From the NCBI RefSeq assembly GCF_900291475.1, contig NZ_OLMM01000001.1:15592-66140 (forward strand): a stretch of 50,549 bases of DNA. The letters are read 5' to 3'. Below are positions 1 through 50,549 of this stretch, piece after piece. The notes under the pieces were generated by a model that did no database searches, had not been told where the DNA came from, and saw only the letters and a program-made list of their open reading frames with translations. The number at the start of each line of letters is the position of its first letter. The first letter of the stretch is position 1. Origin of the DNA: Acidaminococcus hominis (GTDB lineage Bacteria; Bacillota; Negativicutes; Acidaminococcales; Acidaminococcaceae). A program made the position numbers and the translations under genes.

Positions 1-65
1 TCATGAGCAAGAACAGCTTTGACAGCCTTTAATTTATCCTCTGCACTGACTTTCGATATAGACAT
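1..65 (-). CDS. IS3-like transposase OrfA, N-terminal fragment (runs off left edge)
   Basis: Reading leftwards, an ATG at 65-63 opens a frame beginning MSISKVSAEDKLKAVKAVLA that is still open at base 1. It is preceded on its own strand by a good ribosome-binding site, AAGGAGAG, about 7 bases upstream. The short basic helix at the start resembles the beginning of the helix-turn-helix OrfA of IS3/IS150-type elements; with only 21 codons visible this is a resemblance, not proof. If correct, the left edge of the window lies inside an insertion sequence whose end falls somewhere around 100-130. I could not define its terminal inverted repeat. Confidence 0.45.
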   Translation of the reverse strand, partial: MSISKVSAEDKLKAVKAVLAH

Positions 66-260
66 TTTACATACTCTCCTTTCAACGAATCCAGGAGGTT
101 TAACTATATGCCAGTCTACTTTATTCATAGCATACCACCCTTGCAGAAGGCTTACTGAGCCACTACTGGTCAGCTGTCAACGAAAGGCTATTGCAGCGAA
201 TTTGGATGTGAGCGCAGCAGCTGCGTCCTACGGACTTGCTTTGCAGGCCGCTATCACAGG

Positions 261-311
261 GGTCGTATATTCCATTTCTCAGCGGCACAGCCTTGAAAAA
301 TGGATACGATT
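261..311 (+). repeat. 8-3-9 hairpin family, copy 1
   Basis: Left outer arm GGTCGTAT, 3-base bulge ATT, inner arm CCATTTCTC, 14-base loop, then GAAAAATGG and ATACGATT. Eight of nine inner pairs and the outer arm (one G-T pair) form. It is preceded by CTATCACAGG, the family's conserved 5' flank. Confidence 0.6.
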
Positions 312-387
312 CCCAAAGGGTTGGAGCTTTGGGCGCCCTTTGGGCGACTTGAGGTGAAAAGCGTAATGTGTGGTTTAAACTTCTATC

Positions 388-403
388 GTCACCTTGCGGT
401 GAC
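388..403 (+). repeat. short hairpin module GTCACC-loop-GGTGAC
   Basis: GTCACC, loop TTGC, GGTGAC, followed by ACTTCCTGAGCGGTTCGCCG. The same arrangement, with other loops or stems, recurs at 748, 18754, 18831, 19206 and 23257. Similar short capped hairpins are common in intergenic repeats of gut Firmicutes. Confidence 0.55.
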
Positions 404-475
404 ACTTCCTGAGCGGTTCGCCGTACTCCAGTCAGTTTCGCCTACAGGGCTCACTTCCTGGACGGCTATCGCATG

Positions 476-531
476 GACCTTATTAACCAAACAGCCACTT
501 GCAGAATTTGTTGGGCTGTTTGGATGCGGCC
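476..531 (+). repeat. 8-3-9 hairpin family, copy 2
   Basis: Inner arm CCAAACAGC pairs perfectly with GCTGTTTGG across a 19-base loop. The bulge is TAA. The outer arm (GACCTTAT with ATGCGGCC) is partly decayed, with six of eight positions able to pair. The 3' flank GCAACGTTTG is the conserved family tail. Confidence 0.55.
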
Positions 532-616
532 GCAACGTTTGCAGGAAGCGTTCAGGGCCACCACTGGTCGTGTGCTTGCTAGGGCTAGTGCAGGAATGTA
601 GGTAGTTGCCCCAACC

Positions 617-695
617 CGGCATTGCTGGAGGCAATGCCGACCTTCCCCGCCTTGGAATGTTGTTGTGCGGAGAAGGCAGGCGGCCGGAGGCCGGA
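617..695 (+). repeat. branched repeat, variant copy
   Basis: A perfect stem CGGCATTGC / GCAATGCCG (617-639) is followed by CCTTCCCCGC pairing imperfectly with GCGGAGAAGG, then the tail AAGGCAGGCGGCCGGAGGCC that is common to all members of this repeat (1066, 9044, 18572, 19091). Confidence 0.5.
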
Positions 696-747
696 AATGA
701 TGGGGTTAAACCTCAGCCGTCGCCTGATTTCTGGAAAAACTTCTTCC

Positions 748-765
748 GTCAGCCTATCGGCTGCC
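748..765 (+). repeat. short hairpin module GTCAGCC-loop-GGCTGCC
   Basis: GTCAGCC and GGCTGCC flank a 4-base loop (TATC). The stem differs from the GTCACC copies but keeps its position in the larger module and the following CCAC. A near-identical copy lies at 18831. Confidence 0.45.
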
Positions 766-880
766 ACCCCCTTCACGCTTGAAGGGGGCTTTAAAGGAAA
801 ATGCGACACCTTCTCAGTGGTTCGCTGCATTCCAATCAGCTGCGTCCTAACGGACTTGCTTCTTGGGCAGCTATCACATG

Positions 881-935
881 GGTCGCGTATACCAAATATC
901 TTTTGGGTAACTTGCGACGATATTTGGACGCGACC
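881..935 (+). repeat. 8-3-9 hairpin family, copy 3 (best preserved)
   Basis: GGTCGCGT, bulge ATA, CCAAATATC, 18-base loop, GATATTTGG, ACGCGACC. All 17 base pairs form. It is preceded by CTATCACATG and followed by GCAACGCTTG. Arm sequences differ from copies 1, 4 and 6 while pairing is kept. Confidence 0.7.
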
Positions 936-1065
936 GCAACGCTTGCAGAAGGCTTACTAAGCCACTACTGGTCAGCTGCTAAAAAGGGGCTAGTGCTAAG
1001 AATTAGGTAGTGCATTAGCCCGCTGGGCATCTTGGTGGGGCCCATCCGAGGCGCTGTGCGCCCCA

Positions 1066-1200
1066 CCTTCCCGCACTTCCGCGCCCCCTCTGCGCCTCTA
1101 ATAGCTTTGGAATAGGCGCATCTCCCCCATTTCAGCCGTTTCCACGGCGAAATGGAGGAGACGAGTGTTGGTGCGGGAAGGCAGGCGGCCAGGAGGCCGC
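1066..1200 (+). repeat. branched 130-bp repeat element, copy 1 (left of Hsp70 operon)
   Basis: An outer stem CCTTCCCGCAC / GTGCGGGAAGG (1066-1076 with 1171-1181) encloses two inner hairpins, TGCGCCT / AGGCGCA (1091-1120) and CCATTTC-GCCG / CGGC-GAAATGG (1127-1155), giving a three-way junction. A GCGGCC / GGCCGC hairpin follows (1185-1200). A further hairpin, GTGGGGC / GCCCCAC, abuts it on the left (1035-1066). A nearly identical copy in the same orientation is at 9044-9174. Confidence 0.7.
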
Positions 1201-1327
1201 AAATGTTGGGGTGACCCGCTGGGTATGCCAATTTTGCTTTCTTGGAGGTATTTCTTCCAGCTGGCGACCATCACAAAGCTTTGGCACCCCGGTATTTTGA
1301 CCTAATAGCAATTGCATATCGAATAGG

Positions 1328-1372
1328 AAACAAACCTGATTGAGGGTATTACCTCGGTCGGGTTTGTTTTTT
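1328..1372 (+). terminator. orphan Rho-independent terminator
   Basis: ACAAACC pairs with GGTTTGT around an inner GAGG...CCTC stem, and a run of six T follows. No gene ends just upstream, so it either closes transcripts entering from the left or insulates the Hsp70 operon. Confidence 0.65.
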
Positions 1373-1540
1373 ATGGGGTGGAAAGGGAAATTATATTAGG
1401 CTGGGAAAGTGGGAGTTTTATGGTACAGGGATTCTGCTATACTGAAAGTAATTGGAATTTTGCTGGGGCCAATGGAAAATTGTTGGTTTGAAGCGATTGT
1501 TGAAAGGAAATGGTGTAGGTAAGCACTGCGGGCAAGATAT

Positions 1541-1620
1541 GCGAGTAAGAAATGCGAGTAAGAAATGCAACCAAGCAATGCAAACCAAGCGCTGCAAGCA
1601 GGGTTGTAAGTAAAAATGCA
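1541..1620 (+). repeat. short direct repeats upstream of the Hsp70 operon
   Basis: A 13-bp unit GCGAGTAAGAAAT occurs twice in tandem (1541-1553, 1554-1566) and then degenerates into GCAACCAAGCAAT and similar units. At 1598-1612 lies GCAGGGTTGTAAGTA, which recurs with small changes at 9310 and 9336, just past the other end of the operon. A TATACT box at 1438-1443 is a possible -10 element, but I see no good -35. Confidence 0.45.
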
Positions 1621-1660
1621 GGAAAGGTCTGCAAATTTAAAAGCAGGGGAAGGGATTTAA

Positions 1661-2014
1661 ATGTCTGAGCTGGAAGGGGCGTTTATTCAGGTAATCTTGG
1701 AATCTTGGCGTTTTGCCAAGGGCTACTCAAAGTTGGTGGAGAAATTGGACCTGTTGGAGCGGCAGAAGTACCGGGGGCGGTATGACTGGTACCTGCGGAA
1801 GCTGCGGGAGCAGGCGGAAAGGGCGGGGTTTGTGCTGAAGAAATATGACGAGGGTACGGTCTATGACCCGGGTATGGCGGTAAAGGCGCTGAATGCGGAC
1901 GAATTTCCGGAAGGAACGTCTCTTGTGGTGGAACAGATGGTGGAGCCTATTATTTTGCGAACAGATGGGCAACTTGTTAAGCTTGGAACTATTTTGGTGA
2001 GGGGGAAGGCATAA
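1661..2014 (+). CDS. GrpE-like small protein of the Hsp70 operon
   Basis: This 117-residue protein has a basic helical first half (residues 1-65, rich in R, K, E, Y) and a C-terminal segment, GTVYDPGMAVKALNADEFPE followed by GTSLVVEQMVEPIILRTDGQ and LVKLGTILVRG, that matches the beta-wing domain of GrpE (FDP..HEAV...GTVVEVLQKGY...LRPAMV). GrpE is the nucleotide-exchange factor of Hsp70. The protein is much shorter than GrpE (about 180-200 residues) and lacks most of the long dimerising helix. Its stop overlaps the Hsp70 start by one base, so the two are translationally coupled. RBS AGGGGAAGGG sits about 6 bases before the ATG. The assignment rests on motif reading plus context. Confidence 0.7.
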   Translation: MSELEGAFIQVILESWRFAKGYSKLVEKLDLLERQKYRGRYDWYLRKLREQAERAGFVLKKYDEGTVYDPGMAVKALNADEFPEGTSLVVEQMVEPIILRTDGQLVKLGTILVRGKA

Positions 2015-4485
2015 TGGCTATTTATGTGGGAATTGATTTGGGGATGACCAACAGTGCAATTTGTACTTATGATGGGAAACATACGCAGGTGTGGAAGAGC
2101 CCGGAGCAAAATGATGTGACGCCGTCCGCCATTTATATTGACCGCCGGGGCAATACCCAATATGGGCAGCGGGCCTATAATGCGGCGCCGATGGCACCGG
2201 GGAACGCAGCTACGTTGTTCAAGCGATTCATGGGCACCAGCACCAAGATTGCTTTTCCTGCGGTGCATATCGAGAAGACACCGGAGGAATGCTCGGCGGA
2301 AATTCTGAAGGTGCTGTACGGGTATTTGTCCGGCAAGGTGGACGAGGCTGATATTCAGGGGATTGTGATTACGGTGCCGGCAGCGTTTAACCAGATGCAG
2401 AAAACGGCCACCATGAAGGCGGCGGAGTTGGCTGGCTTTAGCAAGGTTGCGCTGATGCAGGAACCGGTGGCGGCTGTCATGAACATCATGGAGCAGGAAA
2501 AATCCGATGGAACGTTCCTGGTCTACGACCTGGGCGGGGGAACGCTGGATATTGCCATTGCGGAAAGTGTGGCGGGGAAGGTAAACCTCATTGCCCACGG
2601 GGGCATTGCCATGTGCGGGGGACGGGATTTTGACCGGACACTGGTGGACAATGTGGTGAAGCCCTGGCTGCGGGAAAATTTCAAGCTGCCGGAGGAACTG
2701 CTGCAAAAACAGAACAACCGGCTGATGCGTATGGCGGCCTGGGCTGCGGAAAAGGCCAAGATGGAACTGTCCGCCAATGAAGAAGCCACTATTACTTTGT
2801 CGGAAATGGAGCTGAATGTCCGGGACCAGGAAGATGCGGAAGTCTATCTGGACATTCCCATTACCCGGAAGAGATATGATGCCTTGATCGATAAACGCAT
2901 TAGGGAAACGGTGGAGGCGGCCCGGGAAGCCATTGGCAAGGCCGGTCTGCGGCCGGAAGATATTGCCAAAATTGTCTTTATTGGGGGCCCCACCAACTAC
3001 AAGCCGCTGCGGGATAAGGTTTCCTTTGAGCTGGGCATTCCCGGCAGCACCGATGTGAACCCGATGACGGCGGTAGCGGAAGGGGCCAGCATTTTTGCGG
3101 AGTCCATTGACTGGAGCACAGCTGAGCACGCCAGAAAGGGGAACCGGGGCCAGGTGAATGTGGGTAGCGGCCTGGATTTGCAGTTTGTGTACATTGCCCG
3201 GACCTCCGATAATCGGACCAAGGTGGCGGCCAAGGTCCTGGGAGGCAATGTGCAGGGTATGCAGTTCCAGGTGGACAGCTTGGATACGGGCTGGTCCTCC
3301 GGCCGGGTGCCTCTGGAAAACGGCAAAATCGTGGAAGTGCCTCTGTCGGAAAGCGGGGACAATCATTTTAAGGTGTTCGTATTTGCTCCCAACGGGGGGC
3401 TGGTCCCCATTGAAAAAGACCAGATTACCATTACCAAGACGGCGGCTACCATTGTGGGCATTCCTGCTTCTCATTCCATTGCGGCCATTGTGCTGGACAA
3501 GGTGGGCGGGGAGCAGGTGCTGGACTTCCTGGTGAAGGCTGGGGAATCCCTGCCCAAGGAAGGGACGAAAATCTACCGGGCGGCAGAAACCCTGCGTTCC
3601 GGGGCCAATAAGTCCTTGAACTTCAACCTGGTGGAAGGGGAGATTGCCCACCCGGTAACGGACAACCGGCCCATTGGGTATTTGCAGATTACCGGGGACG
3701 ATTTTGACGATGATGTGATTCCTGCTGGGGCGGAACTGGAATTTCACTATAAGGTACTGGATTCGGGGATGCTGGTGGCCTCGGTGGCGGTGCCCAGCAT
3801 TGGAGCGTCCTTTGCGGCCAAGAATTTCTATACTACCGCAGGGAAGACGCCGGACTTTGGCAAGGCCTCGCCCAAGGTGGACGCAGATGCCAAGGAGCTG
3901 CTGCAGCGGATTGATACCTTGGAGCAGCAGGTGCAGGATCCCCTCTTGGAAGAAGCCCGGGAAAAGGCCGTGCAGGCCCGGGAACTGAACCACAGTACGG
4001 AAAGTGCGGAAGATGTGGGGGAAGCCTGGAACACCATTTATGAGGTGAAAAAGCTGCTGGCCCAGACCCGGGAACGGAATCTGACGAAAATCCGGGAAGG
4101 GGAACTGGCGGACAATGTCCGGGATTATGCCGACCAGATCCAGCGGTACGCCCGGCCCAGCGAACAGGCACGGTTTGAGGCGCTCAAGAAAAATGCCGAA
4201 AGCTGTCTGGAAAATCCCGATAATGAATTTGATTTGACCCTTCAGAAAATGAGCTCTCTGAAAGTGAATATCCTGTGGCGGCAGGATTGGTTCGTCGTAG
4301 GCATGTTTAATGAAATGGTAAAAAATCCGGGCCAGTTTACGGATCGGAGCAAATTCCAGGCCCTGCAAAAACAGGGTGAGCAGTTTAAGCAGCAGGACCG
4401 GATTGAACAGCTGCGCAATGTGGTGTTCGAGTTGTTCCGGCTGCTGCCAGCCGGGGAGATAGCGGAGCTGTTTACCGGCTGGTGA
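2014..4485 (+). CDS. divergent long Hsp70 (DnaK-like) chaperone
   Basis: At 823 residues this is about 180 longer than DnaK. The nucleotide-binding domain spans residues 1-372: phosphate-1 loop GIDLGMTNS (residues 6-14; the usual GIDLGTTNS has T where M11 stands), phosphate-2 DLGGGT (172-177, with T177 at the place of the DnaK autophosphorylation Thr), adenosine motif IVFIGGPTN (320-328) and NPMTAVAEGA, where DnaK has NPDEAVA. A beta-rich substrate-binding-like part follows to about 620, then a long charged helical region (about 625-823) that replaces the short DnaK lid and lacks an EEVD-type tail. It is second in the operon, between the GrpE-like gene and an AAA+ gene. It is unlikely to be the housekeeping DnaK, which normally sits with hrcA, grpE and dnaJ. 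Confidence 0.9.
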   Translation: MAIYVGIDLGMTNSAICTYDGKHTQVWKSPEQNDVTPSAIYIDRRGNTQYGQRAYNAAPMAPGNAATLFKRFMGTSTKIAFPAVHIEKTPEECSAEILKVLYGYLSGKVDEADIQGIVITVPAAFNQMQKTATMKAAELAGFSKVALMQEPVAAVMNIMEQEKSDGTFLVYDLGGGTLDIAIAESVAGKVNLIAHGGIAMCGGRDFDRTLVDNVVKPWLRENFKLPEELLQKQNNRLMRMAAWAAEKAKMELSANEEATITLSEMELNVRDQEDAEVYLDIPITRKRYDALIDKRIRETVEAAREAIGKAGLRPEDIAKIVFIGGPTNYKPLRDKVSFELGIPGSTDVNPMTAVAEGASIFAESIDWSTAEHARKGNRGQVNVGSGLDLQFVYIARTSDNRTKVAAKVLGGNVQGMQFQVDSLDTGWSSGRVPLENGKIVEVPLSESGDNHFKVFVFAPNGGLVPIEKDQITITKTAATIVGIPASHSIAAIVLDKVGGEQVLDFLVKAGESLPKEGTKIYRAAETLRSGANKSLNFNLVEGEIAHPVTDNRPIGYLQITGDDFDDDVIPAGAELEFHYKVLDSGMLVASVAVPSIGASFAAKNFYTTAGKTPDFGKASPKVDADAKELLQRIDTLEQQVQDPLLEEAREKAVQARELNHSTESAEDVGEAWNTIYEVKKLLAQTRERNLTKIREGELADNVRDYADQIQRYARPSEQARFEALKKNAESCLENPDNEFDLTLQKMSSLKVNILWRQDWFVVGMFNEMVKNPGQFTDRSKFQALQKQGEQFKQQDRIEQLRNVVFELFRLLPAGEIAELFTGW

Positions 4486-4506
4486 ATATTATTCGGGGGT
4501 GAGGAG

Positions 4507-5865
4507 ATGCAAAACCCATGGCTTCTCAGGGGGTATCAGGTCCTGGGTACGGCTGCGGCTGAGCTCCTGATGGGCGGGCCCCAGTGGCAGCTGTACAGGA
4601 CCGCTGCGGGGGACGTTCTGCTGCTGGCCCTGGAGGAGCTGGCCGGGCGCTGGCTGAAAAGCGGGCTGCTGCCCCAAAATCAGGGGGAAGCCGTTTCTCT
4701 GGGGCGCAGCAGGGCCTGGGCCTTTAGGGACAGCCGCATCGTTCCGGTGGAGAACTGTACGGAGGCCTGGGAACTGCCGGAAGTACTGGACCTATGCCGG
4801 GCCCTAAAGCGCAGCCGGCAGCTGGAAAAGGACGCTGGTTTTCAGGACGCCCTGTACCTGGAGCAGGCCGGAGTTCTGCTGCCCCTGTGGACGGGGCGCG
4901 TAGCGGTGCCCGATGCACAGGTGCTGGGGCGGGTTCTCACTGGGGGCGTGGACGTGGCGGTAACGGACTTTGCACGGCTGTCCGCCCTGTGCCCGGACCT
5001 GACCCAGGGGGCTTGGCAGGAACTGGTGCAGGCTGCGGGCCTTGCGGTGCCGCTGCCAGCCCAGCAGGCGGTGGAAGTCTCTCCGCAGGGGGCAGAAGGC
5101 TCCCCACAGGAAAGTAGAAAGTACCCGGAGGGGGACTTTGCGCTGCCTGGGCGGCCGCAGCTGGAGAAATTTTTTAACGAGCATATTATTGATCTTGTGA
5201 AGCATCCTGAAGCCTATAGAAGAATGGGCATCACGTTTCCTACGGCCGTACTTTTGTATGGCCCGCCGGGCTGTGGTAAGACCTATGCGGTGGACCGGCT
5301 GGTGGAATATCTGGGGTGGCCCCGCTATTCCATTGATTCCGCCAGTGTGGGAAGTCCCTACATCCACGAGACCAGCAAGCGGATTGGGGAGGTTTTTGCA
5401 CTGGCTAAGGCCCACGCTCCTGCGGTGGTGGTCATTGACGAAATGGAAGCCTTTGTTTCCAGCCGGGACCGGGCGGGCAGCAATCTCCACCAGGTGGAAG
5501 AGGTGGACGAGTTCCTGCGGCAGCTGCCGGAAGCGGCGGCTCACCAGGTGCTGGTTCTGGCTATGACCAACCGGCTGGACCTGATTGATGCAGCGGTCCG
5601 GAGAACCGGGCGGTTTGACCATTTGGTGGAGGTGGGAATGCCCAGTGAGGCAGAGGTGGCGTCTCTGGTGCAGGCGCTCCTCAAAAAACGGCCGGTAAGC
5701 CCGGAGCTGGACACCCGGGAACTGGTACGCACGATGGCAGGGCGGCCCCTGTCGGATACGGACTATGTGATCCGGGAGGCGGCCCGCCTGGCTGCCAAAA
5801 ACAAGAAGACGGAAATTGATCAGGCCTGCCTGAACGAAGCCCTGTTGGGGCGCCGGCAGGAATAA
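4507..5865 (+). CDS. AAA+ ATPase of the Hsp70 operon
   Basis: This 452-residue protein has an N-terminal domain (1-205) I do not recognise and one classical AAA module (about 215-445). Walker A is GPPGCGKT (252-259), Walker B VVVIDE (307-312), sensor-1 MTN (353-355), followed by RRTGRFD (365-371), the arginine-finger region typical of FtsH/Cdc48/proteasomal AAA proteins. The second-region helical lid ends in a sensor-2-like stretch. No protease motif (HEXXH) and no membrane segment are present, so it should be a soluble hexameric remodelling ATPase. It starts 21 bases after the Hsp70 stop behind GGGGGTGAGG. Context suggests that it works with the Hsp70, as ClpB does with DnaK, but ClpB has two AAA modules and different sequence. 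Confidence 0.85.
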   Translation: MQNPWLLRGYQVLGTAAAELLMGGPQWQLYRTAAGDVLLLALEELAGRWLKSGLLPQNQGEAVSLGRSRAWAFRDSRIVPVENCTEAWELPEVLDLCRALKRSRQLEKDAGFQDALYLEQAGVLLPLWTGRVAVPDAQVLGRVLTGGVDVAVTDFARLSALCPDLTQGAWQELVQAAGLAVPLPAQQAVEVSPQGAEGSPQESRKYPEGDFALPGRPQLEKFFNEHIIDLVKHPEAYRRMGITFPTAVLLYGPPGCGKTYAVDRLVEYLGWPRYSIDSASVGSPYIHETSKRIGEVFALAKAHAPAVVVIDEMEAFVSSRDRAGSNLHQVEEVDEFLRQLPEAAAHQVLVLAMTNRLDLIDAAVRRTGRFDHLVEVGMPSEAEVASLVQALLKKRPVSPELDTRELVRTMAGRPLSDTDYVIREAARLAAKNKKTEIDQACLNEALLGRRQE

Positions 5866-5888
5866 GCGATAAGAAAGCAGGGAAGAAA

Positions 5889-7061
5889 ATGAGCTTATGG
5901 GAAAGTCCTTTTTACCTGCTCCAGGTAGCAACAGAGACCCGGAAGACGGCCATTCTCAGTGCAGCGGAGGAACGGGAGCTGCTCCAGGGGGATGGCACGG
6001 CCCGGGAACTGGCCAACCGACTGACCAATCCTGGCCTGCGGCTGGAAGAGGAAGTGGCCTGGCTGCCCGGGGTCAGTGCCCAGGAAACGGCGTCCATTTT
6101 GCAGCAGGTAAAAGCAGCCCCGCGGAAGGAGCCCCAAAGTGCAGCCCTCAGCAGAAGCAGTGACCTGTACTGCGCCAAGGCCAATGTGCTGGCGCAGCGG
6201 GTGGCAGAGGAAGGGCCGGGGGCAGAAAACCTGACGGATATGGGGCTTTTGATGCAGTATACGGAGCGTATTGTCCCGGAAAAATTAATGGAACAGATCA
6301 ACCAGAACCGGCGGGCGGCGGGGCTTCCGGCCGTAGAGTCGGTGGCCAAAGTGAAGCAGGCCCTGGAAAAGCAGCAGCGGGAATGGGTGAGGCTGTGCAA
6401 ACTGGCTTTGGACCGGTATCAGTCCGAACATATCGGACTGGGGCTGGGGATGCTGCTGGAGCTTTTGACCAAAAAACGGTCCCAGCGGGCACCCCAACTG
6501 GCCTACAGTCTGGTAGATGCCTACGAGGTGGAGGCCCAGGGCTTTTTTGCCGCGGCTACGCCGGCGCTGCGGGAGCTGGTGCGCTACACCAGCAAACGGG
6601 CAGGGGAAGACGTTTCCCAGGTGGAGCTGGCCTATTTGCTGGGGCATTTGCTGCGGCTGACCTATACCTGGGAAAAGCTTGCCCAGCCGTTGGAACTGGC
6701 CAAGGAAAGCCGGCTGCAGGATGACCGGCAAAGCCGGCAGGTGGCGGTGGACCTTTGCACAATCTCTGCCAAGCTGCTGATGGCGGCTGCCCGGGAACCG
6801 GGGACCAAACTGGTTTTCTGGGCGGATGCGCTGATTTTTTTGGCAGGGCTCAAGGTGATCGCCTTGGACGGGGATTTTCTCCAGAACCGGGCCCGGAATG
6901 AACTGGCGGCTTTACAGAAGCTGACGCTCTCCGGGGTCAGTTTGCCTAGCCGGAAGGCAGCGGTGGCGCAAACCCAAGGGGTAATTTTTCAATTTATGCA
7001 GCAGAAACAGCTGCAGGGGAATATGACCCAGGAAATCCAGGAAATTGTGAACACGCTCTAA
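5889..7061 (+). CDS. helical protein with J-like N-terminus, Hsp70 operon
   Basis: This 390-residue, almost wholly helical protein has no signal peptide. Its first 75 residues (SPFYLLQVATETRK, AAEERELLQG, ANRLTNPGLRLEEEVAWLPG) have the feel of a J-domain: a start like NPYELLGV, then a helix carrying TNPGLRLEEEV. The catalytic HPD tripeptide is absent. The remainder (80-390) is a run of amphipathic helices with leucine-rich stretches, like a TPR or other helical scaffold. The gene starts 23 bases after the AAA+ stop. I infer a co-chaperone or adaptor linking Hsp70 and AAA+, but no family can be named from sequence alone. Confidence 0.6.
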   Translation: MSLWESPFYLLQVATETRKTAILSAAEERELLQGDGTARELANRLTNPGLRLEEEVAWLPGVSAQETASILQQVKAAPRKEPQSAALSRSSDLYCAKANVLAQRVAEEGPGAENLTDMGLLMQYTERIVPEKLMEQINQNRRAAGLPAVESVAKVKQALEKQQREWVRLCKLALDRYQSEHIGLGLGMLLELLTKKRSQRAPQLAYSLVDAYEVEAQGFFAAATPALRELVRYTSKRAGEDVSQVELAYLLGHLLRLTYTWEKLAQPLELAKESRLQDDRQSRQVAVDLCTISAKLLMAAAREPGTKLVFWADALIFLAGLKVIALDGDFLQNRARNELAALQKLTLSGVSLPSRKAAVAQTQGVIFQFMQQKQLQGNMTQEIQEIVNTL

Positions 7062-7087
7062 AGGGCCGGCAAAGGAGAGAACGCAGT

Positions 7088-7882
7088 ATGGCAACGGGAT
7101 TTAAAGGCTTGAATGATCTGGGAAAAGTACTGGCGGCCCAGGAGAAGAGCATTATGCGTAACGCTCAAAAGCGAGCCTTGGAGGATCGGCAGACTGCCGG
7201 GAATACGCAGCAAACCCAACTGGCGGCGAGGGGGACGGCACCGGTGGCTTCCAACGCCGGAGCGGGTGCCCCAAGCAGGGGACTGGGGACCAAGCCTGCG
7301 GTGAGGGTCCAAAAGCGGGTGGATTACGATGATGATGAGCCCTTGTTGTTTCGGGTGGTGTGGAAATTTATTGCTTTCTTAGCTGGTGCACTTGTCCTAC
7401 TATGTTGTTTGGGCCTGTTTTTTGGAGGTATAGCACATCATGCAACTGAGTCTCAGCAGCAGAACGTGCAGCAGCAGAAATCGGCGCCCAAAGCTGCACC
7501 AGCTCCTAAAAAAGATGAGTATGCAGCTTTCCACAAGATGGTTGGCAATATGCATTTTTATGATGCGCAGGCCGATAATTTGGCAGCAAAGGTAGATCAT
7601 TATCAGGGTGACCTAGGAAGAGCAGAAAATCTTTATGATGAAGCGGTCAGAATCGCAGACTCAGTAAAGGCGTTACAGAAAGAACTGGATGGTATCAAAT
7701 GCCCTTCGAAAAATGATAAGATTCGCTTGAACAATCTTTTGGTTCTTATCAATAATCGGGTTGTAGGAAGAGCCAATGCCATTGCAGCAGCCAGCAAGGG
7801 ACAAAGCCCTGTTGGGGAATTTGCCAAAGGGAGACAGGCAAATGCGGATTTTCAGGCAGAATTGAAAAAATCCAAGTTTTGA
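7088..7882 (+). CDS. single-pass membrane protein A, Hsp70 operon
   Basis: Of 264 residues, 1-90 are a charged, Gln-rich cytosolic tail (GFKGLNDLGKVLAAQEKSI, GNTQQTQLAARGT). A transmembrane helix follows at about 97-122 (FIAFLAGALVLLCCLGLFFGG), then a Gln/Ala/Pro linker and a helical domain outside the membrane (about 150-264). It shares its N-terminal tail and the C-terminal motif LLVLINNRVVGRANAIAAAS with the next gene. Orientation is inferred from the acidic/basic tail preceding the helix. RBS AAGGAGAG lies 8 bases upstream. The function is unknown; as an operon member it may anchor the chaperone machine to the inner membrane or be its client. Confidence 0.75.
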   Translation: MATGFKGLNDLGKVLAAQEKSIMRNAQKRALEDRQTAGNTQQTQLAARGTAPVASNAGAGAPSRGLGTKPAVRVQKRVDYDDDEPLLFRVVWKFIAFLAGALVLLCCLGLFFGGIAHHATESQQQNVQQQKSAPKAAPAPKKDEYAAFHKMVGNMHFYDAQADNLAAKVDHYQGDLGRAENLYDEAVRIADSVKALQKELDGIKCPSKNDKIRLNNLLVLINNRVVGRANAIAAASKGQSPVGEFAKGRQANADFQAELKKSKF

Positions 7883-8028
7883 AGCCGAAAGAAAATGTGC
7901 AGGAGCAAACTTATAGAAGCTGGTGGGGCTTCAGTTGTGCATAAGCAGCAGCCGACTGAGTATAGCAAACAGTAAAGCAAGGGGGTTTCAGACAAGTTCC
8001 GAAGGCCCGCAAAAGGGGGGAGAGCAGC

Positions 8029-8964
8029 ATGGCAACGGGATTTAAAGGGTTGAACGACCTGGGAAAAGTACTGGCGGCGCAGGAAAAGAGCATTGTGCAG
8101 AGTGCCCAAAAGCGGGCCTCGGAGGAGCGGCAGGCTGACGGGAATACGCAGCAAACCCAGCTGGAGGCGAGGGGAACGGGATCTGCGGCAGTAAGCGCTG
8201 GAGCGGCTACCAGCAGGGGACTGGGGAACAAGCCTGGGGTGAGGGTCCAAAAGCGGGTGGCTTACGAGGAAGATGAGCCTTGGGCGTTTCGGCCCCTGAG
8301 GAACTTTACGATTTTTGTGGCTGCGTGTTTTGTACTGATGTATGGGGTTATCAGCTTTTATGGACCTGAGCAGGATTATGGCTCTGAACCCCAGCAGAAG
8401 ACCGTGCAGCAGCAGAAACCGGCGTCAAAACCGGCTCCGGCACCAGAACCGAAACCGGAACCAGAGCCCACGCCAGAGCCGGATCCAGCGCCGCCCCCTA
8501 ACCCGTTTCCGCCGCTGGAGCAAACCCTGCCCCAGAACGGGGTGGAGCTCCCACCGGCCGAGCCTGAACCGTCGTCGCCCCAAACGTATTTTGAGTTTGA
8601 CGGGTATGTGGATACGCTGGAGTCGTTGAACCGGGAAGCAGAGGACCTGGCGTTTGAGATGGATTTCAACCAACCCTGGAAGTATGCCGATATAGAGCGC
8701 TGGTATGCCCAGGCAGAGGATATTGCGGACCGGGCGCTGCGCTGCCGGGATGATCTGGATTTTGTGGATTGCCCTTCCGAGGAGGCCCGGGCGGAATTGC
8801 AGAACCTGTTTGTGCTTGTGAACAATAAGGTGGTGAACCGGGCCAATGCCCTGGGCGCCTACAGCCAGCAGCAGTCGCCGAATCTGGACCTGTGGGACGC
8901 GGAAGATGCGGATAACCAGTACAGGAATCAGTATGATGATTTTAGTTTGGAGTATGAGTATTGA
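8029..8964 (+). CDS. single-pass membrane protein B, paralogue of A
   Basis: Of 311 residues, the first 85 nearly repeat protein A (MATGFKGLNDLGKVLAAQEK, then GNTQQTQLEARGT) and a transmembrane helix lies at about 92-112. Then comes a striking Pro/Glu linker (PEPKPEPEPTPEPDP) and an acidic external helical domain with motif NLFVLVNNKVVNRANALGAYS. The external domains of A and B are much less alike than their tails, and at DNA level the first 230 bases are almost the same, which points to a recent duplication or gene conversion limited to the tail. A 146-base spacer separates the two genes. RBS GGGGGGAGAG. No function is known to me. Confidence 0.75.
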   Translation: MATGFKGLNDLGKVLAAQEKSIVQSAQKRASEERQADGNTQQTQLEARGTGSAAVSAGAATSRGLGNKPGVRVQKRVAYEEDEPWAFRPLRNFTIFVAACFVLMYGVISFYGPEQDYGSEPQQKTVQQQKPASKPAPAPEPKPEPEPTPEPDPAPPPNPFPPLEQTLPQNGVELPPAEPEPSSPQTYFEFDGYVDTLESLNREAEDLAFEMDFNQPWKYADIERWYAQAEDIADRALRCRDDLDFVDCPSEEARAELQNLFVLVNNKVVNRANALGAYSQQQSPNLDLWDAEDADNQYRNQYDDFSLEYEY

Positions 8965-9043
8965 AGGGGTAGATAACAAGCCATTGGTGCGGTCAGCGAA
9001 CTGTTGGTGTGGACGGGCCCATCCCCCTTCCTAGCGTCAGACA

Positions 9044-9174
9044 CCTTCCCGCACTTCCGTGCCCCCTCTGCGCCTCTAGTAGCTTTGAAATAGGCGCATC
9101 TCCCCCATTTCAGCCGTTTCCACGGCGAAATGGAGGAGACGAGGGGTGCGGGAAGGCAAGCGGCCGGCGGCCGC
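9044..9174 (+). repeat. branched 130-bp repeat element, copy 2 (right of Hsp70 operon)
   Basis: It has the same stems as the copy at 1066-1200: CCTTCCCGCAC / GTGCGGGAAGG outside, the TGCGCCT / AGGCGCA and CCATTTC...GAAATGG hairpins inside, then GCGGCC / GGCCGC. Differences are few and mostly in loops or at the ends. It is in the same orientation as copy 1. Confidence 0.7.
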
Positions 9175-9263
9175 AAAAACTGGAAAATACCTGATTAAAC
9201 TTTTGCACTGCCTCTGCCAGTTCTTTTCTGAGAAAACTCTGCTATAGCTGAAAATGTTGCAAT

Positions 9264-9303
9264 AAAAAACTTGCGAAATCTCGTTTGGGTTCGCAAGTTT
9301 TTT
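9264..9303 (+). terminator. terminator, end of Hsp70 operon (bidirectional)
   Basis: AAAAAACTTGCGAA pairs with TTCGCAAGTTTTTT. The stem has A and T runs on both sides, so it can serve the operon on the plus strand and the radical SAM gene that ends at 9405 on the minus strand. Confidence 0.85.
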
Positions 9304-9309
9304 CGTTAT

Positions 9310-9354
9310 GCAGGGTTAGTAAGTAGTGCATATTTGCAGGGGTTGTAAGTAGTG
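9310..9354 (+). repeat. 19-bp direct repeat pair
   Basis: GCAGGGTTAGTAAGTAGTG (9310-9328) and GCAGGGGTTGTAAGTAGTG (9336-9354) differ by two bases. A related GCAGGGTTGTAAGTA is at 1598-1612 on the other side of the operon. Confidence 0.5.
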
Positions 9355-9404
9355 TTTGTATGCAATGTTTATGTGCAGTGTACGTAGGATGGTGTCTGCG
9401 GCTG

Positions 9405-10304
9405 TCAGGGGCGGGGTGGTTTATTGGGCTTTGGGGCGTTCTTTTTGATTTGTTCGTGGTAGAAGTAGTTGACCAAAAGGGGTGGGGCGTCAAAGGGGCG
9501 GGTGAGGCTGTCGTCATTTCTTACGTAGTCCAGGCCGGCTTTTGCGGCGTAGGCCCTGCATTCCTGGTCCAGGGCTTCCCAATAGCTTTTGACGCCTTTT
9601 TGGTAGATTTCCTGGTATAGGGGCAGGAGGTGGGGATATTGCTTCTCGATATAGCGGAGAATGGTGGTTTTGTAGCTTCCCCGGAGGTTCAGGTTTTCCA
9701 GCCAAATCAGCTGACAGTGGTCTCGGGCGCGTTCTATAATGGCTTTTACATCGGTGATGCCGGGGAAAATAGGGGAGATAAAGCAGGTGGTGCGGATGCC
9801 GGCCCGGTGGAAGGCTTCCATAGCGGCCAGACGGCGTTCTATGCTGGGGGCCCGGTCCATGGCCTTCTGGAAGGTTTCGTCCAGGGTGTTGATGGACCAG
9901 GAGACCCGAGCGTCCGGAAAGGTTTTAATCAGGTCCAGGTCCCGGAGAATCAGGTCGCTTTTGGTGGCAATGGAAAGGCGGGCGCCGCTGCCCTGGAGCT
10001 GGGTGAGCAGGGCCCGGGTACGGCCGTATTTTGCTTCTTCGGGCAGGTAGGGGTCGGTTACGGAGCCCAGGAAGATTTCTTTGCCGGCGTATTTTTCGGG
10101 GTGCTTGAGCTCAGACCAGTATTTCACGTCCAGGAAGGTGCCCCAGGGCTCGGGGTGGCCGGTGAAACGTTTCATGAAGGAGGCGTAGCAATACAGGCAG
10201 CCGTGGGTGCAGCCTACGTAGGGGTTGGCGGCGTATTCGCAGACGGGCAGGTTGGATTTGGAGAGGATGCTTTTGACGGGGATTTCCCGGAGAAGTAGGG
10301 TCAT
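9405..10304 (-). CDS. radical SAM protein, SPL-like family
   Basis: This 299-residue protein has the radical SAM cluster motif GCTHGCLYCYA (C32, C36, C39), which binds a 4Fe-4S cluster and S-adenosylmethionine. NPYVGC..GCLYCYA...F and LGSVTDPYLPEE are typical of the spore-photoproduct-lyase-like / Rv2578c-like radical SAM group. Members outside spore formers have no settled function, and nothing here argues for sporulation. Its ATG is followed upstream (own strand) by GGAGCCTCC-type sequence and it runs towards the Hsp70 operon, sharing a terminator at 9264-9303. The C-terminus is basic and proline-rich (KKNAPKPNKPPRP). Confidence 0.85.
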   Translation of the reverse strand: MTLLLREIPVKSILSKSNLPVCEYAANPYVGCTHGCLYCYASFMKRFTGHPEPWGTFLDVKYWSELKHPEKYAGKEIFLGSVTDPYLPEEAKYGRTRALLTQLQGSGARLSIATKSDLILRDLDLIKTFPDARVSWSINTLDETFQKAMDRAPSIERRLAAMEAFHRAGIRTTCFISPIFPGITDVKAIIERARDHCQLIWLENLNLRGSYKTTILRYIEKQYPHLLPLYQEIYQKGVKSYWEALDQECRAYAAKAGLDYVRNDDSLTRPFDAPPLLVNYFYHEQIKKNAPKPNKPPRP

Positions 10305-10385
10305 GGGGGAGGCTCCTTTCTGGAAAGCAATAAACGGTATTTCTCTCAGTATAGCATAGCTGCTGTGGGTTTCAGGGGAAAAGTC

Positions 10386-10414
10386 TTGACAGGAGGGAAA
10401 ATTTGGAATACCAT
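10386..10414 (+). promoter_or_regulatory. possible promoter of the ABM-domain gene
   Basis: TTGACA (10386-10391), 17-base spacer, TACCAT (10409-10414, four of six consensus bases). It lies 59 bases before the gene start. Confidence 0.45.
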
Positions 10415-10472
10415 AACCCTAGAGAAGAAATGTAATAAATTACATGACAATAAAATTAAAGGAGGCAGCAGT

Positions 10473-10760
10473 ATGCTTGCAGTATTTGCCAAATGTATTG
10501 TACAAAAAGGTCAGGAAGGGGAATTCTTGAAGCTGGCCCATGCGCTGGCGGAAAAAAGCCGGGAGGAAGCAAAGAATGTCAGCTATGATGTGCTGACGGA
10601 TCCTCAAGGCACGGACAATGCCTATTATTTCCTGGAAAAATGGCAGGACAAGGCGGGGCTGGACCTGCATATGCAGCAGCAATATTTTGTGGATACCATT
10701 GCCGCTGTGGGCAAAATCTCCGAAGGGGACCTGGAAATTCACCTGTACGAAACGGTGTGA
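10473..10760 (+). CDS. antibiotic biosynthesis monooxygenase (ABM) domain protein
   Basis: This 95-residue single-domain protein of the ferredoxin-like ABM fold begins MLAVFAKCIVQKGQEGEFL and has a central YYFLEKWQDKAGLDLHMQQ block typical of the family (the ..E.W.....H...pattern). Family members include quinol monooxygenase YgiN and small haem- or aldehyde-handling enzymes; the substrate cannot be read from sequence. The start is the ATG behind AAAGGAGGCAGCAGT, an excellent ribosome-binding site, rather than upstream in-frame codons. The 281 bases that follow hold no supported gene. Confidence 0.8.
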   Translation: MLAVFAKCIVQKGQEGEFLKLAHALAEKSREEAKNVSYDVLTDPQGTDNAYYFLEKWQDKAGLDLHMQQQYFVDTIAAVGKISEGDLEIHLYETV

Positions 10761-11041
10761 GGACCGTGACGGAAGAAAAGATCCGGAAATCACCAAGCTG
10801 CTGGGCAGCGAAACCTGGCTGCGCATTCTCCAGTGGCTGAAGGCGGCGAATCAGAATTTTCCGCCGCCCAGCTGCGAAGGGACGGGGTCTGCGGCCAGGG
10901 CTTTCAGGAGAAGGCGGACCGGGCTGTTAACCTTCCCGCGGTGGGGGAAGTGAACCTATTAGCGGCGCAATGAGGCTGGGATTCAGGCCTAGGTGGAGCA
11001 TCTTGGAAAGCAACTGTAGAAATACTGAAAGAAGGCTTAGT
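10761..11041. other. intergenic, possible gene remnant
   Basis: No gene with a ribosome-binding site is present. A plus-strand frame reads ITKLLGSETWLRILQWLKAA and then loses sense, as if a small helical protein had decayed. GGCGG / CCGCC around 10844-10870 can form a hairpin but has no T-run. Confidence 0.35.
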
Positions 11042-11995
11042 ATGGGACTTTTACGGAAAACGGCTCTTTTGCTGGGGCTGACGGTATGTTTGGCAGGGAC
11101 GGGCATGGCCTCTGCGGCGCAGGCGGAAAAGGCACCTTCTGGTCTCCGGTATTTTATGCAAAAGCCGGGGGTAAAGGGCAGCAGTACGCCCTACGGCAAT
11201 AATCTGAAGCAGGGCCATTATATCCAGGCCGGGGACGCCAAGCTGTACTACGAGGTGTACGGGACGCCCGAAACCGGGTCCCCAGTTTTCGTTTTTCATG
11301 GGGGCGGGGTGGGTACGCCCTACGAAATGGGCGGCCTGATTGATAAGCTGCGCCCCAACCATCAGGTGATTGTGGTTTCTACCCGGGGTCACGGCCGCTC
11401 GGAAATAGGCCACACGCCGCTTACCTATGAGCAGAAGGCCCAGGATATGCTGACGGTGATGCGCACCGTCACTAGGCGGCCGGCCACCCTGCTGGGGTTC
11501 AGCGATGGGGCCTATACGGCCTATGAAGTGGCGGTGCTGGCGCCCCAGGCGGTGGACCGGCTTGTGGCCATCGGGGCGGGGACGCTGAAAGCGGGGTACT
11601 TCAAACCGGGACTTACGGTGGAAGACCTGCGGAAAACCGACCCGGCTTTTGTGGAGCAGCAGCTGGGGCTGATGCCGGAGCCGGAGCGGTACCAGGAATT
11701 TCTCACCAACTATATGCAGTTCTGGAGCAAGCTGCACGTAGGGAAGGAGACCTTTGGGTCCATCCAGTGCCCGGTGCTGCTGATCGTAGGGGACGAGGAC
11801 GACCATGCGCCGGTGGCGACGGTACTGGAAGCCCACCAGCTGCTTCCCAACTCCCGGCTGTGCGTAGTGCCCAAGGCCTGGCATACGGCCTTTTTGGACA
11901 ACTTCCAGGTAACCTGGGACGCCATCCACCCCTTTGTGGAGGCGGAGCGCAGCAGTCTGGTGTCCAGCAAAAAGCTGCCTCAAAATAACCAGTAG
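11042..11995 (+). CDS. exported alpha/beta hydrolase
   Basis: This 317-residue protein begins with a signal peptide (MGLLRKTALLLGLTVCLAGT followed by GMASAAQA, cleavage near residue 28). The alpha/beta-hydrolase fold shows HGGG (oxyanion region), nucleophile elbow GFSDGA, acid in VGDEDDH and catalytic His in KAWHTAF. It resembles proline-iminopeptidase/esterase-like secreted hydrolases; the substrate is unknown. An in-frame upstream extension exists, but the signal peptide fixes the start at 11042. The ribosome-binding site (GAAGG) is weak. In a diderm cell it would act in the periplasm. Confidence 0.8.
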   Translation: MGLLRKTALLLGLTVCLAGTGMASAAQAEKAPSGLRYFMQKPGVKGSSTPYGNNLKQGHYIQAGDAKLYYEVYGTPETGSPVFVFHGGGVGTPYEMGGLIDKLRPNHQVIVVSTRGHGRSEIGHTPLTYEQKAQDMLTVMRTVTRRPATLLGFSDGAYTAYEVAVLAPQAVDRLVAIGAGTLKAGYFKPGLTVEDLRKTDPAFVEQQLGLMPEPERYQEFLTNYMQFWSKLHVGKETFGSIQCPVLLIVGDEDDHAPVATVLEAHQLLPNSRLCVVPKAWHTAFLDNFQVTWDAIHPFVEAERSSLVSSKKLPQNNQ

Positions 11996-12023
11996 AAGCC
12001 ATAGGCCGAGGAACAGAAAGCGC

Positions 12024-12052
12024 TTGTCCCCCGGCCTTTTCTATGGTATGAT
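12024..12052 (+). promoter_or_regulatory. promoter of the fluoride operon
   Basis: TTGTCC (12024-12029), exactly 17 bases, TATGAT (12047-12052). The start point would fall about 5 bases before the riboswitch. Confidence 0.75.
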
Positions 12053-12061
12053 ACATCACAT

Positions 12062-12120
12062 CGGGAATGAAGTTCTCCCACGGCAATTGCCGAAACCGCG
12101 TAAAGCTGACGACTTCTGCA
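12062..12120 (+). ncRNA. fluoride riboswitch (crcB motif)
   Basis: The sequence follows the fluoride-riboswitch consensus: GGGAATGAAGTTCTCCC (first stem and loop), a CGGCAATTGCCG variable hairpin, AAACCGC, then GCTGACGACTTCTGC. The known motif has GG.GATG...TCTCC...AACCGCC...GGCTGATGACTTCTAC. It binds fluoride and switches on export genes. Here it precedes two fluC genes and its 3' part forms one arm of a terminator (12105-12150), so fluoride binding should allow read-through. Confidence 0.9.
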
Positions 12121-12150
12121 CAGGCAGAGGGGACGTCGGCTTATTTTTTT
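12105..12150 (+). terminator. riboswitch-controlled terminator
   Basis: GCTGACG (12105-12111) pairs with CGTCGGC (12134-12140), with an inner CTTCTGC / GCAGAGG stem, followed by TTATTTTTTT. The left arm is the 3' strand of the fluoride aptamer, so the two structures exclude each other. Confidence 0.85.
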
Positions 12151-12187
12151 CTAAGGCGGGCAAGAAACGAAACTGAAGGAGGCTTTC

Positions 12188-12583
12188 ATGCGCAAATATC
12201 TATTTGTCGGGTGCGGCGGGTTTCTGGGGGCCCTGCTGCGGTACTGGGTGAAGGGGCTTTCCCTTGGCCAGCTGCCGGAGGTGATTCCCCTGCACACCCT
12301 GGGCATCAACGTACTGGGGGCTTTTCTCATTGCCCTGATTTCCACGGTGGCCTACGAGGTCTGGGAGTTTGACGGGGATCTGCGGCTGGGGCTGACTACG
12401 GGCCTCTTGGGGGCGTTTACCACCTTTTCCACCTTGTGCAAGGAAACGGTGAACCTGTGGCGGGCCGGGCAGGAAAATCTGGCGCTGTCCTATGTAGGGC
12501 TGAGTATTTCCCTGGGGCTTCTGGCGGCTTTTGCCGGCGTGGTGCTGGCCCGGGGGCTGGGGCTCCTGCGGCAGCGGGACTAA
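12188..12583 (+). CDS. fluC1: fluoride channel FluC subunit 1
   Basis: This 131-residue, four-helix membrane protein of the CrcB/FluC family shows the family signatures GGFLGALLRYW at the N-terminus, GINVLGAFLIAL (conserved Asn in helix 2) and GLLGAFTTFSTLCKE (the FTTFST break in helix 3 that lines the pore). FluC dimers pass fluoride out of the cell. Together with the next gene it would form a heterodimeric channel, as in other Firmicutes. It starts behind GAAGGAGGCTTTC and lies directly downstream of a fluoride riboswitch. Confidence 0.95.
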   Translation: MRKYLFVGCGGFLGALLRYWVKGLSLGQLPEVIPLHTLGINVLGAFLIALISTVAYEVWEFDGDLRLGLTTGLLGAFTTFSTLCKETVNLWRAGQENLALSYVGLSISLGLLAAFAGVVLARGLGLLRQRD

Positions 12584-12593
12584 GGAGGAAGCG

Positions 12594-12944
12594 ATGGACT
12601 ATTTATGGGTAGGAATAGGCGGCGTGCTGGGGGGACTGTGCCGGTTCCAGGCTGGGCGCTCCATTTCTCAGCGGGCGGACACGGATTTTCCCCTGGGGAC
12701 GTTTTGCATCAATCTGGTGGGGGCACTGCTCCTGGGGCTGCTGTCCAGTTTGGAGGCGCCAAAAACGGCGTACCTGCTCTTGGGTGAGGGCTTCTGCGGG
12801 GCGTTTACCACTTTTTCCACGTTTATGTACGAGGGCTTTGGACTGCTGCAAAACCGGGATTCCCGGAATGCGGTGCTGTACCTGGGGGGTACGGTGGTGC
12901 TGGGGCTGGTGGGCTACTGTGCCGGCTATGCCCTGGGGAGCTAG
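12594..12944 (+). CDS. fluC2: fluoride channel FluC subunit 2
   Basis: This 116-residue CrcB/FluC protein has GGVLGGLCRFQAG, INLVGALLLG and GFCGAFTTFSTFMYE, so both pore signatures are kept. It begins 11 bases after subunit 1 behind AAGGAGGAAGCG. The two subunits are clearly different in sequence, as expected for obligate heterodimers with the subunits in opposite orientation. Charged residues are few; helices are about 4-22, 33-52, 62-88 and 95-113 by eye. Confidence 0.95.
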   Translation: MDYLWVGIGGVLGGLCRFQAGRSISQRADTDFPLGTFCINLVGALLLGLLSSLEAPKTAYLLLGEGFCGAFTTFSTFMYEGFGLLQNRDSRNAVLYLGGTVVLGLVGYCAGYALGS

Positions 12945-12958
12945 AAGGAGGAGTAACT

Positions 12959-13303
12959 ATGCAAACAGGCGAAGCTTGTGAAATGCTGAAAATCTACGTA
13001 GGGGACGATGCCCGCTGGGAAGGCCACAGCCTGCATACGGCCCTTTTGCGGAAGCTAAAGGAGCTGGGGGTGGCCGGGGTGACGGTTACCCGGGGCATTG
13101 CCGGCTATGGGGAGGGGAAGGCCATCCATACGGAACGGCTGCTGACCCTCAGCGACGACCTGCCCATTGTCCTGGAAGCGGTGGACCGCAAAGAGAAGAT
13201 CCAGGAAGTGATTCCTGTGCTTCAGGAAATGGTCACGGAGGGGCTGATGCTGGTGACGGAGGTCACTGTGCTCCACTATGGGAAGAAGCGGGACACTTTG
13301 TAA
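12959..13303 (+). CDS. DUF190 protein of the fluoride operon
   Basis: This 114-residue soluble protein of the DUF190 family shows KIYVGDDARWEGHSLHTALL, GVTVTRGIAGYG, LPIVLEAVDRKEKI and a beta-rich end. The fold is PII/ACT-like. DUF190 genes repeatedly sit beside crcB/fluC, which suggests a role in fluoride response, but no biochemical function is established to my knowledge. It starts 14 bases after fluC2 behind AGAAGGAGGAGTAAC and is covered by the same riboswitch. Confidence 0.85.
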   Translation: MQTGEACEMLKIYVGDDARWEGHSLHTALLRKLKELGVAGVTVTRGIAGYGEGKAIHTERLLTLSDDLPIVLEAVDRKEKIQEVIPVLQEMVTEGLMLVTEVTVLHYGKKRDTL

Positions 13304-13322
13304 AGCAGAAAATGTGTAAGTG

Positions 13323-13370
13323 CCGGAACTTCGGAAAAAATTTGCCGAAATTCCGGTACTTTTGTATAAT
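13323..13370 (+). promoter_or_regulatory. rrf2 promoter with overlapping dyad
   Basis: The -35 box TTGCCG (13342-13347) and -10 box TATAAT (13365-13370) are 17 bases apart. A dyad CCGGAACTTCGG / CCGAAATTCCGG (13323-13334 with 13345-13356) covers the -35. It may be an operator for the Rrf2 protein encoded next, or a terminator for the fluoride operon (TTTTG follows after TAC), or both. Confidence 0.65.
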
Positions 13371-13420
13371 GTAAGGAAAGAGGTTACGATAAGGTTAGAG
13401 AACAAAGTCGAGGTACAATT

Positions 13421-13861
13421 ATGCAGATATCTACCAAATTTACCATTGCCATCCACGTGCTGACGGCGGTGGAATATTTTTCCAAGGATTATAAGGTGAC
13501 CAGCGAATTCCTGGCGGGCAGCGTAGGCAGCAATCCGGTAATTATCCGGAACATCATGCTCCAGCTGAAGGACGCCGGGCTCATCGAAATCAAGCGGGGG
13601 CCGGGGGGCATCCACCTGTTAAAGCCCTTGAACGAAATTACATTCCTGGACGTGTACAAAGCCGTGGAAACCAGCAGCCACGAGGACCTGTTCCGCTTCC
13701 ACGAAAATCCCAATCCCCAGTGTCCGGTAGGGCATAACATTCATGACAGCCTGGACAATATCCTGCACCAGATCCAGGCGGATTTTGAGGCGGATCTGGC
13801 CCGGCACAAGGTGGGGGAAGTGTACCGGAAGGTACTAAAGGATTTGGGTATGGAAAAGTAG
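13421..13861 (+). CDS. Rrf2-family transcriptional regulator
   Basis: This 146-residue protein has an N-terminal winged helix (MQISTKFTIAIHVLTAVEYF, YKVTSEFLAGSVGSNPVIIR as the recognition region) and the wing KRGPGGIHLLKP characteristic of Rrf2 proteins. Only one cysteine (NPQCPVGHNI) stands where IscR/NsrR carry a three-cysteine iron-sulphur site, so it resembles the cluster-free YwnA/CymR side of the family. The dyad over its own -35 suggests autoregulation (inference). It is closed by a strong terminator at 13893. Confidence 0.9.
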   Translation: MQISTKFTIAIHVLTAVEYFSKDYKVTSEFLAGSVGSNPVIIRNIMLQLKDAGLIEIKRGPGGIHLLKPLNEITFLDVYKAVETSSHEDLFRFHENPNPQCPVGHNIHDSLDNILHQIQADFEADLARHKVGEVYRKVLKDLGMEK

Positions 13862-13892
13862 AAAAGAAATGGGAAAAAGAAAAGGGAAAAAG

Positions 13893-13942
13893 AAAACTCT
13901 GCCGTTTGGGCCATAAGGAGGCCTGGACGGCGGAGTTTTTTT
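13893..13942 (+). terminator. terminator after rrf2 gene
   Basis: AAAACTCTGCCGT pairs with ACGGCGGAGTTTT around GGGCC...GGCC, followed by a T run. Confidence 0.9.
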
Positions 13943-14069
13943 GTGGGGGTGCAATTTGTATACGTTCGTATAATTGTCAAGACGTGGTCTTGCTGTTATG
14001 CTAAAAATGGTATTTTATGCGTCTGGCAATGTGGCCAGTGATTTGCAGAAAAGAAAGTGGGGATGCAGG

Positions 14070-15798
14070 ATGGGAAAACGGGATAAGGTTAAGGCTTTTG
14101 CGGTATTAGCGGCAGTATTGGGTACGGGGGCTGTGGCTATGCCTGTGTGTGGGGCGGCAGATATTATCGGGAAAAGGGTACTTGTTGAGGGTACGCTTCC
14201 CAGAGCGGCCTATGGGGGACAAGCGGTGGAGGCTGGGGCCAGTGCGCTGGGTAACACGCTGACCCTTTCTGAAACGGCGGAGGTGCTGGGGATTGCCTAC
14301 GGGGGCTTTTCTCTCTCGGGCTCTGCCCAGCAAAATACCCTGGAAATTGCTCCCGGCAGTGTAGCGGCTGTAGAAGTCTACGGGGGGCACGTAAGCCGCG
14401 GCACGGGAACGGCCGCAGGGAATGCGGTGCGTATGAACGGCGGGCTGGTGAAGGGAGATTTATACGGTGGGTATACGGCTGCCGGAACGGCCCAGGGCAA
14501 TCAGGTATTTCTCAGCGGCAGTGCCGTGGTAGGGGAGGAGTACGAAGAGGAAGGCAATGTGTACGGGGGCGTCAGTTACAGCGGAGCGGCGCTGGATAAT
14601 CAGGTGACGCTGGAGGCTGGCAGCTATGTGTACAATTCTGTTTCCGGGGGTCAGGTCAATGGGGAGGAAAGCAGCGGCGCAGTTACGGGTAACCAGGTCC
14701 TGATGACCGGGGGAACGGTGGCTACCGACCTCCAAGGGGGCCTGTCCTTTGGCAGCGGCAGGGTTTCCCAGAACCGGGCAGTGCTTAGCGGCGGCACAGT
14801 AGAAGGCGGTGTGTACGGCGGTTATGCTGGGGCAGGCCAGGCGGAGGAAAACGTGGTGGAGCTCCAGCAAGCAGTGGCCGTGGGCAACGGTGTGTACGGG
14901 GCCTGGGTCAATGCCGGGGACGGTTGGGCCCGGAACAACCAGGTGCAGATGACCGGCGGCACGGTGGAAGGCAGTGCGTATGGCGCACTACTTGCGGGAA
15001 CGGGGACGGCCCAGGGCAATCTGGTAAACCTTGGGGGCGGAATTGTAAAAAGCAGTGCCTACGGTGCTTACAGCCTGCAAGGGGCTGTAGTGGGCAATAC
15101 CCTGACGCTGGGGGGTACGGCGGTGCTGGGAAACGCAGCTGGGCTCGAGCCCTTCGGGGTGGTGAATCCCGATGCCGGCGGCTATGGCGGCTATACCCTG
15201 AGCGGCGCAGCTGAGGGTAATGTGCTGCAGCTCCAGGACAATGCCCTGCTTTGGGGACATGGGGCAGGGGGCTTTGTTGGAGAGGACTCCTCGGAGGCAG
15301 TTACCGACAACAAGGTGCTGGTCACCGGCAGTGCAGTGGTAGGGGCCGCAGGCGGCAAAACCCTGGCCGGCGGCTGGTCCTGTGGGTCCGGCAAGGTTAC
15401 GGGCAACCAGGTGGTGGTCGTGGTGGTCCAGGGCGGCACGGTGGCCGCAGCTATTTACGGGGGTCTGGCAGCCAGCGGGGACGCGCTGGACAACACGGTA
15501 GTAATCTCCGGCGGCACGCTGCAGGGGGACCTTTATGGAGGCTATTCTGTGTCGGGGTCGGCACTGAACAATCAGGTGAATATTTTCGGCGGAACTTTTG
15601 GTGCCGGCAGTGCGTTGTACGGCGGCGCCTTAGGCTCTGCCAATCAAGAAGGCACCAGCAGCGGCAATACCCTGAACTTCTTCACCAAGGGTGTCGCGGT
15701 AAAGCAGGTGGCGGGTTTTCAAAAGCTGAATTTCTACGTGCCGGCTGGCACCAAGGCCGGCGAAACGCTGCTGACGGTGACGGAGGCCGTGGATTTAA
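14070..15798 (+). pseudogene. autotransporter adhesin, 5' part (split by ISL3 element)
   Basis: The frame starts at ATG 14070 with signal peptide MGKRDKVKAFAVLAAVLGTG (cleavage near AGA/AADI, residue 30). The passenger is a chain of about 25-30-residue repeats of the pattern N.V.L.GG.V.G..YGG...SG.A..N, expected to fold as a beta-helix. At residue 576 the frame meets an insertion sequence and continues into it only to an accidental stop at 15908. The 3' part, with the beta-barrel, resumes at 17355. Joining across one copy of the 8-bp duplication restores a single frame (V-D-L-T-G-A-A), 962 codons in all. A microsatellite-like GTG/GTC run near 15411-15428 inserts extra valines in one repeat. 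A perfect hairpin CAAGAC-GTG-GTCTTG lies upstream (13978-13992). Confidence 0.9.
15791..15798 (+). repeat. target-site duplication, left copy
   Basis: GGATTTAA directly before the left end of the ISL3 element; repeated at 17347-17354. Confidence 0.9.
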
Positions 15799-15819
15799 GG
15801 CTCTTCACGTTTTATTGTG

Positions 15820-15848
15820 GGATGGCAGATTTCTGCCATCCTTCTTTT
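15820..15848 (+). terminator. hairpin terminator at the IS left end
   Basis: GGATGGCAGA pairs perfectly with TCTGCCATCC and TTCTTTT follows. It faces transcripts arriving from the autotransporter promoter, so it would stop read-through and protect the transposase from antisense transcription. Confidence 0.7.
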
Positions 15849-15878
15849 ATGTCTAGCAACATCCCACTGTCGCAATCT

Positions 15879-17225
15879 CTAGACAGTGCCGTTTCGTATA
15901 GATGGTAATGCTGAATATCGAATCAGAGTGAAAAAATATTCATCATTTTTGTATCCATACCCTATTCGTTTTGCAACCTTAATCTTGTTATTGAAGCCTT
16001 CAAGCTTTCCTGTGGTAATCGGATGGGCTGAGTGAGCAATCAAACCCTCTTTGCGTTTTCGCTTTAAGCGGGCAAACTTTTGCAGCTGCGGTATGTTGCT
16101 CTCCTCGGCTCCTTTAAACCATTTTTCCCATTCTACGGCAGCTAAATCGGGGTTTCTAAGCTCGAATAGATCACTTAGTTCCTCTTTCATTGTATGGCAA
16201 ACTGTCAAATTTTCATGTTTTTTAAGGATTTCCTTGAGATTTTCTGCCTTTTTATCGCTTAGTGTTTCTTCCTTGCAAAGCAGCGTCCAGCGAGCTTGTT
16301 TTACTTCCTTGTAAAGCCGATTCTCCTCTTTAATTGAATCCTCTGCTTTTGTTGCCTGCTCTTCAGCAATATTCTCTGTAATCCCAAGCTTTAGGTTATC
16401 GGCTTTCTCTTTGTGCTGTCTTGCTTCCTCCAGCCTTACGGCTCCCAGCACATCTCGTCCATACTGGGCTTGCATATGGTAGCGGTCGTATACTATTGCC
16501 GCATGAGGCAGATACTTTTCTACCAGGGTGTTGAACGATGCGTTCATGTCCATTGCGACAGCTTCTACTTCAGACAAATACTCCAGGTCTGTCTCTTCAA
16601 AAAACTTTGTAAAGGCAGCTATAGAGCGTCCCGCACCAACCCAGAGGATGTCTCCCATATCAAGGTCCATAACACAGGTTGCGTAAGTATGGCCTTTGTG
16701 CATTGCAAACTCATCAACGGCAAGATGCTTAGGACGGTAGCCACTTTTGCGAAGTTCCTCGCTTCGCGTTTTGAGAGCCTCGTCCATAATTTCCTTATGG
16801 ATTTTAGAAACTGTTCCCCAATGGATACCGGTCAAATCGCTGACTGCTTTAATCGTCATTTGATGCATAAGCAAAATCTTGATCCATAAAGCGGCACGAG
16901 AAGTGACTCTGGTTCCAGGATACTTAAAGGTTATGTTTTCATTGAAGGTATGCCCGCATTTTTGGCACCGGTAGCGGTGGAATCTCACACGAAGAATCCG
17001 TGGCTTTCCGGGTATCCAGGGCATGTCTTTAAGTGTAGTTACAGGGTTGTCATGGATATGGACCTTACCGCCGCAGCAAGGGCATACAACGTCGGCTGTA
17101 GGCCGGGTACTATTTACATCTATGATCTCTTCAAAAAGAGAAGCAATACTCGTAGGAATATTAAAATTTTCCTGTATGTTTTTGCATAAATTTGCTATAC
17201 TTGAGGTTGAGAGCACGTGGATCAT
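15879..17225 (-). CDS. tnpA: ISL3-family transposase
   Basis: This is a 448-residue protein if started at the ATG MIHVLSTSSIANL; a TTG 57 bases further upstream is in frame and has a similar, poorly spaced ribosome-binding site, so the start is uncertain. An N-terminal zinc finger (CPCCGG...CQKCGH) is followed by a helix-turn-helix and a DDE catalytic region (HLAVDEFAMHKGH, AVAMDMNASF, then ITTGKLEGFNNKIK near the C-terminus), all as in ISL3 transposases. No frameshift or stop interrupts it. Its A+T-rich codon use differs from the host genes and fits recent arrival. Confidence 0.95.
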   Translation of the reverse strand: MIHVLSTSSIANLCKNIQENFNIPTSIASLFEEIIDVNSTRPTADVVCPCCGGKVHIHDNPVTTLKDMPWIPGKPRILRVRFHRYRCQKCGHTFNENITFKYPGTRVTSRAALWIKILLMHQMTIKAVSDLTGIHWGTVSKIHKEIMDEALKTRSEELRKSGYRPKHLAVDEFAMHKGHTYATCVMDLDMGDILWVGAGRSIAAFTKFFEETDLEYLSEVEAVAMDMNASFNTLVEKYLPHAAIVYDRYHMQAQYGRDVLGAVRLEEARQHKEKADNLKLGITENIAEEQATKAEDSIKEENRLYKEVKQARWTLLCKEETLSDKKAENLKEILKKHENLTVCHTMKEELSDLFELRNPDLAAVEWEKWFKGAEESNIPQLQKFARLKRKRKEGLIAHSAHPITTGKLEGFNNKIKVAKRIGYGYKNDEYFFTLIRYSALPSIRNGTV

Positions 17226-17346
17226 TCCTTTCGTAGTTTTGTCGCTATTACTTAGAATGGAGCATCCCGTGCTCTTTTTCAATACCTTTTTTCAGTTTTT
17301 AAATTCTGTCTTAGATTTCGTATCCCCCAATTTTCCGTGATGAGCC

Positions 17347-17354
17347 GGATTTAA
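17347..17354 (+). repeat. target-site duplication, right copy
   Basis: GGATTTAA directly after the right end of the ISL3 element, matching 15791-15798. Confidence 0.9.
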
Positions 17355-18514
17355 CGGGTGCCGCCATTACGGCAGGAACGGCAGAAAGCACACAGCTGCA
17401 GCCCGGGGAAACTATTACGCTGCTGTATAGCGGCAAAGGCATTACCACTGCGGGCGCTTCCCTATCTATGCTGGAGGGGAAAAATAAGGTCATTGATCCG
17501 GGCATGGTAACCCGTACAGTGGATATTAAAAAGGACGGGGAGAATGCCCTTTCCCTCTACATTCCAGAGGACAGTGTGGCCACCCTGTCTGAAGATACCA
17601 AGCTGTTGGCAGAAACCCGGGCGGCAGGGACGGCTCTATTGTGGAACGGCGGTGCTGCGGCCTCCACTACGGCCTATTCTGATGCAGTTTCCGCCTATGC
17701 CAGCGGCGGCGATGCCAGTTATGTACCCTACGTTTCCCTGGGCGGGTTTAGTCTCCGGAATGAGACAGGTTCCTACGTAGATACCAAGGGTCTTACGGCC
17801 AACCTGGGCTTTGTGAAGCGCTGGGAGGCAGAAAAGCATACGGATACCCTGATGCCCTTCTTTGAATACGGCGCCAGCAACTACACCAGCCACCTGGACG
17901 ATGGCGCCCGGGCGGACGGGAAGCAGCATTACATCGGCGGCGGGGTGCTGCTGCGCCGGGATAATACCGATGGTCTGCACTACGAAGCTATGGTCCGGGC
18001 CGGCAGGCTGCACGGGGATTTTGCCGGGATTATGGAAGGCTATCATTCTTCCTACAACAGCAATGCACCGTACCTGGCGGCCCATGCTGGAATTGGAAAA
18101 CTGTTTAAACAGAAAGACAACAGCGTAGATGTATACGGGAAGTTCTTCTGGACCCATCTGGGCAGCGATTCTGCCACTATCCATAACAGCCTTGGCCAGG
18201 CCCAATACGATTTTGCTGCTGTAAATTCCTACCGGACCCGGTTGGGCGTTCGGTACACCAAAAATCAGCCCTATCACTCTGCCTTCTACGCAGGGCTGGG
18301 CTGGGATTATGAGTTTGACGGAGAGGCCAAAGCAAGTTATCGGAATTTCAACACTCCTTCCCCCAGCACCAAGGGCTCCAGCGGCTTTGTGGAACTGGGC
18401 TGGCAGAGCAGGAGTACCAAGGAGAACCCCTGGGGCGCTGATGTGCACGTGACTGGTTGGGTCGGAAAGCAGAGAGGGATTGTGTATGGAGTGGGGGTGA
18501 CGAGAGCTTTGTAG
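17355..18514 (+). pseudogene. autotransporter adhesin, 3' part with beta-barrel
   Basis: This continues the frame broken at 15798: TGAAITAGTAESTQLQPGET and so on, a short linker helix (VATLSEDTKLLAETRAAGTA), then a barrel of about 285 residues with alternating aromatic/hydrophobic strands (YVPYVSLGGFSLRNETGSY, LMPFFEYGASNY, AMVRAGRLHGDF, VDVYGKFFWTHLG, TRLGVRYTKN, SAFYAGLGWDYEF, GFVELGWQSRS, VHVTGWVGKQRGIVYGVGV). Such type V barrels sit in the outer membrane and export or hold the passenger, which shows the host is a diderm. Downstream of the insertion no start or promoter is evident, so this half is probably silent. It ends in L rather than the usual aromatic residue. Confidence 0.9.
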
Positions 18515-18571
18515 CGGTCAAGGGACTATTGGCGTAGGAGCCCTCCAGATAGCTTGGCTGAACCCCATCCC

Positions 18572-18662
18572 GGCATTGCCGCCGGCAATGCCACCCTTCC
18601 CCTTCTCCTGTTCGCACCAAGTGGCGAACAGGTAAGTGGAAGGCAGGCGGCCTGCGGCCGCA
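18572..18662 (+). repeat. branched repeat, variant copy
   Basis: GGCATTGCC / GGCAATGCC (18572-18592), then CCTGTTCGC / GCGAACAGG (18608-18632) enclosed by CTTCC...GGAAG, then the family tail AAGGCAGGCGGCCTGCGGCC. The inner hairpin is different from those of the 1066 and 9044 copies. Confidence 0.5.
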
Positions 18663-18753
18663 AATGCAATATCACTCCATTGATAATAATATAATAATTT
18701 TGCTATTTTATTTCGAATGATTGATGTAATATCTTTCCGTTGAAACTCTCATC

Positions 18754-18769
18754 GTCACCTTCCGGTGAC
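18754..18769 (+). repeat. short hairpin module GTCACC-TTCC-GGTGAC
   Basis: Perfect 6-bp stem with TTCC loop, followed by ACCTCTTTAGTGGTTCGCCG, the same downstream context as the copy at 388. Confidence 0.5.
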
Positions 18770-18830
18770 ACCTCTTTAGTGGTTCGCCGTGCTCCAATCA
18801 GCAGCGTCCTTACAATTAGAAACTTTCTCC

Positions 18831-18847
18831 GTCAGCCTAGCGGCTGC
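18831..18847 (+). repeat. short hairpin module GTCAGCC-loop-GGCTGCC
   Basis: Stem and loop (TAGC) almost identical to the copy at 748; followed by ACCTCCTTAGTGGTTCGCGG. Confidence 0.45.
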
Positions 18848-18920
18848 CACCTCCTTAGTGGTTCGCGGCTCGCTGCGCAGCTACGTCCTACGGACTTGCT
18901 TTGCAGGCCGCTATCACATG

Positions 18921-18973
18921 GCTCACATTAGCCAAGAGCCATTTGAAAATCTGTCTGGCTCTTGGATGTGAGC
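18921..18973 (+). repeat. 8-3-9 hairpin family, copy 4
   Basis: GCTCACAT, bulge TAG, CCAAGAGCC, 16-base loop, GGCTCTTGG, ATGTGAGC. All 17 pairs form. It is preceded by CTATCACATG and followed by GCAACGCTTG. Confidence 0.7.
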
Positions 18974-19014
18974 GCAACGCTTGAAGGAGGCATGCCAACC
19001 ACGGCTATCACATG

Positions 19015-19068
19015 GCTCGCGTGTACCAAACAGCTTTAGAATATCTGTGGCGCTGTTTGGACGCGACC
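19015..19068 (+). repeat. 8-3-9 hairpin family, copy 5
   Basis: GCTCGCGT, bulge GTA, CCAAACAGC, 17-base loop, GCTGTTTGG, ACGCGACC. Sixteen of 17 pairs form. 5' flank CTATCACATG, 3' flank GCAACACTTG. Confidence 0.7.
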
Positions 19069-19090
19069 GCAACACTTGATGAAGGAAGCA

Positions 19091-19147
19091 CCTTCCCACA
19101 CTTGGACTACTGTTGGTGTGGGAAGGCAGGCGGCCGGGGGGCCGCAA
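19091..19147 (+). repeat. branched repeat, short variant
   Basis: CCTTCCCACAC pairs perfectly with GTGTGGGAAGG; compared with the 1066 and 9044 copies (CCTTCCCGCAC / GTGCGGGAAGG) one pair has changed on both strands (G-C to A-T). The inner hairpins are missing. The tail GCAGGCGGCCGGGGGGCCGC is kept. Confidence 0.55.
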
Positions 19148-19205
19148 TACTTGGAAGAAAAAGACAAATATAGTTATATTGATGCTTATTTTTTGAACTC
19201 TCTTC

Positions 19206-19221
19206 GACGCCTACCGGCGCC
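19206..19221 (+). repeat. short hairpin module GACGCC-loop-GGCGCC
   Basis: Stem with one mismatch and loop TACC, followed by ACTTCCCTAGTGGTTCGCTG as in the other modules. Confidence 0.4.
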
Positions 19222-19313
19222 ACTTCCCTAGTGGTTCGCTGCTAGCCAGAGTGGTTCGCGGCTCGCTGCGCAGCTTCACCCTGCGAGTTCGCTTTGCAGG
19301 CCGCTATCACATG

Positions 19314-19366
19314 GCTCATATTATCCAATTCTCTGCGGCTTGCAGCCTTGATAATTGGATATGAGC
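19314..19366 (+). repeat. 8-3-9 hairpin family, copy 6
   Basis: GCTCATAT, bulge TAT, CCAATTCTC, 16-base loop, GATAATTGG, ATATGAGC. Sixteen of 17 pairs form; the arms differ from all other copies. Confidence 0.7.
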
Positions 19367-19413
19367 GCATTATTTTCGCCCTACGGGCTCAATTCCTGGG
19401 CAGCTATCACATG

Positions 19414-19468
19414 GCTCGCGTGTGCCAAACGGCTTTAATAATACCTGTGGCGCCGTTTGAACGCGACC
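19414..19468 (+). repeat. 8-3-9 hairpin family, copy 7
   Basis: GCTCGCGT, bulge GTG, CCAAACGGC, 18-base loop, GCCGTTTGA, ACGCGACC. The inner arm differs from copy 5 by one base, and the change is compensated on the other arm. 3' flank GCAACTCTTG. Confidence 0.65.
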
Positions 19469-19637
19469 GCAACTCTTGATGGAAGTCAACAGATATGTAC
19501 TACCACATTTCTAAAACAACATTCTTTCTGAGCACAACGTGGTGGTATATAAGCAGAATAAAGTATCTTATTATTGCGAATTGTATTTAGTACCTGACCT
19601 CGCGCGCAAGCGGGCGCAGGTGGCACCGGCCCTTCCC

Positions 19638-19740
19638 GTCGCACGTTGTGCGACACCCTCCCCGTGAACGTTGAGGGTTATAAGACGGAGAGTGTTCCTC
19701 TATCGGCACCTGTGGTGCCTCTTTCCCCGCAGGGGAAAGC
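19638..19740 (+). repeat. cluster of three perfect hairpins
   Basis: GTCGCAC-GTT-GTGCGAC (19638-19654), GGCACC-TGT-GGTGCC (19705-19719) and CTTTCCCC-GCA-GGGGAAAG (19721-19739). This order (short stems ending in a C-rich/G-rich stem then CTTG) resembles the hairpin repeats scattered through gut Firmicute genomes. Confidence 0.5.
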
Positions 19741-19820
19741 TTGTCCCTAGCTGGGGCTAGTGCTGACCGTGGGGCTGCGGGACAACTTTGCTATTGGTGA
19801 TGTTAAGCGACATTATAGAC

Positions 19821-19847
19821 CTGGTGCCGGGTATCCCCGCTCAGTCA
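19821..19847 (+). repeat. shared spacer motif, copy 1 of 3
   Basis: CTGGTGCCGGGTATCCCCGC followed by TCAGTCA. It recurs at 23235-23260 and, diverged, at 24714-24739, each time ahead of repeat-derived sequence. Confidence 0.5.
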
Positions 19848-20074
19848 ACGGGTGTAGTGCGGCTTGGCCCGCTGGGGCAGTTGGGCGGTGGTCCGGTATG
19901 CCGGGGTTAACGCAAATATCCATTTTGGGATGCTTAGGGGCATTGCTGGTGGTTTTGTGAAGGGATTGGTCTTGGAAGGGGAACTGGGGAGGTGCTGAGG
20001 GCTTTTCGGGCTGGGGGCTGTTTTTGGTCATCATATTGGCTGATTTATTTTTGCGGCGGAGGGGGGTATGGTTG

Positions 20075-20103
20075 TTGTTTTATGGACGGACATCCTGTAA
20101 AAT
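20075..20103 (+). promoter_or_regulatory. promoter of the dipeptidase gene
   Basis: TTGTTT (20075-20080), 17 bases, TAAAAT (20098-20103). The -10 lies in a small dyad CCTG..CAGG, and GTGTAATGTACAC follows at the likely start point. Confidence 0.5.
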
Positions 20104-20184
20104 AACAGGTGTAATGTACACCCGGGGTGGAAGGGCCACCGGATGGCTCCGCCGGGGATTCTGGTATTGCAAGGAGGGTAAGGT

Positions 20185-21534
20185 ATGACGCCTGAACAAG
20201 AGAAAATCTACTATGACAAAATGGAACAGAATTTTCCGCATTTTTTGTCCGCCATGGAAAAATTGGTGGCTATTCCCAGTTATCTGGAGGAGGATACGTA
20301 TCCCCAGGTAACCAGTCTGCATGAGGTGCTGGCGGCGACGCTGGAGCTGCTGCAGGAGATGGGGTACAAGACCTATGCGGATCCGGAAGGGTACTATGGC
20401 TATGCAGAAATTGGCCAGGGGGACAAGCTGATTGGGATTCTGGGTCACTTGGACGTGGTGCCGCCGGGTATGCTGGACGACTGGAAGTCGGATCCTTTTA
20501 CGGTAACCTACCGGGACGGGAAGGCCTACGGCCGGGGCGTCCAGGACGACAAGGGGCCTACGCTGACGGCGATTTATGCGGTGAAGGCGCTGCTGGACTG
20601 CGGCTTTAAGCCCAACTACCGGCTGCGGTTTATTTTCGGCACGGACGAGGAAAATCTGTGGCGGGGCATCAAGCAGTATATGGCTAAGGAGGAGAAGCCG
20701 GACTTTGGGTTTACGCCGGATTCGGTTTTCCCGCTGATTTATGCGGAAAAAGGGGTACTGGAATGCTTTCTGAAGGCGCCCAATACCAGCGGGCTGACCT
20801 TTAAGGCCGGGGATGCCTTTAACGTGGTTCCTTCCTATGTGCAGGCGCCGGCTTCGGAAGCGCTCCGGGGGGCGCTGGACTGCCTGGGCTATGAGTACCG
20901 GGACGAAGGGGAAACCTTCGGCATTTTGGGCAAGAGCATCCACGCCAAGGATGCGGAGCAGGGCATCAACGCCATTCAGCGGTATCTGCTGGCCCTGGAC
21001 AAGATGGGGCATCCTACCAAGGCGGGAAATTTTGTCAAGGACTGCCTGGACGGCCACAAGTTTGCGGAACCGATTTTTGGGGAAGTCAAAGATGAGGCTT
21101 CTGGGGAACTGAAATTCAACCTGGGCAAAATTGAACTGACGGACAAAGAGGAAATTCTGTCCATTGATATGCGGCTGCCGGTCACCTGCCCCAAGGAGCA
21201 GATTGTGGAGGCGCTGACCAAAAAGGCTGCGGAATTTGGCTTTGTCTATGAGGAATACGATTGGCTGAAGCCGGTGTATCTGCCCCTGGATTCGCCCATT
21301 ATCCAAAAGCTCACGGCGTCCTACGTGGAAGCTACCGGGGATACGGTGAACCAGCCCATCAGCAGCGGCGGGGCTACCTACGCTCGGGCCATGGACAACT
21401 GTGTGGCCTACGGGGTGATTTTGCCCGGGGTGGAAAAGAGCGAACACCAGCCCAACGAGAACATGGTGGTGGACGAATTTAAGACGGCCATGAAAATCTA
21501 TATCCACACCTTTGTGAACTTCAATAAGGACTAA
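20185..21534 (+). CDS. pepV: M20-family dipeptidase, PepV-like
   Basis: This 449-residue zinc peptidase has ligands and catalytic residues at the usual places: GHLDVV (H88, D90), VQDDKGP (D121/D122), TDEEN (E155/E156) and the C-terminal SSGGATYARAMDN with H in EHQPNENM. The long insert between the catalytic halves is typical of PepV/Sapep beta-Ala-His and Xaa-His dipeptidases. It is cytosolic (no signal). AAGGAGGG precedes the ATG. The next gene, 35 bases downstream, is a transporter, so the pair probably imports and cleaves peptides or processes an amino acid for fermentation. Confidence 0.9.
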   Translation: MTPEQEKIYYDKMEQNFPHFLSAMEKLVAIPSYLEEDTYPQVTSLHEVLAATLELLQEMGYKTYADPEGYYGYAEIGQGDKLIGILGHLDVVPPGMLDDWKSDPFTVTYRDGKAYGRGVQDDKGPTLTAIYAVKALLDCGFKPNYRLRFIFGTDEENLWRGIKQYMAKEEKPDFGFTPDSVFPLIYAEKGVLECFLKAPNTSGLTFKAGDAFNVVPSYVQAPASEALRGALDCLGYEYRDEGETFGILGKSIHAKDAEQGINAIQRYLLALDKMGHPTKAGNFVKDCLDGHKFAEPIFGEVKDEASGELKFNLGKIELTDKEEILSIDMRLPVTCPKEQIVEALTKKAAEFGFVYEEYDWLKPVYLPLDSPIIQKLTASYVEATGDTVNQPISSGGATYARAMDNCVAYGVILPGVEKSEHQPNENMVVDEFKTAMKIYIHTFVNFNKD

Positions 21535-21569
21535 TCTTTTCCCAAAATGCACAGAAAGAAGGCGGTTGT

Positions 21570-23123
21570 ATGGCTGAACCGAAGAAAGCAAGAAAAATGC
21601 TCAGTTCTTATTCCATTGTTTTTATTTTCCTGATTATCACGGCCATTTTGACCTGGTTCGTGCCCCAGTCCGTGGTGGTCAGCCATGACGGCACCAAGGA
21701 AATCATTTTTAACGCCATTATGGTCAAGGGCAAGGTGGTAACAGGGCAGGGGCTCCAGCCCATGGGCCTGTGGGATGTGATCATGGCTCCGGCCCGGGGC
21801 TTTGTGAAGGCGGCTCCGGTGGGCTTTGCCATTTTGATGGCCGGCGCCTTCCTGCATATTCTGAACTATGTGGGGGCTATGAACGCCGGGATTGGCTGGC
21901 TGCTGAAGCGGTTTACGGGCAAGGCTCTGATTGTGGTGCTGATGTTTGTTTCCGCTCTGTTTGGGGCAGTGTACGGGCTGTGGGAAGAGATTCCTGCCTA
22001 CTCCATGGCGGTGGTGCCTCTGTTTGTGCTGGCAGGGTATGACGTGATTACCGGTATTGCGGTGCTGTTTGTAGGGGCTACCGCCGGGAACATGGCCAGC
22101 GTGGTGAACCCCTTCTCCCTGGGGGCTGCGGTAGGGGCCATCGGCAACGAAAGCCTGTCCCTGGGCAGTGGCATTGTGCTGCGGCTGGTGATTTTTGCGG
22201 TGCTGGATATTATTGGCACGGTGTATGTGCTGCGCTATGCGGCCCGGGTCAAGGCGGACCCCACCAAGTCCATTGTGTACGGGGTGCCGGTGCATACGCT
22301 GGTGGAGGAGGACCACAAGGAGGAAGAATTTACCAGCCAGAAGGCCTGGTCCATTGGGCTTTTGCTGGTCATTATCCTGGCTTTGGTCTGCGGGTATATT
22401 CCCTGGGATTCCATCAAATTTGCTGACGGCAGCAACATGAAGACGCTCATCAACCTGCCCTTTACTTCTCTGGCCAAGGTGCCGGTGCTGGGCAATCTGT
22501 TGGGGCTGGGCCATTATACCCATTTTGGGGATTGGTACTTTGAGGAATTTTCCTTTGTGTTCCTGTTTGGGGCGCTGCTGTTGGGCTTCATCAACAAGAT
22601 TCCGGAAGAACGGTTTGTGAAGGAATTTGTGGCCGGCGCCAGCGACCTGCTGGGCGTGGTGCTGGTACTGACGGTGGCCAACGGGATTTCCGTCATCATG
22701 GGTACCAAGACGGCTGGCATGTCCGTGACCTTCGTGTACTGGATTCAGAACGCTCTGGCCGGAGTACCGTCCTGGGCGTTTGCCATTGCGGCTACTGCGG
22801 CTTATGTGGGCATCGGGTTCTTTATGCAGTCCACCAGCGGCGTGGCAGGGATTACCATGCCCATTCTGGGGGCTGTGGCCTATGCGCTGTTCCAGTCGGC
22901 GCCCATTGGGTCCATTGGCGGCCAGGTGCTGCTGATTGCCTGCTTTACCATTGGGCTGAACTTCACGTCTTCGTTCTATCCCAGTGCTACTAACATGGGG
23001 ACCCTGGAACTGTACAAGATTCCCTATAACATCTGGTTGGGCTTTATTTTGAAGATTTCCCTTGTGATGCTGGTGGCCGGCGTGGCTATTGTGTCCGTGG
23101 CTCCTATGATTGGACTGCTGTAG
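21570..23123 (+). CDS. YfcC-family membrane transporter
   Basis: This 517-residue protein has about 12 hydrophobic segments, the first at 14-30 (YSIVFIFLIITAILTWFVP). The motifs EEIPAYSMAVVPLFVLAGYD, GATAGNMASVVNPFSLGAAVG and QSTSGVAGITMPILG are typical of the YfcC group in the DcuC/AbgT-like ion-transporter superfamily, whose members carry amino acids, peptides or C4-dicarboxylates. The exact substrate is not readable; proximity to the PepV-like gene suggests amino acids or dipeptides. GAAGGCGG precedes the ATG. The gene is closed by the terminator at 23146. Confidence 0.85.
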   Translation: MAEPKKARKMLSSYSIVFIFLIITAILTWFVPQSVVVSHDGTKEIIFNAIMVKGKVVTGQGLQPMGLWDVIMAPARGFVKAAPVGFAILMAGAFLHILNYVGAMNAGIGWLLKRFTGKALIVVLMFVSALFGAVYGLWEEIPAYSMAVVPLFVLAGYDVITGIAVLFVGATAGNMASVVNPFSLGAAVGAIGNESLSLGSGIVLRLVIFAVLDIIGTVYVLRYAARVKADPTKSIVYGVPVHTLVEEDHKEEEFTSQKAWSIGLLLVIILALVCGYIPWDSIKFADGSNMKTLINLPFTSLAKVPVLGNLLGLGHYTHFGDWYFEEFSFVFLFGALLLGFINKIPEERFVKEFVAGASDLLGVVLVLTVANGISVIMGTKTAGMSVTFVYWIQNALAGVPSWAFAIAATAAYVGIGFFMQSTSGVAGITMPILGAVAYALFQSAPIGSIGGQVLLIACFTIGLNFTSSFYPSATNMGTLELYKIPYNIWLGFILKISLVMLVAGVAIVSVAPMIGLL

Positions 23124-23145
23124 GGGGAAGGAAATACAAAATTAA

Positions 23146-23204
23146 AGCACAACACACAAACTCCTGCCTGGACGGAATCTGGGCAGGAGTTTGTATGTTG
23201 TGCT
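23146..23204 (+). terminator. terminator after the transporter gene
   Basis: AGCACAACA pairs with TGTTGTGCT and, inside, AAACTCCTGCC pairs with GGCAGGAGTTT. Confidence 0.8.
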
Positions 23205-23310
23205 GTTGGTGCGGTCAGCGGACCTGAAGTGATGTGGTGCCGGGTATCCCCGCTCAGTCACCTACGGTGACAGCTTCCCCCTAAAGGTTGGAGCCTTTAA
23301 AGGGTCGTGC
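23205..23310 (+). repeat. repeat-derived segment
   Basis: TTGGTGCGGTCAGCGGAC (compare 8982), the shared TGGTGCCGGGTATCCCCGCT motif (23235) and the hairpin GTCACC-TAC-GGTGAC (23257-23271) stand in sequence, followed by a decayed stem AAAGG...CCTTT. Confidence 0.5.
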
Positions 23311-23411
23311 GGGCTGGTGGTTTTGTTTATCCATGCAAAAAATGCATCACTATATCTAGCGGGTACAATAGGATGACACAAATTTGTTAAGTCAGGGTGG
23401 GGGAGACGTGC

Positions 23412-23478
23412 TATAATAGAATGTAACGTGAAATTTTTGTCTAGGTAAAGTAATCTGCTTTGGGCAGGCTTTACTTTT
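23412..23478 (+). promoter_or_regulatory. -10 box and leader hairpin of the aminotransferase gene
   Basis: TATAAT at 23412-23417 has no good -35 at 17 bases. The leader then holds GTAAAG...CTTTAC with an inner CTGC-TTTG-GGCAG (23445-23475) and TTTT, a terminator-like hairpin just before the ribosome-binding site GGGGGG. It could be an attenuator, or the end of a short leader transcript. Confidence 0.45.
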
Positions 23479-23492
23479 AAGGGGGGATTATC

Positions 23493-24680
23493 ATGGTTTC
23501 TGAGAAAATGTATGAATTGGGTACCAAAAAATCCACGATTCGCACGATTTTTGAATATGGCCGGAAACGGGCTGCGGAAGTGGGGGAAGAAAATATCTGC
23601 GACTTCAGCTTGGGCAATCCCAATGTACCGGCTCCTGAATACATCAAGCAGGCGGTGCTGGATATTATGACGGAACTGCCGCCTCAGGCCATTCACAGCT
23701 ACACGGTGGCTGCCGGCAACCCGGAAGTGCGGGAAACGCTGGCCAAGGATATCAACAGACGGTTTGGCACGGATTTTACCGGGGCTAACCTGTTTATGGT
23801 AGGCGGCGCTGCGGCTGCTATTTCCATCTGTTTCAAGGCACTGGCAGAAGACGGGGACGAGTTCATTGCGCTGGCTCCTTTCTTCCCTGAATATCGCTGC
23901 TTTGTAGAGTCCACCGGTGCCAAGCTGGTGGTAGTCCCGGCACAAACCGAGGATTTCCAAATTGACTTCGACGCTTTTGAAAAGGCGGTAACGCCTCACA
24001 CCAAAGGGGTCATTGTCAATTCCCCCAATAACCCCAGCGGGGTGGTGTATTCGGAAGCGACCATCAAGAAACTGGCCCAAATTCTCGCGGCCAAGGAAAA
24101 GGAATATGGCCATCCGATTTTCATCATTGCCGATGAACCGTACCGGGAAATCGTTTATGATGACGTGGTGGTTCCGTATATTCCCAACTACTACGACAAC
24201 ACGTTGGTGTGCTACTCCTACAGCAAATCCTTCTCCCTGCCGGGCGAACGGATTGGGTATGTGGTAGTGCCCAATAAGGTGGCGGATTTTGGCCGGGTGT
24301 ACGGCGCTATTGCCGGGGCTGGCCGGGTGATGACCCACGTGAATGCGCCTTCTCTGTGGCAGCTGGTGGTGGCCCGCTGCGCTGGGAAACCGTCCAATGT
24401 GGAACCCTACAGAAGAAACGGCGAACTGCTGTACAAGGGCCTGAAAGAGGCTGGCTTTACGGTGTTAAAGCCACAGGGTGCCTTCTATCTGTTCCCCAAA
24501 TGTCTGGAAAAAGACGACTATGCTTTCTGTGAACGGGCCAAGAAGTATGATCTGCTGCTGGTACCGGGCACGGACTTTGGCTGCCCTGGGTATTTCCGGG
24601 CCAGCTACTGCATTAACTACGATACCATCAAAAAGTCCCTGCCGCTGTTTAAGAAGCTGGCGGAGGAATATAAGAAGTAA
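23493..24680 (+). CDS. pyridoxal-phosphate aminotransferase, class I/II
   Basis: This 395-residue fold-type I enzyme carries the PLP lysine K245 in SYSKSFSLPGERIGY. Other hallmarks are NSPNNPSGVVYS, ADEPYREIVYDD and a C-terminal Arg region (YFRASYCINYDT) that binds the substrate carboxylate. The sequence is of the AspB/aspartate-aminotransferase-like group found as pyridoxal phosphate-dependent aminotransferase in Firmicutes; amino-acid specificity is not certain. It starts behind AAGGGGGGATTATC. No clear terminator follows; repeat remnants begin about 30 bases downstream. Confidence 0.9.
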   Translation: MVSEKMYELGTKKSTIRTIFEYGRKRAAEVGEENICDFSLGNPNVPAPEYIKQAVLDIMTELPPQAIHSYTVAAGNPEVRETLAKDINRRFGTDFTGANLFMVGGAAAAISICFKALAEDGDEFIALAPFFPEYRCFVESTGAKLVVVPAQTEDFQIDFDAFEKAVTPHTKGVIVNSPNNPSGVVYSEATIKKLAQILAAKEKEYGHPIFIIADEPYREIVYDDVVVPYIPNYYDNTLVCYSYSKSFSLPGERIGYVVVPNKVADFGRVYGAIAGAGRVMTHVNAPSLWQLVVARCAGKPSNVEPYRRNGELLYKGLKEAGFTVLKPQGAFYLFPKCLEKDDYAFCERAKKYDLLLVPGTDFGCPGYFRASYCINYDTIKKSLPLFKKLAEEYKK

Positions 24681-24713
24681 TCCGTTTGTTGTGAGGGGCA
24701 ATAAACTATAGGC

Positions 24714-24880
24714 CTGGTGCCGAGTATCCCCGAGCGGTTTGCCGTATTCTGTAGTGGTTCGCAGCTGGCTGTTTAGCTGCACGTAAAGAGCTTGATTCAC
24801 AGGCTGCTAACACAGGGCTCGCATTAGCCAAGAGTCCTTTGCTAAACTGTGTACTCCTGGCTGCAGCCGCATAAAAGGGA
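24714..24880 (+). repeat. decayed repeat module before alaS
   Basis: CTGGTGCCGAGTATCCCCGA is followed by AGTGGTTCGCAG and by GCTCGCATTAGCCAAGAG at 24818-24835, the left arm of an 8-3-9 hairpin (outer GCTCGCAT, bulge TAG, inner CCAAGAG). The right arm no longer matches. This is a degenerate eighth copy. Confidence 0.45.
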
Positions 24881-24901
24881 GAGCTTCAATGGTTCTGTTC
24901 G

Positions 24902-24930
24902 TTGACAGTATTCTGCAAATTTAATATAAT
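24902..24930 (+). promoter_or_regulatory. strong alaS promoter
   Basis: TTGACA (24902-24907), 17 bases, TATAAT (24925-24930): a perfect consensus pair. The leader to the alaS start is only about 80 bases and carries no T-box. Confidence 0.85.
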
Positions 24931-25014
24931 TTACGAATGCTTAGCTGACATTCTCCAGCATTGTCTATTGCGGGCAAGCTGAAAAGTATTGACGATTGGG
25001 AGAGAATAAATTTC

Positions 25015-27642
25015 ATGAAATATTTATCTGGTAACGAAATTCGACAAAAATATCTGGACTTTTTTGCGGCCCGGGGGCATCTGGTTCTGCCCAGCGCCTC
25101 TTTGATTCCTCACGATGACCCGTCCCTGCTGCTGATTGGTGCCGGCATGGCTCCGTTTAAGCCTTTCTTTACGGGCAAGCAGAAACCGCCTTCTCCGCGG
25201 ATTACCACCTGCCAAAAGTGCGTGCGTACCGGGGATATTGAAAACGTGGGTCATACGGCTCGGCACCATACGTATTTTGAAATGCTGGGCAACTTCTCCT
25301 TTGGGGACTATTTCAAGAAGGAAGTGATTCCCTGGGCTTGGGAATTTCTGACCAAGGAATTGGAACTGCCGGCTGATAAGCTGTGGGTTACCATTTATCC
25401 CAAGGATGATGAAGCGTATGATATTTGGCATAATGTAGTGGGTGTGCCCGATGAACGGATTGTCCGCCTGGAAGAAAACTTCTGGGAAATCGGCACTGGC
25501 GGCCCCTGCGGTCCTGACTCCGAAATTCATATCGACCTGGGTGCGGACCGGGGCTGCGGCAGACCGGATTGTGGTCCTGACTGCGACTGCGGCCGTTTCC
25601 TGGAACTGTGGAACCTGGTATTTACCCAGTTCAACAAGAACGAGGACGGCAGCTACACGCCGCTGCAGCATAAGAATATTGATACCGGTGCTGGTCTGGA
25701 ACGGCTGGCTTCCGTATTGCAGGGCAAACCGTCCAACTTTGAGACGGACCTGATTTTCCCGATTATTGAATACGCCTGCAAGGTGTCCGGCAAGACCTAC
25801 AATGCAGATCCCAAGGATGATGTTTCCCTGAAGGTCATTGCCGACCATGCCAGAAGCGTTACCTTTATGGTCAGCGATGGCATCCTGCCCTCCAACGAGG
25901 GCCGGGGCTACGTGCTGCGCCGGGTACTGCGCCGGGCCATTCGTCACGGCCGTCTACTGGGCATCACCAAGAAGTTCTTGGTAGGGGCAGCCGACCTGGT
26001 TATCGATATGTACGGTGACCACTATACGGAACTGCGGGAAAAGAAGTCCTATATTGAAAAAGTCATCGACATGGAAGAAAGCTCCTTTATGCAAACCCTG
26101 GAACAGGGCACCAATCTGCTGAACGAAAAGATTGCAGAAATGAAAGCCCAGCATTCCACCGTACTGAAGGGGACAGATGCCTTTAAGCTGTACGATACCT
26201 TTGGGTTCCCCTGGGAACTGACGGCAGAAATCCTGGAAGAACAGGGCTACACCATGGACAAGGAAGGCTTTGACGCCGCCATGGCGGAACAGAAGGAAAG
26301 AGCCCGTTCTGCCCGGAACGACAAAGCCGGCCGTCCGGTGCTGTACAACACCCGGGGCCTGGACCTGGGCAAACTGACGGTACAGGAAGACAGCAAGGAC
26401 GGGGTTATCAAAGCCATTTTCCCGGCTTACGATACCAATCCTATTGAAAAGGGTGAACAGGGCGATGAACTGGCCCTGATCCTGGACAACACGGCTTTCC
26501 ACGCAGAAGGGGGCGGCCAGCTGGGAGATACCGGCCGGCTGGTATCCGATGCAGGCATTTTTGATGTAACCGACACCAAGAAACTGCCGGATGGCACTAC
26601 GGTGCAAATTGGTACCGTGGCCGACGGCACCCTGAAGCTGGGGGACGCTGTCCGTTTTGAAGTGAACCTGAAGAGACGGGCGGACATTGCCCGGAACCAT
26701 ACGGCCACCCATTTGCTCCACGCAGCCCTGAAACAGGTGCTGGGCAGCCATGTAAACCAGGCTGGCAGCTATGTGGGCCCGGACCGTCTGCGTTTTGACT
26801 TCTCCCACTTCTCTCCTGTAACGGAAGAAGAACTGCTGCAGGTGGAAGATATTGTCAACGAGAAGATTCTGGATGCCGTGGATGTGGAAATCACGGAACA
26901 GGAATTGAAGAAAGCCAAGGAAATGGGTGCTATGGCCCTGTTTGGCGAAAAGTATGGCGACATTGTCCGGGTAGTCAATGTACCGGGCTACAGCATGGAA
27001 CTGTGCGGCGGCGTACACGTTTCCAATACGGCCCATATCGGCCTGTTCAAGATTCTGTCCGAATCCAGCGTGGGTGCTGGGGTACGGAGAATCGAAGCTG
27101 TTACCGGCCGGGGCGCTTTGGCCTACACCCGGGAAATGGAAGAATTAATCGGTGATGCTTCTGCTGTTGTGAAGGCTAGACCCAATACCCTGGTCAGCCG
27201 GATTGAAGCCCTTCAGGATGAACTGAAGGCAGAGAAGCACAAGGGCGAAGAGCTGGAACGGAAGATGGTGGCTGCGGCTGCTGAAAACGTAACGGCTTCT
27301 GCCAAGGACGTAAAGGGTGTGCCGGTGCTGGTACAGGAAGTTAAGACCCAGGACGTGGACAGCCTGCGTCAAATGGGGGATACCCTCCGGGATAAGGTTG
27401 GCGGCGTTGTGGTCCTGGCTGCTCCGGTAGCGGCCGACAAGGTCAACGTGCTGGTTATGGCTACCAAGGATGCCGTGAAGAAGGGCGTCCATGCTGGCAA
27501 AATCGCCAAAGGGGTTGCCCAGGTTATGGGCGGCAACGGCGGCGGCCGTCCGGATATGGCCCAAGCCGGCGGCAAGGATGCTTCCAAAGTACAGGAAGCA
27601 CTGGACAAGGCCTGGGGACTGGTTGAAGAACTGATTCACTAA
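25015..27642 (+). CDS. alaS: alanine--tRNA ligase
   Basis: This 875-residue enzyme charges tRNA(Ala). Domains in order: class II catalytic core (SASLIPHDDPSLLLIGAGMA, then CVRTGDIENVG and ARHHTYFEMLGNFSFGDYFK), tRNA-recognition domain, editing domain with zinc ligands (HTATHLLH near residue 562 and CGGVHV near 663), coiled coil, and C-Ala domain ending GGGRPDMAQAGG. The ATG at 25015 (RBS GGGAGAG) gives the usual N-terminus MKYLSGNEIRQKYLDFF; in-frame codons from 24961 are leader. In Bacillus the order alaS, yrzL, yrrK, yrzB, yrrL is the same as found here, with a TetR-like gene added. Confidence 0.97.
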   Translation: MKYLSGNEIRQKYLDFFAARGHLVLPSASLIPHDDPSLLLIGAGMAPFKPFFTGKQKPPSPRITTCQKCVRTGDIENVGHTARHHTYFEMLGNFSFGDYFKKEVIPWAWEFLTKELELPADKLWVTIYPKDDEAYDIWHNVVGVPDERIVRLEENFWEIGTGGPCGPDSEIHIDLGADRGCGRPDCGPDCDCGRFLELWNLVFTQFNKNEDGSYTPLQHKNIDTGAGLERLASVLQGKPSNFETDLIFPIIEYACKVSGKTYNADPKDDVSLKVIADHARSVTFMVSDGILPSNEGRGYVLRRVLRRAIRHGRLLGITKKFLVGAADLVIDMYGDHYTELREKKSYIEKVIDMEESSFMQTLEQGTNLLNEKIAEMKAQHSTVLKGTDAFKLYDTFGFPWELTAEILEEQGYTMDKEGFDAAMAEQKERARSARNDKAGRPVLYNTRGLDLGKLTVQEDSKDGVIKAIFPAYDTNPIEKGEQGDELALILDNTAFHAEGGGQLGDTGRLVSDAGIFDVTDTKKLPDGTTVQIGTVADGTLKLGDAVRFEVNLKRRADIARNHTATHLLHAALKQVLGSHVNQAGSYVGPDRLRFDFSHFSPVTEEELLQVEDIVNEKILDAVDVEITEQELKKAKEMGAMALFGEKYGDIVRVVNVPGYSMELCGGVHVSNTAHIGLFKILSESSVGAGVRRIEAVTGRGALAYTREMEELIGDASAVVKARPNTLVSRIEALQDELKAEKHKGEELERKMVAAAAENVTASAKDVKGVPVLVQEVKTQDVDSLRQMGDTLRDKVGGVVVLAAPVAADKVNVLVMATKDAVKKGVHAGKIAKGVAQVMGGNGGGRPDMAQAGGKDASKVQEALDKAWGLVEELIH

Positions 27643-27655
27643 GAAGGTGCTGGAT

Positions 27656-28186
27656 ATGGATTCAAAAGTCAAATTGGGTAATGCCATTCATGATCTTTTG
27701 GAAGAAAAGGAATTGGACAAGATTACCCGGGAGGAAATCCTCCAAAAAGCTGGTGTAAGCGAAGCGGAGTTCGAAAAGTATTTCCACTCCAACGTTGAAT
27801 TGGCCCACTGGGAATATCTTCACATCCTGTCCCTGCACGGGAAGGAAATCCTGGGTGCCAGCTGCTGGTCCGAAGCTTTGTACCGGAAATTTTTGGTGTA
27901 TGATCTGCATTTGAAGTTTCTCCAGAATTTGTATAAAAGCAAGGATGTGGAAGCCATCCGGGTCACCAATCGGCGCTTTGTGCGGGATGCTTACAACATG
28001 ATGCTGCGCAAGGCCGGGGCAGATCTGGATAATCCCCATATCCAATTCGCCGTGGAAATGGTGGTTGTCGGCGGCGAGGAAATTACCATGCGGTGGGTTA
28101 TGGAAGGCATGAAGGTGCCTATCGAAGTCATGCTGGTATTGTTCCAGGAATCCATTCCACTTTGTATCAGTCAATATTTCTATTAA
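27656..28186 (+). CDS. TetR-like protein
   Basis: This 176-residue protein has an N-terminal helix-turn-helix (KITREEILQKAGVSEAEFEK followed by YFHSNVEL) in the position expected for TetR-family regulators, and an all-helical C-terminal part as in their ligand-binding domains. The recognition helix SEAEFEKYF is less canonical than usual (normally ....LY.YF..K..L). The ATG at 27656 is preceded by AAGAAGG at 8 bases; a GTG nine bases earlier is also in frame. It sits 13 bases behind alaS, so it probably shares its transcript. Ligand and targets are unknown. Confidence 0.7.
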   Translation: MDSKVKLGNAIHDLLEEKELDKITREEILQKAGVSEAEFEKYFHSNVELAHWEYLHILSLHGKEILGASCWSEALYRKFLVYDLHLKFLQNLYKSKDVEAIRVTNRRFVRDAYNMMLRKAGADLDNPHIQFAVEMVVVGGEEITMRWVMEGMKVPIEVMLVLFQESIPLCISQYFY

Positions 28187-28203
28187 GAACGGGGAGTTTT
28201 GCC

Positions 28204-28267
28204 CCCGCAGGTGCAGGAAGCAGCGGGCGGCCGGGGAGAATTTGTACCAGCTGCCGCTGCCTGCGGG
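28204..28267 (+). other. long hairpin between the TetR-like gene and ireB
   Basis: CCCGCAGG (28204-28211) pairs with CCTGCGGG (28260-28267), with an additional inner GCAGCGGGCGGC / GCTGCCGCTGC pairing possibility. It precedes the terminator at 28272 and may be part of the same structured region. Confidence 0.45.
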
Positions 28268-28271
28268 TAAG

Positions 28272-28305
28272 ACGGAGTGTTGCTTTTTGGTGACACTCCC
28301 GTTTT
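28272..28305 (+). terminator. terminator ahead of ireB
   Basis: ACGGAGTGT pairs with ACACTCCCGT (one bulge) and TTTT follows. It separates alaS plus the TetR-like gene from the ireB operon, or attenuates read-through into it. Confidence 0.65.
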
Positions 28306-28347
28306 GCTACCTGCATGCTGCACGCAAAACCTGAGGAGGGATTAACA

Positions 28348-28611
28348 ATGTCTCAAACAACGCAAGAAACTACTATGTTTAAACCGGTTCCGGAGTCCAA
28401 GTCCGTGGCGGAAACCATTCTGGAGGTGGCGGCTGCCTTAAAGGAAAAGGGCTACAATCCCATTGACCAGCTGGCCGGCTACCTGCTCAGCGGGGATCCT
28501 GCCTATGTGACCAGCTACAAGGATGCCCGGCTGAAGATTCGCCGGTTTGAACGGTATGAATTGATTGAAGCCCTGCTCCAGGCCTATTTGCAGGAACAAA
28601 CCGGCAAATGA
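28348..28611 (+). CDS. ireB: IreB-family regulatory phosphoprotein (UPF0297)
   Basis: This 87-residue protein matches the small IreB/YrzL family: [60 protein letters not shown]. The N-terminal Ser/Thr-rich part ([10 protein letters not shown]) corresponds to the segment phosphorylated by the PASTA kinase IreK in Enterococcus, where IreB affects cephalosporin resistance. It is conserved next to ruvX and mltG in Firmicutes. The start behind GAGGAGGGATTAAC gives [14 protein letters not shown]. Its stop overlaps the ruvX start (ATGA). Confidence 0.93.
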
Positions 28612-29027
28612 GGATCATGGGGCTGGACCTGGGAACAAAAACCATTGGCGTAGCAGTCAGTGATGAAACGGGCTTCATTGCCCGGGGGATTGAAACCATC
28701 CACCGACGGAGCCTGGAAAAAGATTTAGAACGTCTGGCCGAGCTGGTACAGGCGGAAGACGTGGGGGCGTTTGTACTGGGCTACCCCAAAAATATGAACG
28801 GTACAGTAGGAGAGCGGGCCAAAGCCAGCGAAGCTTTTGCCGAGATACTGAAAGAACGGTTTCCCAGCCTTCCCGTAACCTTATGGGATGAGCGCCTTTC
28901 TACAGTGGCAGCTGAAAAAGTATTGATTCAGGCTGATCTCCAGAGAAAAAAACGCAAGAAAATCATTGATATGATGGCCGCGGTAGTGATACTGCAAAAT
29001 TATCTGGATAGCCAAAGGAGGCTGTAA
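28608..29027 (+). CDS. ruvX: RuvX/YqgF-type Holliday-junction resolvase
   Basis: This 139-residue protein has an RNase H-like fold. Acidic active-site residues are visible in [19 protein letters not shown] (D7), the DERLST motif (D94, E95) and [10 protein letters not shown] near the C-terminus. The family acts on Holliday junctions or in pre-16S rRNA 5' maturation. It overlaps ireB by four bases and is followed after one base by the DUF1292 gene. Confidence 0.95.
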
Positions 29028-29028
29028 C

Positions 29029-29343
29029 ATGGAAGACAAGCGGGATTTAATCGACATGGAAGACCAGGAACCCATTGTTGTCATTACCGATGAGGAAGGC
29101 AACGAAACCTATTACCTTGAGGAAATGGTGATTCCGGTAAACAACAAGAACTTTGCCATTCTGACCCAGATTCCTGAAGACGAAAACAGCGAGGACGAGG
29201 AAGAAGCGGAAGACAACTGCATCATCGCCCGCATTGAATTTGACGAAAACGGCGATCCGACCTACCTGGATCCCACCGATGAAGAGTTCGACCTGGTGGC
29301 GGAAGCCTATAACCAGATGATGGACGACCTGGAAAAAGAATAA
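29029..29343 (+). CDS. DUF1292 (YrzB-like) acidic protein
   Basis: This 104-residue, very acidic protein shows the DUF1292 pattern: IVVITDEEGNETYYLEEMVI, FAILTQIPEDENSEDEEEAE, CIIARIEFDENGD, TYLDPTDEEFDLVAEAYNQM. It is a small beta-sandwich-like protein conserved in this position between ruvX and mltG in Firmicutes, with no known function. The start lies behind AAAGGAGGCTGTAAC. Confidence 0.9.
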   Translation: MEDKRDLIDMEDQEPIVVITDEEGNETYYLEEMVIPVNNKNFAILTQIPEDENSEDEEEAEDNCIIARIEFDENGDPTYLDPTDEEFDLVAEAYNQMMDDLEKE

Positions 29344-29359
29344 AAAGGAACTGATCCGG

Positions 29360-30376
29360 ATGTTTAAGAAATTTGTGCCGATTGTGGCGGCGCTTCTATT
29401 GGCTTCCCTTTTTGGCGTGTATTGGTATTTCAACTATTTCAACAATAACGCCGCCTTGGCTACGGGGCAGAAGGTGCAGTTTACCGTAACCCAGGGAATG
29501 ACCACTTCGGAAATCGCCACCATGCTCCATAAGCTGCGGCTGATCAATACCCCGGAATCTTTCCGCCTGGCGGCCAAGTTCCGTGGACTGGACAGTCACT
29601 TGCAGGCCGGCAACTACGAAGTGGTGGCTGGGATGTCGGATAAGGAAATCATTGAGATCCTGTCCAAAGGGAAAGTCCGCTACAACAAATTCACCGTTCC
29701 GGAAGCAACCACCATCAACCAGATTGCCGCCAAACTCCAGGAAGAGCATCTGGGCAGTGCAGACGCCTTTAAGGCCGCTGCCAAGAATTACACCCCCTAT
29801 GAATATATGGAGACCAACAACCCCGATGTAGTCTACAAGGCGGAGGGCTTTGTATGTCCGTCCACCTACTACCTGCCGGAAAACGCCAGCGAAAAGGATA
29901 TCCTCACCATGATGGTCCGGGAATTCAACAAGGAGCTGACGCCGGAAGTACGGGAAGACATCAAAAACAGCAAGATGCCGCTGCGGAGCATTGTGAACCT
30001 GGCGGCCATGGTGGAGGAGGAAGCCACCTTCAAGGAAGAGATGCCCCTGATTGCCGGGGTATTCCTGAAGCGCCTCCAGATGGGGATGCCCATCCAGTCC
30101 GACACCACCATCCAATATATTCTGGGGTCCCAAAAGAAGGAAATCACCTTTGAGGACCTGAAAATCGAATCCCCTTATAACACCTATCTTCATAAGGGAC
30201 TGCCGCCGGGACCCATTGCCAATCCCAGCCTGGAAGCCATTGAGGCGGTGCTCCATCCGGTGAAGACCGATTATCTGTACTTTGTGGCGGATAAGCAGGG
30301 TCACCATCATTTCACTCGGACTTATGAGGAACATTTGGAAATGATCAAGAAGATTAATGGAGAAGCAGCACAGTGA
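29360..30376 (+). CDS. mltG: endolytic transglycosylase MltG
   Basis: This 338-residue protein has an N-terminal membrane anchor (residues 5-24, VPIVAALLLASLFGVYWYF), a LysM-like/small domain (KVQFTVTQGMTTSEIATMLH) and the YceG/MltG catalytic domain with the Glu-rich active-site segment AAMVEEEATFKEEMPLIAGV and QSDTTIQY. It cuts nascent peptidoglycan glycans outside the inner membrane and sets strand length. Its stop overlaps the next gene's GTG start. Confidence 0.95.
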   Translation: MFKKFVPIVAALLLASLFGVYWYFNYFNNNAALATGQKVQFTVTQGMTTSEIATMLHKLRLINTPESFRLAAKFRGLDSHLQAGNYEVVAGMSDKEIIEILSKGKVRYNKFTVPEATTINQIAAKLQEEHLGSADAFKAAAKNYTPYEYMETNNPDVVYKAEGFVCPSTYYLPENASEKDILTMMVREFNKELTPEVREDIKNSKMPLRSIVNLAAMVEEEATFKEEMPLIAGVFLKRLQMGMPIQSDTTIQYILGSQKKEITFEDLKIESPYNTYLHKGLPPGPIANPSLEAIEAVLHPVKTDYLYFVADKQGHHHFTRTYEEHLEMIKKINGEAAQ

Positions 30377-31605
30377 GTAAACCAGAATTATTGGCTCCTG
30401 CCGGGAGCCTGGAAAAAGGAAAAATAGCATTGCTCTACGGGGCAGATGCCATCTATCTGGGCGGTAAAGCCTTTGGCCTGCGAGCATTCGCGGCCAATTT
30501 TTCTTTGGAGGAAATCCGGGAAATGACGGCCTTCGCCCACAAGCTGGGGCGGAAGGTGTACGTCACCGTGAACATCGTGCCCCACGATGAGGACCTGCCG
30601 GGGCTGCCCCAGTACCTGAAGGACCTGGAGGACGCCCAGGTGGACGGCCTTCTGATTTCCGACCTGGGGGTCTGGGCCATTGCCCGGAAAACCGTGGACC
30701 AAAGCAAGGTGGAGCTCCACGTCAGCACCCAGGCCAACGTCACCAACTCTGCCGCCGCCAAGGCCTGGGAAGACCTGGGGGCGGATCGGGTGGTTCTGGC
30801 CCGGGAATTGTCCATTCCGGAAATTGCCCAAATCCACCAGAACGTCAAGGCGGACCTGGAAGTGTTTGTGCACGGCGCCATGTGCATTTCCCATTCCGGC
30901 CGCTGCCTGTTGAGCAACTACTTTACCGGCCGGGACAGCAACCGGGGGGCCTGTGCCCAGGTGTGCCGCTGGGAATTCAGCCTGGTGGAAAAGAACCGGC
31001 CGGGACAGGCTTTTGACATTGCGGAAGATGAGCGGGGTACCTACATTATGAATTCCAAGGACCTGTGCCTCATTGACCACCTGCCGGAGCTTATGGCGGC
31101 CGGGGTCCGGAGCCTGAAGATTGAAGGCCGGATGAAGAGCATCCACTACGTGGCCTCGGTGGTCAGCGTCTACCGGAAGGCCATTGACGCCTGCTACGCA
31201 GACCCGGAGCATTATCAGGTGCAGGAAGCCTGGCGGCAGGAACTGGAGAAAATGTCCCACCGGCCCTACACCACGGGCTTTGCCCTGGGGCAGCCGGGAC
31301 CGGAGGACCAGGTATACAGCACGTCTTCCTATGAACAGACTGCAGATTTTGTGGGCCTCATTCAGGGCTATGACCCGGAAACGGGCCGGGTGACTATTGA
31401 ACAGCGGAACCATGTGAAGGAAGGAGAGCGTTTGGAAATCCTGAATCCGGACGGGGAAATCTTTGCCTGGACGGTAACGGAAATGCAAAACGACCAGGGA
31501 GAACCCATTACGGCAGCTCCCCACGCCCAGATGATTTACACTGCCAAAGGGGATTCCCGGATGGAACCCTGGTCCCTGGTTCGGCGGCTCAAGGAAAAAA
31601 ACTAA
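30373..31605 (+). CDS. trhP: U32-family protein, TrhP-like tRNA hydroxylase
   Basis: This 410-residue protein is of the U32 family: PELLAPAGSLEKGKIALLYG, ADAIYLGGKAFGLRAFA, VFVHGAMCISHSGRCLLSNY, GACAQVCRW, NSKDLCLIDHLPELMAAGV, LKIEGRMKS. The cysteines (C in GAMC, GRC, GAC, QVC) form the iron-sulphur site of tRNA U34 hydroxylases (TrhP, formerly YegQ/YrrN/YrrO), which use prephenate. The single gene at this position corresponds to yrrO in Bacillus. The start is GTG, coupled to mltG by a 4-base overlap. Older annotations as collagenase/peptidase are less likely. Confidence 0.88.
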   Translation: MSKPELLAPAGSLEKGKIALLYGADAIYLGGKAFGLRAFAANFSLEEIREMTAFAHKLGRKVYVTVNIVPHDEDLPGLPQYLKDLEDAQVDGLLISDLGVWAIARKTVDQSKVELHVSTQANVTNSAAAKAWEDLGADRVVLARELSIPEIAQIHQNVKADLEVFVHGAMCISHSGRCLLSNYFTGRDSNRGACAQVCRWEFSLVEKNRPGQAFDIAEDERGTYIMNSKDLCLIDHLPELMAAGVRSLKIEGRMKSIHYVASVVSVYRKAIDACYADPEHYQVQEAWRQELEKMSHRPYTTGFALGQPGPEDQVYSTSSYEQTADFVGLIQGYDPETGRVTIEQRNHVKEGERLEILNPDGEIFAWTVTEMQNDQGEPITAAPHAQMIYTAKGDSRMEPWSLVRRLKEKN

Positions 31606-31623
31606 GAACTCTCGGAGAAATAC

Positions 31624-31653
31624 TTGATTTTACCGGGCTTTTAAGAGTAAAAT
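31624..31653 (+). promoter_or_regulatory. promoter of the M24 peptidase gene
   Basis: TTGATT (31624-31629), 18 bases, TAAAAT (31648-31653). Confidence 0.55.
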
Positions 31654-31711
31654 AGATTGGTCAGACTTGTCTATAACAACTACAACTATCTTTTGACAGG
31701 GAGACGATAGA

Positions 31712-32761
31712 ATGAGCGCACTGGAAAAATTACGTTCCTTTCTGGAACAGCAGCAGGTAACGGGCATTTTTATCAAGGGAGATTCCTCCATCCGGTACTT
31801 TACCGGCTTTACCGGCGGTGAAAGCCTTCTCTATGTGGACGGTAAGCGTCAGGTACTGATTACGGATTCCCGCTATACGCTGCAAGCCAGCCAGCAGGCT
31901 CCGGAATGTGAAATTATGGAGCACAAGCATGGCTTCTGGCCGGAAGCGGCCAAGCTGGTACAGAAGGGCTGCCTGGCCCTGGACGGGGATTACTTCTCCT
32001 ACACCCAGCAGCAGGAGCTGGCCAAGGCACTGCCGGAGGTCACCTGGAAAAGTGTGAACCTGGTAGGCCTGCGTGCCGTAAAAACTCCGGAAGAACTGAA
32101 AATCATCCGTAAGGCCATTGCCATTTCCGATGAAGCCTTTATGCAGCTTTTGCCCCATATCAAAGTGGGTCGGGCCGAATGTGACCTGGCTGCAGAGCTG
32201 GAATACAACATGCGGAAACTGGGGGCTGCAAAAACTTCTTTTGACACCATTGTGGCTTCAGGCAAACGGAGCGCACTGCCCCATGGGGTAGCGTCCAGCA
32301 AGCTGGTGGAAACAGGAGATTTTGTCACCTTCGACTTTGGCTGCATCTATGAGGGCTACTGCTCCGATATCACCCGCACGGTGGTCATGGGCAAGGCAGC
32401 TCCCTGGCAAAAGGAAATCTATAACATCGTCCTGGAAGCCCAGCTCCTGGGTGAAAAGGTGCTGCGGCCCGGTCTTACCGGTGCCAGCGTTGACCAGACG
32501 GTGCGGGACTACATTACGGAAAAGGGCTATGGGCAGTATTTTGGCCACGGCCTGGGCCATGGTGTAGGCCTGGATATCCACGAGAAACCGGTACTGAACA
32601 AGTCCAATTTGGAACCGCTGCCGGTGAATGCCATCGTTACCGATGAGCCGGGCATCTACCTGCCGGATAAAGGCGGCGTACGCATTGAGGATACCGTACT
32701 GGTAACCGAGAACGGCTGTGAACCTCTCACTTCCGTTCGCAAAGATCTGTTAGAACTTTAA
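31712..32761 (+). CDS. M24-family Xaa-Pro peptidase
   Basis: This 349-residue protein has a creatinase-like N-terminal domain (1-125) and a pita-bread metallopeptidase domain. The five metal ligands are in place: D208 (FDFG), D219 (SDITRT), H283 (HGLGHGVG), E312 (TDEPG) and E326 (RIED). Proteins of this length next to efp are Xaa-Pro aminopeptidase-like (PapA/YqhT). It is cytosolic and releases N-terminal residues before proline. AGGGAGACGATAG precedes the ATG. It is followed by efp after 35 bases. Confidence 0.92.
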
Positions 32762-32796
32762 AATACTATAAACGAAAATTTTTGGAGGTTGTACTT

Positions 32797-33354
32797 ATGA
32801 TTTCTACTAACGATTTTAAAACTGGCGTAACTGTTGAAATTGACGGCGATGCATGGCAGGTCGTTGAATTCCAGCATGTAAAACCGGGTAAAGGCGCTGC
32901 TTTCGTACGGGCTAAAATGCGCAACCTGTGCACCGGCGCTGTGGTTGAGCGGACCTTCAACGCTGCTGAACGTCTGCAAAACGCCGTGGTTGAACGGAAA
33001 GAAATGCAATACCTGTACCAAGCTGATGAGAACTACGTTTTCATGGACAACGAAACCTACGAACAGCTGGAACTGAACAAGGATCAGCTGGGCAATGCCT
33101 TGAACTTCCTGAAAGAAAATATGGATGTTAAGGTTATTACTTTCAAGGATCGCGTCCTGGGCGTTGAACTGCCCAACACCGTAGAACTGACCGTAGTAGA
33201 AACCGAACCGGGCATCAAAGGCGATACCGCTACTGGCGGCAGCAAGAACGCCAAAATGGATACCGGCTATGTGGTTAAGGTTCCCCTGTTCATCAATGAA
33301 GGCGATGTGCTGAGAATTGATACCCGCAGCGGTGAATACATTGAAAGAGCATAA
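32797..33354 (+). CDS. efp: elongation factor P
   Basis: This 185-residue, three-domain beta-barrel protein (KOW-like, OB, OB) rescues ribosomes at polyproline. The loop KPGKGAAF holds K32, the residue modified in Firmicutes. C-terminal signature: [19 protein letters not shown], and [12 protein letters not shown]. The start is the ATG behind TTTGGAGGTTGTACTT. The 311-residue membrane protein B at 8029, with its proline-rich linker, is a plausible EF-P-dependent product. Confidence 0.97.
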
Positions 33355-33366
33355 AAATCAGAAAAC

Positions 33367-33394
33367 GAGCCTGCGACTTGGGCTCATTTTTTTT
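33367..33394 (+). terminator. terminator after efp
   Basis: GAGCC pairs with GGCTC, followed by ATTTTTTTT. Confidence 0.8.
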
Positions 33395-33412
33395 ACCATT
33401 TGAGGAATTCCT

Positions 33413-34021
33413 ATGAAAACGATTTATTTGGTGCGTCATGGCGAAACCGAAGCCAACCGGCAGGGGGTGCTCCAGGGCTGGAACAACAATCCTTTGGACG
33501 CCGCCGGCCACAAGCAGGCAGAAGGCCTGGTGCTCCGGGCTTCCCGGGTGCCGTTGGAAACCATCTACGTTTCGGATCTCATCCGCACCCAGGAAACGGC
33601 GGCCCCTTTGGCCAGGGCTAGGGGAATGGAGCCGGTAATCCTGCCGGGACTACGGGAAATTTCCTTTGGCCGGTGGGAAGGGCTTACCTTCAGCCAGCTG
33701 CGCCGGGAGGAACCGGAACTTTTGGAATGCATCTTTATCACGCCCACCAAGGCCGATGTGGAGGCACCGGAAACCCTGGAGGCTTCCCAGGAGCGGGGCT
33801 GGGCGGCACTAACACAGATTACCCGGGACCTGGAGGAAGACAAGAACTGTCTGGTGGTCTGCCACGGGGCGCTGATTCGTCTGCTCCTGTGCCGGATTCT
33901 CAGTATGCCCATTGATGCCATGTGGCGGCTGTCCCTGGACAACACGGCGTCCTGCAAAGTGGTCTACACCCAGGAGTTTGGCTACCGGGTAGAAACCATG
34001 AATGCTTTAGGCTTTTTATAA
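33413..34021 (+). CDS. histidine phosphatase family protein
   Basis: This 202-residue protein has the phosphoglycerate-mutase-like motif LVRHGETEANRQG (R8, H9, E11) and a second catalytic His in VVCHGALIRLL (H151). YVSDLIRTQETAAPLA and LREISFGRWEGLTF are typical of the broad-specificity GpmB/CobC/PhoE phosphatases. The substrate is not determined. AGGAATTCCT precedes the ATG. Confidence 0.88.
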   Translation: MKTIYLVRHGETEANRQGVLQGWNNNPLDAAGHKQAEGLVLRASRVPLETIYVSDLIRTQETAAPLARARGMEPVILPGLREISFGRWEGLTFSQLRREEPELLECIFITPTKADVEAPETLEASQERGWAALTQITRDLEEDKNCLVVCHGALIRLLLCRILSMPIDAMWRLSLDNTASCKVVYTQEFGYRVETMNALGFL

Positions 34022-34057
34022 GGGAATATTCGTATCTAAAATGCTTGGGTTTGCCCT

Positions 34058-34086
34058 TTGCCCCTTTACGGCATTTTTGCTATAAT
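34058..34086 (+). promoter_or_regulatory. promoter of the DUF2156 gene
   Basis: TTGCCC (34058-34063), 17 bases, TATAAT (34081-34086). Confidence 0.7.
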
Positions 34087-34109
34087 ATCTTTATCTGTAC
34101 AAATATAAG

Positions 34110-35009
34110 TTGGGAGAGATTTCTATTTTAGAATTTAAGCATATAAATATAGAGGATAAACCGATATTCGATGATTATTTTTCGGAAGAGGATTACCATG
34201 CTTCCGAATGCTGTTTCGGTTCCATCTTCATCTGGCGGGGGTGCTACGATACGTACTGGGCCATTTCCCATGGCTGCCTGCTGCTGAAGGTAACGGTAAA
34301 CGGCAATACATTCATGCTGCCGCCTTTTGGCGGGGTCAGTGAAGATCTGCCCAAGGTACTGGATGCTCTGAAGGAATACTTCGGCGGCCCCTTTGAAATC
34401 CACGGGGTTTACGAACATACCCTGGAACGGTTCCAAAAGTACCTGCCAGAACTGACGGGCTTTGTGGAAGACCGGGATAACTGGGATTATGTGTATCTCC
34501 AGGAAAAACTGGCTACCCTGTCCGGCCGGAAATACCATCAAAAGAAGAACCATTACAACGCCTTTGTGAAGGAACATCCGGATTATGTCTATGAGACCAT
34601 TACGGAAGCCAACAAGGACGAATGCATTGCTTTTGGCAAGGCCTGGTGCGCGGAGCGGGAGAAAACCGACCCGTCCATTGCCTGTGAATCCTGTGCCATT
34701 GAAGAAGGCCTGAACAACATGGAAAGACTGAACATTCGGGGCGGGCTGATCCGTCTGGATGGGCAGGTCAAAGCTTTCTCCTTTGGGGAAAAAGGCGGCC
34801 AGGATACGGCTGTCATCCATGTGGAAAAGGCGGACGCCGATATCCGGGGCCTGTTTACGGCCATCAACAAGGAATTTGTGGATCATGAATGGAAAGACGT
34901 GACCTACATCAACCGGGAAGAGGATATGGGCAAGGAAGGCCTGCGCAAGGCCAAAGAATCCTATAAACCGGAATTTATGGTGAAAAAGTACTCTACCAAA
35001 GTGCTGTAA
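34110..35009 (+). CDS. DUF2156 protein (lysylphosphatidylglycerol-synthase-like C-terminal domain)
   Basis: This protein of up to 299 residues is made of two tandem GNAT-like folds as in DUF2156: FGSIFIWRGCYDTYWAISHG, DYVYLQEKLATLSGRKYHQK, KNHYNAFVKEHPDY, NREEDMGKEGLRKAKESYKP. There is no membrane part, unlike MprF, so it may transfer an aminoacyl group to another acceptor, or do something else. The start is unusual: TTG at 34110 has no ribosome-binding site, whereas GGGAGAG (34112-34118) is ideally placed for an ATT codon at 34125, giving a protein starting (M)LEFKHINIED. No ATG is available. It is followed by an Eis-like GNAT gene. Confidence 0.8.
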   Translation: MGEISILEFKHINIEDKPIFDDYFSEEDYHASECCFGSIFIWRGCYDTYWAISHGCLLLKVTVNGNTFMLPPFGGVSEDLPKVLDALKEYFGGPFEIHGVYEHTLERFQKYLPELTGFVEDRDNWDYVYLQEKLATLSGRKYHQKKNHYNAFVKEHPDYVYETITEANKDECIAFGKAWCAEREKTDPSIACESCAIEEGLNNMERLNIRGGLIRLDGQVKAFSFGEKGGQDTAVIHVEKADADIRGLFTAINKEFVDHEWKDVTYINREEDMGKEGLRKAKESYKPEFMVKKYSTKVL

Positions 35010-35031
35010 TCGTTGTAAAAGAGGGGCAATT

Positions 35032-36213
35032 ATGGACTTTCGCTTGCTGAATCAGGAGACTCTGCCCCAGGCGGCGTCTCTTTGGGATTTTTGCTTTGAA
35101 AAGAAGGGAACACCTTTCTATGAATGGTACTTTTCCCAGTACTGTTTGAAGCAGAACCGGATTTTGGGCGGCTTTGACCAGGACAAACTGGTTACCATGC
35201 TCCACCTGAATCCCTACGAACTGCTGGTCCGGGACCGGGCCTGGAAGGTGCCCTACATTGTAGGGGTGGCTACAGAACCGGCCTTTCGGGGCAATCATGT
35301 GATGGGCCAGCTGATGGACACGGCCTTTACCATGCTCCGGGCCCTGAAGGTGCCCTTTGTAATCCTGATGCCCATTTACGCCGGCATCTACCAGCCCTAT
35401 GGGTTCCAATACACCCATCTGCGCAAGGAATACAAGTTGCCGCTAGCAGGGCTTGAACCTGCCCGGACCTTGCTTCCCAGCTTTACGGCGGAGCGGGTGG
35501 ACACCCTGGGGGCGGAACCGCTCCTGGCACCGGTGTATGCCAAGACTATGGAAAGCTACCACGGCTACGTGCTGCGGTCGTCCCAGAACTGGCAGAACTT
35601 CCTTATTACGGCGGCCCAGGAAAACGTGGAAACGGTGGTGGTCCGGGAAAACGGCACGCCCCGGGGCTACGCCCTGTACAGCCGGGAAGGGACCACGGTG
35701 AAGGTACTGGAGGCCCTGGCCATCGACCCGCCGGCCAAGCTGCGGCTTCTGCAGTATTTTAAGGGTCTTGCCGGAACGTACCAGGAGCTGGAGTATCTGG
35801 CGCCCGGTGACGACCTGACCTATCTGACGCTGCCGGACCAGAGCCTGGCCCCCAAGCTGGCACCCTTTATGATGGGGCGGGTGATTGATGCTGCCGCCAT
35901 CCTGAAAAAGCTAAGCGTTCCCAAGGAACTGGAAGGCCGGGAGTTCATCCTGGGCCTGAAGGACGAACAGATTGCTCTCAATACCTTGCTGGTCAAGGTG
36001 CAGCTTACGCCCCAGGGGGTGCAGCTGCTGAATACGGTGGAGGAGCCCAACGTGCTGATGGACGTGGGAACCTTTACCCAGCTGTTCTTTGGTACCTATT
36101 CTGTCCAAACCCTGCTCCAGGCAGGTATGCTTTTTGCTGCTGATGCTTCCGCTGAGGATACACTAGCCAAATTATTCCCACAGCAGAACAATTTCATAAA
36201 CGAGTACTTTTAA
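35032..36213 (+). CDS. Eis-like GNAT N-acetyltransferase
   Basis: This 393-residue protein has an acetyl-CoA site in YIVGVATEPAFRGNHVMGQL and PIYAGIYQPYGFQYTH, the hallmark of the Eis/enhanced-intracellular-survival family, then a second GNAT-like domain and a C-terminal SCP2-like sterol-carrier domain (LAPKLAPFMMGRVIDAAAIL). Eis enzymes acetylate amines, including aminoglycosides in Mycobacterium; the physiological substrate here is unknown. RBS GAGGGG. PurL follows after 18 bases, so both may be on one transcript with the DUF2156 gene. Confidence 0.85.
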   Translation: MDFRLLNQETLPQAASLWDFCFEKKGTPFYEWYFSQYCLKQNRILGGFDQDKLVTMLHLNPYELLVRDRAWKVPYIVGVATEPAFRGNHVMGQLMDTAFTMLRALKVPFVILMPIYAGIYQPYGFQYTHLRKEYKLPLAGLEPARTLLPSFTAERVDTLGAEPLLAPVYAKTMESYHGYVLRSSQNWQNFLITAAQENVETVVVRENGTPRGYALYSREGTTVKVLEALAIDPPAKLRLLQYFKGLAGTYQELEYLAPGDDLTYLTLPDQSLAPKLAPFMMGRVIDAAAILKKLSVPKELEGREFILGLKDEQIALNTLLVKVQLTPQGVQLLNTVEEPNVLMDVGTFTQLFFGTYSVQTLLQAGMLFAADASAEDTLAKLFPQQNNFINEYF

Positions 36214-36231
36214 GGGAGACTGGAGACTGTC

Positions 36232-39200
36232 ATGAGCGAACAAATCAGAAGAATTTTTGTAGAAAAGAAAAAAGACTACGCTGTTGAAGCAGAAGGCCTT
36301 TTGGCTGACCTGCAGCAAACCTTGGGCCTGAAGAACCTGACCGGTCTCCGGGTCATCAACCGGTACGACCTGGAAGGTCTCAGCGATGCGGACTACCAGG
36401 CTGCCAAATCCCTGGTGCTCAGCGAAGCTCCGGTGGACACGGTCTGTGACGAAACCCTGGAAATTCCGGAAGGCGTCCACAGCTTTGCCCAGGAACTGCT
36501 CCCCGGCCAATACGACCAGCGGGAAGATTTCGCTGCCCAGTGCATCCAGCTGATTACCCAAGGCACCCGTCCCATTGTGGCCGCTGCCAAAGTGTTCCTG
36601 CTGGAAGGGGACCTGACCGAAGCCGATGTGGAGAAAATCAAACATTACTGCATCAACCCGGTGGAAGCCCAGGAAGCTGCCATTGAAAAACCGGAAACCC
36701 TGGATATGACCTGGGAAAAACCGGCTTCTGTAGCCATTCTCACGGGCTTTAGGGAAATGAGCCAGGAAGCTCTGGCAGATTTTCTGAAGAAGCAGGAACT
36801 GGCCATGAGCTTTGAAGACCTGGCCTACATCCAAACCTACTTCCAAAAGGAAAACCGGGATCCCTCCATTACGGAAATCAAGGTGCTGGATACCTATTGG
36901 TCCGACCACTGCCGTCATACCACCTTCGAAACCAAGCTGGAGAATGTGGAAATCACCGACGGGGTGTACACCGAAACGGTAGCCAAAGCCTTTGAACTGT
37001 ACAAAAAAGACCGTGCCTTTGTGTACGGGGAAGACACCAAGCGGCCCATTACGCTGATGGATATGGCCTGCCTGGCTGCCAAGAAGCTGAAGAAGGAAGG
37101 CAAACTGGCCGACCTGGACGCTTCGGAAGAAATCAACGCCTGCAGTATTGTGGTCCCCATTGAAGTGGACGGCAAGAAGGAAGACTGGCTGGTGATGTTC
37201 AAGAACGAAACCCACAACCATCCCACCGAAATCGAACCCTTCGGCGGTGCTGCCACCTGTCTGGGCGGCGCCATCCGCGATCCTTTGAGCGGCCGCAGCT
37301 ATGTATATCAGGCCATGCGTGTCACCGGTTCCGGCGACCCCCGCACTCCTTATGAAAAGACCCTGAAAGGCAAACTGCCCCAAAGAAAGATTACCCTGGG
37401 CGCAGCTGCCGGCTACAGCTCCTACGGCAACCAGATTGGTCTGGCCACCGGTTCTGTAGAAGAATATTACCATGAAAAATTCGTGGCCAAGCGCATGGAA
37501 GTGGGCGCCGTAATTGGTGCTGCTCCCCGGGATGCGGTAGTCCGGGAAAGACCGGCTGCCGGCGACCTGATTGTCCTGCTGGGCGGCCGTACCGGCCGTG
37601 ACGGCATGGGCGGCGCTACTGGCTCCTCCAAGGAACATACCACTGCTTCCCTGAGCGAATGCGGGGCAGAGGTCCAAAAGGGCAATGCGCCTAACGAACG
37701 GAAAATCCAGCGGCTGTTCCGCAATCCGGAAGTAACCCGCCTGATCAAGCGCTGCAACGACTTTGGCGCCGGCGGTGTATCCGTAGCCATTGGCGAACTG
37801 GCTCCTGGCCTGGTCATCAACCTGGACAAGGTGCCCAAGAAGTATGAAGGCCTGGACGGCACCGAACTGGCTATTTCCGAATCCCAGGAAAGAATGGCTG
37901 TGGTTATTGCTGCCAAGGACCTGGACAAATTCCTCCATGCTGCTGACGTGGAAAATCTGGAAGCCACGGTGGTAGCTGAAGTGGCTGAAGATCCCCGGTT
38001 GGTTATGTACTGGAGAGGGGAAAAGATTGTTGACCTGTCCCGGGCTTTCCTGGACACCAACGGCATTCCCCAAAAACATAATGTCATTGTAGATGGGGTG
38101 GAAGAAACTTCTCCCTTTAACAATCCGCCTGCTGTGGTAGAAGGCAAGGATATCAAGGAAGCCTGGCTGGCCAACCTGGACCGGCTGAACGTGTGCAGTC
38201 AGGAAGGCCTGGGCGAACGGTTTGACGGCTCCATCGGCCGGGGCTCCGTGCTGATGCCCTATGGCGGCAAGAACCAGCTGACTCCTACCGAAGGCATGGC
38301 AGCCCGTCTGCCGGTGCTGGGGGGCAAGACCACTGCCACCTCCGTGATGGCTGCCGGCTATAACCCCAACGTGGCCTGCTGGAGCCCGTACCATGGCGCC
38401 ATGTACGCCGTGGTGGAAGCAGTCTGCCGGGCTGCAGCCCTGGGTGCTGACCCTGCCAAGCTGCGGCTTTCCATGCAGGAATACTTCCCCAAACTGCATA
38501 CCGAACATACCTGGGGCCGTCCCTTCAGTGCCCTCTTGGGTGCCTACGAAGCCTGCTGCGAACTGGAACTGCCGGCTATCGGCGGCAAGGACAGCATGTC
38601 CGGTACCTTTATGGACCTGGAAGTTCCGCCTTCCCTGATCTGCTTTGCAGTAGGGGTTATGGACGGCCGGGATACTATTTCCAACGAATTTAAGAAGGCC
38701 GGCCATACGGTGGTGTTCATCCCCGTTCCCTGCGACGAACACGAAGTGGTGGATTATGCTGCCCTGCGGACCCTGCTTGCCAACGTGCATAAGGGCATCC
38801 TGGGCAAGCGCATCATCACCGCCGGCGTAGTGAAGGAAGGCGGCGTAGCAGCCGGTATTTCCTCCATGTGCCTGGGCAACGGTTTGGGCTTCGAATTCGT
38901 GAAACCCTTTGTCCATGAAGAATGCCTGTTCACCTTGCAGCCCGGCGGCTTCCTGGTAGAACTGGAAGACGGCGCTGACGCTGACAAGGTATTTGCCGGC
39001 AATGACTTCCTGGTACTGGGTACCCTGACTGATGACGGCAAGGTGGCTGTCAACGGCACGGATATCTCCCTGGAAGACATCAAGAAAGCCTACACCCACA
39101 CTTTGGAAAGTGTATTCCCCTCTGTGGTGAAGGATTCCGGCAAGGAAATTGTCCGGCTGGCTCCCTATGCCAACGACCTGCCTTTGACCGCTCCCTACAA

Positions 39201-40005
39201 TGTGGCCAAACCCCGGGTATTCATCCCTGTATTCCCGGGCCTGAACTGCGAATACGATACGGCTGCCGCTTTTGAAGCAGCTGGGGCTGAGGCAGACATT
39301 TTCGTGCTGCGTAACCTGACTCCGGAAGCCATCAAGGAATCCGTGGAAGAAATGGCGAAACGCATGGCCCAGGCCCAAATCCTGGCCCTGCCCGGCGGTT
39401 TCTCCGCCAGTGACGAACCGGACGGCTCCGGCAAGTTCATTGCCACCGTATTCCGGAACCCCATTCTGACGGAAGCTGTAAACCAGCTGCTGGAAGAACG
39501 GGATGGCCTGATTCTGGGTATCTGCAACGGCTTCCAAGCCCTGATCAAACTGGGCCTGGTTCCCTACGGCAAGATTGTGCCCATGACGGAAACTTCTCCT
39601 ACCCTGACCTTTAACACCATTGGCCGCCACATTTCCCGGATGGTCCAGACCAAGGTTGTTTCCAACAAATCTCCTTGGCTGTCCCTGACGGAACCGGGGG
39701 ATACCTTCACCATTGCCATTTCCCACGGGGAAGGCCGGTTTGTGGCTACCGAGGAAGAAATCAAGGCCCTGGCCAAGAACGGCCAGATTGGCACCCAGTA
39801 CGTGAACCTAAAGGGCGAGCCCACCATGGAAAGCCCGTACAACCCCAACGGTTCTATGTACGCCATTGAAAGCATTACCAGCCCTGACGGCCGCATTTTG
39901 GGCAAGATGGGTCATACCGAACGCTACACTGACGGCCTGATGAAGAACATCTATGGCAATAAGGTTCAGCCGATTTTCCTGGCTGGCGTGCAATACTTTA
40001 AATAA
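36232..40005 (+). CDS. purL: phosphoribosylformylglycinamidine synthase, single chain
   Basis: This 1257-residue protein turns FGAR to FGAM in purine synthesis, using glutamine and ATP. It has an N-terminal PurS-like part, two AIRS-type halves (YWSDHCRHTTFETKL, NETHNHPTEIEPFGGAATCL, GGKDSMSGTF) and a C-terminal glutaminase domain with nucleophile C1098 in GICNGFQ and GGFSASDEPDGSG. This length is that of the large PurL form of Clostridia and Negativicutes, in place of separate PurS/PurL/PurQ proteins. No purine riboswitch precedes it; it follows the Eis-like gene by 18 bases. A terminator lies at 40024. Confidence 0.97.
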   Translation: MSEQIRRIFVEKKKDYAVEAEGLLADLQQTLGLKNLTGLRVINRYDLEGLSDADYQAAKSLVLSEAPVDTVCDETLEIPEGVHSFAQELLPGQYDQREDFAAQCIQLITQGTRPIVAAAKVFLLEGDLTEADVEKIKHYCINPVEAQEAAIEKPETLDMTWEKPASVAILTGFREMSQEALADFLKKQELAMSFEDLAYIQTYFQKENRDPSITEIKVLDTYWSDHCRHTTFETKLENVEITDGVYTETVAKAFELYKKDRAFVYGEDTKRPITLMDMACLAAKKLKKEGKLADLDASEEINACSIVVPIEVDGKKEDWLVMFKNETHNHPTEIEPFGGAATCLGGAIRDPLSGRSYVYQAMRVTGSGDPRTPYEKTLKGKLPQRKITLGAAAGYSSYGNQIGLATGSVEEYYHEKFVAKRMEVGAVIGAAPRDAVVRERPAAGDLIVLLGGRTGRDGMGGATGSSKEHTTASLSECGAEVQKGNAPNERKIQRLFRNPEVTRLIKRCNDFGAGGVSVAIGELAPGLVINLDKVPKKYEGLDGTELAISESQERMAVVIAAKDLDKFLHAADVENLEATVVAEVAEDPRLVMYWRGEKIVDLSRAFLDTNGIPQKHNVIVDGVEETSPFNNPPAVVEGKDIKEAWLANLDRLNVCSQEGLGERFDGSIGRGSVLMPYGGKNQLTPTEGMAARLPVLGGKTTATSVMAAGYNPNVACWSPYHGAMYAVVEAVCRAAALGADPAKLRLSMQEYFPKLHTEHTWGRPFSALLGAYEACCELELPAIGGKDSMSGTFMDLEVPPSLICFAVGVMDGRDTISNEFKKAGHTVVFIPVPCDEHEVVDYAALRTLLANVHKGILGKRIITAGVVKEGGVAAGISSMCLGNGLGFEFVKPFVHEECLFTLQPGGFLVELEDGADADKVFAGNDFLVLGTLTDDGKVAVNGTDISLEDIKKAYTHTLESVFPSVVKDSGKEIVRLAPYANDLPLTAPYNVAKPRVFIPVFPGLNCEYDTAAAFEAAGAEADIFVLRNLTPEAIKESVEEMAKRMAQAQILALPGGFSASDEPDGSGKFIATVFRNPILTEAVNQLLEERDGLILGICNGFQALIKLGLVPYGKIVPMTETSPTLTFNTIGRHISRMVQTKVVSNKSPWLSLTEPGDTFTIAISHGEGRFVATEEEIKALAKNGQIGTQYVNLKGEPTMESPYNPNGSMYAIESITSPDGRILGKMGHTERYTDGLMKNIYGNKVQPIFLAGVQYFK

Positions 40006-40023
40006 GGAATCACTATATGAGCA

Positions 40024-40058
40024 AAGGGGGAGTGTAGCAGGTGCCGCACTCCCTTTTT
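40024..40058 (+). terminator. terminator after purL
   Basis: AAGGGGGAGTG pairs with CACTCCCTTTTT. Confidence 0.85.
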
Positions 40059-40086
40059 CTTAAATTGAGAAAAGGAGGCCCTACAT

Positions 40087-43014
40087 ATGGAATTACAGCT
40101 TCATTCCCATCTGCATGGGTTTACAGTAGAAAAAATCACGGCACTGCCGGACATTGACGCTACAGGGTACCAACTGGTCCATGAGGTCAGCGGCGCCCGG
40201 GTGTTTTATGTGGCCTGCGCGGACGACAACAAGGTATTTACCATTGGTTTCCGCACCCCCAGCCAGGATGACACGGGGGTAGCCCACATTACCGAGCACT
40301 CTGTGCTCTGCGGCAGCCGGAAGTACCGGCTGAAGGAACCCTTTGTGGAACTGGTGAAAGGTTCCCTGAATACGTTCCTGAACGCCATGACCTACTCCGA
40401 TAAGACGGTGTACCCGGTGGCCAGCCGGAACGACAAGGATTTCCGCAACCTGGTGGATGTGTACCTGGATGCGGTGTTCTATCCCCTGACCAGCGAAAAC
40501 CCCTTCACCCTGAAGCAGGAAGGCTGGCATTACGAGCTGGGCGAAGGGGAGGACAAGCCCCTGATCTACAACGGCGTGGTGTACAACGAAATGAAAGGGG
40601 TATACTCCTCCCCGGACGCCATCGAGGAGCACGAGGTGTGCAAGGCCCTGTTCCCGGATTCCCCCTACCGGTTTGAATCCGGCGGTCTGCCGGAAGCCAT
40701 TCCGGAACTGACCCAGGAAGGGTTCATTGCCTTCCACAAGAAATACTACAGCCCGGAAAACTCCTATATCTACCTGTACGGCAATATGGATATTGAGGAC
40801 TACCTGGCCTACCTGGATAAAGAGTATCTGAGCCATTTCCCCAAGAGCGGGACCCTGAAGGTGGAAATTCTCTTGCAGGCACCCTTTGACCAGACCAAGG
40901 AAGTCCAGGCTACTTACCCGGTAGCGGCAGGGGACCCCACGGAACATAAGACCTACCTGTCGCTGAATATCGTAACGGGCACGGCCCTGGACCAGAAACA
41001 GGTGATGGCCCTGCGGATTTTGGAACATGTGCTGCTGGAGGGCAACAACGCTCCCCTGCGGCTGGCGCTGCTCAAGGCCGGCATTGGCACGGACGTGTCC
41101 GGTTCCCTGAACGCTTCCCAGCTGCAGCCGGTATTCTCCGTGCAGGTCAGCGGCTCCGACCCGGAAAAGGAAGACGAGTTCGTGAAGGTGGTATACCATA
41201 CCTTGCAGGAACTGACCCGGACCGGGATTCCCAAGGACCTTCTGACGGCGGAACTGAATTCCGAAGAATTCAAGCTGCGGGAAGCGGACTACAACATTTA
41301 TCCCAAAGGCTTAATCTACGGCCTGGGCTGCATGGAATCCTGGCTGTACGGGGGAGACCCGGCAGCGTCCCTGCAATTCACCGAAGAATTGGATTATCTG
41401 CGCTCCCAGATGGACAAGCGCTATTATGAGGGCCTGATTGAAACGGTGCTCCTGGACAACACCCACAAAGTGCTCCTGACCCTTACCCCGGAACCGGGGA
41501 AGGAAGAAAAGGATGCTGCGGCCCAGAAGGAAAAAATGGCCCAGCTGAAGGCCAGCATGGACGAAAAGACCCTGGAAGGCTACGCCCAACTGGCGGACGA
41601 ACTCCATGCCCGTCAGGAAGCTCCGGACTCTCCGGAAGCCCTGGCTACCATTCCTCTCCTGAAGCGCACGGACATTGTCCGGAAGGCCGAAGCGGAAGCC
41701 TATACCACGACCCAGGACGGGAAGCACCAGCACCTGTTCCTGCCGGCCTTTACCAACAAGATTGCCTATTTTGACTGGTGCTTTGACTGCACCGGTATCC
41801 CAGAAGACCTGCTGTGCTACGGCTACCTGCTGACAGATGTGCTGGGCAAGGTGGACACCGATGACTATACCTACGAAGAACTGACCACCCTGTCCGATAT
41901 TTATTTGGGCGGCCTGAACTTTGAGCTCAAGCCCTATGCCCAGTACAACAATACCAACTCTTACCGGAACGTGTTCAAGGTATCTGCCAAGGTACTGGAA
42001 AAGAACGAGGAAATGCTCTTTAAGATTCTTTCCAGCATTGCCCTGCGCAGCCATATTGGGGACAAGAAACGGCTGAAGGAAATTGTCAGCGAAGTGAAGA
42101 CCGGCTGGGACAATGCGTTCTTTGCCCGGGGCATGACGGTTGCTGCCATGCGGCTGACCTCCTACTTCTCTAAGAGCGGCCGGAGCCTGGAGCACGACCA
42201 GCTGACCTATTACCAGTTCATCCAGGACCTGTGGGCCCACTTTGATGAACGGGCGGACGCTGTGGTGGAAAAACTCCAGCAGCTGGTACCGGCCTTCTTC
42301 CATCAGGACGAGCAGCTGGATTCCCTGTCCTGTGACGAGGACATGAAGACGGAAGCGGTGCAGCGCCTGGAAGCCTTTGTGGCCAGCCTGCCCCATTCCG
42401 CCTTTGCCGGAAAGCCCATGCCTGAGCTCCCTGCTGGGGAAACCAACGAAGGGGTGGTGACCTCCGGCAAGGTGCAGTACGTACTGGCCGGCGGCAACTA
42501 CCGGGATCATGGCTACGACTACACGGGAGCCATGAAGGTACTGGAAACCATTCTGCGCTACGGCTACCTGTGGACCAAGGTCCGGGTCCAGGGCGGGGCC
42601 TACGGCGCCGGTGCCCGGTTTGACCGGAGCGGCGTGCTGTACTTGTCCTCCTACCGGGATCCCAACCTGGCAGAAACCCTGAAGACCTACCGGGATCTGC
42701 CGGCGTATCTGGAAAGCTTCGACGCAGACGCCCGGGAAATGACCAAGTACGTCATTGGGACGGTGAGCCTTTTGGATACGCCGCTGACCACGGCGATGCA
42801 TCTGGAAAAGGCCATTGCGGCCTATATGACCGGTTTGCCTCAGGACGTGGTGCAAAAGGGCCGGGATCAGGTGATTGACTGCCAGGTGGCCGATATCCGG
42901 GCCCTGGCACCGGTGGTCAAGGATGTGCTCAGCGACGGCTACCTGTGCGTAGTGGGCGGCCAAAGCAAGATTGAAGACCATAAGGACTTGTTCCATAAGG
43001 TGGTCAAAGCGTAA
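40087..43014 (+). CDS. M16C metalloprotease, PreP-like
   Basis: This 975-residue protein has the inverted zinc motif HxxEH (H67-ITE-H71 in VAHITEHSVLCGSRKY) and downstream EMKGVYSS with the third ligand. Two M16 halves joined by a long helical hinge (about 490-540) form a clamshell that degrades short unstructured peptides. It is close in form to the Firmicute peptidase M16C-associated family and to organellar PreP. There is no signal peptide. AAAGGAGGCCCTACAT precedes the ATG. It has its own terminator on both sides, so it is probably monocistronic. Confidence 0.92.
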   Translation: MELQLHSHLHGFTVEKITALPDIDATGYQLVHEVSGARVFYVACADDNKVFTIGFRTPSQDDTGVAHITEHSVLCGSRKYRLKEPFVELVKGSLNTFLNAMTYSDKTVYPVASRNDKDFRNLVDVYLDAVFYPLTSENPFTLKQEGWHYELGEGEDKPLIYNGVVYNEMKGVYSSPDAIEEHEVCKALFPDSPYRFESGGLPEAIPELTQEGFIAFHKKYYSPENSYIYLYGNMDIEDYLAYLDKEYLSHFPKSGTLKVEILLQAPFDQTKEVQATYPVAAGDPTEHKTYLSLNIVTGTALDQKQVMALRILEHVLLEGNNAPLRLALLKAGIGTDVSGSLNASQLQPVFSVQVSGSDPEKEDEFVKVVYHTLQELTRTGIPKDLLTAELNSEEFKLREADYNIYPKGLIYGLGCMESWLYGGDPAASLQFTEELDYLRSQMDKRYYEGLIETVLLDNTHKVLLTLTPEPGKEEKDAAAQKEKMAQLKASMDEKTLEGYAQLADELHARQEAPDSPEALATIPLLKRTDIVRKAEAEAYTTTQDGKHQHLFLPAFTNKIAYFDWCFDCTGIPEDLLCYGYLLTDVLGKVDTDDYTYEELTTLSDIYLGGLNFELKPYAQYNNTNSYRNVFKVSAKVLEKNEEMLFKILSSIALRSHIGDKKRLKEIVSEVKTGWDNAFFARGMTVAAMRLTSYFSKSGRSLEHDQLTYYQFIQDLWAHFDERADAVVEKLQQLVPAFFHQDEQLDSLSCDEDMKTEAVQRLEAFVASLPHSAFAGKPMPELPAGETNEGVVTSGKVQYVLAGGNYRDHGYDYTGAMKVLETILRYGYLWTKVRVQGGAYGAGARFDRSGVLYLSSYRDPNLAETLKTYRDLPAYLESFDADAREMTKYVIGTVSLLDTPLTTAMHLEKAIAAYMTGLPQDVVQKGRDQVIDCQVADIRALAPVVKDVLSDGYLCVVGGQSKIEDHKDLFHKVVKA

Positions 43015-43030
43015 CTGCATAGCTAAATCA

Positions 43031-43062
43031 GCAGCAGGTTTTCCCCGCGGAAAGCCTGCTGC
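43031..43062 (+). terminator. terminator after the M16C gene
   Basis: GCAGCAGG pairs with CCTGCTGC, with inner TTTCC / GGAAA, followed by TTTG. Confidence 0.75.
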
Positions 43063-43099
43063 TTTGCATAAGGCGGAAGAAAAGTGAACATGGGGCAGG

Positions 43100-43130
43100 G
43101 CTGCCAGGGTATAGGCTGCCATGGTATAAT
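43100..43130 (+). promoter_or_regulatory. lysR promoter with 15-bp tandem repeat
   Basis: GCTGCCAGGGTATAG (43100-43114) is followed directly by GCTGCCATGGTATAA (43115-43129), and the second unit ends in the -10 box TATAAT (43125-43130). The first unit covers the -35 position (TGCCAG at 43102). The tandem sites in register with the promoter suggest a regulator-binding pair. Confidence 0.5.
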
Positions 43131-43184
43131 AGTAGGAAATGCTGGGCGGGGAAGCTCCTGTCCAGAAGAAAGGAGGAGGGGCGT

Positions 43185-44099
43185 ATGCTGATTAGTTCAG
43201 CGCTTGTCACTTTTGCGGCGGTGGCCCGGGCCGGAAGCTTTAATAAGGCGGCGGAAGAACTGAAAATCTCGCCCCCTGCCGTCCAAAAGCAGATTAACCT
43301 GCTGGAAGGGCAGCTGGGGCTCAGGCTTTTTATCCGGACCCACAGGGGTCTTAGGCTGACGGAAGCGGGTGCGTCCCTGGAGCGGGATGCCAGCCGCCTG
43401 CTGGACTATGCCCAGGAAGCGGTGGCACGGGCCCGGCTGGCGGAGGAGCAGCGGGAATATTTGCTGCGGCTGGGGACTTCGCCCATGACCCCTTCCCAGT
43501 TCCTCCTAAAGCTCTGGCCCAAGGTTCACCAGCTAAACCCCAAGCTCCAGGTTCAGCTGGTACCTTTTGAAAATACGCCGGAAAATGCAGTGCATATCCT
43601 GGAAAATCTGGGCCAGGACATTGACCTGGTGGCCGGGTATTCGGACCAGGGCCAGCAGGCGCTGTACAGCAAAACCCGGTTTCGGCAGCTGACCTGGGAA
43701 CCCCTGCGCTGCGCTGTGGCCAGTACCCATCCTTTGGCAGCCAAGAAGCGGCTGACCCTGGAAGCTTTGTACGGCCAGCGGCTCTACGTGCTGCGCAGGA
43801 ACAGCACGGTCTTTGATGACCTGAGACGGGAGCTCACGGAGCACCACCCGGCCATTGAACTGGTAGATTTTCCCTTTTACGATATGAAAATCTTCAACCG
43901 CTGCGTAGCGGAGCAGGCAGTGCTGGTGACCATTGACCCCTGGAGCAGCGTCCATCCCCTTTTGAAAACCCTGCCGGTGGACTGGGACTACACCATTCCC
44001 TATGGCATTCTCTACAGCCCCAGACCTTCCAAGGGGGTACGGGAATTCCTGGAGGCTTTGGACCAAATAGAGGAGGCTGGCAATGGGTTACAGCCCTAG
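43185..44099 (+). CDS. LysR-family transcriptional regulator
   Basis: This 304-residue protein has an N-terminal winged helix (LVTFAAVARAGSFNKAAEEL, KISPPAVQKQINLLEGQLGL, RLFIRTHRGLRLTEAG) and a periplasmic-binding-like effector domain (about 90-300) with LRLGTSPMTPSQF. The same-strand genes that follow (hydrolase, FMN oxidoreductase, lipoprotein flavodoxin, aldo/keto reductase) are its likely targets, perhaps in response to electrophiles or oxidants; this is inference from context. AAAGGAGGAGGGG precedes the ATG. Confidence 0.92.
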   Translation: MLISSALVTFAAVARAGSFNKAAEELKISPPAVQKQINLLEGQLGLRLFIRTHRGLRLTEAGASLERDASRLLDYAQEAVARARLAEEQREYLLRLGTSPMTPSQFLLKLWPKVHQLNPKLQVQLVPFENTPENAVHILENLGQDIDLVAGYSDQGQQALYSKTRFRQLTWEPLRCAVASTHPLAAKKRLTLEALYGQRLYVLRRNSTVFDDLRRELTEHHPAIELVDFPFYDMKIFNRCVAEQAVLVTIDPWSSVHPLLKTLPVDWDYTIPYGILYSPRPSKGVREFLEALDQIEEAGNGLQP

Positions 44100-44134
44100 G
44101 ATAGTAGAAACTAAAAGTTAATAGCAGTAAACCA

Positions 44135-44171
44135 AGCGAGACTTCTCCGGAAGCCTCGCTTTTACTATACT
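44135..44171 (+). terminator. terminator after lysR, followed by a -10 box
   Basis: AGCGAG-ACTTC pairs with GGAAG-CCTCGCT and TTT follows (44135-44163). Immediately after, TATACT (44166-44171) may be the -10 box of the hydrolase cluster. Confidence 0.75.
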
Positions 44172-44203
44172 GGGAATATAAGAAAAGAAGGGGAGGTAAA
44201 ACA

Positions 44204-45301
44204 ATGAAAGCGAAATATTTACCTTTATTTTGTGCGGCGGCCCTGTGGGCTTCTGCCAGTACGGGTTTTGCCTTTAGCCATCCGGTACTGCTCCAGGACC
44301 AGGGCAGCTTTTTTGCCGGCGGTACGGTAAAAACGGCTCCGGGCACCTATACCGGTGAGCTCCAAAGCCGGGCTGGAAATACCCTCCACGGGGATGCAGC
44401 CTACGCCTTTTACCAGATTCCAGTGAAGGCCCAGAAAAATGCCCTGGTGTTCCTGCACGGCGCTGGGCAGTCCGGCAAAACCTGGGAAACCACGCCGGAT
44501 GGCCGGGACGGCTTCCAAAATATCTTTTTGGAACGGGGCTACAAGACCTATGTGGTGGACCAGCCCCGGCGGGGCAAAGCCGGCCAGTCCACGGTGCCTA
44601 TGGCCCTTTCTGCCCAGCCCCAGGACCAGCTGTGGTACAACACCTTTCGCATAGGGGTGTATCCAAAGCCCTACGCCAATGCGGCGGTTCCCCGGGACAA
44701 GGAAGCGGAGGAGCAGTTCTTTTATCAGATGACCCCCAATACGGGCGCTTTTGATGCCAAGGTAATCAGTTCTGCCCTTGCGGCAGTGGTGGCCAAGGCG
44801 GGGCCTTCGGTGCTGGTCACCCATTCCCAGGGCGGCGGCCCAGGGTGGGACACGGCTATGGAGAGCCCACTAGTGAAGGGCGTAATCTCCTTTGAGCCGG
44901 GAACCTTCCCCTTCCCGGAAGGGCAAGTGCCGGCGGTGGAAAAAACTACCAGTCCCTTCCCGGCTGCCGGGTATGCGGTGCCCAGGGCGGAATTTCTAAA
45001 ACTGACAAAGCTGCCCATTGCCGTGGTCTTTGGGGACAATATCCCCAGTGGGGACAAGCCGGTGGCCAACTGGGGCATGGACAACTGGCGGGTGCGGAAG
45101 AACCTGGCCGAAAAATGGGCGACGCTGGTTAACCAAAATGGCGGCCGGGCGGAAATCATTTCCCTGCCGGAACTGGGGCTTCGGGGCAACACCCACTTTG
45201 CCTTTGCCGACCTGAATAACCAAAAGGTGGCCCAGGTCATGGTACAGTGGCTGCAAAAAAATAAGCTGGCGGAAAGCCAAAACAGGAGGAACAAAAAATG
45301 A
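44204..45301 (+). CDS. exported alpha/beta hydrolase, esterase-like
   Basis: This 365-residue protein has a signal peptide (MKAKYLPLFCAAALWASAST then GFAFS). Alpha/beta-hydrolase motifs: LVFLHGAGQSGKTWE, nucleophile in VTHSQGGGPGW, acid region VVFGDNIPSG and the catalytic His in GNTHFAFAD. This sequence group is often annotated as alpha/beta hydrolase family esterase; the substrate is unknown. It is first in a four-gene row and overlaps the next gene by four bases (ATGA), showing tight coupling with the FMN oxidoreductase. Confidence 0.85.
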   Translation: MKAKYLPLFCAAALWASASTGFAFSHPVLLQDQGSFFAGGTVKTAPGTYTGELQSRAGNTLHGDAAYAFYQIPVKAQKNALVFLHGAGQSGKTWETTPDGRDGFQNIFLERGYKTYVVDQPRRGKAGQSTVPMALSAQPQDQLWYNTFRIGVYPKPYANAAVPRDKEAEEQFFYQMTPNTGAFDAKVISSALAAVVAKAGPSVLVTHSQGGGPGWDTAMESPLVKGVISFEPGTFPFPEGQVPAVEKTTSPFPAAGYAVPRAEFLKLTKLPIAVVFGDNIPSGDKPVANWGMDNWRVRKNLAEKWATLVNQNGGRAEIISLPELGLRGNTHFAFADLNNQKVAQVMVQWLQKNKLAESQNRRNKK

Positions 45302-45933
45302 AGGTATTATTGGTAAACGGCAGTCCCCATCAAAAGGGCTGCACCTATACGGCGCTAAAGGAAGCGGCCAAAACCCTAAACACAGAGGGCGTGGAAACGG
45401 AATTCTTCTGGATTGGCAATGGCCCCCTTCATGGCTGCATTGCTTGTCACAAATGCAACACCTTGCATAGCTGTGTATTTGACGGTGACGGAGTAAATAC
45501 GTTTTTGGACAAGGCCGCAGGGGCCGATGGCTTCCTGTTTGGCACACCCGTCCATTGGGCAGCAGCTGGCGGCGCCATTACGTCCTTTCTGGACAGGGCT
45601 TTTTATGCCGGGGCACGCCGGGAAAACAAACCTTTTTATCTGAAACCAGCAGCGGCGGTGATTTCTGCCCGCAGGGCCGGTACCACTGCTACCTATGATC
45701 AATTGAACAAGTACTTTGGGCTGATGCAGATGCCCATTATTTCCAGCCAGTATTGGAATATGGTCCACGGCCAGACCCCGGAAGATGTACTCCAGGACGC
45801 CGAGGGCTTGCAGACCATGCGGACGCTGGGCCGGAATATGGCTTATTTCCTAAAATGCCGGGAAGCGGCGGACGAGGCGGGAGTGGCTCTGCCGCAGCAG
45901 GAACCCCAGGTATTTACCAATTTTGTCCGCTAA
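45298..45933 (+). CDS. NADPH-dependent FMN reductase / flavodoxin-fold oxidoreductase
   Basis: This 211-residue protein has the flavodoxin-like fold of the FMN_red family: MKVLLVNGSPHQKGCTYTAL (phosphate loop for FMN), GCIACHKCNTLHSC, ADGFLFGTPVHWAAAGGAIT. The cysteine set CIACHKC is the compact motif of iron-sulphur flavoproteins, though four closely spaced cysteines alone do not prove a cluster. It is cytosolic. Coupled to the preceding hydrolase by overlap and followed 12 bases later by a lipoprotein flavodoxin. Confidence 0.87.
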   Translation: MKVLLVNGSPHQKGCTYTALKEAAKTLNTEGVETEFFWIGNGPLHGCIACHKCNTLHSCVFDGDGVNTFLDKAAGADGFLFGTPVHWAAAGGAITSFLDRAFYAGARRENKPFYLKPAAAVISARRAGTTATYDQLNKYFGLMQMPIISSQYWNMVHGQTPEDVLQDAEGLQTMRTLGRNMAYFLKCREAADEAGVALPQQEPQVFTNFVR

Positions 45934-45945
45934 AAGGAGAATAGC

Positions 45946-46566
45946 ATGAAAAAAATTATTGTACTGTTTACGGCGCTGCTTCTGGCTCTGGGGGCTGCTG
46001 CCTGCGGCTCAGGGGAATCGCAGAAACCGACGGCGTCTGGGGCCAAAACGGAAAGCGCTGCCCCCAGCGTGAAGAAGGGCGGCAAGGTGCTGGTAGTGTA
46101 TTTCTCCGGTACCGGGCATACCCGTTCTGTGGCCAAGACCATTGCGGAAGCGGTTCACGGGGACTTGTGGGAACTCCAGCCGGTCCAGCCCTATACGGAA
46201 GCGGACCTGAACTACCGGGATAAAAGCAGCCGGGTGGTAAAGGAACACGATAATCCCAGCCTTCAGGAGCAGGTGGCGCTTACCAATGCCAAACCGGCCA
46301 ATTGGGATACGTACAGCACGGTCTTTATCGGCTATCCGATTTGGTGGCATTTGGCGGCCTGGCCAGTAAAAGGCTTTGTGAAAGCCAACGCTTTTTCCGG
46401 TAAAACGGTGATTCCCTTTGCTACTTCTGTGGAATCAGGAATGGGAGAAAGCGGCACCCAATTGCAGCAGCTGGCCGGTACCGGCACCTGGCTGGAAGGG
46501 AAACGCTTCCCCTCCAATGTGGCTGCCAAAGACGTTCAGGACTGGGTCTACAGCCTGGGCCTATAA
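45946..46566 (+). CDS. lipoprotein with flavodoxin domain
   Basis: This 206-residue protein has a lipoprotein signal peptide with lipobox LGAAAC (C20), then a Ser/Ala-rich linker to about 42 and a flavodoxin domain: VLVVYFSGTGHTRSVAKTIA (FMN phosphate loop), YPIWWHLAAWPVKGFV. The lipobox places an FMN protein on the outer face of the inner membrane or in the outer membrane, unlike ordinary cytosolic flavodoxins. Such lipoproteins occur in Negativicutes and other anaerobes. The electron donor is unknown. Confidence 0.88.
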   Translation: MKKIIVLFTALLLALGAAACGSGESQKPTASGAKTESAAPSVKKGGKVLVVYFSGTGHTRSVAKTIAEAVHGDLWELQPVQPYTEADLNYRDKSSRVVKEHDNPSLQEQVALTNAKPANWDTYSTVFIGYPIWWHLAAWPVKGFVKANAFSGKTVIPFATSVESGMGESGTQLQQLAGTGTWLEGKRFPSNVAAKDVQDWVYSLGL

Positions 46567-46591
46567 CGGTTGTTTGGGTATAATAGAAAGA

Positions 46592-46626
46592 AAAGCCCCT
46601 GGGTCCTGGTTGGAACCGGGGGCTTT
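46592..46626 (+). terminator. hairpin between flavodoxin and aldo/keto reductase genes
   Basis: AAAGCCCC pairs with GGGGCTTT around CTGG..CCGG; no long T run follows, so it may be a weak terminator or processing site. TATAAT at 46579-46584 just before it has no matching -35. Confidence 0.5.
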
Positions 46627-46653
46627 GGACAAAGTAAGAAAAGAGAAACACCT

Positions 46654-47667
46654 ATGGAGAAACGAAAATTGGGCAATCTGGAGGTATCTCCCATTGGCAT
46701 GGGGTGCATGGGCTTTTCCCATGGCTACGGCCAAATCCCGGAGCGCAGCTACAGCATTGCTGCCATCCAGAAGGCTTATGCTTTTGGCTGCACCTTTTTT
46801 GATACGGCGGAAAGCTACGGTAAGGAGCTGTACTACCCCGGCCACAACGAAGAAATCGTAGGGGAGGCGGTGGAACCGTTTCGAAAGGACATTGTCCTGG
46901 CCACCAAGTTCCACCTGGGGGAAACGGAGGAGCTCCAGGGGAGCCTTTACAATACCATTCGGCTGCATTTGGACGCTTCCCTGAAGCGGCTGCGCACGGA
47001 CTATGTGGACCTGTACTATCTGCACCGGATCAACGAACGGTTCCCGGTGGAAGAAATTGCCCGGGTGCTGGGGCAGCTCATTGACCAGGGGCTGATTCGG
47101 GGCTGGGGGCTGTCCCAGGTGCCGGCGGTAACGGTGGCTGCAGCCCACCAGGTAACGCCCCTGTCCGCGGTGCAGAACCTGTACAATATTCTGGAACGGG
47201 ACTGCGAGAAGGAAATCTTCCCTTATACCCTGAAGCACCATATTGGGGTGGTGCCTTTTTCGCCCATTGCCAGCGGCTTTTTGTCCGGCAAGGTGACGGC
47301 AAAGACCCAGTTTCAGGGAGATGATGTGCGGAAGTTTGTGCCCCAGCTGTCCAAGGAAAACCTTTTGGCCAACCAGCCGATTCTGGATATTCTGAACCAG
47401 TTTGCCAAGGCAAAGGACGCCACTCCCGCCCAGATTTCCCTGGCGTGGATGCTCCACAAATATCCCAATGTGGTGCCCATTCCCGGGTCCAAGAACCAGG
47501 AGAGGATTTTGGAAAACCTGGGGGCCTGGAATGTGGAGCTGACGGACAGCGAATTTGCCCAGCTGGAAGGTGCCCTGGACCAGTGCCAGGTCCACGGACA
47601 CCGGGGCATTGACGAATCCGAGCAGAGAAGCTTTGGCAAGCTTTGGGCCAAAAACTTTCAAAAATAA
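46654..47667 (+). CDS. aldo/keto reductase
   Basis: This 337-residue TIM-barrel NADPH enzyme has a complete catalytic tetrad: D and Y in FFDTAESYG, K in VLATKF, H in LYYLHRI. Cofactor-binding segments near the C-terminus are PIPGSKNQERILENLGAWNV. It belongs to the bacterial AKR13/YhdN-like group, which reduces aldehydes and related electrophiles. The start at 46654 (MEKRKLGNLEVSPIGMGCM) is preceded by AAGAGAAAC; upstream in-frame codons would run through a hairpin and are rejected. Confidence 0.9.
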   Translation: MEKRKLGNLEVSPIGMGCMGFSHGYGQIPERSYSIAAIQKAYAFGCTFFDTAESYGKELYYPGHNEEIVGEAVEPFRKDIVLATKFHLGETEELQGSLYNTIRLHLDASLKRLRTDYVDLYYLHRINERFPVEEIARVLGQLIDQGLIRGWGLSQVPAVTVAAAHQVTPLSAVQNLYNILERDCEKEIFPYTLKHHIGVVPFSPIASGFLSGKVTAKTQFQGDDVRKFVPQLSKENLLANQPILDILNQFAKAKDATPAQISLAWMLHKYPNVVPIPGSKNQERILENLGAWNVELTDSEFAQLEGALDQCQVHGHRGIDESEQRSFGKLWAKNFQK

Positions 47668-47706
47668 ACAGGCAGGGCTGTTGGGTGCAGGGCCTGCGGC
47701 AAATCA

Positions 47707-47744
47707 AAAGACGGTGCTTCAGATAGTTCTGAAACACCGTCTTT
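47707..47744 (+). terminator. bidirectional terminator between AKR and hydF genes
   Basis: AAAGACGGTG pairs with CACCGTCTTT, with inner TTCAG / CTGAA; usable by both converging genes. Confidence 0.85.
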
Positions 47745-47750
47745 GCTGTA

Positions 47751-48968
47751 CTATTGGATTTTTTCCAGGTACTGGGGGAAGGGGGCCAGGACCCGGGGCA
47801 GGATGCCGTTCATATAGGCAATGGCAATGCCGTAGTTGGTCATGGGCACGTGCTGCTCCCGGGCAGTTTGCTGCCGATAGGCCACTTCCTGGGGGTTCAG
47901 CATGCAGCCGCCGCAGTGGACCACCAGCTGGACTTCCTGGAGCAGGTCCGGGAAGCTTTTGCCGCTGGAGAAGATGAATTCCGGCTGGGCCCCGGAGAAT
48001 TTGCGAATCCAGTTGGGCATTTTCACGGCGCCAATGTCGTTGCACTGGCGGTGGTGGGTGCAGCCTTCCGAAATCAGCACCTTGTCCCCGTCTTTCAGTT
48101 TCCCCAGCTCTACGGCGCCTTCAATGAAGGGGCCCAGCTGGCCCTTGTAGCGGGCAAACAGGATGGAGAAGGAGGTCAGGGGGATTTCTGGGGGCACCAT
48201 TTTGTTGACGATATGGAAGACCTGGCTGTCGGTGACCACCAGTTTAACGGTGCTGCCCAGGGCTTTCAGGAGGCTGGGGAGTTCTTCCGGCTGGGTAACC
48301 AGGGCGGTGCAGTGGCCGTCCAAGAGTTCCCGGATGGTTTGCTGCTGGGGCAGAATCAGCCGGCCTTTGGGGGCGGAGCCGTCCACAGGCACTACCAGTA
48401 CGGTCAGGTCCCCGGGCTGGAGCAGGTCAAGAATCAGGGGGCGCTTGTGTTCCGTTTTGCCGGCCAAGGCGGCCAGCCGTTCCTTCAGCTCCGTAATATG
48501 GAGCTTCTCTTGGGCGCTGACGGCCAGGGCCACGGTTTGCAGGTCCTGGGGCAGGGCAAAACTCGGGGCCAGGTCAATTTTGTTGAAGACTACGATATAG
48601 GGAATTTTCCGAGCCTGGATTTCGGTGAGCAGTTTCTGGTCAAAGGGATTCAGGCCCTGGGCGGCGTCCACCACCAAGAGGGCCACATCGGTGCTGCGCA
48701 GCACCAGCCGGGCTTTTTCAATCCGGGACTGGCCCAGGTCGCTGTCGTCGTCCATCCCCGGGGTGTCCGTGAGCAGCACGGGGCCCAGGGGCAGGATTTC
48801 CATGGCTTTGGACACCGGGTCCGTGGTGGTGCCCTTAAAGTCGGAAACAATGGCCAAGTCCTGGCCGGTCAGGGCGTTGATCAGGGAGGACTTGCCGGCG
48901 TTGCGGCAGCCGAACAGGCCAATATGGACGCGTTCCCCGGAAGGGGTTTCATTTAAAGATGCAGGCAT
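47751..48968 (-). CDS. hydF: [FeFe] hydrogenase maturation GTPase HydF
   Basis: This 405-residue protein has an N-terminal GTPase domain (G1 GCRNAGKSS at 20-28, G3 DTPGMDD, G4 NKID), a dimerisation domain, and a C-terminal iron-sulphur domain with the HydF ligands: C in EGCTHHRQ and HCGGC about 50 residues later. It is the scaffold on which HydE and HydG build the 2Fe subcluster before transfer to the hydrogenase HydA. No hydE, hydG or hydA is in the window. The ATG at 48968 with AAAGGAG 8 bases upstream is preferred over one 48 bases earlier. Confidence 0.95.
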   Translation of the reverse strand: MPASLNETPSGERVHIGLFGCRNAGKSSLINALTGQDLAIVSDFKGTTTDPVSKAMEILPLGPVLLTDTPGMDDDSDLGQSRIEKARLVLRSTDVALLVVDAAQGLNPFDQKLLTEIQARKIPYIVVFNKIDLAPSFALPQDLQTVALAVSAQEKLHITELKERLAALAGKTEHKRPLILDLLQPGDLTVLVVPVDGSAPKGRLILPQQQTIRELLDGHCTALVTQPEELPSLLKALGSTVKLVVTDSQVFHIVNKMVPPEIPLTSFSILFARYKGQLGPFIEGAVELGKLKDGDKVLISEGCTHHRQCNDIGAVKMPNWIRKFSGAQPEFIFSSGKSFPDLLQEVQLVVHCGGCMLNPQEVAYRQQTAREQHVPMTNYGIAIAYMNGILPRVLAPFPQYLEKIQ

Positions 48969-49478
48969 GGGGATTCTCCTTTGGGCTGCGGCAGGAAGGG
49001 TTTCCTGGGACAGCATATTGTAATGGAAGGTGATTTACCGATTTACCATAATAAGAGCGTTATTTGACGGTATTACTAAATTATACGGGATTTGGGAAAG
49101 ATTACAAGTCCCTGCCCCCTGTGCAGGCCAAAAAAGTTGTGAATTTTTTGGAGGAACCTGCATTGTGATTTTTGTAAAAACGGTAAAATACTGGATAATC
49201 GGGAAATATTTCCGGAATTGGTTATTTTTTAAAATATGCTTCAAATGTGATAATATTTCTTGTGAATTTGCCCAATCAGAACATTTTTGAAGAAGATTTT
49301 AATCTGACACTTGATTTTTTCCCCGGAGTCCATGTATACTATGCTACAGTTTCAATATTTCTGAAACTTTGGTCAGTTGTAAAATGAACTTGAACAGTTA
49401 ATCAAAAAATAAAAATCCATAGTGAAGCCTCATGCTAAAATGGTTTTGCGAGAAATCATCAACAAAGGAGCAATCACG
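48969..49478. other. AT-rich gap before the IS30 element
   Basis: No supported gene: an open frame at 49030-49290 has biased, AT-rich sequence, no ribosome-binding site and no recognisable domain. It contains a promoter-like pair TTGATT (49311-49316) and TATACT (49335-49340) 18 bases apart and an inverted repeat AGTTTCA / TGAAACT (49349-49368). The left end of the IS30 element probably lies around 49360-49400, but its terminal repeat cannot be fixed because the right end is outside the window. Confidence 0.5.
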
Positions 49479-50549
49479 ATGGATCACATCCATTCTAACA
49501 CAATGGAGGACGTACGTATCCCCGGCCGCCATCTTTCTTTGGAAGAACGTGGTATGATTCAAGCTCTGCATCGTCAAGGGCTTTCCCTTCGCAACATTGC
49601 TGCTGCAGTAGGATGTGCTCATACGACTGTTTTCTATGAGCTTCGGCGTGGAACGCCGGAACGAAAAAGCAAGCACGGTCGTGCCCCACAGTATATGGCA
49701 AAGCGCGGTCAGAAGGCATACGCAAAGAATCGCAAGAACTCCAGGAAGACTTGCAAAATCGATCATGACGACTGCGAATCGTTCATCCAATGGATGGTAG
49801 AACAAGTCCGCCAGGAACGTTGGTCACTGGATGCCTGCGTTGGCTATGCTAGGCGGAACAAGCTATTTACGCCGGAACAGATTCCCTGTACCAAGACGCT
49901 TTACAACATGCTTTGGGCTAATAAGCTTCCGCTGTCGCTCTTCGAAGTCCCGCGAGCCTTAAAGCATAAACACCGTCGGAAATGGGTACGTAAGAACAAG
50001 CGTATGAAGGGTCGCTCCATTGAGGAACGTCCTGCCGTCGTCAATGAAGGTACCGAAATTGGCCACTGGGAAGTGGACACGGTCGTTGGTCAGCGTGCAG
50101 GCCGTGAGGCAGTAGTCTTCACTGCTGTTGAAAAGGTTACGCGCAACTACATCGCCATCCGCATTCCTGGACGTACCTGTGCCGGCGTTGAATCCGCTCT
50201 TGCACAGTTGCAGGAGCTATATGGCGCAGAGCGCTTCAGCCAGATTTTTAAGACGATGACGGCCGATAACGGTCCTGAGTTTGAGAACTTGTCACAGTTC
50301 GAGAGTCTCGGCACCAAGATGTACTTTACACATTCGTACAGCTCGTGGGAACGGGCTCAAAACGAACGCCACAATGGCTTGCTGAGGGATTTCATCCCAA
50401 AGGGCATGTCCGTAGAGCGGTTCTCTGATGAGGATATCCTGAACATGGCAGATACGCTGAACCAGCGCCCACGTCGTGTTTTGGGCTACCATACGCCGTC
50501 AGAGCTATTTGATGCATTCCTCGATGAAGTTTATGCTATTGAGTGTGTT
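49479..50549 (+). CDS. IS30-family transposase (cut by right edge)
   Basis: An open frame of 357 codons runs to the last base with no stop. It starts MDHIHSNTMEDVRIPGRHLS at the ATG behind AAAGGAGCAATCACG. The N-terminal helix-turn-helix (LSLEERGMIQALHRQGLSLR, NIAAAVGCAHTTVFYELRRG) and DDE catalytic region are those of IS30: HWEVDTVVGQ (D200), TADNGPEF (D263), and E296 in WERAQNERHNGLLR. Codon use (CGT, GCT, CAG) differs from neighbours. Only the C-terminal tip appears to be missing. Confidence 0.95.
   Translation, partial: MDHIHSNTMEDVRIPGRHLSLEERGMIQALHRQGLSLRNIAAAVGCAHTTVFYELRRGTPERKSKHGRAPQYMAKRGQKAYAKNRKNSRKTCKIDHDDCESFIQWMVEQVRQERWSLDACVGYARRNKLFTPEQIPCTKTLYNMLWANKLPLSLFEVPRALKHKHRRKWVRKNKRMKGRSIEERPAVVNEGTEIGHWEVDTVVGQRAGREAVVFTAVEKVTRNYIAIRIPGRTCAGVESALAQLQELYGAERFSQIFKTMTADNGPEFENLSQFESLGTKMYFTHSYSSWERAQNERHNGLLRDFIPKGMSVERFSDEDILNMADTLNQRPRRVLGYHTPSELFDAFLDEVYAIECV

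Follow-up and report, generated by a model that had tools for sequence, protein, structure and literature searches.

The six genes g1–g6 in the analysed window, a stretch of 50,549 nucleotides from Acidaminococcus hominis, probably form an apparently unnamed gene set for a private protein-remodelling machine, which occurs in many phyla and has spread horizontally; its function is inferred. The reading we consider best, though held with as much doubt as confidence and equally inferred in function, is a mobile, membrane-addressed Hsp70/AAA+ remodelling machine, with phage defence or envelope surveillance as its probable role. The features concerned, numbered from the first letter of the window, are as follows.

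1064..1170, no strand: left copy of a 107-nt direct repeat flanking the operon
1661..2014, plus strand: g1, short GrpE-like protein of 117 aa
2014..4485, plus strand: g2, Hsp70 of 823 aa
2014..3108, plus strand: nucleotide-binding domain of g2, catalytic residues kept and J-docking residues replaced
3145..3438, plus strand: extra beta domain of g2, residues ~378–475, replacing the canonical linker (AlphaFold model; own fold not identified)
3451..3846, plus strand: DnaK-type peptide-binding beta domain of g2, residues ~480–611 (Foldseek, VIA)
3856..4476, plus strand: C-terminal helical bundle of g2, residues ~615–821 (AlphaFold model)
4507..5865, plus strand: g3, single-module classical AAA+ protein of 452 aa
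5889..7061, plus strand: g4, helical protein of 390 aa with a J-like start lacking HPD
7088..7882, plus strand: g5, 264 aa, one hydrophobic span from residue ~85
7097..7132, plus strand: tag of g5, residues 4–15
8029..8964, plus strand: g6, paralogue of g5 with the same tag, 311 aa, one hydrophobic span from residue ~90
8038..8073, plus strand: tag of g6
9042..9148, no strand: right copy of the direct repeat, 95% identical to the left copy

All six genes are present as plus-strand ORFs at these positions, and Pfam matches above the cut-off were obtained for g2 and g3 only. The 107-nt flanking repeat was discarded as a private element boundary because it is a dispersed repeat with 19 matches in the genome, a count that includes the two operon-flanking copies and many partial matches. 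No CIRCE operator was found in the window in a search allowing up to three mismatches, and promoter and terminator scans yielded about as much as shuffled sequence.

Sequence and predicted structure show that g2 keeps the catalytic residues and the DnaK-type peptide-binding fold of an Hsp70. Residues 5–362 match Pfam HSP70 (PF00012; E 2.5e-55), with MreB_Mbl, of the same fold family, also matched. K70, E171, D194, T199 and D201 are retained in all 86 Hsp70 sequences compared, the window's included, and T11 of the first phosphate loop is threonine in 85 of them and methionine in the window's g2 alone. The peptide-binding domain of the AlphaFold model matched DnaK in Foldseek (E 2.2e-8) and, compared with DnaK 2v7y in VIA, gave Z 13.1 and rmsd 2.5 with 112 aligned; Pfam searches of the Hsp70 C-termini returned scattered weak matches only. 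The residues that receive a J-protein have been replaced, with R167 changed to A in 82/86 sequences, and N170 to Q, Q378 to F or Y and the VLLL linker missing in 86/86. In DnaK, the HPD motif of the J-domain contacts R167, Q378 and the linker (PMC8215388), and since these are replaced or absent here, the canonical J-docking site of g2 is gone. The candidate of a second housekeeping DnaK was ruled out, as g2 scored 205.1 bits against an NCBIfam DnaK cut-off of 822.55; a separate full-length DnaK-like match lies elsewhere in the genome.

The partner side of this interface has changed as well, so that the J interface is shown by sequence to have degenerated on both faces, namely the Hsp70 docking residues and the HPD of g4. 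Compared with a J-domain profile, the g4 starts scored 36% (93 starts), and the subset from loci without an adjacent AAA+ gene (hereafter AAA-less loci) scored 79%, against controls of at most 0.5%. An earlier, narrower g4 profile had reached only 1.2%, the likeness emerging with the wider alignment and the AAA-less subset. HPD occurs in none of the 93 starts extracted from 98 g4 ORFs, which rules out an ordinary J-protein; for at least one of these starts (L219) the cut was misplaced. A PDB sequence search with the g4 profile gave nothing below E 0.3 and a PDB fold search with the whole g4 model nothing at E 0.001 or better. Re-inspection of the g4 fold matches found helical repeats throughout, with no J-domain in the rows examined, and Pfam returned scattered weak matches only.

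The g1 profile aligned with that of housekeeping GrpE at 91.9% over 105 columns in hhalign, with reversed and swapped controls at or below 6.3%. Pfam GrpE matched 24 of 58 family members weakly (best E 0.0043), the g1 of the window itself being without a match, and a PDB sequence search with the profile gave nothing below E 0.3. The genome's own GrpE frame measures 203 aa, compared with 117 aa for g1.

In g3, residues 248–377 match Pfam AAA (E 5.1e-28), the N-terminal part (residues ~1–215) has no Pfam match, and the Walker A and B motifs, arginine fingers and pore-loop aromatic are conserved. Both ATPases, g2 and g3, retain the catalytic residues that were checked, their chaperone activity being inferred. 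The best NCBIfam matches of g3 were PAN, FtsH and CDC48 models, all below cut-off. Membership of ClpB/Hsp100 was excluded, given one AAA module in 452 aa instead of two plus a middle domain.

The new element reported here is a G-F-x-G-L-x-x-L tag carried by operon proteins that BLAST finds dissimilar, which is shown by sequence; its role in recognition is inferred. It begins both g5 and g6, which are 48% identical (alignment A13), lie in direct-repeat DNA and, in a search of the genome with g5, were the sole matches, and it is common to nine groups of otherwise BLAST-dissimilar operon proteins. Of 9,202 non-core ORFs, 93 contain the pattern; in control sets of 9,562 ORFs each, 13 reversed and 5 shuffled ones do. 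By locus, it was present in 72/90 with an adjacent AAA+ gene and in 0/12 without; the minus-strand control gave 3/90, and the L006 case among these is a genuine tag encoded on that strand. Among 77 AAA+ loci with room for it, ten lack a same-strand tag, including L006 with its opposite-strand tag and L092 with a variant. The pattern was altered after data inspection. The strict version was found in 69/92 loci, missing the window's own, and in 0/3 AAA-less loci, and the wider one was run in the same way on loci with AAA+, on AAA-less loci and on the minus strand. The co-occurrence statistics (Fisher) are uncorrected for kinship, about four lineages account for the AAA-less loci, and in scoring them AAA+ genes were sought within 6 kb only, not elsewhere in those genomes.

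Single-linkage grouping placed 77 of 92 tagged proteins in one group, leaving eight groups without BLAST similarity, some of them singletons, short, or truncated at contig ends. Their build varies, with a span near residue 80, 205 or 226, or none predicted, and PG_binding_1 was found in 25 of 64. A conserved outer domain, which was not found in g5 or g6, is present in 72 ORFs of 70 loci; beside an AAA+ gene its ORFs carry the tag in 69 of 70 cases, and without one in neither of two. In one of these two, from Aminobacter, the outer domain is fused directly to g4, possibly as a replacement for the tag.

The first-pass annotation had claimed six same-strand genes of particular kinds, and this held in the ORFs, Pfam matches and profile comparisons. 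The exchange-factor-like protein was upheld as a likeness to the GrpE profile, with exchange activity inferred; the non-housekeeping Hsp70 of 823 residues, by its score below the DnaK cut-off and the separate DnaK; and the single-module classical AAA+ ATPase, by Pfam and its one module. The helical protein with a degenerate J-like start held on the wider profile, as opposed to the narrower one. For the two membrane paralogues with a shared cytosolic tail, paralogy held, and the tail proved to be a tag used across phyla whose cytosolic location is inferred. That the membrane proteins recruit, or are handled by, the complex at the inner membrane is supported, with recruitment by the tag and action at the membrane still inference. 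Neither event named in that annotation as refuting it occurred, these being a published name for the cluster or homologues that are not neighbours elsewhere.

On the latter point, relatives of this Hsp70 numbered 127, of which 80 were kept. Among 93 loci examined, 92 with Hsp70, g1 was found in 88/92, AAA+ in 89/92 and g4 in 83/92. The core set g1–g4 spans 12 phylum-level groups and its gene order also recurs in other phyla, so that chance neighbourhood was ruled out. Relatives' operons lie on plasmids and as Tn7-like cargo, similar operon copies occur in bins of different phyla, and only one of 59 genomes in the window's family, its own, is a carrier. The tree was a quick build with long-branch warnings that name the window, whose exact placement is unsure. 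Twelve loci retain Hsp70, g1 and g4 although both the tag and an adjacent AAA+ gene are missing; those that could be read show the same trend of J-docking residue loss, and in two (L224, L225) the Hsp70 frame is incomplete. Plasmid searches for further AAA-less relatives gave already-seen lineages only, and the phage collection held no record covering 80% of the Hsp70. An empty-site test through the neighbouring radical SAM gene was uninformative, this gene being likewise missing from the eight congeners searched.

The surroundings of relatives are rich in defence genes. In the flanks of 18 loci, chosen for long contigs, 112 proteins match 193 PADLOC models, which are redundant with several per protein, compared with 7 for 112 control proteins from stretches of the same genomes. 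A RADAR gene lies near the sole E. coli carrier, zorA near the Polaromonas operon, and BREX near a distant Haliscomenobacter relative. Among the operon's neighbours in the window, 8 of 10 proteins tested have a Pfam family, none of them a defence family (Pfam; PADLOC not included). AAA-less operons of the same class seem, from a reading of ORF starts, to adjoin housekeeping genes. No heat-shock family was present among the 25 flanking Pfam families examined, of 88.

Within the literature searched, no named system of this make-up was found, as the first-pass annotation had stated. The set most resembles DnaK–DnaJ–GrpE with ClpB, which likewise brings together an Hsp70 with these catalytic residues and this peptide-binding fold, a GrpE-like and a J-like protein and a pore-loop AAA+. 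It differs in that g3 is a single-module classical AAA protein and not an Hsp100, the J interface is lost on both sides, g2 has an extra beta domain, tagged membrane proteins are added, and the whole is accessory and mobile. GAP1-N2 GTPase conflict systems combine HSP70, GrpE and, typically, a DnaJ- or TPR-fused partner in a predicted conflict cluster (PMC7159879); the parts are alike, whereas those systems are built round GTPases and g1–g6 include no GTPase family. The CnuD proteins of CoCoNuT, a predicted defence system, are also Hsp70-like, occur fused to or beside McrBC-type proteins and, by prediction, are at best very inefficient ATPases (PMC11090510); g2, in contrast, keeps its catalytic residues. 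CoCoNuT/McrBC was ruled out, since no McrB or McrC family scored above cut-off in g1–g6 (Pfam AAA_5 on g3: 18.4 bits, cut-off 22) and none was found in PADLOC. PADLOC IetA models match the AAA module of g3 (E 5.4e-27); membership of IetAS was rejected because only this module matches, with no IetS or other PADLOC match among g1–g6.

As a mechanism, we propose that g1–g6 would be a horizontally acquired, dedicated machine addressed to the inner membrane. The tag would sit in the cytosol, bound by the N-terminal part of g3 or by a complex needing that part, and its binding may dock the machine at the membrane or feed the tagged protein into the AAA+ pore. g1 would reset the g2 Hsp70, and g4 would use a private interface to stand in for the usual J-protein, leaving housekeeping DnaJ unable to drive g2. 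The most likely purpose would be for the outer part to sense an envelope event, e.g. phage entry, after which the machine would remodel a protein of the membrane or an incoming one. A bolder version, against which we lean, sees in the set a complete immune or surveillance system, as yet without a name, in many phyla. In it, joint decay of the J interface has uncoupled a private Hsp70 from DnaJ, and an AAA+ unfoldase recognises sensor proteins that span the envelope by a portable address tag at their N-terminus. If true, such zip-code docking would allow membrane sensors or effectors to be exchanged while a single chaperone machine serves them all.

The strongest rival, which remains possible, is a mobile proteostasis or stress-tolerance island that, under heat or envelope stress, shields damaged proteins of the inner membrane or pulls them out, its defence neighbours merely reflecting shared mobile islands. 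In spirit it resembles the transmissible locus of stress tolerance, a locus with genes for ClpG and small heat-shock proteins. Those core parts that were recognised are chaperone-type, peptidoglycan-binding parts are frequent in the tagged membrane proteins, the window's tested neighbours include no defence family, and AAA-less operons read as having housekeeping surroundings. Against it stand the enrichment of defence models in flanks over control stretches of the same genomes, and the absence of a CIRCE operator from the window and of heat-shock families from the flanking Pfam families examined.

A dedicated assembly factor, which would fold, insert or assemble its own tagged membrane proteins as the real device and serve no general clients, seems unlikely. 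In its favour, genes for tagged proteins adjoin the core, the window's genome has no g5-like proteins elsewhere, tag and AAA+ co-occur, and the Aminobacter outer domain is fused to g4; however, Hsp70, g1 and g4 survive in the 12 loci without tag or adjacent AAA+, and nine BLAST-dissimilar groups of tagged bodies would be odd for a single-product assembly line. Less likely still is the view that the tag is merely an inherited, conserved stretch of one membrane-protein family without a recognition role. The one large single-linkage group speaks for it, but the tag is also found in the eight dissimilar groups (some single, short or contig-cut), tagged proteins vary in build, and in both AAA-less loci that have the outer domain it comes without the tag.

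If the membrane-addressed machine is real, it would show an Hsp70 system that has been refitted in nature with a J partner of its own, and the insulation of Hsp70s from the cell's J-proteins would become directly testable. The tag would make the system easy to probe, being a ~12-residue peptide that is predicted to bind one machine and is carried by membrane proteins that are otherwise unlike one another. The abundance of defence genes around relatives hints at a possible class of bacterial immunity made up of chaperone machines, little of it named.

Three features had not been foreseen in the first-pass annotation: the loss of the J-docking site, the extra beta domain in the Hsp70 and the defence-rich contexts of relatives.

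The operon g1–g6 is a real, conserved and mobile gene set of chaperone type, apparently without a name; its make-up and N-terminal tag are well supported, and its purpose is only inferred. The positions given for six ORFs in the first-pass annotation held; all lie on the plus strand, with g1 to g5 overlapping or closely spaced and a gap of 146 bases between g5 and g6. Only two of the proteins had Pfam matches above cut-off, g2 to the Hsp70 ATPase domain (and to MreB, of that same fold family) and g3 to the AAA module. Against the DnaK equivalog, g2 scored 205 bits (cut-off, 822.55), and a full-length DnaK-like match lies elsewhere in the genome. The membrane paralogues g5 and g6 are contained in repeated DNA, and g5 matched only itself and g6 within this genome. 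No named system of this make-up was found in the open-licence PubMed Central literature searched, of which only the best-ranked matches were considered. Closest were GTPase systems with HSP70 and GrpE (PMC7159879) and the CoCoNuT Hsp70-like proteins (PMC11090510). The chaperone terms searched were absent from the main text of a Tn7-cargo survey (PMC8649781) and of the DefensePredictor paper (PMC13092281).

Scanning genome contigs with the Hsp70 C-terminus as query yielded 127 relatives, and 80 were retained; viral contigs contributed five. Searched against plasmids, g2 aligned over 80% or more of its length in 14 records; identity was 50–53% in Polaromonas, Shewanella, Aeromonas and Vibrio, and lower in the remaining ones. 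As loci were picked by Hsp70 alone, their neighbours were not selected for. Profiles run on the locus ORFs recovered the Hsp70 in 92 of 93 loci, and among these 92 the GrpE-like g1 in 88, the AAA+ gene in 89 and the helical-protein gene g4 in 83, with misses mostly at contig ends. Among these loci, g4 lay on the opposite strand in L068 and upstream in the three without AAA+. Copy number was one in each of 22 genomes searched. Of note, an AAA-less locus (no AAA+ gene within 6 kb) of the window's class, L217, carries three consecutive g4-like genes (7160–11766). In two further AAA-less class members, L224 and L225, the Hsp70 frame is incomplete, so the operon is possibly decaying there.

The Hsp70 retains K70, E171, D194, T199 and D201 in all 86 sequences, and T11 is replaced by M in the window's protein alone. 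Its C-terminal 458 residues were modelled with a mean pLDDT of 83.4 and are predicted to form two beta domains followed by a helical bundle. The second resembles the DnaK peptide-binding domain (Foldseek E 2.2e-8; VIA Z about 13), and the first is predicted to occupy the place of DnaK's short linker, whose VLLL motif was found in 0/86 sequences. In DnaK, the HPD motif of DnaJ touches R167, Q378 and the linker (PMC8215388); here R167 is A in 82/86, N170 is Q in 86/86 and Q378 is F or Y in 86/86. Readable AAA-less loci show the same replacements, and J-docking decay is therefore independent of the AAA+ gene. Compared with J-domains, the g4 start gave 36% when 93 sequences were used and 79% for the AAA-less subset alone (controls ≤0.5%; a narrower first profile, 1.2%), and HPD was present in 0/93 starts. 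Thus, an HPD-less J-like protein accompanies an Hsp70 lacking the HPD docking site. Profile comparison of g1 with housekeeping GrpE gave 91.9% (controls ≤6.3%). In the AAA+ protein g3, Walker A, Walker B, sensor 1 and arginine fingers are all conserved, and the pore-loop aromatic is Y in 77/82 and F in 4/82. As a separate observation, the AAA+ protein of the distant Haliscomenobacter relative (L013, 11514–13328) has a long N-terminal part, kinase-like by eye, and its gene is followed by a TerB gene.

Operon proteins share an N-terminal G-F-x-G-L-x-x-L tag, whose pattern occurred in 93/9,202 non-core ORFs versus 13/9,562 reversed and 5/9,562 shuffled ones. It was present in 72/90 loci with AAA+ within 6 kb versus 0/12 without (Fisher 6e-8) and, given at least 1 kb of room, in 67/77 versus 0/11 (1e-8), neither value being corrected for kinship; the minus-strand control gave 3/90, one being the real tag of locus L006. 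Nine AAA-less loci come from the window's own class, and the tag was present in L216, the sole other AAA+ locus examined in that class. With the tag removed, 92 proteins fell into nine BLAST groups, the largest of 77; some single-member groups were short or truncated by contig ends. An outer domain (seed pattern RYC...DYNxRC) was found in 72 ORFs from 70 loci, tagged in 69/70 beside AAA+ and in 0/2 without it, and is fused to g4 in Aminobacter. Both g5 and g6 have the tag and span, with an outer part differing from this domain. PG_binding_1 occurs in 25/64 tagged proteins, from which their C-terminal side is inferred to lie outside. Tagged proteins of a second type, in which the body is conserved and the hydrophobic span comes late (L016, 14526–15278; similar in L018–L021, L027 and L033), often adjoin the first type.

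The operon was carried by 1/59 genomes in the window's family (its own), 11/300 in its class (own included) and, in a DNA search queried with the Serratia sequence, 1/5426 in E. coli. In a quick tree, 84 Hsp70 rows spanned 12 phylum-level groups, with rows from Acidobacteriota and Verrucomicrobiota bins merely ~0.06 changes per column apart, subject to the caveat that bins may contain foreign contigs. The row closest to the window was L017 (56% identity), and the window's position is uncertain.

In relatives, the operon often lies among defence genes. With PADLOC at E 1e-15, 112 flanking proteins from 18 loci matched 193 models, whereas 112 drawn from control regions in those genomes matched seven; models are redundant, which qualifies these counts. 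Flank matches include type I restriction, Hachiman HamAB, SngC and ZacC. Nearby are zorA in Polaromonas, BREX in the Haliscomenobacter relative, and RADAR plus a dptF remnant in E. coli HeN100; Tn7-like genes adjoin the Shewanella and Aeromonas loci. Evidence against this comes from the window itself, where 8/10 neighbouring proteins tested had a Pfam family, none of them a defence family, and from the AAA-less class members, which by our reading lie amid housekeeping genes.

Further features of the window were as follows.

1064–1170 and 9042–9148: copies, 95% identical, of a 107-nt repeat on both sides of the operon
9408–10304, minus strand: radical SAM gene adjoining the operon
12054–12125: fluoride riboswitch (Rfam RF01734), upstream of the next two ORFs
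12188–12583 and 12531–12944: two small two-span membrane ORFs, which we take to be CrcB-like
13974–15908: 644-aa ORF

With 19 full or partial matches genome-wide, the 107-nt sequence is a dispersed repeat and possibly a past recombination site. The radical SAM gene is absent too from the eight congeners searched, so the acquisition may extend beyond the operon. The 644-aa ORF is repetitive, rich in glycine and asparagine, and autotransporter-like by eye.
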